This document shows positions 1 through 64,000 of a stretch of 64,000 nucleotides of DNA, piece by piece; the first letter of the stretch is position 1; every line of letters starts with the position of its first letter. Source of the DNA: Trichaptum fuscoviolaceum (Eukaryota > Basidiomycota > Agaricomycetes > Hymenochaetales > Trichaptaceae); contig CAJSYZ010000001.1 of NCBI GenBank assembly GCA_910574455.1, forward strand, positions 3,145,424 to 3,209,423, in the 5' to 3' direction. A program made the translations under genes and the position numbers. The notes under the pieces are model-generated. The model was not told the DNA's origin, ran no database searches, and worked only from the letters and a program-made list of their open reading frames with translations.

Positions 1-2959
1 TGGCTACAATTGCAGAGCCCGCTCCATGCTCAAGGCGAGAGCCGTCAGTAAAGATTTGGACGGATGAGTTGGTGCAGATGGTGTTGGCAGACGCAACAAA
101 TGACTTGCGGATGTCACTGTCTACCTGGCCAGCAGGGATGGCAAATGAGAGTCGCCCTTCAGCAAAAGCAAGTGGGTCCTCCCAGGGGTGGTGTGTGTAC
201 GCAGGGACCTGTTGGACGCTGGGAACGCGGTCGGAGAGCGAAGAAGAGTACAGGCGGGGTTTTTGTGCTGCAGGAATAGCACGTCTACCTACTGAATGTG
301 GGGTGCGCCAAAGGCGAAGAGCATGGTTAGTTTTAAGATAGTTAAAGTAAAATTGAAACGGAGGCATAGAACATAAGAAATTGGTGCTTAGCGGTGAAGC
401 GCCTCGGTATACACCAAGGATCCACCTGCAAGCGGTGTTTTGAACACCCTGTAGACGAGCCACAAGGGTCTTCTGGCGGATGCCAGTGTACCAGACCGGC
501 GCAGCCCAGGCAAGGACTGTTCTAACGCAGGCTGAGTAAAGCTGGCGAAGGTTAAGGGCTGACATGCCGCGTTCTGTGTTGGCAAGGAGGCGAATGGCAG
601 CAAGTGTTGAGAGGCCCTTGGAGCGCATGCGCTCAACATGGGGCTTGAAGGAGAGAGTGGGATCCCACCAGATACCCAACCATCGCAGAGGGATGGAGGG
701 TTTGATGAGTGTGTCTGGGTCGAGTCGGACGCCCTTGGTGTCCCAGCCGTTGTAGCCCGTGGATCGTCCGGGAGGGTGGAAGTGGATCAGCTCTGTCTTA
801 GCTGTTTCGATTTTGAGGCCGATGTCGTTAAAGAGAGAGTTGAGATGGTGGTAGGCGTCTGCTAAGTTCCTGCAGTTGGCGGTGACGGATGTGCCAGAAA
901 TGACAATCAAGTGGTCGTCGACGTATGCAAGGAGCTCGCAGTCAGGGTGTTGGAACCGCTTGATGGCAATAGCTGCAAAAAGGGTAGAGAGGATGGGTGA
1001 GACAGGTGAGCCCTGAGGCGTCCCAAGGTCCGGTTTGTGGACACTAGGGAGGGTGGTGCCATCGAAGGAAATGGCAGCCTGCCGACCAGTCATGAAGGAG
1101 AGGCACCAGTCCGCCATGTCTGGTGAACAGCCCAACTCCAAGAGACGGCGGTGTAGGTGTTGTGGGTGCACCGAATCAAAGAAACCCTGTATGTCCACCG
1201 CTAGGGCAGAACACACCAGGCCCTCAGACTGGGCTTTCTCCACGATCTGTAAAAGGTGCTGGGCAGCGTCATAGACAGAGTGTCCTTGACGCCCCCCATA
1301 CTGGGTGGGTGGCAGCCAGTTCTTGGTGTTGGCCAAGTACTGGAGCCGGTTAGCAATGATCTTCTCAAGGAGTTTCCCTAAGGTCTCCTCAAGGGTAATG
1401 GGTCGGTATGAACGTGGCGAGAATGGATCCTTCTTGTTTGGCTTCCTGAGCATTACTACCTTTGTTATCCGCCAGCACGCTGGGTGGTGGCCCAAGCGAA
1501 GACAGTCGTTGAACAAAGTTAGCACCTCTTTAGCATAGGACGCTATCACCCACTTAAGGGGACGGTATCCAACGCCCGAGGGGCCAGGGGCCGACAAGTT
1601 GGAAGTGCCGGCCAGTGCGTCCATAAGCTCTTTCATGAGTATTGGAGGCGCACTGGGGGAAGGAGGAGGCAGCGGGCCTTGGCCCGCTGCTGAAAGTGGT
1701 GGAGGAGGGGGAAAATATGTTGAGTGGAACAACTCACCTTTCTCCCGCTCTGTACTGGTGAAGATGCCATCTGCCTTGCGCAATGAGGGTACTGGAGTGG
1801 GGCGGACACCCAGGCCACGTTTGGCCCAGTTCCAGATGTTGGTGGAGTTAGCCTCCTGCACCTGCTCTGAATAGAAGAGGCGGCGCGCTGCCCTGGTAGT
1901 TGCCTTGAAGGCACGTTTGGCAGCTGCATGCAGACGCGCAGTGGGGGCTTCTTTGATAGCCGTGAGGGACGCTGAGCACTTAGCTGACCACCAGGGTACT
2001 GCTGTTTTTGAGTGCTTGTGGGGCTTGGTCATAGACTGCATAGCCGCTACCAGGGCGCTCTGAATGGCCTCGGCTTTTGCATCTAGTGAAGCAATGTCAG
2101 TAGCAGGGAGCGCAAACGCGTCCTGCAACAAGGGGAAGGCAACTGCACACCAAGCCTCTCTATCCTCAGGGGTCAGCTTGGGGGGACGCGGCGGGTGGAC
2201 AAAGGGTCCCACTGGCAGCGCCCATTTGAGAATGGTATGATCAGAAAGGGGAGATGGCGAGCTAGTGAATGTATCCATCACTTGCTCAGGAGGGATGTTT
2301 GGCGCTGCCCAGACCATGTCAATGGGACAGTGCAGCCCATCTTTGCCCGGACGAGTATCAACGTCTGGGTGATGGGCAGGTTCATGGCCATGCTCTCTGA
2401 AGAAGTCATCAAGGGGTTGCGCCTTGTTTGACTCTGCAGTAGTGCAGGCGAGTTCGGACCACGAACGGTGCCGGCGATTGAAGTCACCGGCAATTGTGAG
2501 GGAGGCGGCCATTGCCGGAGTGAGACTAAATAGAAACGACTCACCTGGGTATCTGGGGTTGTACTCCGCCCTGTCCGGTGCCTGCTGACCATAGTAGTTG
2601 CAGAGGCGGACGGTGTGGGTGGAACGGACCTCAATAGTCAGGACGTCAGTGCCATGAGAGGCGGCGCCAACAATAGACCATGAGGATGGTGGAATGGTCC
2701 GAGAGACATATGTCACCACTCGAGGACGGGTGGCTGGTGGTAGGCATGGGACATACCCTGGGATTGATGGAACGTTGAAGACGTCATCTCCCTCAGGGTT
2801 AGTAAGTGATGGTTGGGTGCCGATTTTGTACCAGGGCGGTTCCTGTATCAAAAGAAGGTGTGGGGGGTCTGGACTGTTAGCAAGAGAAGGGAAAATGGAA
2901 TGAATCGCTGATAGTGAGCGGCCAGCGTTCCACTGTAAGACACGTAGTATGTCAATCAT
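1..2959 (-). CDS. LINE-B ORF2: endonuclease-RT-RNase H polyprotein, partial at left edge
   Basis: ORF2 supplies the APE-like endonuclease that nicks the target and the reverse transcriptase that copies the element RNA there. The ATG at 2959 overlaps the gag stop in TAATGA. Endonuclease marks are LQWNAGRS, IQEP, GDFNRRH and SDH in the first ~240 residues. RT marks are YRPITLEETLGKLLEKI, the motif A aspartate in AVDIQGFFDSV, TPQGSPVSPI and YVDD. The frame reaches the RNase H start (TDGSRLEHGAG) at the window edge. I find no stop or frameshift over about 986 codons, unlike the 40704-44709 copy, which lacks two single bases. This was probably an intact ORF2. RNase H in ORF2 and an upstream CCHC gag fit the Tad1-like fungal LINEs. 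Confidence 0.88.
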   Translation of the reverse strand, partial: MIDILRVLQWNAGRSLSAIHSIFPSLANSPDPPHLLLIQEPPWYKIGTQPSLTNPEGDDVFNVPSIPGYVPCLPPATRPRVVTYVSRTIPPSSWSIVGAASHGTDVLTIEVRSTHTVRLCNYYGQQAPDRAEYNPRYPGESFLFSLTPAMAASLTIAGDFNRRHRSWSELACTTAESNKAQPLDDFFREHGHEPAHHPDVDTRPGKDGLHCPIDMVWAAPNIPPEQVMDTFTSSPSPLSDHTILKWALPVGPFVHPPRPPKLTPEDREAWCAVAFPLLQDAFALPATDIASLDAKAEAIQSALVAAMQSMTKPHKHSKTAVPWWSAKCSASLTAIKEAPTARLHAAAKRAFKATTRAARRLFYSEQVQEANSTNIWNWAKRGLGVRPTPVPSLRKADGIFTSTEREKGELFHSTYFPPPPPLSAAGQGPLPPPSPSAPPILMKELMDALAGTSNLSAPGPSGVGYRPLKWVIASYAKEVLTLFNDCLRLGHHPACWRITKVVMLRKPNKKDPFSPRSYRPITLEETLGKLLEKIIANRLQYLANTKNWLPPTQYGGRQGHSVYDAAQHLLQIVEKAQSEGLVCSALAVDIQGFFDSVHPQHLHRRLLELGCSPDMADWCLSFMTGRQAAISFDGTTLPSVHKPDLGTPQGSPVSPILSTLFAAIAIKRFQHPDCELLAYVDDHLIVISGTSVTANCRNLADAYHHLNSLFNDIGLKIETAKTELIHFHPPGRSTGYNGWDTKGVRLDPDTLIKPSIPLRWLGIWWDPTLSFKPHVERMRSKGLSTLAAIRLLANTERGMSALNLRQLYSACVRTVLAWAAPVWYTGIRQKTLVARLQGVQNTACRWILGVYRGASPLSTNFLCSMPPFQFYFNYLKTNHALRLWRTPHSVGRRAIPAAQKPRLYSSSLSDRVPSVQQVPAYTHHPWEDPLAFAEGRLSFAIPAGQVDSDIRKSFVASANTICTNSSVQIFTDGSRLEHGAGSAIVA

Positions 2960-3109
2960 TAGTCCTCGTGCATGTGAGTGTCGTGGGCGCTGTCGTCAGC
3001 TGGTGCATTGGCGTACTTCTTCCGCTTGGGGCAGGCACTGGAGGTGGCCATGTGATCGCCATTGCAGTTAGAGCACTTTGTGGGATGGGGGCAATCTTCA
3101 GTGGCAGGG

Positions 3110-3850
3110 TGTCACGACGTGACATATCCCTCTTCCCCTTTGGGGCGCATCCCGGGGATTTCCCCGAATCCCGCCGGGATCTCTCCCTTTCGGGATTCAT
3201 CCCGGGGTCTTAACCCATGGACTTCCCCGAAGTCCCTTTTCCCTCTTCCTCACATCTTTCTCATGTTCTCTCACCTGTTTCCCTCATTTCTCCCTCATTA
3301 CTCCGATTTACATATACTCTACACATGTTCTGTCACTCCTTTGTTATTCCTTTCCATTTCCTGCCTTAGCTCTACATGTGCAAGGCCTCATTGTCTACCG
3401 CATTGCCCGCATCCCCGATTTTCCCACGCTTCTGGAATCCCGGTATCTCTGTCCTTTCTCTATATAAACCCATAGCATTTGTACATAGATACCTTGACTC
3501 GAATATCATAAGTCTTTGGGCCTAGCTAGTGGCCAGGCTTTCGAGATCCACCATGCCTTTGTCTTGTCTCCAAATCTAGCTTGCTTGTTGTCTAGTGCTC
3601 TAGACTATCTTTTGTGTTTGACCCGGACGTCTCGAGCCTTGCGCGGGAGCACCCCGAAGTCCCCTCGTCGTCGGTCACCCTTGTCGGATGCCGGAAGCCC
3701 CGGATCCTGGTTATACTCGTCTCTCGTCTCTGTTCTCTTTACTTCACTCTTAGATTTGATCTCGCAGGACATCATGTCTCGATAGGCATGATCTCATTTG
3801 TTTACGATAGACAAGACACCACAAGGCATGCATCGGGTCCAAGCCTGACA
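3110..3850 (+). repeat. 5' LTR of LTR-N (741 bp)
   Basis: Direct repeat of 6582-7322 with TG...CA ends. The first 10 bp (TGTCACGACG) are shared with the 810-bp LTR at 32937, but most of the U3 region is not. Confidence 0.95.
3461..3506 (+). promoter_or_regulatory. LTR-N promoter: TATA box and predicted RNA 5' end
   Basis: TATATAAA begins at 3461. Thirty-five bases on, at 3496-3506, lies GACTCGAATAT, whose reverse complement occurs just inside the element at 3853-3863. The same arrangement and spacing occur in the 33.4-kb LTR. I infer that transcription starts at or near 3496. Confidence 0.72.
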
Positions 3851-3864
3851 GTATATTCGAGTCC
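3851..3864 (+). other. Self-complementary primer-binding site of LTR-N
   Basis: GTATATTCGAGTCC follows the LTR directly. Its core ATATTCGAGTC is the exact reverse complement of GACTCGAATAT at the predicted RNA start. Minus-strand cDNA would thus be primed by the folded-back RNA 5' end, as known for Tf1, whose primer is also 11 nt, rather than by a tRNA. Confidence 0.75.
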
Positions 3865-6568
3865 TCCTACTGCGAGTTCGAATTGCTGGCTTCTTGCAGG
3901 GAGCATACCTTCTAGATGGTTATTTTCTTTATTTTATCTTCCTATTAATCATCCATTTTACTTCAAATTCTAATATCCAAGTTCCTGCGTGAATGCGCGC
4001 AGTTCATTCAATGTAGCGCATATGCGCTTTCACCCCATCCAAATCCGGCTATCACTTTCTCCTCAATCCCCTACCATCGATTTCGACATCGCCCCCTTGC
4101 TACCTTTCAAACTTCAAAAAAAACTTCTGAAAACCTCCTTCCACCCCTACTCTTTTAACTTCTGAACTTTTTCCCCCGCAATTCTCAATATTTCCCGCCC
4201 CGCAACACTCGCAAGACGACAACCCCGAATTCTTCAACGACTCTCACCTCGAAATCCACGTTCTCCGTATCAACAAGCTGCTTGATTCGCTCAAAACACT
4301 CCCAATGGATGCCGGACACTGCTGGGAATGGTTCCCGAGGATTGAAAGAACTACTTGATATGTAGATCAAGAATCGACAGTGGTGCTTTCTCGTCAAGGA
4401 GGTACAGGCGACATACCTCAGACGCATTGGAAACAGCAGCCTCCGGGCTGTATGTAGCCTTTGGCAATGACAGGACTACTCTTCGCGAGTCGTCCTCGTC
4501 TGTCGCAGAGTCATCTGTCAACGGCGGACGCAAACTATCCACCCCGCCTCTGGCTCCCCGACCGAACGAACCCCTTTCGCGTGAAAGCACGCACTCCATC
4601 AACATCCACGCCTTCGCCAACATTCGAAGGCCCCGGATAAGAGGGGGGATAGTGAACCCTACCCCTCCAAGAACAACTTTGCTGCTTCCCTCAAGCCTGA
4701 GACAGCAGCACTAAAGCCTTCGAACGTGTTGCGGCCCCTCCCCGAGTCCGCCATTGTCTCCTGGTTGAAGTTCGCCGACTCGAGCGATGCCTGCGACGCT
4801 ATCGCAGTTCCAGTAAAGCTCCCGCGGACGATTGGAGCAAACAACGGGCGGCCGAGAATGGCGTCGTCCTCATCCACATATCTGTGCATCACACTCGACT
4901 GCAACCATCCTGATCAGATTCCCCACCACTCTTTCGCATGCGCGCCGTTGCTTGTTCCAACCTTTACGAGCTCGACATCTCGCTCTATCGCCGCGGTGTG
5001 CCAGGGCAACAGACGAAGGGCGCCGTTGACGCAGCACACATGTGCATGGCGGTCCCATCATTCGAGACCAATATCTTCGCCATCCACCACTCTCTGTGTC
5101 AATATGGCTCGTCTTCGGAATCGCTTTCTATTCCTACGTGCGCGACAGCCGCGGGAGTGGGTTCCATATGCAACTACGATCACTTACGGGAATTCAAGGT
5201 CGAAAATCCCTTACCGACATCTCTTGCTCTCAAACAGCTCACGACAGGCAACAAACACCCAGCCTTCTCAGTTCTCAGTTGGTTGGGTTACTCCTCTGCA
5301 CGTAATGATCAACAGTGTCAGGGAATAAACCTCAACATGTACCTGCTGCATGGCACTGCTGGATGAAGTTGCACCCAGTGCCATACAGGACCTATCATTT
5401 CCTGACGTTCTTCCGACACATCCACTGATCGGATTTCGATATAACTTGGAGGATATGTTGTTGGGACTGGGTTGATTGGTTGGGCGAAGTTTCAGGGCTA
5501 TTGGTGCAGTACTTGTCGCTCTACATCACTTTTAGTGCTCACCATCTTGGCATCGAGTCTCCCCCTCTTTCCTCATCACCTGTCGATTCGTTCGCGCTCT
5601 CCTTGCACACACACGTCGTTCTACACTAGGACACACACCTCACGAAGTTTCGAATGTGTTGGAGACGACTTGGGGCTTTCAGACTGTTATCAGTGCCAGA
5701 CCTCACCATCACCATACATTTTCGCCTCTCTTCGACGATTGCGAAGCAACTACTGGGCCGCTTTCTGCGCGCAAGACACCATTCTCTTCTGCCAGTCGCA
5801 CTCTTTCCATACGTGCAACAATCGCGCCGATCCGCTGAGTTTTGAGCTCACGGCGGTCTTGTTGGTTCGACATCACCATCACCACACCTTCCCCCTTTTG
5901 GCCGAAAAGATCGCCCATAACTTGGGATCGATTCGCGCCTTCACAAAATCAAAACCACCCCCATCTGCGTCTGCTTCAGGGCTTTCCTATCGCCCAACTC
6001 CCGCCTGAATCGACGCAAAACTCATCAATCGCCGGCAACATCTTCGGGACAACATTCATGTCATTACCGGGCCACTGCTGTCGAAACCCTGAACCATAAC
6101 TCGGGCTTGATTCAAGCCTTCACAAAACTAAGGGCACCTTCGTCTTCATCTTCTCGGGGGCTTCCCTATCGCCCAATGTTCACTCGAATCGGCGCAAAAC
6201 TCGTCGATCGCTGGCAATAACTTCGAGACAGCCGGGTTAGCAGCAACATTTGATAGCTCGCCGCCTGTACACCCCATTCGGGCTGCACTTTCAACTGTTG
6301 TTGCTCACTCTGGTTCTTCCTTTGACTTGCCCATATCTCTTATCCACGGAGGAGATTTGCTTGCGCATAGCAGAATTGCGCAATCTAAGAAAACACACCC
6401 TTTCCATGGTATCTGTGGCCTTTCCTCTTGGACAACAACCAGCTCCGTCATATGTTGGGGAACATCTGACATATCTTCCCTCATCACAACATTGGTCCAC
6501 AACGCTGTACTCCCGTTGTCTTTGCACATGCGCAGACGGGACCTTGGCCTCGACGGGGCTCGGCCGTT
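3865..6568 (+). other. Interior of LTR-N, no recognisable gene
   Basis: The longest open frames (about 200 codons at 4726-5328) show no known motif. Several short minus-strand frames between 4185 and 4904 have protein-like composition and could be remains of an antisense gene, in the place where the larger element carries one, but I see no sequence match. CATCACCATCACCA runs occur near 5703 and 5870. Confidence 0.55.
5918..6234 (+). repeat. Imperfect tandem duplication inside LTR-N
   Basis: About 136 bp at 5918-6053 recurs at 6098-6234 with a 180-bp period. Shared blocks include GCCTTCACAAAA, CTATCGCCCAA and CGCAAAACTC. It is clearly diverged and has no coding sense that I can see. Confidence 0.7.
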
Positions 6569-6581
6569 AAGGGGGGGCAAC
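6569..6581 (+). other. Polypurine tract of LTR-N
   Basis: AAGGGGGGGCAAC abuts the 3' LTR and would prime plus-strand DNA. The same tract, preceded by the nearly identical CGGGGCTCGGCC, abuts the 3' LTR of the chromodomain element near 49604-49616. Confidence 0.8.
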
Positions 6582-7322
6582 TGTCACGACGTGACATATC
6601 CCTCTTCCCCTTTGGGGCGCATCCCGGGGATTTCCCCGAATCCCGCCGGGATCTCTCCCTTTCGGGATTCATCCCGGGGTCTTAACCCATGGACTTCCCC
6701 GAAGTCCCTTTTCCCTCTTCCTCACATCTTTCTCATGTTCTCTCACCTGTTTCCCTCATTTCTCCCTCATTACTCCGATTTACATATACTCTACACATGT
6801 TCTGTCACTCCTTTGTTATTCCTTTCCATTTCCTGCCTTAGCTCTACATGTGCAAGGCCTCATTGTCTACCGCATTGCCCGCATCCCCGATTTTCCCACG
6901 CTTCTGGAATCCCGGTATCTCTGTCCTTTCTCTATATAAACCCATAGCATTTGTACATAGATACCTTGACTCGAATATCATAAGTCTTTGGGCCTAGCTA
7001 GTGGCCAGGCTTTCGAGATCCACCATGCCTTTGTCTTGTCTCCAAATCTAGCTTGCTTGTTGTCTAGTGCTCTAGACTATCTTTTGTGTTTGACCCGGAC
7101 GTCTCGAGCCTTGCGCGGGAGCACCCCGAAGTCCCCTCGTCGTCGGTCACCCTTGTCGGATGCCGGAAGCCCCGGATCCTGGTTATACTCGTCTCTCGTC
7201 TCTGTTCTCTTTACTTCACTCTTAGATTTGATCTCGCAGGACATCATGTCTCGATAGGCATGATCTCATTTGTTTACGATAGACAAGACACCACAAGGCA
7301 TGCATCGGGTCCAAGCCTGACA
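6582..7322 (+). repeat. 3' LTR of LTR-N
   Basis: Copy of 3110-3850. It is followed by CAGGG (7323-7327) and the resumed LINE-B gag. Confidence 0.95.
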
Positions 7323-7624
7323 CAGGGACTGCATCCTGGGCGCAGTTTGCACACTTGGTGCGGTGTTGGGCTGTGGCATGCTTACCTGCGCAGTGCGCAC
7401 ATGTGCGTTGGGCCTTGCAGCCCTTGGAGGTGTGTCCCAGGGCCTGGCACTTAGTGCATTGTGAAAATGCCGGGCGGACTGGGGGAACAGAAAGATGAAG
7501 TTTGTGGCCAAAGAGCCACACCCTGGGCGACTGAAGAAGCCGGGCGCGGATCTCTCCAGCTCTGTCAACAAAGGAGAATGTCACCGGGCAGAACTCAAGT
7601 TCACTGAGTCTGCCTGGTTGGCAT

Positions 7625-8142
7625 TTTCTTTTTTTTTTTTTTTTTTTTTTTGGCTTTATTATTCCTGCAGTATAGCTAAGTACATGACCTATCTACAACG
7701 GAGGCGCCCGTCATCGAGGTAAACTACGAAACTGGGCGGGAGGTGCCCGCCACCGAAGGTGGCGGCTAAGTGGGCGCACCGCCTATTAAAGAAAGGGAAA
7801 GGAAGAGGAGAGATTGGTTTACATATCACCACGCCCATGTCAAGGCGCAGGTGAACCTACACTACAAGCACAGACGAAGTTTAGAAAAGAGGGCGCGTCC
7901 GGGCACAGTACCTGGGCGTTAACCTGGGTAAAGCACCGTTCTGTCTGGGATCGCTGGTGCCTCATACATAAAAAGAAGTAAGTTGTGCATCAAAGATCAA
8001 GAGGAGGGTCTGAAACGTGACCGTTAAAATCATAAAGATCCGGGTCCGTGTCCTGAGTGCGTGGTCCAAGGGCGCGCCGTACGTACACACGAAGGGTCGT
8101 CAGGTCCATGTCCTGGTCGGTTGGGAGGCCATCTAGCTCCAT

Positions 8143-8183
<41 letters not shown>
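7625..8183 (-). repeat. Duplicated LINE-A 3' end with two poly(T) tracts
   Basis: Poly(T), 3' UTR and the last ORF2 codons (7625-8144) are followed by a second poly(T) (8145-8183) and the same 3' UTR and codons again. The first piece stops at ATCAT, inside the codons for MMELDG, and the second runs past that point without loss. No separate target duplication can be told apart. The hairpin CCGCCAC-CTTCGG-GTGGCGG is present on the minus strand near 7747-7765 and again near 8282. Confidence 0.8.
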
Positions 8184-8186
<3 letters not shown>

Positions 8187-8518
8187 TTATTATTCCTGCA
8201 GCATAGCTAAGTACAAGACCTATCTACAACGGAGGCGCCCGTCATCGAGGTAAACTACGAAACTGGGCGGGAGGTGCCCGCCACCGAAGGTGGCGGCTAA
8301 GTGGGCGCACCGCCTATTAAAGAAAGGGAAAGGAAGAGGAGAGATTGGTTTACATATCACCACGCCCATGTCAAGGCGCAGGTGAACCTACACTACAAGC
8401 ACAGACGAAGTTTAGAAAAGAGGGCGCGTCCGGGCACAGTACCTGGGCGTTAACCTGGGTAAAGCACCGTTCTGTCTGGGATCGCTGGTGCCTCATACAT
8501 AAAAAGAAGTAAGTTGCA

Positions 8519-11416
8519 TCAAAGATCAAGAGGAGGGTCTGAAACGTGACCGTTAAAATCATAAAGATCCGGGTCCGTGTCCTGAGTGCGTGGTCCAAGG
8601 GCGCGCCGTACGTACACACGAAGGGTCGTCAGGTCCATGTCCTGGTCGGTTGGGAGGCCATCTAGCTCCATCATTGCGAATGCAAGGCGGATGGCAGCTG
8701 AGGTGCGCTGAGTGGGACGGTCGAGATGCCTAGTGAACTTAAGCCACTTGCGAATCACGTCGATAAGGGGTTCATCTGCCCACTCTGTATGGTGGGCTGG
8801 GAGTGGGGTGCCTTTAGGCCAGACCTTTCCAATCCAAGGGCGGAATGTCTCGCAACCACCGAGTATGTGGGCGGCGGTCTGGGCGGGCCAAGGGGGATGA
8901 TTGTGCCAACGACAGTAGGTGATCAAGCCGTTTCTGCGCCTATATTCTGGGCTCATGCGCATCCAGTACGCCCCAAAGGGGCCAGCGCAGCAGAGGACTT
9001 GAGCAACTGCTGAAATCTCAGCGCGGGGGTAGGTGTCCGACATCTCCATGAGTGCGCGCGGACAACGTTTTGGTGGGCCTGTGATTGCCAGGTATTTGTC
9101 GGCAGTGGAGGCAGTGGCATGGGCGAGGTGATCCTCCCATTGCTTCTGGGCGTTGAGGGTGTTCTGCTCGCGGAGGGCGGATATCGAAGGCAGGGAAGAT
9201 GAGGGTGGCAGTTCTGTGGCTTTCTTTGCCTCTTCATCAGCCCATTCGTTTCCTGGGACGCCTGAGTGGCCTGGGCACCAGTGAAACTCGATTTTGAGAT
9301 TGGGGTGAATGTCCAGCAGGTTGGTGATGCCTGCTTTCCAAGCGAGTAGAAGGTGGGCGCCAGGCGCTGAAGGCCAGTCGCGGACAAGGCGGAGGGCGGT
9401 TAGCGAGTCTGACATGAAGACAATGGACTCCACTTCCAGGAGGTGGCGGCCGAAGTGAGAGGCAGCCCAAGCTGGAGCAGACGCAAGGGAGAAGATCTCA
9501 GCGTCAGTGGCAGTGGCGATTTTGGGGGAAGCGCAGTGTCTGAAGCCCAAGCGATGTTGACCGCGCATGGCGACAATAGCTGAGCCAGACTTGTGCTCGA
9601 GTCTGGAGCCGTCCGTGAAGATCTGGACGGAGGATGTGGTGCACAGAGAGTTGGCAGATGAGACAAACGCCTGGCGAGTGTCAGTGTCAACGGGACCGGC
9701 AGGGATGGCAAATTTGAGGCGTCCTCCAGCAAAGGCAAGTGGATCCTCCCAGGGAGAGTGTGTGTACGCAGGGACCTGTTGGGCAATCGGGACACGGTCG
9801 GCAAGCGAAGAAGAGTACAGGCGTGGTTTTTGTGCTGCAGGAATAGCACGTCTACCTACAGAATGAGGAGTGCGCCAAAGGCGAAGAGCATGATTAGTTT
9901 TAAGATAATTGAAATAAAACTGAAACGGGGGCATAGAGCAAAGATAATTGGTGCTTAGCGGTGAAGCGCCTCGGTAGACACCAAGGATCCACCTGCAAGC
10001 GGTGTTTTGGACTCCCTGTAGACGAGCCACAAGGGTCTTCTGGCGGGTGCCAGTGTACCAGACCGGCGCAGCCCATGCAAGGACTGTTCTGACGCAGGCT
10101 GAGTAAAGCTGGCGAAGGTTGAGGGCGGACATGCCTCGCTCTGTGTTGGCGAGCAGGCGAATGGCGGCGAGTGTTGAGAGGCCCTTGGAGCGCATGCGCT
10201 CAACATGGGGTTTGAAAGACAAGGCCGGGTCCCACCAGATCCCCAACCACCGAAGTGGGATGGAGGGCTTAATGAGAGTGTCCTCGTCGAGTTGGACGCC
10301 CCGGGAGTCCCAGCCGCGATATCTGTGGCGACGCCCAGGGGGGTGGAAATGGAGGAGCTCGGTCTTCGCGGTCTCGATGTTGAGATTGATGTCGTTGAAG
10401 AGCGAGTTGAGGTGGTGATAAGCGCCTACTAAGTTCCTGCAGTTGGCGGTGACTGATGAGCCAGTGATGGCAATCATGTGGTCGTCGACGTATGCTAGGA
10501 GCTCGCAGTCAGGTTGGCGGAACCGCTGAATCGCAATAGCTGCAAAAAGAGTGGAGAGAATGGGTGAGACAGGGGAGCCCTGAGGCGTCCCAAAGTCCGG
10601 TTTGCGGACGCTAGGGAGTGTGGTGCCATCAAAAGAGATAGCAGCCTCCCGCCCGGTCATGAAAGAAAGGCACCAATCCGCCATGTCTGGCGAACAGCCT
10701 AACTCCAAGAGCCGGTGGTGGAGGTGTTGTGGATGGACCGAGTCAAAGAAGCCTTGTATGTCCACCGCTAGGACAGAACACACTTTGTCTTCCGACTGGG
10801 CTTTCTCCACAATCTGTAAAAGGCGTTGGGCGGCATCATAGACAGAATGCCCTTGACGACCGCCATACTGGTTTGGGGGAAGCCAGTTCTGGGTGTTAGC
10901 CAGAAACTGGAGACGGTTAGCAATGATCTTCTCAAGGAGTTTCCCTAAGGTCTCCTCAAGAGTAATCGGTCTGTAAGACCGAGGAGAGAATTGGTCCTTC
11001 TTGTTTGGCTTCCTGAGCATTACTACCTTTGTTATCCGCCAGCACGCTGGGTGGTGGCCCAAGCGCAGACAGTCGTTGAACAAAGATAGCACCTCCTTAG
11101 CGAAGGATCCAATCACCCATTTGAGGGGACGGTATCCGACGCCCGAGGGGCCAGGAGCAGACAAGTTGGAGGTGCCGGCCAGGGCGTCCATAAGCTCTTT
11201 CATGAGTATGGGAGGCGCCGCTGCAGAAGGTGGGGGCAGCGGGCGTAAGCCCGCTGCTGGAAGTGGTGGGGGAGGGGGAAAGTAGGTAGAATGGAACAAC
11301 TCAGCTTTCTCCTGCTCAGTAGTGGTAAAGGTGCCGTCTGGTTTCCTCAGCGAAGGCACAGGTGTAGGGCGGATGCCGAGGCCACGCTTGGCCCAGCTCC
11401 AGATGTTGGTGGAATT
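8519..11416 (-). CDS. LINE-A ORF2 fragment: RT and RNase H
   Basis: Open from the truncation point to the natural stop after DPPLDL. RT marks are YRPITLEETLGKLLEK, AVDIQGFFDSV, TPQGSPVSPI and YVDD. RNase H marks are FTDGSRLEH, TDAEIF, MSDSLTALR and CPGHSGVPGNEWADEEA. A C-terminal C-H-H-C group follows (CRWHNHPPWP...HILGGC). The endonuclease is missing through truncation. By chance the frame continues upstream into the target gag, so about 1180 codons are open as a gag-RT-RNH fusion up to the gag frameshift near 12051. Expression is unlikely: there is no gag start in this frame. Confidence 0.88.
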   Translation of the reverse strand, partial: NSTNIWSWAKRGLGIRPTPVPSLRKPDGTFTTTEQEKAELFHSTYFPPPPPLPAAGLRPLPPPSAAAPPILMKELMDALAGTSNLSAPGPSGVGYRPLKWVIGSFAKEVLSLFNDCLRLGHHPACWRITKVVMLRKPNKKDQFSPRSYRPITLEETLGKLLEKIIANRLQFLANTQNWLPPNQYGGRQGHSVYDAAQRLLQIVEKAQSEDKVCSVLAVDIQGFFDSVHPQHLHHRLLELGCSPDMADWCLSFMTGREAAISFDGTTLPSVRKPDFGTPQGSPVSPILSTLFAAIAIQRFRQPDCELLAYVDDHMIAITGSSVTANCRNLVGAYHHLNSLFNDINLNIETAKTELLHFHPPGRRHRYRGWDSRGVQLDEDTLIKPSIPLRWLGIWWDPALSFKPHVERMRSKGLSTLAAIRLLANTERGMSALNLRQLYSACVRTVLAWAAPVWYTGTRQKTLVARLQGVQNTACRWILGVYRGASPLSTNYLCSMPPFQFYFNYLKTNHALRLWRTPHSVGRRAIPAAQKPRLYSSSLADRVPIAQQVPAYTHSPWEDPLAFAGGRLKFAIPAGPVDTDTRQAFVSSANSLCTTSSVQIFTDGSRLEHKSGSAIVAMRGQHRLGFRHCASPKIATATDAEIFSLASAPAWAASHFGRHLLEVESIVFMSDSLTALRLVRDWPSAPGAHLLLAWKAGITNLLDIHPNLKIEFHWCPGHSGVPGNEWADEEAKKATELPPSSSLPSISALREQNTLNAQKQWEDHLAHATASTADKYLAITGPPKRCPRALMEMSDTYPRAEISAVAQVLCCAGPFGAYWMRMSPEYRRRNGLITYCRWHNHPPWPAQTAAHILGGCETFRPWIGKVWPKGTPLPAHHTEWADEPLIDVIRKWLKFTRHLDRPTQRTSAAIRLAFAMMELDGLPTDQDMDLTTLRVYVRRALGPRTQDTDPDLYDFNGHVSDPPLDL

Positions 11417-12824
11417 GCCTGGTTGGCATGTGAATTGTGGTGGGACCACAAATTCCAGCCCCTTTAGGGCGGCATTTTGCATCAGCTCAGTGAGTAACTC
11501 ACCGGCTGTGTAAGGGACACTGTCCTTGACTGCTGTATCCCTGGTAGGAACCATGGAGATGCGCAGGTTAGAACGGGGTCGGACCCGGGAATAGGTGAGG
11601 GAGACCTGCTGGTCTGCAGCTTGTTCCCCTATGGTGCATATCTTTGCCATGTGCGCCGCTAGCGCGGCTGCATGACTGTCAAGGGTGGTGACCACTGGAT
11701 TACCAGTGGGGGAGATGGGCTTTGCCGCAAATGTGCACACAATGTTGCCTCTGTGGTTGAAAACCGCAGAGAGCACTGTGACATGCGAAGAAGTAGGAAG
11801 GGATTGGAAGTACTCACGAGCAGCCGCTGTTAGTGCAGCCCCTGATTTCCTCTGTGCTGGGGGAATGTACCGCCCCGGGGTTAGGACTAAGGTGGGGTCC
11901 TTAGAATACACCGTGGGGGGAGGAGGTGGGAGACGCGGCTTCTTTGGAGGCTTAGCTCTGGATGTGGTGTTTGGGGCCGGGGTTGCTGCCATCTGCGCAT
12001 ATGAGATGGGGGGACTCTGGGTCACCGGGGGAGTGGCAGGTGTGCCGCTGGCGCTTGCCACCCGCAGGTGGGGCCGGTTGCGCTGTGGCACGCTGAGGGC
12101 GGGGTGGAGGTCGTTCTGAGATAGCCTGTACTTGTGTGGTGAGGGCGGTAACCTGGTTGGCAAGACGCGCAACAGTGTCTGTGAGCACTATCATTTCCTG
12201 GGGACCGACAGATCGGGGTGGGCGCGTTGGTGAGTCAAATGGGGAGGGGACGGTGATAACAGGTGTAGGCCTAGCTGACGCTACACTCTCATTGTAACCA
12301 GTAGCGGCTGCGAGAATGAGTCGCTGGGCTTGGAGGTCACTCGCTTGTGCGCTCTGTGCAGCAGAGATAGCAATGTGGGCTGCGCTAACGATGGCACCCA
12401 CTGCTTCCGCTGCTATCACAGCAATCTGGGATTCTGGCATTTCGCCTTCTTCAGGGGACTCATCTTCATGCCTCTGTTCAGCGAGCTGGATGATGTGGCC
12501 GATGTGGGGCAGCAGGTCTAGCATCTGTGTCAAGAATCTAGGACGAGCAGCATTGCGGGGCCGGCGTTGGGTGATGGGGGAGAGCACCTCTGATGTGCGC
12601 TTCCTGGGTGGGGGGGTGGCAGGCTTGTCGTCATCATCATCCTCATCATCTTCAGATGGTGCCGGACGATCATCCTTGGGCATGGGGCTGTCTTGTAGGA
12701 CAGGAGTGTTGGGAGTGGCGCCAGACAGTGAGCCTGGCTTAGGAGTCTTTGGTGGTGGGCCTTTAGAGCCCGAGGCAGTGTTCTTGGACATAGGGTGTAT
12801 GCAGTGAAGCGCAGGACAACCCAA

Positions 12825-13061
12825 CTATAGGGGAGCTATGGCTCGACCCAAATAGGAAGGTAGTGGTAAGAGGTCAAGGAGTTGGTGATCTCCCTCAGGG
12901 TTAGTCAGTGATGGTTGAGTGCCGATTTTGTACCAGGGCGGTTCCTGTATCAAAAGAAGGTGTGGGGGGTCTGGGCTGTTAGCAAGAGAAGGGAAAATGG
13001 AATGAATCGCTGATAGTGAGCGGCCAGCGTTCCACTGTAAGACACGTAGTGTGTCAATCAT
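12825..13061 (-). pseudogene. ORF2 5' stub of array unit 1 (one per unit)
   Basis: Starts in TAATGA with MIDTLRVLQWNAGRSL, the first endonuclease block. After TNPEGD it runs into the next unit's 5' UTR, adding about 20 unrelated residues (HQLLDLLPLPSYLGRAIAPL) before a stop. Only the first catalytic blocks (N and IQEP) are present, so it cannot be active. Equivalent stubs lie at 14907-15143, 16988-17224, 19068-19304, 21149-21361 (a TA duplication near 21338 shifts its start), 23232-23468, 25313-25549 and 27395-27631. The last two read TLRILQ instead of TLRVLQ. Confidence 0.85.
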
Positions 13062-14873
13062 TAGTCCTCATGCATGTGTGTGTCATGGGCGCTGTCATCA
13101 GCTGGTGCATTGGCGTACTTCTTCCGCTTGGGGCAGGCACTGGAGGTGGCCATGTGATCGCCGTTGCAGTTAGAGCACTTTGTGGGATGGGGGCAATCTT
13201 CAGTGGCAGGGACTGCATCCTGGGCGCAGTTTGCACACTTGGTGCGGTGTTGGGCTGTGGCATGCTTACCTGCGCAATGCGCACATGTGCGTTGGGCCTT
13301 GCAGCCCTTGGAGGTGTGTCCCAGGGCCTGGCACTTTGTGCATTGTGAAAATGCCGGGCGGACTGGGGGAACAGAGAGACAAAGTTTGTGGCCAAAGAGC
13401 CACACCCTGGGCGACTGAAGAAGCCGGGCGCGGATCTCTCCAGCTCTGTCAACAAAGAAGAATGCCACCGGGCAGAACTCAAGTTCACTGAGTCTGCCTG
13501 GTTGGCATGCGAATTGTGGTGGGACCACAAATTCCAGCCCCTTTAGGGCGGCATTTTGCATCAGCTCAGTGAGTAACTCGCCGGCTGTGTAAGGGACACT
13601 GTCCTTGACTGCTGTATCTCTGGTAGGAACCATGGAGATGCGCAGGTTAGAACGGGGTCGGACCCGGGAATAGGTGAGGGAGACCTGCTGGTCTGCAGCT
13701 TGTTCCCCTATGGTGCATATCTTTGCCATGTGCGCCGCTAGCGCGGCTGCATGACTGTCAAGGGTGGTGACCACTGGATTACCAGTGGGGGAGATGGGCT
13801 TTGCCGCAAATGTGCACACAATGTTGCCTCTGTGGTTGAAAACCGCAGAGAGGCACTGTGACATGCGAAGAAGTAGGAAGGGATTGGAAGTACTCACGAG
13901 CAGCCGCTGTTAGTGCAGCCCCTGATTTCCTCTGTGCTGGGGGAATGTACCGCCCCGGGGTTAGGACTAAGGTGGGGTCCTTAGAATACACCGTGGGGGG
14001 AGGAGGTGGGAGACGCGGCTTCTTTGGAGGCTTAGCTCTGGATGTGGTGTTTGGGGCCGGGGTTGCTGCCATCTGCGCATATGAGATGGGGGGACTCTGG
14101 GTCACCGGGGGAGTGGCAGGTGTGCCGCTGGCTGGCTTGCCACCCGCAGGTGGGGCCGGTTGCGCTGTGGCACGCTGAGGGCGGGGTGGAGGTCGTTCTG
14201 AGATAGCCTGTACTTGTGTGGTGAGGGCGGTAACCTGGTTGGCAAGACGCGCAACAGTGTCTGTGAGCACTATCATTTCCTGGGGACCGACAGATCGGGG
14301 TGGGCGCGTTGGTGAGTCAAATGGGGAGGGGACGGTGATAACAGGTGTAGGCCTAGCTGACGCTACACTCTCATTGTAACCAGTAGCGGCTGCGAGAATG
14401 AGTCGCTGGGCTTGGAGGTCACTCGCTTGTGCGCTCTGTGCAGCAGAGATAGCAATGTGGGCTGCGCTAACGATGGCACCCACTGCTTCCGCTGCTATCA
14501 CAGCAATCTGGGATTCTGGCATTTCGCCTTCTTCAGGGGACTCATCTTCATGCCTCTGTTCAGCGAGCTGGATGATGTGGCCGATGTGGGGCAGCAGGTC
14601 TAGCATCTGTGTCAAGAATCTAGGACGAGCAGCATTGCGGGGCCGGCGTTGGGTGATGGGGGAGAGCACCTCTGATGTGCGCTTCCTGGGTGGGGGGGTG
14701 GCAGGCTTGTCGTCATCATCATCCTCATCATCTTCAGATGGTGCCGGACGATCATCCTTGGGCATGGGGCTGTCTTGTAGGACAGGAGTGTTGGGAGTGG
14801 CGCCAGACAGTGAGCCTGGCTTAGGAGTCTTTGGTGGTGGGCCTTTAGAGCCCGAGGCAGTGTTCTTGGACAT
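13061..14873 (-). pseudogene. LINE-B gag, array unit 1, frameshifted
   Basis: Same 603-residue gag as the other units (MSKNTASGSKG start, acidic run, three CCHC-like knuckles) but with one extra G near 13852, after about 340 codons. The two halves lie in different frames. The knuckle half remains open. Confidence 0.88.
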
Positions 14874-15142
14874 AGGGTGTATGCAGTGAAGCGCAGGACA
14901 ACCCAACTATAGGGGAGCTATGGCTCGACCCAAATAGGAAGGTAGTGGTAAGAGGTCAAGGAGTTGGTGATCTCCCTCAGGGTTAGTCAGTGATGGTTGA
15001 GTGCCGATTTTGTACCAGGGCGGTTCCTGTATCAAAAGAAGGTGTGGGGGGTCTGGGCTGTTAGCAAGAGAAGGGAAAATGGAATGAATCGCTGATAGTG
15101 AGCGGCCAGCGTTCCACTGTAAGACACGTAGTGTGTCAATCA

Positions 15143-16954
15143 TTAGTCCTCATGCATGTGTGTGTCATGGGCGCTGTCATCAGCTGGTGCATTGGCGTAC
15201 TTCTTCCGCTTGGGGCAGGCACTGGAGGTGGCCATGTGATCGCCGTTGCAGTTAGAGCACTTTGTGGGATGGGGGCAATCTTCAGTGGCAGGGACTGCAT
15301 CCTGGGCGCAGTTTGCACACTTGGTGCGGTGTTGGGCTGTGGCATGCTTACCTGCGCAATGCGCACATGTGCGTTGGGCCTTGCAGCCCTTGGAGGTGTG
15401 TCCCAGGGCCTGGCACTTTGTGCATTGTGAAAATGCCGGGCGGACTGGGGGAACAGAGAGACAAAGTTTGTGGCCAAAGAGCCACACCCTGGGCGACTGA
15501 AGAAGCCGGGCGCGGATCTCTCCAGCTCTGTCAACAAAGAAGAATGCCACCGGGCAGAACTCAAGTTCACTGAGTCTGCCTGGTTGGCATGCGAATTGTG
15601 GTGGGACCACAAATTCCAGCCCCTTTAGGGCGGCATTTTGCATCAGCTCAGTGAGTAACTCGCCGGCTGTGTAAGGGACACTGTCCTTGACTGCTGTATC
15701 TCTGGTAGGAACCATGGAGATGCGCAGGTTAGAACGGGGTCGGACCCGGGAATAGGTGAGGGAGACCTGCTGGTCTGCAGCTTGTTCCCCTATGGTGCAT
15801 ATCTTTGCCATGTGCGCCGCTAGCGCGGCTGCATGACTGTCAAGGGTGGTGACCACTGGATTACCAGTGGGGGAGATGGGCTTTGCCGCAAATGTGCACA
15901 CAATGTTGCCTCTGTGGTTGAAAACCGCAGAGAGCACTGTGACATGCGAAGAAGTAGGAAGGGATTGGAAGTACTCACGAGCAGCCGCTGTTAGTGCAGC
16001 CCCTGATTTCCTCTGTGCTGGGGGAATGTACCGCCCCGGGGTTAGGACTAAGGTGGGGTCCTTAGAATACACCGTGGGGGGAGGAGGTGGGAGACGCGGC
16101 TTCTTTGGAGGCTTAGCTCTGGATGTGGTGTTTGGGGCCGGGGTTGCTGCCATCTGCGCATATGAGATGGGGGGACTCTGGGTCACCGGGGGAGTGGCAG
16201 GTGTGCCGCTGGCTGGCTTGCCACCCGCAGGTGGGGCCGGTTGCGCTGTGGCACGCTGAGGGCGGGGTGGAGGTCGTTCTGAGATAGCCTGTACTTGTGT
16301 GGTGAGGGCGGTAACCTGGTTGGCAAGACGCGCAACAGTGTCTGTGAGCACTATCATTTCCTGGGGACCGACAGATCGGGGTGGGCGCGTTGGTGAGTCA
16401 AATGGGGAGGGGACGGTGATAACAGGTGTAGGCCTAGCTGACGCTACACTCTCATTGTAACCAGTAGCGGCTGCGAGAATGAGTCGCTGGGCTTGGAGGT
16501 CACTCGCTTGTGCGCTCTGTGCAGCAGAGATAGCAATGTGGGCTGCGCTAACGATGGCACCCACTGCTTCCGCTGCTATCACAGCAATCTGGGATTCTGG
16601 CATTTCGCCTTCTTCAGGGGACTCATCTTCATGCCTCTGTTCAGCGAGCTGGATGATGTGGCCGATGTGGGGCAGCAGGTCTAGCATCTGTGTCAAGAAT
16701 CTAGGACGAGCAGCATTGCGGGGCCGGCGTTGGGTGATGGGGGAGAGCACCTCTGATGTGCGCTTCCTGGGTGGGGGGGTGGCAGGCTTGTCGTCATCAT
16801 CATCCTCATCATCTTCAGATGGTGCCGGACGATCATCCTTGGGCATGGGGCTGTCTTGTAGGACAGGAGTGTTGGGAGTGGCGCCAGACAGTGAGCCTGG
16901 CTTAGGAGTCTTTGGTGGTGGGCCTTTAGAGCCCGAGGCAGTGTTCTTGGACAT
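15143..16954 (-). CDS. LINE-B gag (ORF1), array unit 2, intact
   Basis: A 603-residue gag-like protein, presumed to bind LINE RNA in the cytoplasm and carry it to the nucleus. The N-terminal ~110 residues are disordered and acidic (SEDDEDDDDDKP). Residues ~110-190 are Ala-rich and probably helical. A Pro-rich linker follows, then a conserved block near residues 310-500 that resembles the RNA-binding part of LINE gags. The C-terminus has CTKCQALGHTSKGC, a second Cys/His cluster and CSNCNGDHMATSSAC. I choose the ATG of MSKN because the frame upstream has no ATG. The stop overlaps the ORF2 start (TAATGA). Confidence 0.9.
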   Translation of the reverse strand: MSKNTASGSKGPPPKTPKPGSLSGATPNTPVLQDSPMPKDDRPAPSEDDEDDDDDKPATPPPRKRTSEVLSPITQRRPRNAARPRFLTQMLDLLPHIGHIIQLAEQRHEDESPEEGEMPESQIAVIAAEAVGAIVSAAHIAISAAQSAQASDLQAQRLILAAATGYNESVASARPTPVITVPSPFDSPTRPPRSVGPQEMIVLTDTVARLANQVTALTTQVQAISERPPPRPQRATAQPAPPAGGKPASGTPATPPVTQSPPISYAQMAATPAPNTTSRAKPPKKPRLPPPPPTVYSKDPTLVLTPGRYIPPAQRKSGAALTAAAREYFQSLPTSSHVTVLSAVFNHRGNIVCTFAAKPISPTGNPVVTTLDSHAAALAAHMAKICTIGEQAADQQVSLTYSRVRPRSNLRISMVPTRDTAVKDSVPYTAGELLTELMQNAALKGLEFVVPPQFACQPGRLSELEFCPVAFFFVDRAGEIRARLLQSPRVWLFGHKLCLSVPPVRPAFSQCTKCQALGHTSKGCKAQRTCAHCAGKHATAQHRTKCANCAQDAVPATEDCPHPTKCSNCNGDHMATSSACPKRKKYANAPADDSAHDTHMHED

Positions 16955-17216
16955 AGGGTGTATGCAGTGAAGCGCAGGACAACCCAACTATAGGGGAGCT
17001 ATGGCTCGACCCAAATAGGAAGGTAGTGGTAAGAGGTCAAGGAGTTGGTGATCTCCCTCAGGGTTAGTCAGTGATGGTTGAGTGCCGATTTTGTACCAGG
17101 GCGGTTCCTGTATCAAAAGAAGGTGTGGGGGGTCTGGGCTGTTAGCAAGAGAAGGGAAAATGGAATGAATCGCTGATAGTGAGCGGCCAGCGTTCCACTG
17201 TAAGACACGTAGTGTG

Positions 17217-19034
17217 TCAATCATTAGTCCTCATGCATGTGTGTGTCATGGGCGCTGTCATCAGCTGGTGCATTGGCGTACTTCTTCCGCTTGGGGCAGG
17301 CACTGGAGGTGGCCATGTGATCGCCGTTGCAGTTAGAGCACTTTGTGGGAGGGGGCAATCTTCAGTGGCAGGGACTGCATCCTGGGCGCAGTTTGCACAC
17401 TTGGTGCGGTGTTGGGCTGTGGCATGCTTACCTGCGCAATGCGCACATGTGCGTTGGGCCTTGCAGCCCTTGGAGGTGTGTCCCAGGGCCTGGCACTTTG
17501 TGCATTGTGAAAATGCCGGGCGGACTGGGGGAACAGAGAGACAAAGTTTGTGGCCAAAGAGCCACACCCTGGGCGACTGAAGAAGCCGGGCGCGGATCTC
17601 TCCAGCTCTGTCAACAAAGAAGAATGCCACCGGGCAGAACTCAAGTTCACTGAGTCTGCCTGGTTGGCATGCGAATTGTGGTGGGACCACAAATTCCAGC
17701 CCCTTTAGGGCGGCATTTTGCATCAGCTCAGTGAGTAACTCGCCGGCTGTGTAAGGGACACTGTCCTTGACTGCTGTATCTCTGGTAGGAACCATGGAGA
17801 TGCGCAGGTTAGAACGGGGTCGGACCCGGGAATAGGTGAGGGAGACCTGCTGGTCTGCAGCTTGTTCCCCTATGGTGCATATCTTTGCCATGTGCGCCGC
17901 TAGCGCGGCTGCATGACTGTCAAGGGTGGTGACCACTGGATTACCAGTGGGGGAGATGGGCTTTGCCGCAAATGTGCACACAATGTTGCCTCTGTGGTTG
18001 AAAACCGCAGAGAGCACTGTGACATGCGAAGAAGTAGGAAGGGATTGGAAGTACTCACGAGCAGCCGCTGTTAGTGCAGCCCCTGATTTCCTCTGTGCTG
18101 GGGGAATGTACCGCCCCGGGGTTAGGACTAAGGTGGGGTCCTTAGAATACACCGTGGGGGGAGGAGGTGGGAGACGCGGCTTCTTTGGAGGCTTAGCTCT
18201 GGATGTGGTGTTTGGGGCCGGGGTTGCTGCCATCTGCGCATATGAGATGGGGGGACTCTGGGTCACCGGGGGAGTGGCAGGTGTGCCGCTGGCTGGCTTG
18301 CCACCCGCAGGTGGGGCCGGTTGCGCTGTGGCACGCTGAGGGCGGGGTGGAGGTCGTTCTGAGATAGCCTGTACTTGTGTGGTGAGGGCGGTAACCTGGT
18401 TGGCAAGACGCGCAACAGTGTCTGTGAGCACTATCATTTCCTGGGGACCGACAGATCGGGGTGGGCGCGTTGGTGAGTCAAATGGGGAGGGGACGGTGAT
18501 AACAGGTGTAGGCCTAGCTGACGCTACACTCTCATTGTAACCAGTAGCGGCTGCGAGAATGAGTCGCTGGGCTTGGAGGTCACTCGCTTGTGCGCTCTGT
18601 GCAGCAGAGATAGCAATGTGGGCTGCGCTAACGATGGCACCCACTGCTTCCGCTGCTATCACAGCAATCTGGGATTCTGGCATTTCGCCTTCTTCAGGGG
18701 ACTCATCTTCATGCCTCTGTTCAGCGAGCTGGATGATGTGGCCGATGTGGGGCAGCAGGTCTAGCATCTGTGTCAAGAATCTAGGACGAGCAGCATTGCG
18801 GGGCCGGCGTTGGGTGATGGGGGAGAGCACCTCTGATGTGCGCTTCCTGGGTGGGGGGGTGGCAGGCTTGTCGTCATCATCATCCTCATCATCTTCAGAT
18901 GGTGCCGGACGATCATCCTTGGGCATGGGGCTGTCTTGTAGGACAGGAGTGTTGGGAGTGGCGCCAGACAGTGAGCCTGGCTTAGGAGTCTTTGGTGGTG
19001 GGCCTTTAGAGCCCGAGGCAGTGTTCTTGGACAT
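17217..19034 (-). pseudogene. LINE-B gag, array unit 3, altered C-terminus
   Basis: One T is missing near 17350 relative to the other units. The frame shifts inside the last zinc knuckle, after PATEDC, and continues about 40 residues in another frame, so that knuckle and the normal stop/start overlap are lost. The upstream 560 residues are intact. Confidence 0.88.
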
Positions 19035-19303
19035 AGGGTGTATGCAGTGAAGCGCAGGACAACCCAACTATAGGGGAGCTATGGCTCGACCCAAATAGGA
19101 AGGTAGTGGTAAGAGGTCAAGGAGTTGGTGATCTCCCTCAGGGTTAGTCAGTGATGGTTGAGTGCCGATTTTGTACCAGGGCGGTTCCTGTATCAAAAGA
19201 AGGTGTGGGGGGTCTGGGCTGTTAGCAAGAGAAGGGAAAATGGAATGAATCGCTGATAGTGAGCGGCCAGCGTTCCACTGTAAGACACGTAGTGTGTCAA
19301 TCA

Positions 19304-21115
19304 TTAGTCCTCATGCATGTGTGTGTCATGGGCGCTGTCATCAGCTGGTGCATTGGCGTACTTCTTCCGCTTGGGGCAGGCACTGGAGGTGGCCATGTGA
19401 TCGCCGTTGCAGTTAGAGCACTTTGTGGGATGGGGGCAATCTTCAGTGGCAGGGACTGCATCCTGGGCGCAGTTTGCACACTTGGTGCGGTGTTGGGCTG
19501 TGGCATGCTTACCTGCGCAATGCGCACATGTGCGTTGGGCCTTGCAGCCCTTGGAGGTGTGTCCCAGGGCCTGGCACTTTGTGCATTGTGAAAATGCCGG
19601 GCGGACTGGGGGAACAGAGAGACAAAGTTTGTGGCCAAAGAGCCACACCCTGGGCGACTGAAGAAGCCGGGCGCGGATCTCTCCAGCTCTGTCAACAAAG
19701 AAGAATGCCACCGGGCAGAACTCAAGTTCACTGAGTCTGCCTGGTTGGCATGCGAATTGTGGTGGGACCACAAATTCCAGCCCCTTTAGGGCGGCATTTT
19801 GCATCAGCTCAGTGAGTAACTCGCCGGCTGTGTAAGGGACACTGTCCTTGACTGCTGTATCTCTGGTAGGAACCATGGAGATGCGCAGGTTAGAACGGGG
19901 TCGGACCCGGGAATAGGTGAGGGAGACCTGCTGGTCTGCAGCTTGTTCCCCTATGGTGCATATCTTTGCCATGTGCGCCGCTAGCGCGGCTGCATGACTG
20001 TCAAGGGTGGTGACCACTGGATTACCAGTGGGGGAGATGGGCTTTGCCGCAAATGTGCACACAATGTTGCCTCTGTGGTTGAAAACCGCAGAGAGCACTG
20101 TGACATGCGAAGAAGTAGGAAGGGATTGGAAGTACTCACGAGCAGCCGCTGTTAGTGCAGCCCCTGATTTCCTCTGTGCTGGGGGAATGTACCGCCCCGG
20201 GGTTAGGACTAAGGTGGGGTCCTTAGAATACACCGTGGGGGGAGGAGGTGGGAGACGCGGCTTCTTTGGAGGCTTAGCTCTGGATGTGGTGTTTGGGGCC
20301 GGGGTTGCTGCCATCTGCGCATATGAGATGGGGGGACTCTGGGTCACCGGGGGAGTGGCAGGTGTGCCGCTGGCTGGCTTGCCACCCGCAGGTGGGGCCG
20401 GTTGCGCTGTGGCACGCTGAGGGCGGGGTGGAGGTCGTTCTGAGATAGCCTGTACTTGTGTGGTGAGGGCGGTAACCTGGTTGGCAAGACGCGCAACAGT
20501 GTCTGTGAGCACTATCATTTCCTGGGGACCGACAGATCGGGGTGGGCGCGTTGGTGAGTCAAATGGGGAGGGGACGGTGATAACAGGTGTAGGCCTAGCT
20601 GACGCTACACTCTCATTGTAACCAGTAGCGGCTGCGAGAATGAGTCGCTGGGCTTGGAGGTCACTCGCTTGTGCGCTCTGTGCAGCAGAGATAGCAATGT
20701 GGGCTGCGCTAACGATGGCACCCACTGCTTCCGCTGCTATCACAGCAATCTGGGATTCTGGCATTTCGCCTTCTTCAGGGGACTCATCTTCATGCCTCTG
20801 TTCAGCGAGCTGGATGATGTGGCCGATGTGGGGCAGCAGGTCTAGCATCTGTGTCAAGAATCTAGGACGAGCAGCATTGCGGGGCCGGCGTTGGGTGATG
20901 GGGGAGAGCACCTCTGATGTGCGCTTCCTGGGTGGGGGGGTGGCAGGCTTGTCGTCATCATCATCCTCATCATCTTCAGATGGTGCCGGACGATCATCCT
21001 TGGGCATGGGGCTGTCTTGTAGGACAGGAGTGTTGGGAGTGGCGCCAGACAGTGAGCCTGGCTTAGGAGTCTTTGGTGGTGGGCCTTTAGAGCCCGAGGC
21101 AGTGTTCTTGGACAT
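19304..21115 (-). CDS. LINE-B gag (ORF1), array unit 4, intact
   Basis: Full 603-residue gag, the same as unit 2 in every stretch I compared, including the RPPRSVG variant and all knuckle cysteines. Its TAA stop overlaps the ATG of the ORF2 stub. Confidence 0.9.
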   Translation of the reverse strand: MSKNTASGSKGPPPKTPKPGSLSGATPNTPVLQDSPMPKDDRPAPSEDDEDDDDDKPATPPPRKRTSEVLSPITQRRPRNAARPRFLTQMLDLLPHIGHIIQLAEQRHEDESPEEGEMPESQIAVIAAEAVGAIVSAAHIAISAAQSAQASDLQAQRLILAAATGYNESVASARPTPVITVPSPFDSPTRPPRSVGPQEMIVLTDTVARLANQVTALTTQVQAISERPPPRPQRATAQPAPPAGGKPASGTPATPPVTQSPPISYAQMAATPAPNTTSRAKPPKKPRLPPPPPTVYSKDPTLVLTPGRYIPPAQRKSGAALTAAAREYFQSLPTSSHVTVLSAVFNHRGNIVCTFAAKPISPTGNPVVTTLDSHAAALAAHMAKICTIGEQAADQQVSLTYSRVRPRSNLRISMVPTRDTAVKDSVPYTAGELLTELMQNAALKGLEFVVPPQFACQPGRLSELEFCPVAFFFVDRAGEIRARLLQSPRVWLFGHKLCLSVPPVRPAFSQCTKCQALGHTSKGCKAQRTCAHCAGKHATAQHRTKCANCAQDAVPATEDCPHPTKCSNCNGDHMATSSACPKRKKYANAPADDSAHDTHMHED

Positions 21116-21386
21116 AGGGTGTATGCAGTGAAGCGCAGGACAACCCAACTATAGGGGAGCTATGGCTCGACCCAAATAGGAAGGTAGTGGTAAGAGGTCA
21201 AGGAGTTGGTGATCTCCCTCAGGGTTAGTCAGTGATGGTTGAGTGCCGATTTTGTACCAGGGCGGTTCCTGTATCAAAAGAAGGTGTGGGGGGTCTGGGC
21301 TGTTAGCAAGAGAAGGGAAAATGGAATGAATCGCTGATATAGTGAGCGGCCAGCGTTCCACTGTAAGACACGTAGTGTGTCAATCA

Positions 21387-23198
21387 TTAGTCCTCATGCA
21401 TGTGTGTGTCATGGGCGCTGTCATCAGCTGGTGCATTGGCGTACTTCTTCCGCTTGGGGCAGGCACTGGAGGTGGCCATGTGATCGCCGTTGCAGTTAGA
21501 GCACTTTGTGGGATGGGGGCAATCTTCAGTGGCAGGGACTGCATCCTGGGCGCAGTTTGCACACTTGGTGCGGTGTTGGGCTGTGGCATGCTTACCTGCG
21601 CAATGCGCACATGTGCGTTGGGCCTTGCAGCCCTTGGAGGTGTGTCCCAGGGCCTGGCACTTTGTGCATTGTGAAAATGCCGGGCGGACTGGGGGAACAG
21701 AGAGACAAAGTTTGTGGCCAAAGAGCCACACCCTGGGCGACTGAAGAAGCCGGGCGCGGATCTCTCCAGCTCTGTCAACAAAGAAGAATGCCACCGGGCA
21801 GAACTCAAGTTCACTGAGTCTGCCTGGTTGGCATGCGAATTGTGGTGGGACCACAAATTCCAGCCCCTTTAGGGCGGCATTTTGCATCAGCTCAGTGAGT
21901 AACTCGCCGGCTGTGTAAGGGACACTGTCCTTGACTGCTGTATCCCTGGTAGGAACCATGGAGATGCGCAGGTTAGAACGGGGTCGGACCCGGGAATAGG
22001 TGAGGGAGACCTGCTGGTCTGCAGCTTGTTCCCCTATGGTGCATATCTTTGCCATGTGCGCCGCTAGCGCGGCTGCATGACTGTCAAGGGTGGTGACCAC
22101 TGGATTACCAGTGGGGGAGATGGGCTTTGCCGCAAATGTGCACACAATGTTGCCTCTGTGGTTGAAAACCGCAGAGAGCACTGTGACATGCGAAGAAGTA
22201 GGAAGGGATTGGAAGTACTCACGAGCAGCCGCTGTTAGTGCAGCCCCTGATTTCCTCTGTGCTGGGGGAATGTACCGCCCCGGGGTTAGGACTAAGGTGG
22301 GGTCCTTAGAATACACCGTGGGGGGAGGAGGTGGGAGACGCGGCTTCTTTGGAGGCTTAGCTCTGGATGTGGTGTTTGGGGCCGGGGTTGCTGCCATCTG
22401 CGCATATGAGATGGGGGGACTCTGGGTCACCGGGGGAGTGGCAGGTGTGCCGCTGGCTGGCTTGCCACCCGCAGGTGGGGCCGGTTGCGCTGTGGCACGC
22501 TGAGGGCGGGGTGGAGGTCGTTCTGAGATAGCCTGTACTTGTGTGGTGAGGGCGGTAACCTGGTTGGCAAGACGCGCAACAGTGTCTGTGAGCACTATCA
22601 TTTCCTGGGGACCGACAGATGGGGGTGGGCGCGTTGGTGAGTCAAATGGGGAGGGGACGGTGATAACAGGTGTAGGCCTAGCTGACGCTACACTCTCATT
22701 GTAACCAGTAGCGGCTGCGAGAATGAGTCGCTGGGCTTGGAGGTCACTCGCTTGTGCGCTCTGTGCAGCAGAGATAGCAATGTGGGCTGCGCTAACGATG
22801 GCACCCACTGCTTCCGCTGCTATCACAGCAATCTGGGATTCTGGCATTTCGCCTTCTTCAGGGGACTCATCTTCATGCCTCTGTTCAGCGAGCTGGATGA
22901 TGTGGCCGATGTGGGGCAGCAGGTCTAGCATCTGTGTCAAGAATCTAGGACGAGCAGCATTGCGGGGCCGGCGTTGGGTGATGGGGGAGAGCACCTCTGA
23001 TGTGCGCTTCCTGGGTGGGGGGGTGGCAGGCTTGTCGTCATCATCATCCTCATCATCTTCAGATGGTGCCGGACGATCATCCTTGGGCATGGGGCTGTCT
23101 TGTAGGACAGGAGTGTTGGGAGTGGCGCCAGACAGTGAGCCTGGCTTAGGAGTCTTTGGTGGTGGGCCTTTAGAGCCCGAGGCAGTGTTCTTGGACAT
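21387..23198 (-). CDS. LINE-B gag (ORF1), array unit 5, intact
   Basis: Full 603-residue gag with RPPPSVG in place of RPPRSVG near residue 200. Unit 6 and the separate LINE-B at 38.8 kb share this change. The ORF2 stub that follows is frameshifted by a TA duplication. Confidence 0.9.
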   Translation of the reverse strand: MSKNTASGSKGPPPKTPKPGSLSGATPNTPVLQDSPMPKDDRPAPSEDDEDDDDDKPATPPPRKRTSEVLSPITQRRPRNAARPRFLTQMLDLLPHIGHIIQLAEQRHEDESPEEGEMPESQIAVIAAEAVGAIVSAAHIAISAAQSAQASDLQAQRLILAAATGYNESVASARPTPVITVPSPFDSPTRPPPSVGPQEMIVLTDTVARLANQVTALTTQVQAISERPPPRPQRATAQPAPPAGGKPASGTPATPPVTQSPPISYAQMAATPAPNTTSRAKPPKKPRLPPPPPTVYSKDPTLVLTPGRYIPPAQRKSGAALTAAAREYFQSLPTSSHVTVLSAVFNHRGNIVCTFAAKPISPTGNPVVTTLDSHAAALAAHMAKICTIGEQAADQQVSLTYSRVRPRSNLRISMVPTRDTAVKDSVPYTAGELLTELMQNAALKGLEFVVPPQFACQPGRLSELEFCPVAFFFVDRAGEIRARLLQSPRVWLFGHKLCLSVPPVRPAFSQCTKCQALGHTSKGCKAQRTCAHCAGKHATAQHRTKCANCAQDAVPATEDCPHPTKCSNCNGDHMATSSACPKRKKYANAPADDSAHDTHMHED

Positions 23199-23467
23199 AG
23201 GGTGTATGCAGTGAAGCGCAGGACAACCCAACTATAGGGGAGCTATGGCTCGACCCAAATAGGAAGGTAGTGGTAAGAGGTCAAGGAGTTGGTGATCTCC
23301 CTCAGGGTTAGTCAGTGATGGTTGAGTGCCGATTTTGTACCAGGGCGGTTCCTGTATCAAAAGAAGGTGTGGGGGGTCTGGGCTGTTAGCAAGAGAAGGG
23401 AAAATGGAATGAATCGCTGATAGTGAGCGGCCAGCGTTCCACTGTAAGACACGTAGTGTGTCAATCA

Positions 23468-25279
23468 TTAGTCCTCATGCATGTGTGTGTCATGGGCGCT
23501 GTCATCAGCTGGTGCATTGGCGTACTTCTTCCGCTTGGGGCAGGCACTGGAGGTGGCCATGTGATCGCCGTTGCAGTTAGAGCACTTTGTGGGATGGGGG
23601 CAATCTTCAGTGGCAGGGACTGCATCCTGGGCGCAGTTTGCACACTTGGTGCGGTGTTGGGCTGTGGCATGCTTACCTGCGCAATGCGCACATGTGCGTT
23701 GGGCCTTGCAGCCCTTGGAGGTGTGTCCCAGGGCCTGGCACTTTGTGCATTGTGAAAATGCCGGGCGGACTGGGGGAACAGAGAGACAAAGTTTGTGGCC
23801 AAAGAGCCACACCCTGGGCGACTGAAGAAGCCGGGCGCGGATCTCTCCAGCTCTGTCAACAAAGAAGAATGCCACCGGGCAGAACTCAAGTTCACTGAGT
23901 CTGCCTGGTTGGCATGCGAATTGTGGTGGGACCACAAATTCCAGCCCCTTTAGGGCGGCATTTTGCATCAGCTCAGTGAGTAACTCGCCGGCTGTGTAAG
24001 GGACACTGTCCTTGACTGCTGTATCCCTGGTAGGAACCATGGAGATGCGCAGGTTAGAACGGGGTCGGACCCGGGAATAGGTGAGGGAGACCTGCTGGTC
24101 TGCAGCTTGTTCCCCTATGGTGCATATCTTTGCCATGTGCGCCGCTAGCGCGGCTGCATGACTGTCAAGGGTGGTGACCACTGGATTACCAGTGGGGGAG
24201 ATGGGCTTTGCCGCAAATGTGCACACAATGTTGCCTCTGTGGTTGAAAACCGCAGAGAGCACTGTGACATGCGAAGAAGTAGGAAGGGATTGGAAGTACT
24301 CACGAGCAGCCGCTGTTAGTGCAGCCCCTGATTTCCTCTGTGCTGGGGGAATGTACCGCCCCGGGGTTAGGACTAAGGTGGGGTCCTTAGAATACACCGT
24401 GGGGGGAGGAGGTGGGAGACGCGGCTTCTTTGGAGGCTTAGCTCTGGATGTGGTGTTTGGGGCCGGGGTTGCTGCCATCTGCGCATATGAGATGGGGGGA
24501 CTCTGGGTCACCGGGGGAGTGGCAGGTGTGCCGCTGGCTGGCTTGCCACCCGCAGGTGGGGCCGGTTGCGCTGTGGCACGCTGAGGGCGGGGTGGAGGTC
24601 GTTCTGAGATAGCCTGTACTTGTGTGGTGAGGGCGGTAACCTGGTTGGCAAGACGCGCAACAGTGTCTGTGAGCACTATCATTTCCTGGGGACCGACAGA
24701 TGGGGGTGGGCGCGTTGGTGAGTCAAATGGGGAGGGGACGGTGATAACAGGTGTAGGCCTAGCTGACGCTACACTCTCATTGTAACCAGTAGCGGCTGCG
24801 AGAATGAGTCGCTGGGCTTGGAGGTCACTCGCTTGTGCGCTCTGTGCAGCAGAGATAGCAATGTGGGCTGCGCTAACGATGGCACCCACTGCTTCCGCTG
24901 CTATCACAGCAATCTGGGATTCTGGCATTTCGCCTTCTTCAGGGGACTCATCTTCATGCCTCTGTTCAGCGAGCTGGATGATGTGGCCGATGTGGGGCAG
25001 CAGGTCTAGCATCTGTGTCAAGAATCTAGGACGAGCAGCATTGCGGGGCCGGCGTTGGGTGATGGGGGAGAGCACCTCTGATGTGCGCTTCCTGGGTGGG
25101 GGGGTGGCAGGCTTGTCGTCATCATCATCCTCATCATCTTCAGATGGTGCCGGACGATCATCCTTGGGCATGGGGCTGTCTTGTAGGACAGGAGTGTTGG
25201 GAGTGGCGCCAGACAGTGAGCCTGGCTTAGGAGTCTTTGGTGGTGGGCCTTTAGAGCCCGAGGCAGTGTTCTTGGACAT
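23468..25279 (-). CDS. LINE-B gag (ORF1), array unit 6, intact
   Basis: Full 603-residue gag with the RPPPSVG variant, followed by an ORF2 stub with a normal start. Confidence 0.9.
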   Translation of the reverse strand: MSKNTASGSKGPPPKTPKPGSLSGATPNTPVLQDSPMPKDDRPAPSEDDEDDDDDKPATPPPRKRTSEVLSPITQRRPRNAARPRFLTQMLDLLPHIGHIIQLAEQRHEDESPEEGEMPESQIAVIAAEAVGAIVSAAHIAISAAQSAQASDLQAQRLILAAATGYNESVASARPTPVITVPSPFDSPTRPPPSVGPQEMIVLTDTVARLANQVTALTTQVQAISERPPPRPQRATAQPAPPAGGKPASGTPATPPVTQSPPISYAQMAATPAPNTTSRAKPPKKPRLPPPPPTVYSKDPTLVLTPGRYIPPAQRKSGAALTAAAREYFQSLPTSSHVTVLSAVFNHRGNIVCTFAAKPISPTGNPVVTTLDSHAAALAAHMAKICTIGEQAADQQVSLTYSRVRPRSNLRISMVPTRDTAVKDSVPYTAGELLTELMQNAALKGLEFVVPPQFACQPGRLSELEFCPVAFFFVDRAGEIRARLLQSPRVWLFGHKLCLSVPPVRPAFSQCTKCQALGHTSKGCKAQRTCAHCAGKHATAQHRTKCANCAQDAVPATEDCPHPTKCSNCNGDHMATSSACPKRKKYANAPADDSAHDTHMHED

Positions 25280-25548
25280 AGGGTGTATGCAGTGAAGCGC
25301 AGGACAACCCAACTATAGGGGAGCTATGGCTCGACCCAAATAGGAAGGTAGTGGTAAGAGGTCAAGGAGTTGGTGATCTCCCTCAGGGTTAGTCAGTGAT
25401 GGTTGAGTGCCGATTTTGTACCAGGGCGGTTCCTGTATCAAAAGAAGGTGTGGGGGGTCTGGGCTGTTAGCAAGAGAAGGGAAAATGGAATGAATCGCTG
25501 ATAGTGAGCGGCCAGCGTTCCACTGTAAGATACGTAGTGTGTCAATCA

Positions 25549-27361
25549 TTAGTCCTCATGCATGTGTGTGTCATGGGCGCTGTCATCAGCTGGTGCATTG
25601 GCGTACTTCTTCCGCTTGGGGCAGGCACTGGAGGTGGCCATGTGATCACCGTTGCAGTTAGAGCACTTTGTGGGATGGGGGCAATCTTCAGTGGCAGGGA
25701 CTGCATCCTGGGCGCAGTTTGCACACTTGGTGCGGTGTTGGGCTGTGGCATGCTTACCTGCGCAATGCGCACATGTGCGTTGGGCCTTGCAGCCCTTGGA
25801 GGTGTGTCCCAGGGCCTGGCACTTTGTGCATTGTGAAAATGCCGGGCGGACTGGGGGAACAGAGAGACAAAGTTTGTGGCCAAAGAGCCACACCCTGGGC
25901 GACTGAAGAAGCCGGGCGCGGATCTCTCCAGCTCTGTCAACAAAGAAGAATGCCACCGGGCAGAACTCAAGTTCACTGAGTCTGCCTGGTTGGCATGCGA
26001 ATTGTGGTGGGACCACAAATTCCAGCCCCTTTAGGGCGGCATTTTGCATCAGCTCAGTGAGTAACTCGCCGGCTGTGTAAGGGACACTGTCCTTGACTGC
26101 TGTATCTCTGGTAGGAACCATGGAGATGCGCAGGTTAGAACGGGGTCGGACCCGGGAATAGGTGAGGGAGACCTGCTGGTCTGCAGCTTGTTCCCCTATG
26201 GTGCATATCTTTGCCATGTGCGCCGCTAGCGCGGCTGCATGACTGTCAAGGGTGGTGACCACTGGATTACCAGTGGGGAAGATGGGCTTTGCCGCAAATG
26301 TGCACACAATGTTGCCTCTGTGGTTGAAAACCGCAGAGAGCACTGTGACATGCGAAGAAGTAGGAAGGGATTGGAAGTACTCACGAGCAGCCGCTGTTAG
26401 TGCAGCCCCTGATTTCCTCTGTGCTGGGGGAATGTACCGCCCCGGGGTTAGGACTAAGGTGGGGTCCTTAGAATACACCGTGGGGGGAGGAGGTGGGAGA
26501 CGCGGCTTCTTTGGAGGCTTAGCTCTGGATGTGGTGTTTGGGGCCGGGGTTGCTGCCATCTGCGCATATGAGATGGGGGGACTCTGGGTCACCGGGGGAG
26601 TGGCAGGTGTGCCGCTGGCTGGCTTGCCACCCGCAGGTGGGGCCGGTTGCGCTGTGGCACGCTGAGGGGCGGGGTGGAGGTCGTTCTGAGATAGCCTGTA
26701 CTTGTGTGGTGAGGGCGGTAACCTGGTTGGCAAGACGCGCAACAGTGTCTGTGAGCACTATCATTTCCTGGGGACCGACAGATCGGGGTGGGCGCGTTGG
26801 TGAGTCAAATGGGGAGGGGACGGTGATAACAGGTGTAGGCCTAGCTGACGCTACACTCTCATTGTAACCAGTAGCGGCTGCGAGAATGAGTCGCTGGGCT
26901 TGGAGGTCACTCGCTTGTGCGCTCTGTGCAGCAGAGATAGCAATGTGGGCTGCGCTAACGATGGCACCCACTGCTTCCGCTGCTATCACAGCAATCTGGG
27001 ATTCTGGCATTTCGCCTTCTTCAGGGGACTCATCTTCATGCCTCTGTTCAGCGAGCTGGATGATGTGGCCGATGTGGGGCAGCAGGTCTAGCATCTGTGT
27101 CAAGAATCTAGGACGAGCAGCATTGCGGGGCCGGCGTTGGGTGATGGGGGAGAGCACCTCTGATGTGCGCTTCCTGGGTGGGGGGGTGGCAGGCTTGTCG
27201 TCATCATCATCCTCATCATCTTCAGATGGTGCCGGACGATCATCCTTGGGCATGGGGCTGTCTTGTAGGACAGGAGTGTTGGGAGTGGCGCCAGACAGTG
27301 AGCCTGGCTTAGGAGTCTTTGGTGGTGGGCCTTTAGAGCCCGAGGCAGTGTTCTTGGACAT
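25549..27361 (-). pseudogene. LINE-B gag, array unit 7, frameshifted
   Basis: One extra G near 26665 (GCTGAGGGGCGG against GCTGAGGGCGG) splits gag after about 235 codons. The downstream 390 codons stay open. The unit has private base changes, among them the codon giving KPIFPT instead of KPISPT. Confidence 0.88.
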
Positions 27362-27630
27362 AGGGTGTATGCAGTGAAGCGCAGGACAACCCAACTATAG
27401 GGGAGCTATGGCTCGACCCAAATAGGAAGGTAGTGGTAAGAGGTCAAGGAGTTGGTGATCTCCCTCAGGGTTAGTCAGTGATGGTTGAGTGCCGATTTTG
27501 TACCAGGGCGGTTCCTGTATCAAAAGAAGGTGTGGGGGGTCTGGGCTGTTAGCAAGAGAAGGGAAAATGGAATGAATCGCTGATAGTGAGCGGCCAGCGT
27601 TCCACTGTAAGATACGTAGTGTGTCAATCA

Positions 27631-28699
27631 TTAGTCCTCATGCATGTGTGTGTCATGGGCGCTGTCATCAGCTGGTGCATTGGCGTACTTCTTCCGCTTG
27701 GGGCAGGCACTGGAGGTGGCCATGTGATCGCCGTTGCAGTTAGAGCACTTTGTGGGATGGGGGCAATCTTCAGTGGCAGGGACTGCATCCTGGGCGCAGT
27801 TTGCACACTTGGTGCGGTGTTGGGCTGTGGCATGCTTACCTGCGCAATGCGCACATGTGCGTTGGGCCTTGCAGCCCTTGGAGGTGTGTCCCAGGGCCTG
27901 GCACTTTGTGCATTGTGAAAATGCCGGGCGGACTGGGGGAACAGAGAGACAAAGTTTGTGGCCAAAGAGCCACACCCTGGGCGACTGAAGAAGCCGGGCG
28001 CGGATCTCTCCAGCTCTGTCAACAAAGAAGAATGCCACCGGGCAGAACTCAAGTTCACTGAGTCTGCCTGGTTGGCATGCGAATTGTGGTGGGACCACAA
28101 ATTCCAGCCCCTTTAGGGCGGCATTTTGCATCAGCTCAGTGAGTAACTCGCCGGCTGTGTAAGGGACACTGTCCTTGACTGCTGTATCTCTGGTAGGAAC
28201 CATGGAGATGCGCAGGTTAGAACGGGGTCGGACCCGGGAATAGGTGAGGGAGACCTGCTGGTCTGCAGCTTGTTCCCCTATGGTGCATATCTTTGCCATG
28301 TGCGCCGCTAGCGCGGCTGCATGACTGTCAAGGGTGGTGACCACTGGATTACCAGTGGGGGAGATGGGCTTTGCCGCAAATGTGCACACAATGTTGCCTC
28401 TGTGGTTGAAAACCGCAGAGAGCACTGTGACATGCGAAGAAGTAGGAAGGGATTGGAAGTACTCACGAGCAGCCGCTGTTAGTGCAGCCCCTGATTTCCT
28501 CTGTGCTGGGGGAATGTACCGCCCCGGAGTTAGGACTAAGGTGGGGTCCTTAGAATACACCGTGGGGGGAGGGGATGGGAGGCGCGGCTTCTTTGGCGGC
28601 TTAGCTCTGGATGTGGTGTTTGGGGCCGGGGTTGCTGCCATCTGCGCGTATGCGATGGGGGGACTCTGGGTAACTGGGGGAGTGGCAGGTGTACCGCTG
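27631..28699 (-). pseudogene. LINE-B gag, partial outer unit 8
   Basis: Only the C-terminal ~355 residues remain. The segment 28527-28699 differs from the other units by about 6 percent (for example RLPSPPPT and the codons for IAYAQM), while the rest is nearly identical. The last piece therefore comes from another LINE-B lineage. It stops at GTACCGCTGG, next to a plus-strand LINE-A. Confidence 0.85.
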
Positions 28700-28702
28700 G
28701 GG

Positions 28703-30860
28703 CTGGTGCCTTTCTTTCATGACCGGGCGGGAGGCTGCTATCTCTTTTGATGGCACCACACTCCCTAGCGTCCACAAACCGGACTTTGGGACGCCTCAGG
28801 GCTCCCCTGTCTCACCCATTCTCTCCACTCTTTTTGCAGCTATTGCGATTCAGCGGTTCCGCCACCCTGACTGCGAGCTCCTAGCATACGTCGACGACCA
28901 CATGATTGCCATCACCGGCTCATCAGTCACCGCCAACTGCAGGAACTTAGTAGACGCTTATCACCACCTCAACTCGCTCTTCAACGACATCAATCTCAAC
29001 ATTGAGACCGCGAAGACCGAGCTCCTCCATTTCCACCCCCCTGGGCGTCGCCACAGATATCGCGGCTGGGACTCCCGGGGCGTCCAACTCGACGAGGACA
29101 CTCTCATTAAGCCCTCCATCCCACTTCGGTGGTTGGGGATCTGGTGGGATCCGGCCTTGTCTTTCAAACCCCATGTTGAGCGCATGCGCTCCAAGGGCCT
29201 CTCAACACTCGCCGCCATTCGCCTGCTAGCCAACACAGAGCGGGGCATGTCAGCCCTTAACCTTCGCCAGCTTTACTCAGCCTGCGTCAGAACAGTCCTC
29301 GCATGGGCTGCGCCGGTTTGGTACACTGGCACCCGCCAGAAGACCCTTGTGGCTCGTCTACAGGGCGTCCAGAACACCACTTGCAGGTGGATCCTTGGTG
29401 TTTACCGAGGCGCTTCACCGCTAAGCACCAATTATCTTTGCTCTATGCCCCCGTTTCAGTTTTATTTTAACTGTCTTAAAACTAATCATGCTCTTCGCCT
29501 TTGGCGCACTCCACATTCTGTAGGTAGACGTGCTATTCCTGCAGCACAAAAACCACGCCTGTACTCTTCTTCGCTTGCCGACCGTGTCCCGATTGCCCAA
29601 CAGGTCCCTGCATACACACACTCTCCCTGGGAGGATCCACTTGCCTTTGCTGGAGGACGCCTCAAATTTGCCATCCCTGCCGGTCCCGTTGACACTGACA
29701 CTCGCCAGGCGTTTGTCGCATCTGCCAACTCTCTGTGCACCACCACCTCCGTCCAGATCTTCACAGACGGCTCCAGACTCGAGCACAAGTCTGGCTCAGC
29801 AATTGTCGCTATGCACGGTCAACATCGCCTGGGCTTCAGACATTGCGCTTCCCCCAAAATCGCCACTGCCACTGACGCTGAGATCTTCTCCCTTGCGTCT
29901 GCTCCAGCTTGGGCTGCCTCTCACTTCGGCCGCCACCTCCTGGAAGTGGAGTCCATCGTCTTCATGTCAGATTCGCTAACCGCCCTTCGCCTCGTCCGCG
30001 ACTGGCCCTCAGCACCTGGCGCCCACTTACTACTCGCTTGGAAAGCAGGCATCACCAACCTGCTGGACATTCATCCCAATCTCAAAATCGAGTTTCACTG
30101 GTGCCCGGGCCACTCAGGCGTCCCAGGAAATGAATGGGCTGATGAAGAGGCAAAGAAAGCCACAGAATTGCCACCCTCATCTTCCCTTCCTTCGATATCC
30201 GCCCTCCGCGAGCAGAACACCCTCAACGCCCAGAAGCAATGGGAGGACCACCTCGCCCATGCCACTGCCTCCACTGCCGACAAGTACTTGGCAATCACAG
30301 GCCCACCAAAACGTCGTCCGCGCGCACTCATGGAGATGTCGGACACCTACCCCCGCGCTGAGATTTCAGCAGTTGCTCAAGTCCTCTGCTGCGCTGGCCC
30401 CTTCGGGGCGTACTGGATGCGCATGAGCCCAGAATATAGGCGCAGAAACGGCCTGATCACCTACTGTCGTTGGCACAATCACCCCCCTTGGCCTGCCCAG
30501 ACCGCCGCCCACATACTTGGTGGTTGCGAGACTTTCCGCCCTTGGATTGGTAAGGTCTGGCCCAAAGGCACCCCACTCCCAGCCCACCACACAGAGTGGG
30601 CAGATGAACCCCTTATCGACGTGATTCGCAAGTGGCTTAAGTTCACTAAGCATCTCGACCGCCCCACCCAGCGCACCTCAGCTGCCATCCACCTTGCATT
30701 TGCGATGATGGAGCTAGATGGCCTCCCAACCGACCAGGACATGGACCTGACAACCCTTTGTGTGTACATACAGTGCGCCCTTGAACCACGCACTCAGGAC
30801 ACGGACCCGGATCTTTATGATTTTAACGGTCACGTTTCAGACCCTCCTCTTGATCTCTGA
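28703..30860 (+). CDS. LINE-A ORF2 fragment: RT C-terminal half and RNase H
   Basis: Open for about 718 codons, from just upstream of RT motif B (TPQGSPVSPI) through YVDD and the motif E region (LGIWWDPALSFKPHV). RNase H follows (FTDGSRLEH, TDAEIF, MSDSLTALR, CPGHSGVPGNEWADEEA), then the C-terminal C-H-H-C group and stop. No start codon belongs to it. RT fingers and endonuclease are absent, so it is a dead fragment with a preserved frame. Confidence 0.88.
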
Positions 30861-31221
30861 TGCAACTTACTCTCTTTGTATGTATGAGGCACCAGCGATC
30901 CCAGACAGAACAGTGCTTTACCCAGGTTAACGCCCAGGTACTGCGCCCGGACGCGCCCTCTTTTCTAAACCTCGTTTGTGCCTGTAGTGTAGGTTCACCT
31001 GCACCTTGACATGGGCGCGGTGATATGTAAACCAATCTCTCCTCTTCCTTTCCCTTTCTTTAATAGGCGGTGCGCCCACTTAGCCGCCACCTTCGGTGGA
31101 GGGCACCTCCCGCCCAGTTTTGTAGTTTACCTCGATGACGGGCGCCTCCGTCGTAGATAGGTCATGTACTTAGCTATGCTGCAGGAATAATAAAGCCAAA
31201 AAAAAAAAAAAAAAAAAAAAA
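30861..31221 (+). other. LINE-A 3' UTR, hairpin and poly(A)
   Basis: A 337-bp 3' UTR ending AATAATAAAGCC followed by 24 A. A hairpin with a CTTCGG loop lies at about 31083-31103, about 95 nt before the poly(A). Here one stem base is altered (GTGGAGGG for GTGGCGGG). Confidence 0.8.
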
Positions 31222-31890
31222 GCTCGCAGTCAGGGTGTTGGAACCGCTTGATGGCAATAGCTGCAAAAAGAGTAGAGAGGATGGGTGAGACAGGTGAGCC
31301 CTGGGGCGTCCCAAAGTCCGGTTTGTGGACACTAGGGAGGGTGGTGCCATCAAAGGAAATGGCAGCCTGCCGACCAGTCATGAAGGAGAGGCACCAGTCC
31401 GCCATGTCTGACGAACAGCTCAACTCCAAGAGACGGCGGTGTAGGTGTTGTGGGTGCACCGAATCAAAGAAGCCCTGTATGTCCACCGCTAGGGCAGAAC
31501 ACACCAGGCCCTCCGACTGGGCTTTCTCCACGATCTGTAAAAGGTGCTGGGCAGCATCGTAGACAGAGTGTCCTTGACGCCCCCCATACTGGGTGGGTGG
31601 CAGCCAGTTCTTGGTGTTGGCCAAGTACTGGAGCCGGTTAGCAATAATCTTCTCAAGGAGTTTCCCTAAGGTCTCCTCAAGAGTAATGGGTCGGTATGAA
31701 CGCGGCGAGAATGGATCCTTCTTGTTTGGCTTCCTGAGCATTACTACCTTTGTTATCCGCCAGCACGCTGGGTGGTGGCCCAAGCGAAGACAGTCGTTGA
31801 ACAAAGTTAGCACCTCTTTAGCATAGGACGCTATCACCCACTTAAGGGGACGGTATCCAACGCCCGAGGGGCCAGGGGCCGACAAGTTGG
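31222..31890 (-). pseudogene. LINE-B3 ORF2, RT segment
   Basis: RT from the codons for SNLSAPGPSGVGYRPLKW through AVDIQGFFDSV and TPQGSPVSPI to CEL, where LINE-A2 interrupts it just before YVDD. The coding frame is open. Its upstream exon lies beyond the group I intron at 32776. A strain-specific-looking change gives LSCSSDMADW in place of LGCSPDMADW. Confidence 0.88.
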
Positions 31891-32775
31891 CAAGCTTCCC
31901 ATCTGTTGGGGTTTCGTGTAGCGGTACACCCCATGACGAATTTCGCGCTCACACATTGCAGTTCCACCCGCCCCTTGTAAGCCAGCATCACACAGTACTT
32001 CGGCAATGCTTTAGCCCACGCGGTTTAAGCTTCCCCACGCAGTAGAACTCTGGATGGTACTTCTCTTCCGTTACCGCTGCTCCGGTACGCACTCTCCCAC
32101 AGCGGCCACTCACAGCTAGGGCTGGTGCTGGGGCAATAGCAGGGAGCTAGGGCCCGGATCTGCACGCTGGGGGCCGCCCTCGTAAGGACAACCTCGCCTG
32201 CGGCGTCCCCGTCCACATCGCTCATCACTTGCACCACTCGATGGGCGCACCTGCCAAGGCGGGACCCTACGTCTTGGCCGCCTACTTGCCAGCCTTGACA
32301 TCGTTTCGGGCCACTTCACGGGAGGGGGCGTTCAGGCGCGTGAGGAACTACACCTCCATGCCAGGGGGCCAACCCCAGCACTTTTAACACGTTTAGCGCA
32401 CCCCGGTGGGTTTCCCCACTGCTGTAGACTATATCTTAAGCGCGGGCCTATGGGGGCCCACGCCAACCGCCACTTAGTCGTTGAACCTTCCCTATCCCTC
32501 AAAGTGGGGCTGGGCTTGGCTGCTGATTGGCCATTTCTCCCTCCGCAGGGATCATCCTGAGCATTTTTACCACCCTGGGTTGCAGGCCCAGTGTCATACT
32601 AATCCTCGTGCTATCATCATTCCCGTTCACTGACCAGGGGACTCTAAGCAGGGGGAAATAGCGACGGTAGCTGCAGGCTTTAGGCTATCCCAGCAATTCG
32701 ACGGTCTTGCCCATGTAGCTGGACTAGCCTGTTTGCGGAACAGACTTACCCCTGGTGTACGCCACTACACCATCG
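31891..32775 (-). ncRNA. Group I intron (IC1-like) inside LINE-B3 ORF2
   Basis: An 885-nt catalytic intron on the same strand as the LINE. P1: exon UACCU (32780-32776) pairs with guide GGGUA (32751-32747), with U-G at the splice site; GGUGUA/UACACC extends it. P3: GACCGUC (32706-32700) with GGCGGUU (32471-32465). P4: UUGCUGG with UCAGCAG, within P (32698-32688) and Q (32528-32514). R: GGTTCAACGACTAAGTG (32487-32471). P8: GCGUGGGCC/GGCCCGCGC. S: CTTAAGATATAGTC (32440-32427); its UAGUC pairs with GACUA as P7. P9: GUGGG-GAAA-CCCAC (32419-32406). The 160 nt between P and Q leave room for P5abc. The last base is G and the 5' exon ends in U, as group I requires. About 515 nt follow P9; I recognise no homing endonuclease there. 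Confidence 0.93.
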
Positions 32776-32936
32776 AGGTACCGGCCAGTGCGTCCATAAG
32801 CTCTTTCATGAGTATTGGAGGCGCACTGGGAGAAGGAGGAGGCAGCGGGCCTTGGCCCGCTGCTGAAAGTGGTGGAGGAGGGGGGAAATATGTTGAGTGA
32901 AACAACTCACCTTTCTCCTGCTCTGTACTGGTGAAG
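32776..32936 (-). pseudogene. LINE-B3 ORF2, exon upstream of the group I intron
   Basis: Encodes the stretch from the spacer before RT to GTS, ending at the intron after GGTACCT. With the intron removed, the GGT ACC T/CC codons read Gly-Thr-Ser, the same residues as GGC ACT TCC in the other LINE-B copies. The upstream end is cut by the chromodomain element (TSD TGAAG at 32932-32936). Confidence 0.88.
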
Positions 32937-33746
32937 TGTCACGACGACACCTAAGACCCTACGAACAAACATTCCCGCGCCATCACTAAACCCGACATCA
33001 ATCCCGACATCTGGTCCCGGATCCCGCAACCCGGACCCCAAGCCAAACATTTCCAAATACACGACAAACATCACGAACACGTTCCACGACCACGCCCTAC
33101 GAACACGCCTTACGAACACGCCTTACGAACACGCCCTACGGACATTCTGACAGTACCACGCCCCAGACTACCATTCATTCCCACTTCATTCCCGTAAAAC
33201 CCCGAAATCTATCTATTATCCTTTATCACCATTTTCAAATCACTCTGATCACATTCCCGTTTCCCTTTGTTCTAACATACATTCCCGGTTCCTCGTGTAA
33301 GCTACACGCCCCACGATTATTCTCCGAATCCTGCGTGTCACTACACGACTCACCTCCACGCCCCGAAAACACATCTTACTCCCCATTTCTTATCTCAGAC
33401 TCTTACGCGTATATAAACTTGTAGAAACTCGTCATGTATCTCTCGACTCGAATATCATAAGTCTTTAGGCTACTTTACGAGCTAGGCTCTCGAGATCCAT
33501 CCTTGCTTCACTCTATGATCTTACTCTCGTCGTTATACACTCTTCTCACTCTCAGACTCTAAATTCCCGAAAACCCGACTAGGATCTCGCGTAGAATCCC
33601 GGATCACTGATTGCGGGAACTTCAACCCGGATCCCGACTACTTGGTCTCTTGCTATTCGCCTTCGCGTTTCCTTCGCCTTTCCGTTCCCGCTCGGCTTTC
33701 TCAACTCGCGACCACCCTTAGGCAAGGCTTGGGTCCGGGCCTGACA
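32937..33746 (+). repeat. 5' LTR of the chromovirus (810 bp)
   Basis: TGTCACGACG...CCTGACA. It differs from 49617-50426 at about six positions, for example GACGACACC against GACAACACC and TCCTGCG against TCCCGCG. Four CCTACGAACACG-like repeats lie near 33090-33140. Confidence 0.95.
33410..33455 (+). promoter_or_regulatory. Chromovirus promoter: TATA box and predicted RNA 5' end
   Basis: TATATAAA at 33410. GACTCGAATAT lies exactly 35 bases on, at 33445-33455, the same spacing as in LTR-N although the bases between differ. The shared stretch continues as CATAAGTCTTT. Confidence 0.72.
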
Positions 33747-33760
33747 GTATATTCGAGTCC
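33747..33760 (+). other. Self-complementary primer-binding site of the chromovirus
   Basis: GTATATTCGAGTCC directly after the LTR. The 11-nt core at 33749-33759 is the exact reverse complement of 33445-33455. Two bases separate it from the LTR end, a normal distance for a primer-binding site. Confidence 0.77.
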
Positions 33761-33778
33761 TTACTCAGAGACCGAAGT

Positions 33779-36700
33779 ATGTCCTATACGTTTGCCGAAA
33801 ACACTCGCTTCTCCCCGGAGCACCCCTTCTCTGCGGAGGCGGATGCTGCCAATGCCTCTGTAGCAGGCCTCTTTGAATCCCCAGATACACCAGTCAATCA
33901 GTCTTCGAACAACCGAGTTCGTATGGGCAGATCACAACCTACGACTCCTATTCTGCCAGCTTTCCGGGATACGACTCCCAGGACCCCTGACATCAGACAA
34001 CCTTTGATTCCCCCCAGTACCCCTCAGCCATCTCGCTTTCAACCCCGTAATCTCGAAACCCCACCATTCCCCGCACAAGCTAGCCGAAATGTCACCTCTC
34101 GACGATCGCAAAGCAACCTCGATGCTATCCGATCCATTCTGCCCTCAGGACACATTGAAGAACCACCAGCCAGACAATCGATCTTTTCGCTACGGCCAAC
34201 ACAGAATCAAAACCCCCTGGTCAGCTCTACACCGAGAGCTCGCCAGCCTAGTCCTCTTCAGAATTTCTTCTCCGACCCGTATTTGCAACGCACTGAACCT
34301 TATAACCCCAATTCCCCCCAGACAGTTCCGCGGCAAACGTTCAGCCCCCAAGCGAATTCGACCACTTTTCCCGAACGCATTCCCGAACGCGCCCCTGGGG
34401 AAACCCATTTCCACCACGACTACCAACGCGCTTACGAAAGCCCATTCCCCGGACGTGCTCAAGACTACACGAATCCCGGTCGAGATTACGAAACTACCCA
34501 ACAGCGGTATGAACGCGCTCCCGAGAGCCCATTCCCCGGTTACACTCCCACGCGCGGAGTTCCCGGACAGAATCCCGAAAACATGTACGAAAGACAAGTT
34601 CCCGGTTGCACTACAAACAGCCCGTTTCCCAATCGTAATCGTGAAAATCCCATCCAGCATCCCGAACGATTACCCACTAACCCTTGGCCTACGGGATACT
34701 CGACATACACCGAGCGTACAACACCTCAGACCACACCGGTCGAGACACATCACCCTAGAGTTACGCGACATTCTTCATACGACCCCCATGCTCGTTTTCC
34801 AACGGGTTCATCTGTTAACACTCACCTACAACCCATCCCGGAAGAAACACGTTCAGCGACCTATGACGCCAAACCCGCGGAAATCCCACTGCCAAGTACA
34901 CACAGTAGCGCAACCCACATTACGTCGGTACGGGACGACCATAGTGCACCGTCTCACATCCCGAATCGCCCTCCCTCCACTACACCTTCAGAGTTTCGAG
35001 AGAGATTTCCAGAACACACCAACACCCATGGGTACTTCCCTATTCCACCACCCCAGGCGCCCTTCTACTCCGTTATCAACCCTTCCTTCTTCGAACCCAC
35101 TATCCAAACACCACCTCTCCACGCATTTATTGAATCAGTAACGGACGAAGAAGACATACGAAATCGACGGAATCAACCATACGAAGTTACCCCTCCCCAT
35201 TCCTCTCCAACGTCCTATTACTCCCCTCAACCAATTCCCGACTACATTCCCGAAGTAACAAACCCGCACAATCAACCCTCCTCACCTATCAGTCACGATC
35301 CACGACGCGACCCGGCACCGCATCTCCCTGCCAGGATGGCTAGACAACGGAACACAACGTTCGACTCAGAACAACCACCACAAATGCCGCAACTACAGGG
35401 ACGAGAAACCTATCCACCTAATTCGCCCAGCAACCACTATTCCGAAAATGACCACCCAAACAGGAGGCAACCCGGTAGAGGATTCCCGGGAGGTGGAATT
35501 CCAGATAGGGGATTCCCCAACCGAAACCCTAGTGGCGGATTCCCAGGCAGAAATCCCGGTGGTGGGTTCCCAGGCGGAAATCCCGGAGGTGGATTCCCAG
35601 GCGGAAATCCCGGTGGTGGATTCCCGGACGGAAATCCCGGTGATAGATTCCCGAAAGACGGCAATTTCTATAGAGGATCCCAGGGAAACGAATATCCCGA
35701 CGATAGATTCCCGGGCAGAGGAAATCCTGGAGGAGGAGGATATTACGGAGGGCCACCAGGAGGAGGACCACCAGGAGGAGGACCACCAGGAGGAGGACCA
35801 CCAGGCGGTAGAACCCCAGGAGGCGGACCACCAGGAGGAGGCCCACCAGGAAGAGGACCACCAGGACGACGACCATTCTTTCCAGGAGGAGGAGGAGGAG
35901 GACCACCAGACGACGACCCAAACACCACCCACTACTACGATGAGAACGAACCCCATCCTAATGCCACCTTCGACCCTTTTCGCCAACCACAACGCCGCAA
36001 AGTCCCAAAATACACAGCACCAGAAAAATTCTCGGGACTCGCGATGGGCAACTCAGGAGCCGTCAAACTGCGCACTTTTCTCGCCGCATGCTACCAAATA
36101 TTCGACCTAGACCCCGAATCCTTTCCCGACGACCGAACGCAAATAGCCTACGCAGCTTCCAACTTCACGGGAGACGCTCAAGAATGGTGGACAACAGTCC
36201 TCACGGAACACGACTATAACCCCATGCGCGCTGATTGGTCCCTCTTCGTTCAAGGTCTAAACGGCATGTTTGGAGACCCGTACATCAGTTTCTCCGCCGC
36301 GCGCCTCATTAAACAACTTATCATGCCAGAAAACGGGCGCGTCAGCAAATACATCCTTCAATTCATGAAGTACGCGTACGACACGGGTTGGAACAACTCC
36401 GCGTTATGCACTCAATTCTACGACAATATCGCAGAACGCATCAAAGACCAATTTACCACTCATGGGCGACCAGATCGATTCGACCAACTACGACTCAAAG
36501 CCATCGAATACGATCATCGCTACTGGGAACGCGAGTTCGAAAAACGCTTTACAAGGCGTATTACCCCTCGCACCGACAACCCACGATCCCGACCAACGAA
36601 TTCCACCAACCCGAATACCAGTACGACTCCCAACAAATCCCGCGAAAACCCCGACACGACAAAGAAATCAATAATAGGTCCAGACGGACGACTCACCAAC

Positions 36701-36931
36701 GAGGAACGAACCCGATGTCGAGAAGAGAATCTCTGCCTTAACTGCGGCAAACCAGGCCACATTGCATGCGCTTGTCCCAGCAACACCCGCCAAGGCCGAC
36801 TCACCTTCTCCTATCAAGACACGCCAGATCCCGAAATCGACCAAGAAGAAGACCAACCACGCGATGACACTGAAAACGAAGAAGAAGCACCAGACGAAGA
36901 CGAAGAAGACACCACCCCGGAAAACGAGTAG
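33779..36931 (+). CDS. Chromovirus Gag, 1050 residues with a long disordered N-terminus
   Basis: Structural protein that packages the element RNA in virus-like particles. The first ~730 residues are low-complexity, rich in Pro, Ser, Thr and Asn; ~560-640 carries repeats of the type GGFPGGNPG and ~655-700 runs of PGGGP. The gag domain proper follows ([27 protein letters not shown], ~740-920). One CCHC knuckle, [14 protein letters not shown], lies near 985 and an acidic tail ends the protein. It is about twice the usual Ty3-type Gag length because of the N-terminal extension. The ATG lies 32 bases inside the LTR; the frame is intact. Confidence 0.92.
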
Positions 36932-38803
36932 ACGATCCGGACGAACCAGCGCAGAACCAGGATTGTCAATCCCCAACCTGCGCAACCACCTATCCCCTCA
37001 TAACTTATGTCCGCGCCACCTGCCCCGCTAATGCTTTCTTTCTGGATCTATCTATTCCCGACATCTCTGCCACGCCGATACGCGCTCTTCTCGACTCCGG
37101 GGCGAGCGATAACTTCATCGATCCCGCTATCATTCCCGAAACCACACCACTCAACCCTATACCCAATCCCATCACGCTACAACTATTCGACGGTAGCATC
37201 GCGACAACAGGATCCATCACTCACAACACCACTCTCTCCATCCAACTCCCAACAGGCGAAAACCACGAAGTCGATTTTCTCCTCACACCTCTTCACCACT
37301 CAGCACCCATCGTCCTGGGATTCCCCTGGCTCCAAGAACACAATCCCCACATCGATTGGCGCAAACTTCGCATGAAAATCCCGACCATCTCGAGTAAGAT
37401 ACCCAAAGAAGACAAACTAATCCTTGATTTCATACAGGCCCGCCGCGATGATCCCGACTACAACGCAGCTGCTCTCAATCCTGAACCAGTCTGCGGCGCT
37501 CCAACAGCGCCAACCTCCCCTTCCCCACACGGGATTCAACTCCCACCCGACTCGACAAAACCCGAGTTTGTCAAACCCGACATCAATTTAATCAACGCAG
37601 CCGCGTTTCAACTTTTACGGGACAAAGGGGCCAAATGCTTCAAAATGACAACTCGCGAAATTTTCCCGGAAGCATTTCCCGATCCCGAACCACCTACCCA
37701 GTCCCCAGCACACGGAATGACCGCATCAACCAAACCAATTCGCATGTCACCGGAAGAACGAGAAACCTTTGAGTGCATCGTCCCACCAGATTATCATGAC
37801 TACGCTGACGTGTTCTCAGAAGGCGAAGCAGATCGCATTCCACCACACCGCCCCTACGACCACACCATCGACCTCGAACCTCAAACAAATCCCCCGTACG
37901 GGCCGATCTACTCCCTTTCTGAAACCGAGCTCAAGGCACTTCGCGAATACCTGGACGACAATCTTCGTAAAGGCTTCATACGTCCTTCAAACTCCCCAGC
38001 CGGAGCACCCATACTATTCGCTAAGAAAAAAGACGGGTCACTCCGCCTCTGCGTCGACTACCGAGGACTCAACAAAATCACCCGAAAAAAACCGATACCC
38101 TCTACCCCTCATCAACGACCTCCTCGACCGCATGAAGAAAGCCAAAATCTTCACCAAGATCGACCTACGCGCAGGGTACAACAATGTCCGCATCGCTGCG
38201 GGACACGAATGGAAGACAGCATTCCGAACGCGATACGGCTCCTTCGAATACCTCGTCATGCCATTCGGGATGACCAACTCCCCGGCCACATTCCAACATT
38301 TTATGAATGACATTTTCAAGGACATGACTGACGACTTCGTTGTCATTTATCTAGACGATATCCTGATCTTCAGTAAGGACCCCGCCAAACACAAAGAACA
38401 TGTTCGCCTCGTTCTGGAACGGCTACGCGCCCACAACCTGCACGCAAAAACGGAGAAATGTCTATTTCACACAACCTCCGTCGAATACCTTGGTTTCATC
38501 GTTTCCCCCGACGGCGTATCCATGGACCCCGCCAAAACGCAAGTCATCGAATCATGGCCCATTCCTCGAAACGTGCGGGAAGTTCAATCCTTCCTTGGCT
38601 TTGCCAATTTCTATCGACGATTCATCGACAAATACTCCAACATCGTCAAACCACTCACTTCCCTCACCCGCAAAGACATCCCCTTCAAGTGGTCAGACGA
38701 AGCCCAGATAGCATTCGACAAACTCAAACGCGCGTTCCAGACCGCACCCGTGCTCGCCCACTTCAATCCCGACGACCCCTCAGTCGTAGAAACCGACGCC
38801 TCA
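36874..38803 (+). pseudogene. Chromovirus Pol, first part: protease and RT, one frameshift
   Basis: The frame opens at 36874, overlaps the gag end by 58 nt in the -1 frame and has no good start codon, so ribosomal frameshifting is likely; no textbook slippery heptamer is visible (nearest GGAAAAC just before the gag stop). The aspartic protease has [12 protein letters not shown] and [10 protein letters not shown] begins at [20 protein letters not shown], then [28 protein letters not shown] and YLDD (38348-38359). Seven A at 38085-38091, where six would keep the frame, shift it between [10 protein letters not shown] and the next block. The RNase H start ETDAS is cut by LINE-B. Confidence 0.88.
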
Positions 38804-38894
38804 ACTCCTTGACCTCTTACCACTACCTTCCTATTTGGGTCGAGCCATAGCTCCCCTATAGTTGGGTTGTCCTGCGCTTCACTGCATACACCCT

Positions 38895-40704
38895 ATGTCC
38901 AAGAACACTGCCTCGGGCTCTAAAGGCCCACCACCAAAGACTCCTAAGCCAGGCTCACTGTCTGGCGCCACTCCCAACACTCCTGTCCTACAAGACAGCC
39001 CCATGCCCAAGGATGATCGTCCGGCACCATCTGAAGATGATGAGGATGATGATGACGACAAGCCTGCCACCCCCCCACCCAGGAAGCGCACATCAGAGGT
39101 GCTCTCCCCCATCACCCAACGCCGGCCCCGCAATGCTGCTCGTCCTAGATTCTTGACACAGATGCTAGACCTGCTGCCCCACATCGGCCACATCATCCAG
39201 CTCGCTGAACAGAGGCATGAAGATGAGTCCCCTGAAGAAGGCGAAATGCCAGAATCCCAGATTGCTGTGATAGCAGCGGAAGCAGTGGGTGCCATCGTTA
39301 GCGCAGCCCACATTGCTATCTCTGCTGCACAGAGCGCACAAGCGAGTGACCTCCAAGCCCAGCGACTCATTCTCGCAGCCGCTACTGGTTACAATGAGAG
39401 TGTAGCGTCAGCTAGGCCTACACCTGTTATCACCGTCCCCTCCCCATTTGACTCACCAACGCGCCCACCCCCATCTGTCGGTCCCCAGGAAATGATAGTG
39501 CTCACAGACACTGTTGCGCGTCTTGCCAACCAGGTTACCGCCCTCACCACACAAGTACAGGCTATCTCAGAACGACCTCCACCCCGCCCTCAGCGTGCCA
39601 CAGCGCAACCGGCCCCACCTGCGGGTGGCAAGCCAGCCAGCGGCACACCTGCCACTCCCCCGGTGACCCAGAGTCCCCCCATCTCATATGCGCAGATGGC
39701 AGCAACCCCGGCCCCAAACACCACATCCAGAGCTAAGCCTCCAAAGAAGCCGCGTCTCCCACCTCCTCCCCCCACGGTGTATTCTAAGGACCCCACCTTA
39801 GTCCTAACCCCGGGGCGGTACATTCCCCCAGCACAGAGGAAATCAGGGGCTGCACTAACAGCGGCTGCTCGTGAGTACTTCCAATCCCTTCCTACTTCTT
39901 CGCATGTCACAGTGCTCTCTGCGGTTTTCAACCACAGAGGCAACATTGTGTGCACATTTGCGGCAAAGCCCATCTCCCCCACGTAATCCAGTGGTCACCA
40001 CCCTTGACAGTCATGCAGCCGCGCTAGCGGCGCACATGGCAAAGATATGCACCATAGGGGAACAAGCTGCAGACCAGCAGGTCTCCCTCACCTATTCCCG
40101 GGTCCGACCCCGTTCTAACCTGCGCATCTCCATGGTTCCTACCAGGGATACAGCAGTCAAGGACAGTGTCCCTTACACAGCCGGTGAGTTACTCACTGAG
40201 CTGATGCAAAATGCCGCCCTAAAGGGGCTGGAATTTGTGGTCCCACCACAATTCACATGCCAACCAGGCAGACTCAGTGAACTTGAGTTCTGCCCGGTGA
40301 CATTCTCCTTTGTTGACAGAGCTGGAGAGATCCGCGCCCGGCTTCTTCAGTCGCCCAGGGTGTGGCTCTTTGGCCACAAACTTCATCTTTCTGTTCCCCC
40401 AGTCCGCCCGGCATTTTCACAATGCACTAAGTGCCAGGCCCTGGGACACACCTCCAAGGGCTGCAAGGCCCAACGCACATGTGCGCACTGCGCAGGTAAG
40501 CATGCCACAGCCCAACACCGCACCAAGTGTGCAAACTGCGCCCAGGATGCAGTCCCTGCCACTGAAGATTGCCCCCATCCCACAAAGTGCTCTAACTGCA
40601 ATGGCGATCACATGGCCACCTCCAGTGCCTGCCCCAAGCGGAAGAAGTACGCCAATGCACCAGCTGACGACAGCGCCCACGACACTCACATGCACGAGGA
40701 CTAA
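38895..40704 (+). pseudogene. LINE-B gag with 2-bp deletion
   Basis: Same 603-codon gag as the array units, but TG is missing after 39982 (CCACGTAAT against CCACTGGTAAT), giving a stop after about 363 residues. The rest is open in another frame and keeps the knuckles CTKCQALGHTSKGC and CSNCNGDHMATSSAC. The TAA stop at 40702-40704 overlaps the ORF2 ATG at 40704. It reads VTFSF and KLHLS, like U0. Confidence 0.9.
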
Positions 40705-43700
40705 TGATTGACATACTACGTGTCTTACAGTGGAACGCTGGCCGCTCACTATCAGCGATTCATTCCATTTTCCCTTCTCTTGCTAACAGTCCAGACCCCC
40801 CACACCTTCTTTTGATACAGGAACCGCCCTGGTACAAAATCGGCACCCAACCATCACTTACTAACCCTGAGGGAGATGACGTCTTCAACGTTCCATCAAT
40901 CCCAGGGTATGTCCCATGCCTACCACCAGCCACCCGTCCTCGAGTGGTGACATATGTCTCTCGGACCATTCCACCATCCTCATGGTCTATTGTTGGCGCC
41001 GCCTCTCATGGCACTGACATCCTGACTATTGAGGTCCGTTCCACCCACACCGTCCGCCTCTGCAACTACTATGGTCAGCAGGCACCGGACAGGGCGGAGT
41101 ACAACCCCAGATACCCAGGTGAGTCGTTTCTATTTAGTCTCACTCCGGCAATGGCCGCCTCCCTCACAATTGCCGGTGACTTCAATCGCCGGCACCGTTT
41201 GTGGTCCGAACTCGCCTGCACTACTGCAGAGTCAAACAAGGCGCAACCCCTTGATGACTTCTTCAGAGAGCATGGCCATGAACCTGCCCATCACCCAGAC
41301 GTTGATACTCGTCCGGGCAAAGATGGGCTGCACTGTCCCATTGACATGGTCTGGGCAGCGCCAAACATCCCTCCTAGCAAGTGATGGATACATTCACTAG
41401 CTCGCCATCTCCCCTTTCTGATCATACCATTCTCAAATGGGCGCTGCCAGTGGGACCCTTTGTCCACCCGCCGCGTCCCCCCAAGCTGACCCCTGAGGAT
41501 AGAGAGGCTTGGTGTGCAGTTGCCTTCCCCTTGTTGCAGGACGCGTTTGCGCTCCCTGCTACTGACATTGCTTCACTAGATGCAAAAGCCGAGGCCATTC
41601 AGAGCGCCCTGGTAGCGGCTATGCAGTCTATGACCAAGCCCCACAAGCACTCAAAACAGCAGTACCCTGGTGGTCAGCTAAGTGCTCAGCGTCCCTCACG
41701 GCTATCAAAGAAGCCCCCACTGCGCGTCTGCATGCAGCTGCCAAACGTGCCTTCAAGGCAACTACCAGGGCAGCGCGCCGCCTCTTCTATTCAGAGCAGG
41801 TGCAGGAGGCTAACTCCACCAACATCTGGAACTGGGCCAAACGTGGCCTGGGTGTCCGCCCCACTCCAGTACCCTCATTGCGCAAGGCAGATGGCACCTT
41901 CACCAGTACAGAGCGGGAGAAAGGTGAGTTGTTCCACTCAACATATTTTCCCCCTCCTCCACCACTTTCAGCAGCGGGCCAAGGCCCGCTGCCTCCTCCT
42001 TCCCCCAGTGCGCCTCCAATACTCATGAAAGAGCTTATGGACGCACTGGCCGGCACTTCCAACTTGTCGGCCCCTGGCCCCTCGGGCGTTGGATACCGTC
42101 CCCTTAAGTGGGTGATAGCGTCCTATGCTAAAGAGGTGCTAACTTTGTTCAACGACTGTCTTCGCTTGGGCCACCACCCAGCGTGCTGGCGGATAACAAA
42201 GGTAGTAATGCTCAGGAAGCCAAACAAGAAGGATCCATTCTCGCCACGTTCATACCGACCCATTACCCTTGAGGAGACCTTAGGGAAACTCCTTGAGAAG
42301 ATCATTGCTAACCGGCTCCAGTACTTGGCCAACACCAAGAACTGGCTGCCACCCACCCAGTATGGGGGGCGTCAAGGACACTCTGTCTATGACGCTGCCC
42401 AGCACCTTTTACAGATCGTGGAGAAAGCCCAGTCTGAGGGCCTGGTGTGTTCTGCCCTAGCGGTGGACATACAGGGTTTCTTTGATTCGGTGCACCCACA
42501 ACACCTACACCGCCGTCTCTTGGAGTTGGGCTGTTCACCAGACATGGCGGACTGGTGCCTCTCCTTCATGACTGGTCGGCAGGCTGCCATTTCCTTCGAT
42601 GGCACCACCCTCCCTAGTGTCCACAAACCGGACCTTGGGACGCCTCAGGGCTCACCTGTCTCACCCATCCTCTCTACCCTTTTTGCAGCTATTGCCATCA
42701 AGCGGTTCCAACACCCTGACTGCGAGCTCCTTGCATACGTCGACGACCACTTGATTGTCATTTCTGGCACATCCGTCACCGCCAACTGCAGGAACTTAGC
42801 AGACGCCTACCACCATCTCAACTCTCTCTTTAACGACATCGGCCTCAAAATCGAAACAGCTAAGACAGAGCTGATCCACTTCCACCCTCCCGGACGATCC
42901 ACGGGCTACAACGGCTGGGACACCAAGGGCGTCCGACTCGACCCAGACACACTCATCAAACCCTCCATCCCTCTGCGATGGTTGGGTATCTGGTGGGATC
43001 CCACTCTCTCCTTCAAGCCCCATGTTGAGCGCATGCGCTCCAAGGGCCTCTCAACACTTGCTGCCATTCGCCTCCTTGCCAACACAGAACGCGGCATGTC
43101 AGCCCTTAACCTTCGCCAGCTTTACTCAGCCTGCGTTAGAACAGTCCTTGCCTGGGCTGCGCCGGTCTGGTACACTGGCATCCGCCAGAAGACCCTTGTG
43201 GCTCGTCTACAGGGTGTTCAAAACACCGCTTGCAGGTGGATCCTTGGTGTATACCGAGGCGCTTCACCGCTAAGCACCAATTTCTTATGTTCTATGCCTC
43301 CGTTTCAATTTTACTTTAACTATCTTAAAACTAACCATGCTCTTCGCCTTTGGCGCACCCCACATTCAGTAGGTAGACGTGCTATTCCTGCAGCACAAAA
43401 ACCCCGCCTGTACTCTTCTTCGCTCTCCGACCGCGTTCCCAGCGTCCAACAGGTCCCTGCGTACACACACCACCCCTGGGAGGACCCACTTGCTTTTGCT
43501 GAAGGGCGACTCTCATTTGCCATCCCTGCTGGCCAGGTAGACAGTGACATCCGCAAGTCATTTGTTGCGTCTGCCAACACCATCTGCACCAACTCATCCG
43601 TCCAAATCTTTACTGACGGCTCTCGCCTTGAGCATGGAGCGGGCTCTGCAATTGTAGCCATGCGTGGCACCACTCGTTTAGCATCCCGGCGCCTTGCCTC

Positions 43701-44709
43701 ACCCAAAATCTCAACCGCCACAGATGCTGAGATCTTCTCTCTCTCATCTGCACCAGCATGGGCGGCCCTTCAGTTAGAAGGCCATCTTCTGGATGTCGAC
43801 ACCATCATCTTCTTGTCAGATTCGCTCACCGCCCTTCGCCTGCTCCGCGATTGGCCTTCGGCCCCTGGCGCCCACCTACTCCAGTCATGGAAAGCGGGTA
43901 TCACTAACCTGCTCAACCTCCATCCCACCCTCAAAATCATGTTTCACTGGTGCCCTGGCCACTCAGGCGTCCCAGGCAACGAATGGGCAGATGATGAAGC
44001 AAAGAAGGCAACCGAACTGCCACCCTCACGCTCACTGCCATCGATTTCCGCCCTCCGCGAGCAGAACACTCTTACTGCGCAGAAACAGTGGGAGGACCAC
44101 CTCGCCCATGCAATCGCCTCTACTGCAGACAAGTACCTTGCAATTAATGGCACCCCCTCACGTCGTCCTCGTGCACTCATGCACATGTCCGACAGCCACC
44201 CACGCTCTGAGATCTCAGCAGTAGCTCAGGTACTCTGCTGTGCTGGCCCCTTTGGGGCGTACTGGATGCGCATGAGCGCTGAATACCGGCACAAACATGG
44301 TCTGATCACCTACTGCCGTTGGCACAACCACCCCCCCTGGCCAGCCCAAACCGCCGCTCACATACTAGGTGGGTGCGAAACATTCCGCCCCTGGATTGTG
44401 AAGGTTTGGCCAGACGACGCCCCATTACCAGCTCACCACACAGAGTGGGCAGATGAACCCCTCATCGATGTGATTCGCAAGTGGCTCAAAGCCACTGGCC
44501 ATCTCACCAGACCCTCAGAGCGCACCTCAGCTGCTATCCGCCTTGCATTTGCGATGATGGAGCTAGATGGCCTCCCAACCGACCAGGACATGGACCTGAC
44601 AACCCTTCGTGTGTACGTTAGGCGAGCCCTTGGACCCAGGACCCAGGACGCGGACCCGGATCTTTATGATTTTGATGGTCAACTTCCAGACTTACCTCAC
44701 GATCTCTGA
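40704..44709 (+). pseudogene. LINE-B ORF2 with two single-base deletions
   Basis: Endonuclease from LQWNAGRS through IQEP, GDFNRRH and SDH; RT with YRPITLEETLGKLLEKI, AVDIQGFFDSV, TPQGSPVSPI and YVDD; RNase H with FTDGSRLEHGAG, TDAEIF, LSDSLTALR and CPGHSGVPGNEWADDEA; C-terminal CRWHNHPPWP...HILGGC. One G is missing at 41375/41376 and one A of five at 41653-41656, compared with U0. The length, 4006 nt plus two, matches 1335 residues. From 41800 on, 969 codons are open and include the whole RT and RNase H, but the copy is dead as a unit. Confidence 0.92.
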
Positions 44710-44986
44710 TTGCTATTTACTATGTATTTCGCTCAGCAGCCACCGTTTCTCTTCTAAGCTTCCGTCTGCGCGTGTAGTGTAGGTTCGCCTACGCCTTGAC
44801 ATGGGCGGGGTGACATGTATACCAATTTCTCCTCTTCCTTTTCTCTCCCTTAATAGGCGGTTGCTCTCACTTATCATCACCGCCGCCTTCGGCGGCGGGC
44901 ACCACCCGCCCAGTTTCTAGTTTAACTTGATGACGGGCGCCTCTGTAGTAGATAGGTCATGTACGTAGCTACTCTGCAGGAATAAT

Positions 44987-45018
<32 letters not shown>
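44710..45018 (+). other. LINE-B 3' UTR with UUCG hairpin and poly(A)
   Basis: The hairpin CCGCCGC-CTTCGG-GCGGCGG lies at 44880-44898. LINE-A has CCGCCAC-CTTCGG-GTGGCGG at the same place: an A-U pair replaced by G-C, so the pairing is kept. In other LINEs such 3' structures are read by the RT; that role here is inference. Confidence 0.8.
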
Positions 45019-46934
45019 CCGACGCCTCAGACTTTGCCATCAGCGCTATCCTCTCTCAACTCAAGGCCGCTGACAACGACCTTCACCCTATCGCCTTCTT
45101 CTCCCGCACCATGACACCGGCAGAACAGATCTACGACATCCACGACAAAGAACTCTTGGCCGTCGTCGACTCCTTCGACCACTGGCGCCACTACCTTGAA
45201 GGCTCCCGTCACTGCATCGAAGTCTTCTCTGATCACGAAAACCTCAAACATTTCACTGAGAAGCGACGCCTCAATCGCCGCCAAGCCCGATGGTCAGAAC
45301 AACTTGAAGACTACGATTTCCACATCCGTCATCGCTCCGGGAAACTTGGCACCAAACCCGACGTCTTCACACGACGCCGCGACATGTACCCTAGAGGCGA
45401 AGAACGCGAAACACTCAACGACCTCAACCAACGCCAAATCCTACAACCACACCACCTTCTCGCGACCCTCATCCTAGATTCCACAGTTCTCCAATCCCAA
45501 CTCGACGAAGGCATACGCAATGACAGCTTCACACAATCCAAACTCGCAGAACTCGACCACAATCCCGCAAACGACAAATTCTCTCGGGACTCCCACGGTC
45601 GACTACTCTACGATCAACGCCTATACGTTCCCGATCACAAAGACCTTCGCCTCCTTATCACCCAGACACATCACGACCACGCACTGGCAGGACACCCCGG
45701 CATTCGTAAAACCATGCAACTCATTAAACGACGATACAACTGGCCGAAACTCGAACAATTCATTACGTCATTTGTCAAATCCTGTCCCGCATGCCAACGC
45801 GCGAAAGCATCCCGACACAAACCCTACGGACCACTCCGCTTCCTCGACATTCCCGATCGACCATGGAGTTCCATTTCCATGGACTTCATCGAAGGACTTC
45901 CCTCCAGTAACGACTTCGACTCTATCCTCGTCATCGTCGATCGACTCACGAAAATGGCGCTATTCATCCCCACCACTAAAACCCTCAATACCCCAGGCCT
46001 CGCTCAGCTTTTCCTCCGTCACGTATTCTCCAAACACGGCGTCCCCAACGACATCGTTTCCGACCGCGGAAAGCATTTTGTGTCCCGTTTTTGGGCTTCC
46101 CTATGCAAACTACTCAACATCAAATCTAACCTCTCCACAGCATACCACCCGGAGACAGATGGGCAAACCGAACGCATCAATCAAATTCTCGAACAATACC
46201 TTCGCATCTACGTCAACTACCAACAAGACGATTGGTCCGACCTCCTGCCCCTTGCAGAATTCGCGTACAACAACACGACTCACTCTGCCACCGGGATCTC
46301 ACCATTTTTCGCGAACAAAGGTTACCACCCCAATCTGACAATCTCCATTGCAGATGTCCCTTCAGCCGCAGCAGCTGACGCAGCATCCGACATCGCAGAC
46401 GTCCACGCTTACCTCAAGGAACAATTGCAAGTTACCATACAACAATATCAGCACAACACGACGCATCGACGATCCCCAATTCCCGACTTCAAACCCGGCG
46501 ACCTCGTATGGCTCGACACTTGCAACATCCGCACCCATCGACCCATGAAGAAACTCGACCACAAACGCATCGGGCCTTTCCCCATCCTTGAGATCGTTTC
46601 CAGCCACGCCCGACGTATAGGCCTCCCACTCGAACTCAAGGCCCTCCACGACGTATTCCATGTTTCGCTTCTCGAACCCCATTCCCCGAACCCTTTCCCG
46701 AACCGCACCCAAGAGCCACCACCACCCATCGAAATTAACGACGACGTCGAATACGAAGTCGAAGAAATCCTCGATTCCCGGTACAACAAACGTCGCAAAC
46801 GCTTTGAATATCTCGTCCAATGGCGCGGATACGACGATCCCTCCTGGCAATCCGTACCCAGCGTCACCAACGCACACGACCTCGTCGCTATCTTCCACAA
46901 ACGATACCCCAACAAACCGAAACCAACCACTTAA
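45018..46934 (+). CDS. Chromovirus Pol, second part: RNase H, integrase, chromodomain
   Basis: Continues Pol after the LINE insertion; removing the LINE joins it in frame. RNase H: TDASDFAISAIL, DKELLAVVDSF, FSDHENLKHF. Integrase zinc domain H-H-C-C: HHDHALAGHPG ... SCPACQRAK. DDE core: SMDFIEGLP, DIVSDRGKHF and DGQTERINQ, with Asp-Glu spacing near the usual 35. A GPF-like stretch reads KRIGPFPILEI. The chromodomain fills the last ~60 residues (VEYEVEEILDSRY, YLVQWRGYDD, SWQSV) and keeps the aromatic positions, so targeting to methylated H3K9 chromatin is plausible. No stop in about 638 codons. Confidence 0.93.
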
Positions 46935-47241
46935 TAAAATCCTCTCTTAAGTCCAATCTGTTATATATTTTCTCATTTTTTTACACACCCTTTATTCCAA
47001 TAGACTCCAACACGACACACAAGAAAACCCGAAAACATTTCCCTTCGCTCTTGTAACACCACCCTAACGATTCACTTTGTCGATTTCTCTTCATTTTCAA
47101 TCAGTCCATTTATTTATTTTTTCACACCAAGAAAAACACAAAAACACGAATGTCCATTTCATTCTTCGCAGCAAACATAACAAAAAATTAAAGCACAAAA
47201 AAAAAAAAAAAAAAAAATATATATACAGATAAATTAACCCC
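46935..47241. other. AT-rich spacer between convergent Pol and antisense gene
   Basis: Begins AATAAAA at the Pol stop, a possible poly(A) signal, and holds an A23 run (47196-47218) followed by TATATATA. It probably carries both transcript ends. No gene seen. Confidence 0.6.
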
Positions 47242-48808
47242 CTACTCCTCTTCCCTCGTCAACTCTCCTTCTGCGCCCGCCAACCCATCCTCCACCTTCT
47301 TCCACCACTTCCACGTCTCCTCCAACGCCACCAACTCCCCCTGCAACCTCACATACTCCGCCATCGCCTTTCCGTAGGCCAACATGGCCTCATTGAACTC
47401 CGTCCGCTTCGCCATCCACATCCGCTTGTGGACCGCCGAACGACTCCCCACCCCAGACGCCTTCAACCTCGCCATATACGCCACCCCCCCCTCCAATCCC
47501 GCAATCGGCGCCAACCCCGACCCCGGCGACGGCAACAACACCGGAGTCGGTGCACCCGGGAACCTTTCCTTGTATCCCCGCACGAACTCCTGCATCTTCG
47601 CCATCCCGTCTGCCACCAACGCATCGATATCGGGATCAACCCCACTCTCACCCTCATCGTCATCCTCATCATCCTCGTCCTCATCCGACGACACCACCTC
47701 CAACTCAGCCAGAGACGCCACCAGCGCGTCGTTCCCAACACGCAGGTTACGCTTCGCGTCCGCGCGCTCGCGCTTCTCCTTCTCCTTCTCCGGGTTCTTG
47801 TCCTGGATCTTGTTCTGCCCCGCCGCCGGACGCGCAGCAGGCGTTACCTTGAAGCGCAGGGTGGGTCGCCGGCCAGGAACCTCCAAATATTCCTTGTCCT
47901 GGATCTTGTCCCCTCGAATCCCAATCTCTATCTCTCCAGAGTCATCTCCATCATCTTCCATATCCGACACATCGCCAGACTCCCGCTCCCTGTCACGAAC
48001 CAGCGCCTCCACCTCGCGCACGTGTGCTTGCAACCGGGACGCAATCTCGACGGTCTTGTCTTGAATCTTGTTCTTGACGTTGTCGTTCGCCATTGATGAG
48101 CTCCCAGTCGACTCCGGAAGGACCGCGCTTTCCAAATCTCGCAGCTGTTGCGGGGTAAGCTTCCGCGACCCATCCCCCGGCGGACCCTCGCCCACATACG
48201 CCACGGCGCCGCCCATCCCGTTGTCCTCCAGCCACACACGCTTCCCGGTGTCCGACACCTCATGACAAAAAAGCTTGCCACGGCTGCAACCCTTGGACTG
48301 TCGAGAGCAGACAAAACACGCGCCCAATTTTTTTCGTGAGGGCACCGACCGGTATCCATCGGGCGTCACGCACATATCATGCCAGGGCGAGCCCTTCCCT
48401 ATGGACGAGCACCACTCGCAGATGTCCTCGCCCTGCCAATAGACGTGGAACTTCCCCAGTTCCCTCATCGACCGCCCGGAACCCGAAGGAGCAGTCTACG
48501 AAAGGACACAGACTAAGACCCACAATCCTTAACCCATAACAAACAACACAACTCACACTCTTCGGACGCTCTCCAGGTGCCCGTCCCTTCCCTTTCATAT
48601 CCTTCTTCTCCTTCTCGACACGAGCTCGCTTCGTCGCAGCTTCATCACCAGCAGAACCCGCACCAGCTTCATCCTCGACTTCCACCGTTTCCCGCCCACG
48701 CTTCCGCGGCGATTTCTTCCGACCAGCCGGCACGGCCTTTGCTGGCTCAGAATCCGAGAAGTCGGACAAAAACAGGGGACGCTCTTCGACATACGCCGCT
48801 GGAGGGGT

Positions 48809-48844
<36 letters not shown>

Positions 48845-49374
48845 GGGTCCTGCGGGAACCACCAACACGTCGCGCACAGTCCCGGTGCCCACCAATCGCT
48901 CCACTTCCGACACGGACTCCCCGCCAGTCGCAGCCCGATCGACATCCATGGGCGCCCCACGCGAGCCCACCGCCGACCCAGACGTCTTTTTCTTCTCCGC
49001 TTCGCGACGCAGCCTATACGCCTTCAACAGGCGGTCGTCCAAGACGCCCACGGCAGACGGTGGCCACACAACCACACCCAGCAAGGGCAGCCTGTCGGCC
49101 CATTCCGCCTGCACCACCTCGAACACCCGCCAAGCCATCTCCAGAGACCTATACGCCCGAGATCCTTCTTCCAAGCCCTGAATATGATGCCGCTACCACA
49201 AAGAAAATCAATGACCAGCAAAACAATAACAGCCACACCCGAACTCACCGTATCCCTCGCAAACACCGCGCGCGAAACCCGATACTCCATCTCATCCACC
49301 TCACCCTCTCCAGGGCTGTCGAACTCCATCAACTCCTTTGTCAATTCCTCGATAGTTTTGTGCTGGACAGACAT
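47242..49374 (-). CDS. Antisense three-exon gene inside the chromovirus, 666 residues
   Basis: Unrecognised gene on the strand opposite gag-pol, between Pol and the 3' LTR. Exons 49374-49249, 49177-48557 and 48495-47242; both introns (71 and 61 nt) start GTGAGT and end CAG or TAG, and all junctions are phase 0. The ATG chosen begins MSVQHKTIEEL. Exon 2 encodes basic patches (GRKKSPRKRG, TKRARVEKEKK) that look like nuclear localisation signals. Exon 3 has a Cys cluster near residues 275-319, C-x2-C-x12-C-x17-C-x2-C-x6-C, then three copies of KIQDK, a long acidic run (SSDEDEDDEDDDEGE) and a helical, possibly coiled-coil C-terminus. The cysteine pattern suggests zinc and perhaps nucleic-acid binding; the function is unknown. 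It may be expressed from the 3' LTR side. Confidence 0.82.
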
Positions 49375-49603
49375 AGCGATAAAAAAGTTAAGTGAAAAAA
49401 CGGAAAAGAGACCCACTACGCCCACTCCGCAACACTTTAACTGGACAAAACTTTCACCTTAGGGCAACCCTCTCACTTTTCCCGCGCACAACACTTCTTC
49501 GCTTCCTTTCCATTCGGAATTCCAGACGCATTTCCATTCCCATCACAAACGACCCCCTTCCTTTAGTCGACACGGACGCTAGCCTCAACGGGGCTCGGCC
49601 TTT

Positions 49604-49616
49604 AAGGGGGGGCAAC
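49604..49616 (+). other. Polypurine tract of the chromovirus
   Basis: AAGGGGGGGCAAC abuts the 3' LTR, preceded by CGGGGCTCGGCCTTT. LTR-N has the same tract and nearly the same 30 bases before it. Confidence 0.82.
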
Positions 49617-50426
49617 TGTCACGACAACACCTAAGACCCTACGAACAAACATTCCCGCGCCATCACTAAACCCGACATCAATCCCGACATCTGGTCCCGG
49701 ATCCCGCAACCCGGACCCCAAGCCAAACATTTCCAAATACACGACAAACATCACGAACACGTTCCACGACCACGCCCTACGAACACGCCTTACGAACACG
49801 CCTTACGAACACGCCCTACGGACATTCTGACAGTACCACGCCCCAGACTACCATTCATTCCCACTTCATTCCCGTAAAACCCCGAAATCTATCTATTATC
49901 CTTTATCACCATTTTCAAATCACTCTGATCACATTCCCGTTTCCCTTTGTTCTAACATACATTCCCGGTTCCTCGTGTAAGCTACACGCCCCACGATTAT
50001 TCTCCGAATCCCGCGTGTCACTACACGACTCACCTCCACGCCCCGAAAACACATCTTACTCCCCATTTCTTATCTCAGACTCTTACGCGTATATAAACTT
50101 GTAGAAACTCGTCATGTATCTCTCGACTCGAATATCATAAGTCTTTAGGCTACTTTACGAGCTAGGCTCTCGAGATCCATCCTTGCTTCACTCTATGATC
50201 TTACTCTCGTCGTTATACACTCTTCTCGCTCTCAGACTCTAAATTCCCGAAAACCCGACTAGGATCTCGCGTAGAATCCCGGATCACTGATCGCGGGAAC
50301 TTCAACCCGGATCCCGACTACTTGGTCTCTTGCTATTTGCCTTCGCCTTTCCTTCGCCTTTCCGTTCCCGCTCGGCTTTCTCAACTCGCGACCACCCTTA
50401 GGCAAGGCTTGGGTCCGGGCCTGACA
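49617..50426 (+). repeat. 3' LTR of the chromovirus
   Basis: 810 bp, followed by the TGAAG duplication and resumed LINE-B3. Confidence 0.95.
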
Positions 50427-50898
50427 TGAAGGTGCCATCTGCCTTGCGCAGCGAGGGTACTGGAGTAGGGCGGATACCCAGGCCACGCTTGGCCCAGTTC
50501 CAGATGTTGGTGGAGTTAGCCTCCTGCACCTGCTCTGAATAGAAGAGGCGGCGCGCTGCCCTGGTAGTTGCCTTAAAGGCACGTTTGGCAGCTGCACGCA
50601 AACGCGCAGTGGGGGCTTCTTTGATAGCCGCGAGGGACGCTGAGCACTTAGCTGACCACCAGGGTACTGCTGTTTTTGAGTGCTTGTGGGGCTTGGTCAT
50701 AGACTGCATAGCCGCTACCAGGGCGCTCTGAATGGCCTCGGCTTTTGCATCTAGTGAAGCAATGTCAGTAGCAGGGAGTGCAAACGCGTCCTGCAACAAT
50801 GGGAAGGCAACTGCACACCAAGCCTCTCTGTCCTCAGGGGTCAGCTTGGGGGGGCGCGGTGGGTGGACAAAGGGTCCCACTGGCAGCGCCCATTTGAG
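50427..50898 (-). pseudogene. LINE-B3 ORF2, region between endonuclease and RT
   Basis: Continues LINE-B3 upstream of the chromovirus insertion: codons for LKWALPVGPF, LTPEDREAW and WAKRGLGIRPTPVPSLRKADGTF. It stops at AGCGCCCATTTGAG (50885-50898), the target duplication of LINE-A3. Confidence 0.88.
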
Positions 50899-50967
50899 AC
50901 ATCCTTCTTGACCTCTAACCACTACCTTCCCGATTTGGTTGAGCCCCCCCGCTCCCATCGGTTAGGC

Positions 50968-52145
50968 ATGGCAGACAGCCACACATCTAAGAAACCCTCT
51001 ATCGCGGCCAAACCTGGTCGGTCGTCAGCGTCTGCTGCTGCCGCCGCCACTGGCCAACCCCCCTCCGTCACCGTCGTTGCCCCGGCAACGGCATCGACCG
51101 CCACCCCCGTCCCCTCGGCTCTGGGCTCGCCTGTACAGCTCAGACAAAGGGAACTCGATGTACTACCTCCCTCCTCACCACTCCCACCCAGCTCTGATGC
51201 TGCTATGCCGTTGTCCTTACCGGAAACACCGCGCGCGGGTGAGAAGCGGACGGCCTCTGTCCTGTCCCCACTACCGGGGCGCCCTGCTCCCCCCACTGAT
51301 TCCGTCGCGGAACATGAGATGGTGCTAATACATGGCATGCACCGACTCTGGGACACTCTCTCTGACCAGCTCACGGCCAACTTTTCGGACATGAGCAAGA
51401 CCACCCACAAACGAATGATGTTGAATGCCAACACACTAGGTGGACTATATGCAGCCACCTACACAATGCTGGCAACCCTTGTGGATGGGAAGGATGCTAA
51501 CCCCGACGTCAAGCAGTATGTTGATCATGCAGCAGCTGCTTTCCAACTTCACCACGCCGAAACCGGCGTCCCACTCCCCCCACCATTTGTACCCCCCTCC
51601 ACTTCAGATGACGACCCAGCATCTAGCAAGAGCATGGCTACTATGAACAAGGCTCTTGCACAGCTGATCAAGGATGTGCGCGTTATGCAGAAGCAGAATG
51701 CAACCATCAGTAAGTTGAACGGCAATGTTGGCACCCTCTCCAGACAGGTGCAGACTCTACTCGACCGGCCTCCACCTCGCCCCCCTTGCAGCAACCCGCC
51801 GCCACCCCCCCAGGTAGCTCCGGCCCCAGTCCCACTCACCTACGCTCAGGTGGCAGCTGCTACTGCCCCAGCACCCCCGGTTACTACCACCCCAGCCCCC
51901 CAGGCCAAGGGCAGGACCACTCCCAAGAACCAACCCTCATTGACTAACCCAGATGGAGATGACGTCTTCAATGTCCCCTCTATTCCAGGTTACGTCCCCT
52001 GCCTCCCACCGGCCACCCGTCCGCGAGTGGTTACTTACGTTTCACGGTCCCTCCCAACACACTCATGGTCTATCGTCGGTGCAGCGTCACATGGCACTGA
52101 CGTCCTGACTATTGAGGTTCGCTCTACCCACACTGTCCGCCTCTG

Positions 52146-52148
<3 letters not shown>
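50968..52148 (+). CDS. LINE-A gag fused in frame to part of the endonuclease
   Basis: The start MADSHTSKKPS opens a gag only distantly like that of LINE-B: shared islands are VLSPL, RPPPRP and YAQVAAATAP. After about 320 residues (GRTTPKN) the frame passes directly to QPSLTNPDGDDVFNVPS of the endonuclease. The gag zinc knuckles, the stop/start junction and the first endonuclease block are deleted. The frame ends in the poly(T) of LINE-A4. The probable ancestral gag-ORF2 border is lost here, so this copy could not have made a normal Gag. The deletion points share the string AACCAACCC or part of it. Confidence 0.8.
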
Positions 52149-52179
<31 letters not shown>

Positions 52180-53612
52180 GCTTTATTATTCCTGCAGCAT
52201 AGCTAAGTACATGACCTATCTACAACGGAGGCGCCCGTCATCGAGGTAAACTACGAAACTGGGCGGGAGGTGCCCGCCACCGAAGGTGGCGGCTAAGTGG
52301 GCGCACCGCCTATTAAGGAAGGGAAAAGGAAGAGGAGAGATTGGTTTACATATCACCACGCCCATGTCAAGGCGCAGGTGAACCTACACTACAAGCACAA
52401 ACGAAGTTTAGAAAAGAGGGCGCGTCCGGGCACAGTACCTGGGCGTTAACCTGGGTAAAGCACCGTTCTGTCTGGGATCGCTGGTGCCTCATACATAAAA
52501 GAAGTAAGTTGCATCAAAGATCAAGAGGAGGGTCTGAAACGTGACCGTTAAAATCATAAAGATCCGGGTCCGTGTCCTGAGTGCGTGGTCCAAGGGCGCG
52601 CCGTACGTACACACGAAGGGTCGTCAGGTCCATGTCCTGGTCGGTTGGGAGGCCATCTAGCTCCATCATCGCAAATGCAAGGCGGATGGCAGCTGAGGTG
52701 CGCTGAGTGGGGCGGTCGAGATGCCTAGTGAACTTAAGCCACTTGCGAATCACGTCGATGAGGGGTTCGTCTGCCCACTCTGTGTGGTGGGCTGGGAGTG
52801 GGGTGCCTTTGGGCCAGACCTTACCAATCCAAGGGCGGAAAGTCTCGCAACCACCAAGTATGTGGGCGGCGGTCTGGGCAGGCCAAGGGGGGTGATTGTG
52901 CCAACGACAGTAGGTGATCAGGCCGTTTCTGCGCCTATATTCTGGGCTCATGCGCATCCAGTACGCCCCAAAGGGGCCAGCGCAGCAGAGGACTTGAGCA
53001 ACTGCTGAGATCTCAGCGCGGGGGTAGGTGTCCGACATCTCCATGAGTGCGCGCGGACGACGTTTTGGTGGGCCTGTGATTGCCAAGTACTTGTCGGCAG
53101 TGGAGGCAGTGGCATGGGCGAGGTGGTCCTCCCATTGCTTCTGGGCGTTGAGGGTGTTCTGCTCGCGGAGGGCGGATATCGAAGGAAGGGAAGATGAGGG
53201 TGGCAGTTCTGTGGCTTTCTTTGCCTCTTCATCAGCCCATTCGTTTCCTGGGACGCCTGAGTGACCCGGGCACCAGTGAAACTCGATTTTGAGGTTGGGG
53301 TGAATGTCCAGCAGGTTGGTGATGCCTGCTTTCCAAGCGAGTAGTAAGTGGGCGCCAGGTGCTGAGGGCCAGTCGCGGACGAGGCGAAGGGCGGTTAGCG
53401 AATCTGACATGAAGCACTGCTGCCAGCCTTCTGATTGAATGAAATATAGCCTTACTGTAAAACCTTTTTTGCATTTCCCTCAGCAAATGCTGGTTGATGA
53501 AGGGCAGGCTGGGGCAGCCTTGCTGCACTCTGATGAAGGGGATGCATACCTAGGAAATACTAGGCCTGCAATACCTATTGGAAATATACTACAGAATAAT
53601 AGATAATGCTAT

Positions 53613-54434
53613 TGCATACCCACCGCTTTTTTGGGTTAATTATAGCATTCAGGCACTGTTGATTGAAAGCATGCTGTAATAAATCAGAATTTCATAATTT
53701 CCATCTATTTTGAGATATGAGGCACATCAGGGTCCAGGACCCTGAGGTCTGGCAGGTTCCAGGTCACTTGGTGCCGCTTTAGAGGAGGTCGTGGGAATAA
53801 ACTCAAATTAACCTTTGCAGGTGCTACAGGCCTTCTAAAATAGCACAAAAATAGCCAAAAAATCAGAAAATATTCCTGGACACTGCCGCTTCGCCCTAGC
53901 GTGGGAACTACGCTTCCGGACGACCATATTAGGGTACCAGTGTGCTCTGGGCCCCTCTGGGCCCTTCCTAAAGCGGTAAAAATCATCATAAAATAGATAA
54001 TTATATTCATTTGCACCTGCATATATGCAGGCTTGCCCTGGGCTTACCAGCAGTAGATAAAATACACTAAAATCATAAAATATTAGTAGAAGCATATCAA
54101 ACATGATCTGGATGGCTAAATATGGTAATACCAGCTGGGAACATGTGTAGAACATCAAAACATGTTCTATTTTTATTGCTGAACATATGGGGCCCATTAC
54201 ACCATATTGGAGTACTGCCGGAATGCAAATTTTGATGGGAATCCAATGGGACGTACTAGAAGAGCTGAAACGGGCTTTGACAGCGCCAAAATACGCATTT
54301 TTCATATTGTTACAAACTATTCATTCATTTTATTGTTATTTTTGTTCTAGCACTTCTACTGCACGTAAAGGCATGTATAAATAGTCGAAATGGTACAGAA
54401 CGACGAGGGGAACAATAATATGACCTTAGAACAG
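53613..54434 (+). repeat. Left inner arm of the palindrome
   Basis: About 820 bp whose reverse complement at 55163-55984 matches base for base wherever I compared. Divergence starts sharply on both sides, for example CAGCCACGCGAGG against CAGCTACGCGGGA. Confidence 0.85.
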
Positions 54435-55162
54435 CCACGCGAGGGCTATATATAGCTCTACCACACTAACCATTTTCGGAGTGCATGCAATTATTGTTAG
54501 TCATTCCTATGCATGTATGTACACTGTGTCTATGTTCTGATAGCTTTAGATAGCTCTCTATATATACTTCTCATGCTGTACGAGGTTTTGCGGCAATCGG
54601 AGCTCATTTGAAATTGATATAAGGCATACAATGTTCGGAAAGATGGGTCAATTTTAATTTATGGGGAGGGTTATGGGTCAGGCACATAGTGCCAAACATT
54701 CACTATGACTATCCTAAACATATTTCAAATGCATGTTTGGGGTACAGATAGAATCTGTAAGTTATATGTCTTTCTGACATAACATGTGCATTCTGATATT
54801 ACACTTAGCATCTCATCCTACAATGTTGTATATAACTTCTACATTTCAATGACATCCTAAACATGCATTTGGATTATGATTAGGATAGTTATAGTGAATG
54901 TTTGGCACTATATGCCTGACCCATAACCTTCCCAATAAATTAAAATTGACCTATCTTTCCAAGACTTGTATACCTTATATCAATTTGAAATGCGCTCCGA
55001 TTGACGTGAAACTTCACACAATGCAAGAGGTATATACAGACAGCTATTTAAAGCTTTCAGATTACGTGCACAGTATACAGACATGTATATGAGAGACTAA
55101 CAATATTTGCATGCACTCCGAAAATAGTTAGTGTGTTAGAGCTATATATAGCTCCCGCGTAG

Positions 55163-55984
55163 CTGTTCTAAGGTCATATTATTGTTCCCCTCGTCGTTCT
55201 GTACCATTTCGACTATTTATACATGCCTTTACGTGCAGTAGAAGTGCTAGAACAAAAATAACAATAAAATGAATGAATAGTTTGTAACAATATGAAAAAT
55301 GCGTATTTTGGCGCTGTCAAAGCCCGTTTCAGCTCTTCTAGTACGTCCCATTGGATTCCCATCAAAATTTGCATTCCGGCAGTACTCCAATATGGTGTAA
55401 TGGGCCCCATATGTTCAGCAATAAAAATAGAACATGTTTTGATGTTCTACACATGTTCCCAGCTGGTATTACCATATTTAGCCATCCAGATCATGTTTGA
55501 TATGCTTCTACTAATATTTTATGATTTTAGTGTATTTTATCTACTGCTGGTAAGCCCAGGGCAAGCCTGCATATATGCAGGTGCAAATGAATATAATTAT
55601 CTATTTTATGATGATTTTTACCGCTTTAGGAAGGGCCCAGAGGGGCCCAGAGCACACTGGTACCCTAATATGGTCGTCCGGAAGCGTAGTTCCCACGCTA
55701 GGGCGAAGCGGCAGTGTCCAGGAATATTTTCTGATTTTTTGGCTATTTTTGTGCTATTTTAGAAGGCCTGTAGCACCTGCAAAGGTTAATTTGAGTTTAT
55801 TCCCACGACCTCCTCTAAAGCGGCACCAAGTGACCTGGAACCTGCCAGACCTCAGGGTCCTGGACCCTGATGTGCCTCATATCTCAAAATAGATGGAAAT
55901 TATGAAATTCTGATTTATTACAGCATGCTTTCAATCAACAGTGCCTGAATGCTATAATTAACCCAAAAAAGCGGTGGGTATGCA
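55163..55984 (-). repeat. Right inner arm of the palindrome
   Basis: Inverted partner of 53613-54434. The outer arms (53415-53612 and 55985-56269) are clearly diverged and differ in length by about 87 bp. Confidence 0.85.
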
Positions 55985-56559
55985 ATGCATTATTCTATTA
56001 TCCAGTGCTATAATCCCAATTGGTATTGTATGCCTAGTATTCCCTAGGTATGCATCCCCTTCATCAGAGTGCAGCAAGGCTGTGTTTTGTATTCATTGCT
56101 TCAGCCAGCATTTGCTGAATGAAATGCAAAAAAAGTTCTACAGCAAGGCTATATTTCATTCAATCAGTTGAGCTATACCCATTTGCAACTGCTGTACTTC
56201 ATTCAATCAGATAAATTAGTATATCCAGCATTTACTGTATATCATTGAATGAAATGGCTGGTAGGACTGCATGAAGACAATGGACTCCACTTCCAGGAGG
56301 TGGCGGCCGAAGTGAGAGGCAGCCCAAGCTGGAGCAGACGCAAGGGAGAAGATCTCAGCGTCAGTGGCAGTGGCGATTTTGGGGGAAGCGCAGTGTCTGA
56401 AGCCCAAGCGATGTTGACCGCGCATAGCGACGATTGCTGAGCCAGACTTGTGCTCAAGTCTGGAGCCGTCTGTGAAGATCTGGACGGAGGATGTGGTGCA
56501 CAGGGAGTTGGCAGATGAGACAAACGCCTGGCGAGTGTCAGTGTCAACGGGACCGGCAG

Positions 56560-58249
56560 GTCCGCCTCTGCAATTACTATGGCCAGCAGGCGCCAGGGAG
56601 GGTAGCCCCAACCCCCACTTACCCAGGTGAGTCGTTTCTCTTCAGTCTCACCCCGGCAATAGCCGCTTCCCTAACAATCGCTGGCGACTTCAATCGCCGG
56701 CATCGTTCCTGGTCAGAGTTGCCATGTTCCAATGCCGAGTCAAACAGGGGGCAACCCTTGGATGACTTCTTCCGAGAGCATGGACATGAGCCTGCCCATC
56801 ACCCAGATGTGGACACTTGTCCGGGTAAAGATGGGCCGCGTTGTCCGATCGATATGGTTTGGACTGCGCCCAATATCCCACCAGAGCAGGTGATGGATAC
56901 ATTCACCAGCTCCCACTCCGCTCTCTCAGACCACACCCTACTCACATGGGAGGTGCCAGTTGGACCGTTCGTCCACCTTCCAAGGCCCCCCAGACTGTCT
57001 AATGATGACAGAGAGGCGTGGTGTGCCACTGCCTTTCCCTTGCTGCATGAGGCGTTCGCGCTTCCTGCGTCAGACAAGGCTGAACTAGATGCCAAAGCCA
57101 AAGCCATTCAATCTGCAATGGTGGCGGCGATGGAATCAATGACTAAACCCAGAAAGCGCTCCAAGACAGAGGTCCCATGGTGGTCCCCTGAGTGCTCATC
57201 CTCTCTCGCGGCAATTAAGGACGCCCCTACCGCCCGTTTGCGCGCCGCTGCTAAACGCGCCTTCAAAGCCACCACCAGAGCAGCGCGTCGCGTGTTCTAT
57301 GCAGAACAGGTGAAAGACGCCAATTCCACCAATATCTGGAGCTGGGCCAAGCGCGGCCTCGGTATCCGCCCTACTCCTGTGCCTTCGCTGAGGAAACCAG
57401 ACGGCACCTTCACCACCACTGAGCAGGAGAAAGCTGAGTTGTTTCATTCTACCTACTTTCCTCCTCCCCCACCACTTCCAGCAGCGGGCTTACGCCCGCT
57501 GCCCCCACCTTCTGCAGCGGTGCCTCCAATACTCATGAAAGAGCTTATGGACGCCCTGGCCGGCACTTCCAACTTGTCTGCTCCTGGCCCCTCGGGCGTC
57601 GGATACCGTCCCCTCAAATGGGTGATTGGATCCTTCGCTAAAGAGGTGCTATCTTTGTTCAACGACTGTCTGCGCTTGGGCCACCACCCAGCGTGCTGGC
57701 GGATAACAAAGGTAGTAATGCTCAGGAAGCCAAACAAGAAGGACCAATTCTCTCCTCGGTCTTACAGACCGATTACTCTTGAGGAGACCTTAGGGAAACT
57801 CCTTGAGAAGATTCTTGCTAACCGTCTCCAGTTTCTGGCTAACACCCAGAACTGGCTTCCCCCAAACCAGTATGGCGGTCGTCAAGGACACTCTGTCTAC
57901 GACGCCGCCCAACGCCTTTTACAGATTGTGGAGAAAGCCCAGTCGGAAGACAAAGTGTGTTCTGTCCTAGCGGTGGACATACAAGGCTTCTTTGACTCGG
58001 TTCATCCACAACATCTCCACCACCGGCTCTTGGAGTTAGGTTGTTCGCCAGACATGGCGGACTGGTGCCTTTCTTTCATGACCGGGCGGGAGGCTGCTAT
58101 CTCTTTTGATGGCACCACACTCCCTAGTGTCCGTAAACCGGACTTTGGGACGCCTCAGGGCTCCCCAGTCTCACCAATTCTCTCCACTCTTTTTGCAGCT
58201 ATTGCGATTCAGCGGTTCCACCACCCTGACTGCGAGCTCCTAGCATCCT
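56560..58249 (+). pseudogene. LINE-A3 ORF2, endonuclease end to RT motif B
   Basis: Resumes LINE-A3 at RLCNYYGQQAPG. Endonuclease blocks GDFNRRHRSW and SDHTLLTW, RT fingers, AVDIQGFFDSV and TPQGSPVSPI are present. It stops after CELLA, before YVDD, at a breakpoint to foreign sequence. About 560 codons are open. It differs from the inverted copy at 62240-63921 by a handful of residues (KILANRL against KIIANRL, AARRVF against AACRVF). Confidence 0.86.
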
Positions 58250-58318
58250 GAGCAAGTGATGGATACATTCACTAGTTCGCCATCTCCCCTTTCTGATCAT
58301 ACCATTCTCAAATGGGCG

Positions 58319-58320
<2 letters not shown>
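58250..58320 (+). pseudogene. Inverted LINE-B3 endonuclease fragment with inverted target duplication
   Basis: Codons for EQVMDTFTSSPSPLSDHTILKWA on the plus strand, although LINE-B3 lies on the minus strand. It ends CTCAAATGGGCGCT, the reverse complement of the LINE-A3 duplication, directly followed by 47 T. That is what an inverted LINE-A3 3' flank would look like. Confidence 0.82.
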
Positions 58321-58368
<48 letters not shown>

Positions 58369-58496
58369 GCTTTATTATTCCTGCAGCATAGCTAAGTACA
58401 TGACCTATCTACAACGGAGGCGCCCGTCATCGAGGTAAACTACGAAACTGGGCGGGAGGTGCCCGCCACCGAAGGTGGCGGCTAAGTGGGCGCACC

Positions 58497-58981
58497 CTCA
58501 AGTTCTCTGCTGCGCTGGCCCCTTTGGGGCGTACTGGATGCGCATGAGCCCAGAATATAGGCGCAGAAACGGCCTGATCACCTACTGTCGTTGGCACAAT
58601 CATCCCCCTTGGCCTGCCCAGACCGCCGCCCACATACTTGGTGGTTGCGAGACTTTCCGCCCTTGGATTGGTAAGGTCTGGCCCAAAGGCACCCCACTCC
58701 CAGCCCACCACACAGAGTGGGCAGACGAACCCCTTATCGACGTGATTCGCAAGTGGCTTAAGTTCACTAGGCATCTCGACCGCCCCACTCAGCGCACCTC
58801 AGCTGCCATCCGCCTTGCATTTGCGATGATGGAGCTAGATGGCCTCCCAACCGACCAGGACATGGACCTAACGACCCTTCGTGTGTACGTACGGCGCGCC
58901 CTTGGACCACGCACTCAGGACACGGACCCGGATCTTTATGATTTTAACGGTCACGTATCAGACCCTCCTCTTGATCTTTGA
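58497..58981 (+). pseudogene. LINE-A5 ORF2 C-terminus
   Basis: Encodes CCAGPFGAYWMRM, the C-H-H-C group (CRWHNHPPWP...HILGGC) and the usual C-terminus to DPPLDL. No catalytic domain remains. Confidence 0.88.
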
Positions 58982-59340
58982 TGCAACTTACTTCTTTGTT
59001 ATGTATGAGGCACCAGCGATCCCAGACAGAACGGTGCTTTACCCAGGTTAACGCCCAGGTACTGTGCCCGGACGCGCCCTCTTTTCTAAACTTCGTCTGT
59101 GCTTGTAGTGTAGGTTCACCTGCGCCTTGACATGGGCGTGGTGATATGTAAACCAATCTCTCCTCTTCCTTTTCCCTTCCTTAATAGGCGGTGCGCCCAC
59201 TTAGCTGCCACCTTCGGTGGCGGGCACCTCCCGCCCAGTTTCGTAGTTTACCTCGATGACGGGCGCCTCCGTCGTAGATAGGTCATGTACTTAGCTATGC
59301 TGCAGGAATAATAAAGCCAAAAAAAAAAAAAAAAAAAAAA
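58497..59340 (+). mobile_element. LINE-A5, short 5'-truncated LINE
   Basis: 844 bp: the last ~160 ORF2 codons, 3' UTR with UUCG hairpin (about 59204-59225) and poly(A) 59319-59340. Target duplication GTGGGCGCACC at 58486-58496 and 59341-59351, within the 3' UTR of the host LINE. Confidence 0.93.
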
Positions 59341-59559
59341 GTGGGCGCACCGCCTATTAAAGAAAGGGAAAGGAAGAGGAGAGATTGGTTTACATATCAC
59401 CGCGCCCATGTCAAGGTGCAGGTGAACCTACACTACAAGCACAAACGAAGTTTAGAAAAGAGGGCGCGTCCGGGCACAGTACCTGGGCGTTAACCTGGGT
59501 AAAGCACCGTTCTGTCTGGGATCGCTGGTGCCTCATACATAACAAAGAAGTAAGTTGCA

Positions 59560-59906
59560 TCAAAGATCAAGAGGAGGGTCTGAAACGTGACCGTTAAAAT
59601 CATAAAGATCCGGGTCCGTGTCCTGAGTGCGTGGTCCAAGGGCACGCCGTACGTACACACGAAGGGTCGTCAGGTCCATGTCCTGGTCGGTTGGGAGGCC
59701 ATCTAGCTCCATCATCGCAAATGCAAGGCGGATGGCAGCTGAGGTGCGCTGAGTGGGGCGGTCGAGATGCCTAGTGAACTTAAGCCACTTGCGAATCACG
59801 TCGATAAGGGGTTCGTCTGCCCACTCTGTGTGGTGGGCTGGGAGTGGGGTGCCTTTGGGCCAGACCTTACCAATCCAAGGGCGGAAAGTCTCGCAACCAC
59901 CAAGTA
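59560..59906 (-). pseudogene. LINE-A ORF2 C-terminus of the inverted tail
   Basis: About 115 codons ending DPPLDL, cut upstream at the codons for ILGGC by LINE-A6. Confidence 0.87.
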
Positions 59907-62900
59907 TTTTTTTTTTTTTTTTTTTTTTTGGCTTTATTATTCCTGCAGCATAGCTAAGTACATGACCTATCTACGACGGAGGCGCCCGTCATCGAGGTAA
60001 ACTACGAAACTGGGCGGGAGGTGCCCGCCACCGGGGGTGGCGGCTAAGTGGGCGCACCGCCTATTAAAGAAGGGAAAAGGAAGAGGAGAGATTGGTTTAC
60101 ATATCACCACGCCCATGTCAAGGCGCAGGTGAACCTACACTACAAGCACAGACGAAGTTTAGAAAAGAGGGCGCGTCCGGGCACAGTACCTGGGCGTTAA
60201 CCTGGGTAAAGCACCGTTCTGTCTGGGATCGCTGGTGCCTCATACATAAAAGAAGTAAGTTGCATCAAAGATCAAGAGGAGGGTCTGAAACGTGACCGTT
60301 AAAATCATAAAGATCCGGGTCCGTGTCCTGAGTGCGTGGTCCAAGGGCGCGCCGTACGTACACACGAAGGGTCGTCAGGTCCATGTCCTGGTCGGTTGGG
60401 AGGCCATCTAGCTCCATCATCGCAAATGCAAGGCGGATGGCAGCTGAGGTGCGCTGAGTGGGGCGGTCGAGATGCTTAGTGAACTTAAGCCACTTGCGAA
60501 TCACGTCGATAAGGGGTTCATCTGCCCACTCTGTGTGGTGGGCTGGGAGTGGGGTGCCTTTAGGCCAGACCTTTCCAATCCAAGGGCGGAAAGTCTCGCA
60601 GCCACCAAGTATGTGGGCGGCGGTCTGGGCAGGCCAAGGGGGGTGATTGTGCCAACGACAGTAGGTGATCAGGCCGTTTCTGCGCCTATATTCTGGGCTC
60701 ATGCGCATCCAGTACGCCCCGAAGGGGCCAGCGCAGCAGAGGACTTGAGCAACTGCTGAAATCTCAGCGCGGGGGGTGTCCGACATCTCCATGAGTGCGC
60801 GCGGACGACGTTTTGGTGGGCCTGTGATTGCCAAGTATTTGTCGGCAGTGGAGGCAGTGGCATGGGCGAGGTGGTCCTCCCATTGCTTCTGGGCGTTGAG
60901 GGTGTTCTGCTCGCGGAGGGCGGATATCGAAGGAAGGGAAGATGAGGGTGGCAGTTCTGTGGCTTTCTTTGCCTCTTCATCAGCCCACTCGTTTCCTGGG
61001 ACGCCTGAGTGACCTGGGCACCAGTGAAACTCGATTTTGAGGTTGGGATGAATGTCTAGCAGGTTGGTGATGCCTGCTTTCCAAGCAAGTAGTAGGTGGG
61101 CGCCAGGTGCTGATGGCCAGTCGCGGACAAGGCGAAGAGCGGTTAGCGAGTCTGACATGAAGACGATGGACTCCACTTCCAGGAGGTGGCGGCCGAAGTG
61201 AGAGGCAGCCCAAGCTGGAGCAGACGCGAGGGAGAAGATCTCAGCGTCAGTGGCAGTGGCGATTTTGGGGGAAGCGCAGTGTCTGAAGCCCAAGCGATGA
61301 TGACCGCGCATAGCGACAATTGCTGAGCCAGACTTGTGCTCGAGTCTGGAGCCGTCTGTGAAGATCTGGACGGAGGTGGTGGTGCACAGAGAGTTGGCAG
61401 ATGCGACAAACGCCTGGCGAGTGTCAGTGTCAACGGGACCGGCAGGGATGGCAAATTTGAGGCGTCCTCCAGCAAAGGCAAGTGGATCCTCCCAGGGAGA
61501 GTGTGTGTACGCAGGGACCTGTTGGGCAATCGGGACACGGTCGGCAAGCGAAGAAGAGTACAGGCGTGGTTTTTGTGCTGCAGGAATAGCACGTCTACCT
61601 ACAGAATGAGGAGTGCGCCAAAGGCGAAGAGCATGATTAGTTTTAAGATAATTGAAATAAAACTGAAACGGGGGCATAGAGCAAAGATAATTGGTGCTTA
61701 GCGGTGAAGCGCCTCGGTAGACACCAAGGATCCACCTGCAAGCGGTGTTTTGGACACCCTGTAGACGAGCCACAAGGGTCTTCTGGCGGGTGCCAGTGTA
61801 CCAAACCGGCGCAGCCCATGCGAGGACTGTTCTGACGCAGGCTGAGTAAAGCTGGCGAAGGTTGAGGGCGGACATGCCTCGCTCTGTGTTGGCGAGCAGG
61901 CGAATGGCAGCGAGTGTTGAGAGGCCCTTGGAGCGCATGCGCTCAACATGGGGTTTGAAAGACAAGGCCGGATCCCACCAGATCCCCAACCACCGAAGTG
62001 GGATGGAGGGCTTAATGAGAGTGTCCTCGTCGAGTTGGACGCCCCGGGAGTCCCAGCCGCGATATCTTTGGCGACGCCCAGGGGGGTGGAAATGGAGGAG
62101 CTCGGTCTTCGCGGTCTCGATGTTGAGATTGATGTCGTTGAAGTTCGAGTTGAGGTGGTGGTAAGCGCCTACTAAGTTCCTGCAGTTGGCGGTGACTGAT
62201 GAGCCAGTGATGGCAATCATGTGGTCGTCGACGTATGCAAGGAGCTCGCAGTCAGGGTGGCGGAACCGCTGAATCGCAATAGCTGCAAAAAGAGTGGAGA
62301 GAATGGGTGAGACTGGGGAGCCCTGAGGCGTCCCAAAGTCCGGTTTACGGACACTAGGGAGTGTGGTGCCATCGAAAGAGATAGCAGCCTCCCGCCCGGT
62401 CATGAAAGAAAGGCACCAGTCCGCCATGTCTGGCGAACAACCTAACTCCAAGAGCCGGTGGTGGAGATGTTGTGGATGAACTGAGTCAAAGAAGCCTTGT
62501 ATGTCCACCGCTAGGACAGAACACACTTTGTCTTCTGACTGGGCTTTCTCCACAATCTGTAAGAGGCGTTGGGCGGCGTCGTAGACAGAGTGCCCTTGAC
62601 GACCGCCATACTGGTTTGGAGGAAGCCAGTTCTGGGTGTTAGCCAGAAACTGGAGACGGTTAGCAATGATCTTCTCAAGGAGTTTCCCTAAGGTCTCCTC
62701 AAGAGTAATCGGTCTGTAGGACCGAGGAGAAAATTGGTCCTTCTTGTTTGGCTTCCTGAGCATTACTACCTTCGTTATCCGCCAGCACGCTGGGTGGTGA
62801 CCCAAGCGCAGACAGTCGTTGAACAAAGATAGCACCTCCTTAGCGAAGGATCCAATCACCCATTTGAGGGGACGGTATCCAACGCCCGAGGGGCCAGGAG

Positions 62901-63921
62901 CAGACAAGTTGGAGGTGCCGGCCAGGGCGTCCATAAGCTCTTTCATGAGTATGGGAGGCGCCGCTGCAGAAGGTGGGGGCAGCGGGCGTAAGCCCGCTGC
63001 TGGAAGTGGTGGGGGAGGAGGAAAGTAGGTAGAATGGAACAACTCAGCTTTCTCCTGCTCAGTAGTGGTGAAGGTGCCATCTGGTTTCCTCAGCGAAGGC
63101 ACAGGTGTAGGGCGGATGCCAAGGCCACGCTTGGCCCAGCTCCAGATGTTGGTGGAATTGGCGTCTTTCACCTGTTCTGCATAGAACACGCGACACGCTG
63201 CTCTGGTGGTGGCTTTGAAGGCGCGTTTAGCAGCGGCGCGCAAACGGGCGGTAGGGGCGTCCTTAATTGCCGCGAGTGAGGATGAGCACTCAGGGGACCA
63301 CCATGGGACCTCCGTCTTGGAGCGCTTTCTGGGTTTAGTCATTGATTCCATCGCCGCCACCATTGCAGATTGAATGGCTTTGGCTTTGGCATCTAGTTCA
63401 GCCTTGTCTGACGCAGGAAGCGCGAACGCCTCATGCAGCGAGGGGAAGGCAGTAGCACACCACGCCTCTCTGTCATCATTAGACAGTCTGGGGGGCCGTG
63501 GAAGGTGGACGAACGGTCCAACTGGCACCTCCCAAGTGAGTAGGGTATGGTCTGAGAGAGCGGAGTGGGAGCTGGTGAATGTATCCATCACCTGCTCTGG
63601 TGGGATATTGGGCGCAGTCCAAACCATATCGATCGGACAGCGCGGCCCATCTTTACCCGGACAAGTGTCCACATCTGGGTGATGGGCAGGCTCATGTCCA
63701 TGCTCTCGGAAGAAGTCATCCAAGGGTTGCCCCCTGTTTGACTCGGCATTGGAACATGGCAACTCTGACCAGGAACGATGCCGGCGATTGAAGTCGCCAG
63801 CGATTGTTAGGGAAGCGGCTATTGCCGGGGTGAGACTGAAGAGAAACGACTCACCTGGGTAAGTGGGGGTTGGGGCTACCCTCCCTGGCGCCTGCTGGCC
63901 ATAGTAATTGCAGAGGCGGAC
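59907..63921 (-). mobile_element. LINE-A6, long 5'-truncated LINE-A
   Basis: Poly(T) 59907-59929, 3' UTR (hairpin loop altered to CCCCGG near 60023-60043), then ORF2 back to the middle of the endonuclease. At 63921 it joins plus-strand RNase H sequence at exactly the junction found, inverted, at 56559/56560. It is therefore an inverted copy of the LINE-A4/LINE-A3 chimera, not a simple insertion. Confidence 0.82.
60265..63921 (-). CDS. LINE-A ORF2, nearly complete: endonuclease C-part, RT, RNase H
   Basis: About 1218 open codons from VRLCNYYGQQAPG to DPPLDL. Endonuclease blocks GDFNRRHRSW and SDHTLLTW; RT YRPITLEETLGKLLEKI, AVDIQGFFDSV, TPQGSPVSPI, YVDD and LGIWWDPALSF; RNase H FTDGSRLEH, TDAEIF, MSDSLTALR and CPGHSGVPGNEWADEEA; C-terminal C-H-H-C group. 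It is the best-preserved LINE-A ORF2 here. A 3-nt deletion removes Tyr from DTYPRAE. The endonuclease N-terminal catalytic blocks are missing, so it cannot work alone. Confidence 0.9.
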   Translation of the reverse strand, partial: VRLCNYYGQQAPGRVAPTPTYPGESFLFSLTPAIAASLTIAGDFNRRHRSWSELPCSNAESNRGQPLDDFFREHGHEPAHHPDVDTCPGKDGPRCPIDMVWTAPNIPPEQVMDTFTSSHSALSDHTLLTWEVPVGPFVHLPRPPRLSNDDREAWCATAFPSLHEAFALPASDKAELDAKAKAIQSAMVAAMESMTKPRKRSKTEVPWWSPECSSSLAAIKDAPTARLRAAAKRAFKATTRAACRVFYAEQVKDANSTNIWSWAKRGLGIRPTPVPSLRKPDGTFTTTEQEKAELFHSTYFPPPPPLPAAGLRPLPPPSAAAPPILMKELMDALAGTSNLSAPGPSGVGYRPLKWVIGSFAKEVLSLFNDCLRLGHHPACWRITKVVMLRKPNKKDQFSPRSYRPITLEETLGKLLEKIIANRLQFLANTQNWLPPNQYGGRQGHSVYDAAQRLLQIVEKAQSEDKVCSVLAVDIQGFFDSVHPQHLHHRLLELGCSPDMADWCLSFMTGREAAISFDGTTLPSVRKPDFGTPQGSPVSPILSTLFAAIAIQRFRHPDCELLAYVDDHMIAITGSSVTANCRNLVGAYHHLNSNFNDINLNIETAKTELLHFHPPGRRQRYRGWDSRGVQLDEDTLIKPSIPLRWLGIWWDPALSFKPHVERMRSKGLSTLAAIRLLANTERGMSALNLRQLYSACVRTVLAWAAPVWYTGTRQKTLVARLQGVQNTACRWILGVYRGASPLSTNYLCSMPPFQFYFNYLKTNHALRLWRTPHSVGRRAIPAAQKPRLYSSSLADRVPIAQQVPAYTHSPWEDPLAFAGGRLKFAIPAGPVDTDTRQAFVASANSLCTTTSVQIFTDGSRLEHKSGSAIVAMRGHHRLGFRHCASPKIATATDAEIFSLASAPAWAASHFGRHLLEVESIVFMSDSLTALRLVRDWPSAPGAHLLLAWKAGITNLLDIHPNLKIEFHWCPGHSGVPGNEWADEEAKKATELPPSSSLPSISALREQNTLNAQKQWEDHLAHATASTADKYLAITGPPKRRPRALMEMSDTPRAEISAVAQVLCCAGPFGAYWMRMSPEYRRRNGLITYCRWHNHPPWPAQTAAHILGGCETFRPWIGKVWPKGTPLPAHHTEWADEPLIDVIRKWLKFTKHLDRPTQRTSAAIRLAFAMMELDGLPTDQDMDLTTLRVYVRRALGPRTQDTDPDLYDFNGHVSDPPLDL

Positions 63922-64000
63922 CTGCCGGTCCCGTTGACACTGACACTCGCCAGGCGTTTGTCTCATCTGCCAACTCCCTGTGCACCACATCCTCCGTCCA
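63922..64000 (+). pseudogene. LINE-A RNase H start, continuing past the window
   Basis: Codons for PAGPVDTDTRQAFVSSANSL on the plus strand. It is the exact reverse complement of 56481-56559, so the LINE-A4 copy probably continues, inverted, beyond the right edge. Confidence 0.85.

Follow-up and report, generated by a model that had tools for sequence, protein, structure and literature searches.

The window (the whole stretch of 64 kb analyzed here, C1:3145424-3209423 in a genome of 59.1 Mb assembled in 12 contigs) contains a copy of a LINE retrotransposon, LINE-B, the ORF2 of which is interrupted in its reverse transcriptase (RT) gene by a segment confirmed, at the level of sequence comparison, to be a group I intron. 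The features of the locus, the parts of the intron and the copies of it found elsewhere in the genome are listed in Table 1.

Table 1. Features of the intron-bearing LINE, structural elements of the intron and intron copies elsewhere in the genome (window positions, unless a contig is given).
Feature	Position	Strand	Comments
Group I intron	31891..32775	-	885 nt; first base 32775, last base (G) 31891; Rfam and empty LINE copies
LINE-B ORF2 exon 5′ of the intron	32776..32936	-	161 bases, ends ...GGTACCT
LINE-B ORF2 exon 3′ of the intron	31222..31890	-	Open frame with the RT domain; starts CCAACTTG
Further 5′ part of the same LINE-B copy	50427..50899	-	Separated by the Ty3-type LTR element
Ty3-type LTR element	32937-50426		Splits the LINE-B copy; LTRs 99.1% identical, target duplication TGAAG
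LINE-A copy	28700..31221	+	5′-truncated, with poly-A, abuts the 3′ exon
Internal guide sequence AGGGGUAA	32746..32753	-	Predicted P1 partner of exon UACCU, with U.G at the splice site; fold of exon and intron
P3 5′ strand	32699..32708	-	Rfam alignment and fold
P4 5′ strand (P block)	32689..32698	-	Rfam alignment and fold
Long P5 extension, P5abc-like	32529..32688	-	Insertion in the Rfam alignment; fold
Hairpin and A-rich stretch within the P5 extension	32575-32591 (hairpin); 32556-32574 (A-rich)	-	Fold
P5/P4 3′ strand (Q block)	32515..32528	-	Rfam alignment and fold
P7 5′ strand and P3 3′ strand (R block)	32466..32485	-	Rfam alignment and fold
P8 hairpin	32440..32463	-	Rfam alignment and fold
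P7 3′ strand (S block, AAGAUAUAGUCUAC)	32424..32437	-	Rfam alignment and fold
P9 hairpin with GAAA loop	32406..32419	-	Rfam alignment and fold
Long 3′ domain of the intron	31891..32405	-	Without homing-endonuclease match
Intron copy	C10:2284503-2285277		Intron bases 117-885; 98.7% identical to the window intron over 769 bases
Intron copy	C1:3044307-3044714		Intron bases 1-404; 98.8% identical over 402 bases
Intron piece	C1:3073190-3073318		Intron bases 399-527; 99.2% identical over 129 bases
Intron fragment	C6:2207176-2207362		Intron bases 335-521; 98.9% identical over 187 bases

The RT piece of the host element has 150 matches in the genome. The intact, intron-free copy L051 encodes an ORF1 of 614 aa and an ORF2 of 1335 aa and carries endonuclease, RT and RNase H domains; the window copy carries the RT domain, detected in the 3′ exon (Pfam RVT_1, E 1.8e-22). 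The 5′ exon differs from L051 by six substitutions, all of which are transitions, and the 3′ exon by seven. An unnamed protein, with 72% identity, is the best relative of ORF2, and the nearest named relatives are eight proteins of Coniferiporia weirii (Hymenochaetales), the LINEs of which are host elements of the same type, with ORF2 sequences 56-62% identical. These relatives point to a basidiomycete host. LINE copies carry a poly-A tail, while the 3′ end of the LINE-B copy itself is hidden in the window. The Ty3-type element splitting LINE-B includes an integrase with a chromodomain (45.1-46.9 kb) and a full LINE copy nested inside it at about 38.8-45.0 kb.

The covariance-model search suggested in the first-pass annotation gave a match to the Rfam family RF00028 (Intron_gpI) at 32768-32404 on the minus strand, with a score of 95.4 bits (E 2.6e-23), above the gathering score of 50 bits. 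The match spans the full length of the model (positions 1-253 of 253) and is the only Rfam match above threshold in the window. Together with the RT domain in the 3′ exon, it bears out the earlier claim that a group I intron lies on the sense strand of a LINE RT gene. The ends of the intron were obtained by comparison with intron-free LINE copies, which in BLAST searches align up to 32775 and resume at 31890 with an overlap of one base; this overlap was resolved by the U preceding and the G ending the intron, as is usual in group I introns. The ends originally proposed thus proved right to the base, and the U and the G were seen at junctions fixed by the empty copies. The junctions read GGTACCT/CGATGG...GAAGCTTG/CCAACTTG (a slash marks each junction) and the empty form reads GGCACTTCCAACTTG; in a longer context, the empty site is GGCCGGCACTT/CCAACTTG and the filled one GGCCGGTACCT/CGATGG...GGGAAGCTTG/CCAACTTG. 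At this site, which we call site 1, no LINE bases have been gained or lost, and there is no target-site duplication around the intron. The GT...AG ends of spliceosomal introns are absent, since at the exact boundary the intron starts with CGATGG and ends with GCTTG. The ORF2 of the empty copy L051 continues as ...LAGTSNLSAPG across the site and the window exons keep the same frames, while the window ORF2, if left unspliced, runs into a stop codon formed by intron bases 9-11 (...LAGTSMV*). As a whole, the intron has an ordinary folding energy (z -0.77, 20 shuffles), and it is therefore the covariance model and the comparisons that carry the evidence.

The core strands P3, P4, P6, P7, P8 and P9, the last with a GAAA loop, occur in order in the RF00028 alignment, and their places were taken from the fold; the core of P3, P4, P7, P8 and P9 described in the first-pass annotation was therefore recovered by the Rfam alignment. 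Table 1 gives the strands their P, Q, R and S block names, and the extension of P5 is presumably of the P5abc kind, as in Tetrahymena. Based on this likeness, the intron probably belongs to subgroup IC1. No homing endonuclease, of the His-Cys or any other type, was matched in the six frames of the whole intron when Pfam was searched at E values up to 1, and the lone match obtained in these frames (PKS_DE, E 0.082) is at chance level.

In the genome, RF00028 gave three matches among the best 26 scored of 1,934 first-look candidates, all of them above the cut-off. Besides the window copy, these are C1:3044318, with 97.2 bits, and C10:2285022, with 60.7 bits. When the intron together with the adjoining ends of its exons was used as query, 17 places were found, 12 of which hold the 3′ exon only and five of which contain intron sequence. 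The two pieces on C1 were read as one copy because both meet LTR-like ends (TGTCAG...TGACA) and TGGGG is present on both sides; an insertion of about 28 kb would later have divided this copy in two. The fragment on C6 (L055:4177-4363, 187 bases) directly adjoins an inverted LINE at its 5′ end and is antisense to it; the fragment has no junction that could tell its site and has the look of filler DNA inserted where a LINE begins.

The intron copies with a readable junction all lie in LINEs and none of them in an rRNA gene. Site 1 is filled at one place and empty at 89, of which 88 match exactly and the remaining one has a single mismatch. At site 2 (C1:3044307), the LINE 5′ end CATCCTTCTTGACCT is followed by intron base 1. 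This 15-mer occurs 49 times in the genome, continuing as the LINE sequence CTWACCACTACC in 48 cases and entering the intron in one (matched by position, by eye); the site is 15 bases into the LINE, before the likely start of ORF1 at base 68, and its assignment rests on these 15 LINE bases, this copy having no intron 3′ end. At site 3 (C10:2284503-2285277), which has no intron 5′ end, intron base 885 is followed by LINE sequence (CTCAACAC; CTCAACACTCGC of ORF2), and this LINE can be traced, in pieces interrupted by other insertions, to a poly-A tail. The empty form of this site, GCTCCAAGGGCCT/CTCAACACT, was found 90 times when up to two mismatches were allowed; the LINE-A copy of the window carries the site in its empty form (29200/29201). 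Sites 1 and 3 are both located in ORF2, and the three sites belong to different parts of the LINE. Only site 1 retains both junctions, sites 2 and 3 retaining one each. Near-identical introns in the LINE sense orientation are thus present at all three LINE sites, with a group I core and exact junctions at site 1. The search for further intron-bearing LINE copies proposed in the first-pass annotation therefore yielded two more LINE sites, while site 1 itself was found filled only once. With a single filled copy found per site, the multiplication of an intron-bearing LINE as such is only a possibility. No target-site duplication of an intron-bearing LINE was demonstrable in these copies, all three being interrupted by later insertions.

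A target-site duplication beside the site 3 copy was considered and rejected, since the matching flank is a repeat of 1055 bases which is 97.9% identical at both places (L054:5279-6333 and L061:1497-2551). The two repeat copies flank the site 3 LINE on both sides in the same orientation, and one of them ends exactly at intron base 117. Because the loss of the 5′ part of the C10 copy lies at the end of this repeat, it is no proof of LINE 5′ truncation.

A chimeric assembly join, in which rDNA and LINE reads would have been fused, is extremely improbable, since the exons differ between the three loci that carry the intron and each locus has substitutions of its own; in one copy, moreover, an LTR element flanked on either side by TGGGG splits the intron. 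The point in favor of a join is that rDNA was not found in the assembly (no hits with an LSU pattern, an SSU pattern or the 5.8S family), so that reads of an rDNA intron could have been misplaced.

Folding of the exon and intron located the guide sequence of the P1 reported in the first-pass annotation, predicting a pairing between the exon end UACCU and AGGGGUA at 32746-32753. In the register used, U-1 is placed opposite the second G, and the numbers of contiguous pairs, which include one or two bases 3′ of the junction, are predicted to be five at the empty site 1, six at site 1 in its window form, six at site 2, and six at site 3, where the 5′ exon was taken from the empty copies because the filled copy has lost its own. 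In the empty sites, only four of the guide pairs fall within the 5′ exon. With a one-base slide and four registers allowed, and with the register and pairing criterion chosen after the sites had been seen, 39 out of 200,000 random triples of sites from two LINE copies reached this pairing; in a single register, about 2% of the LINE positions reach six pairs and 5% reach five. Pairing with the guide at each of the three sites is a prediction. The reading of the guide as one made for an rRNA site labelled L2449 was dropped: the label is probably wrong and the stretch lies elsewhere in the LSU. The LSU search pattern came from the same stretch as the exon labelled L2449, and the eight guide pairs of this exon were not used.

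The exon changes nearest to the junction in the window copy as compared with L051 (C to T at -5, T to C at -2) keep the codons and add or strengthen predicted P1 pairs. Since C at -2 is also present in many empty copies, only the change at -5 is private to the window copy (T at -5 in 0 of 89); a separate tally of 53 site 1 sequences, which includes duplicates from overlapping loci, serves for exon variants only. A tie between the two changes and the strengthening of the predicted P1 is only suggestive.

The same two changes could also be read as co-conversion, as would be expected if the intron had moved as DNA, a homing endonuclease having cut the LINE and repair having copied the intron in. 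Homing is described as an efficient, known route for group I introns in a 2013 review (PMC3679873). We nevertheless regard it as a very unlikely origin of these copies: the six intron frames have no endonuclease match, all three copies are in the LINE sense orientation, and the three sites have few bases in common, whereas homing endonucleases recognize 15-20 bp according to the same review (PMC3679873). The exact ends of the intron, the sense orientation at three sites out of three, the short 5′ exon matched to the guide and the lack of an endonuclease match fit reverse splicing into RNA instead.

The fact that near-identical copies were found at two other LINE sites suggests that the intron likely spreads via insertion into LINE RNA. 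We consider it likely that guide-directed reverse splicing into LINE RNA, followed by reverse transcription of this RNA into the chromosome by the LINE machinery, explains the intron. Free intron RNA, originating either from an rDNA copy outside the assembly or from another LINE copy, would pair through the AGGGGUA guide with (A/G)CYU/C in LINE RNA. The terminal G of the intron would then attack at U/C, and the intron would become integrated into the LINE RNA. The LINE RT would copy the intron-bearing RNA by target-primed reverse transcription, and the transcripts of the new copy would splice, restoring ORF2. Reverse splicing and retrotransposition had already been put forward in the first-pass annotation, and find support in the exact junctions without duplication, the two further LINE sites in sense orientation and the predicted guide pairing; the return of the intron to the genome through LINE RNA is what we infer from these data. 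As regards the donor, the differences between the intron copies are compatible with either an rDNA intron or another LINE copy.

It is also conceivable that the intron is a dead relic, unable to splice, which entered LINEs by rare accidents, intron RNA or DNA having been carried in by template switching or by end joining. Every copy found sits in a broken element, the internal fragment of 187 bases on C6 at a LINE 5′ end looks like filler, and self-splicing in vitro fails for some of the nuclear group I introns, as reported in the 2013 review (PMC3679873). The window copy nonetheless fits the full core model, and if end joining had been at work there would be no reason to expect that the intron ends are exact at three sites, that the copies lie in sense orientation or that the guide pairs with the sites, so that we hold this possibility to be unlikely.

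Returning to reverse splicing into LINE RNA, it seems somewhat more probable than not that the intron has left the rDNA and uses LINE RNA as its host and the LINE RT as its vehicle, that it has gone through this cycle three times or more in this genome, at three sites, and that the LINE is still restored by splicing.

In the 2013 review (PMC3679873), all known nuclear group I introns are stated to interrupt rRNA genes, and experimental evidence for the complete reverse-splicing pathway is said to be lacking; a paper published in 2021 (PMC8395846) says much the same about the confinement to rDNA and about integration after reverse splicing. Both agree with the first-pass annotation, in which nuclear group I introns were described as coming from rRNA genes. 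Among the titles and abstract beginnings listed in our searches of open-licence papers, none described a group I intron situated in a LINE, a retrotransposon or a nuclear protein gene, and a search for an exon string of the intron site returned no paper. Given the restriction to rDNA in these papers and the lack of a LINE report among those searched, we regard the segment as a true group I intron whose nuclear host is of a new kind and likely also a new vehicle.

The intron resembles the nuclear rDNA group I introns in its core helices, the U before it and the G at its end, its guide, and its long P5 and 3′ domains. It differs from them in its location, as it lies in the protein-coding gene of a LINE, whereas those introns occur in rRNA genes only, according to the two publications (PMC3679873, PMC8395846). 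Among rDNA sites, 4-8 shared bases of the 5′ exon were taken as the mark of reverse splicing by Bhattacharya et al. (2005; PMC1299323); here too, related introns occupy unlike sites that share only such a short stretch. The same paper reports that virtually all the rDNA introns of Pezizomycotina are devoid of an endonuclease, as is the case of the window intron. The difference from the introns described there is that the recipient in our case is LINE RNA, the own RT of which would supply both reverse transcription and integration. The proposed route is similar to the retrohoming of mobile group II introns in that a pairing-guided intron RNA returns through reverse transcription; unlike those introns, the present one has a group I core and no intron-encoded RT and would have to borrow that of the LINE. 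Selfish DNA related to introns has also been described from a nuclear protein gene of a fungus, namely the mitochondrial homing endonuclease gene in the nuclear genome of Ustilago maydis, which is presented (PMC7593156) as a single, inactive insert of mitochondrial origin truncating a gene, whereas the intron analyzed here is inserted exactly, occurs at three sites and has no endonuclease match.

If the proposed route is correct, the complete reverse-splicing pathway would here, for the first time in nature, be readable from DNA. The recipient LINE encodes the very RT that the pathway needs, the three filled sites have 89, 48 and 90 empty reference sites, respectively, and the guide is predicted to fit the landing places. 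Reverse splicing can thereby be put to the test with donor and target RNAs that are defined, and a nuclear transposon gene joins the places where a ribozyme intron can live.

Some other characteristics of the window are worth mentioning. The segment at 53415-56269, located between two pieces of one LINE insertion, has a GC content of 39.5% as compared with about 55% in the region, and contains no tRNA and no Rfam match. The stretch from 11416 to 28700 consists of a head-to-tail array of seven full units of ~2,081 bases with a partial unit at each end. Each unit represents reference bases 403-2481, a 5′ portion of the LINE that includes ORF1, and the units are 97-99.7% identical to the reference copy. 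Close copies of the LINE form one cluster per contig on all 12 contigs, a distribution which looks like centromeric clustering.
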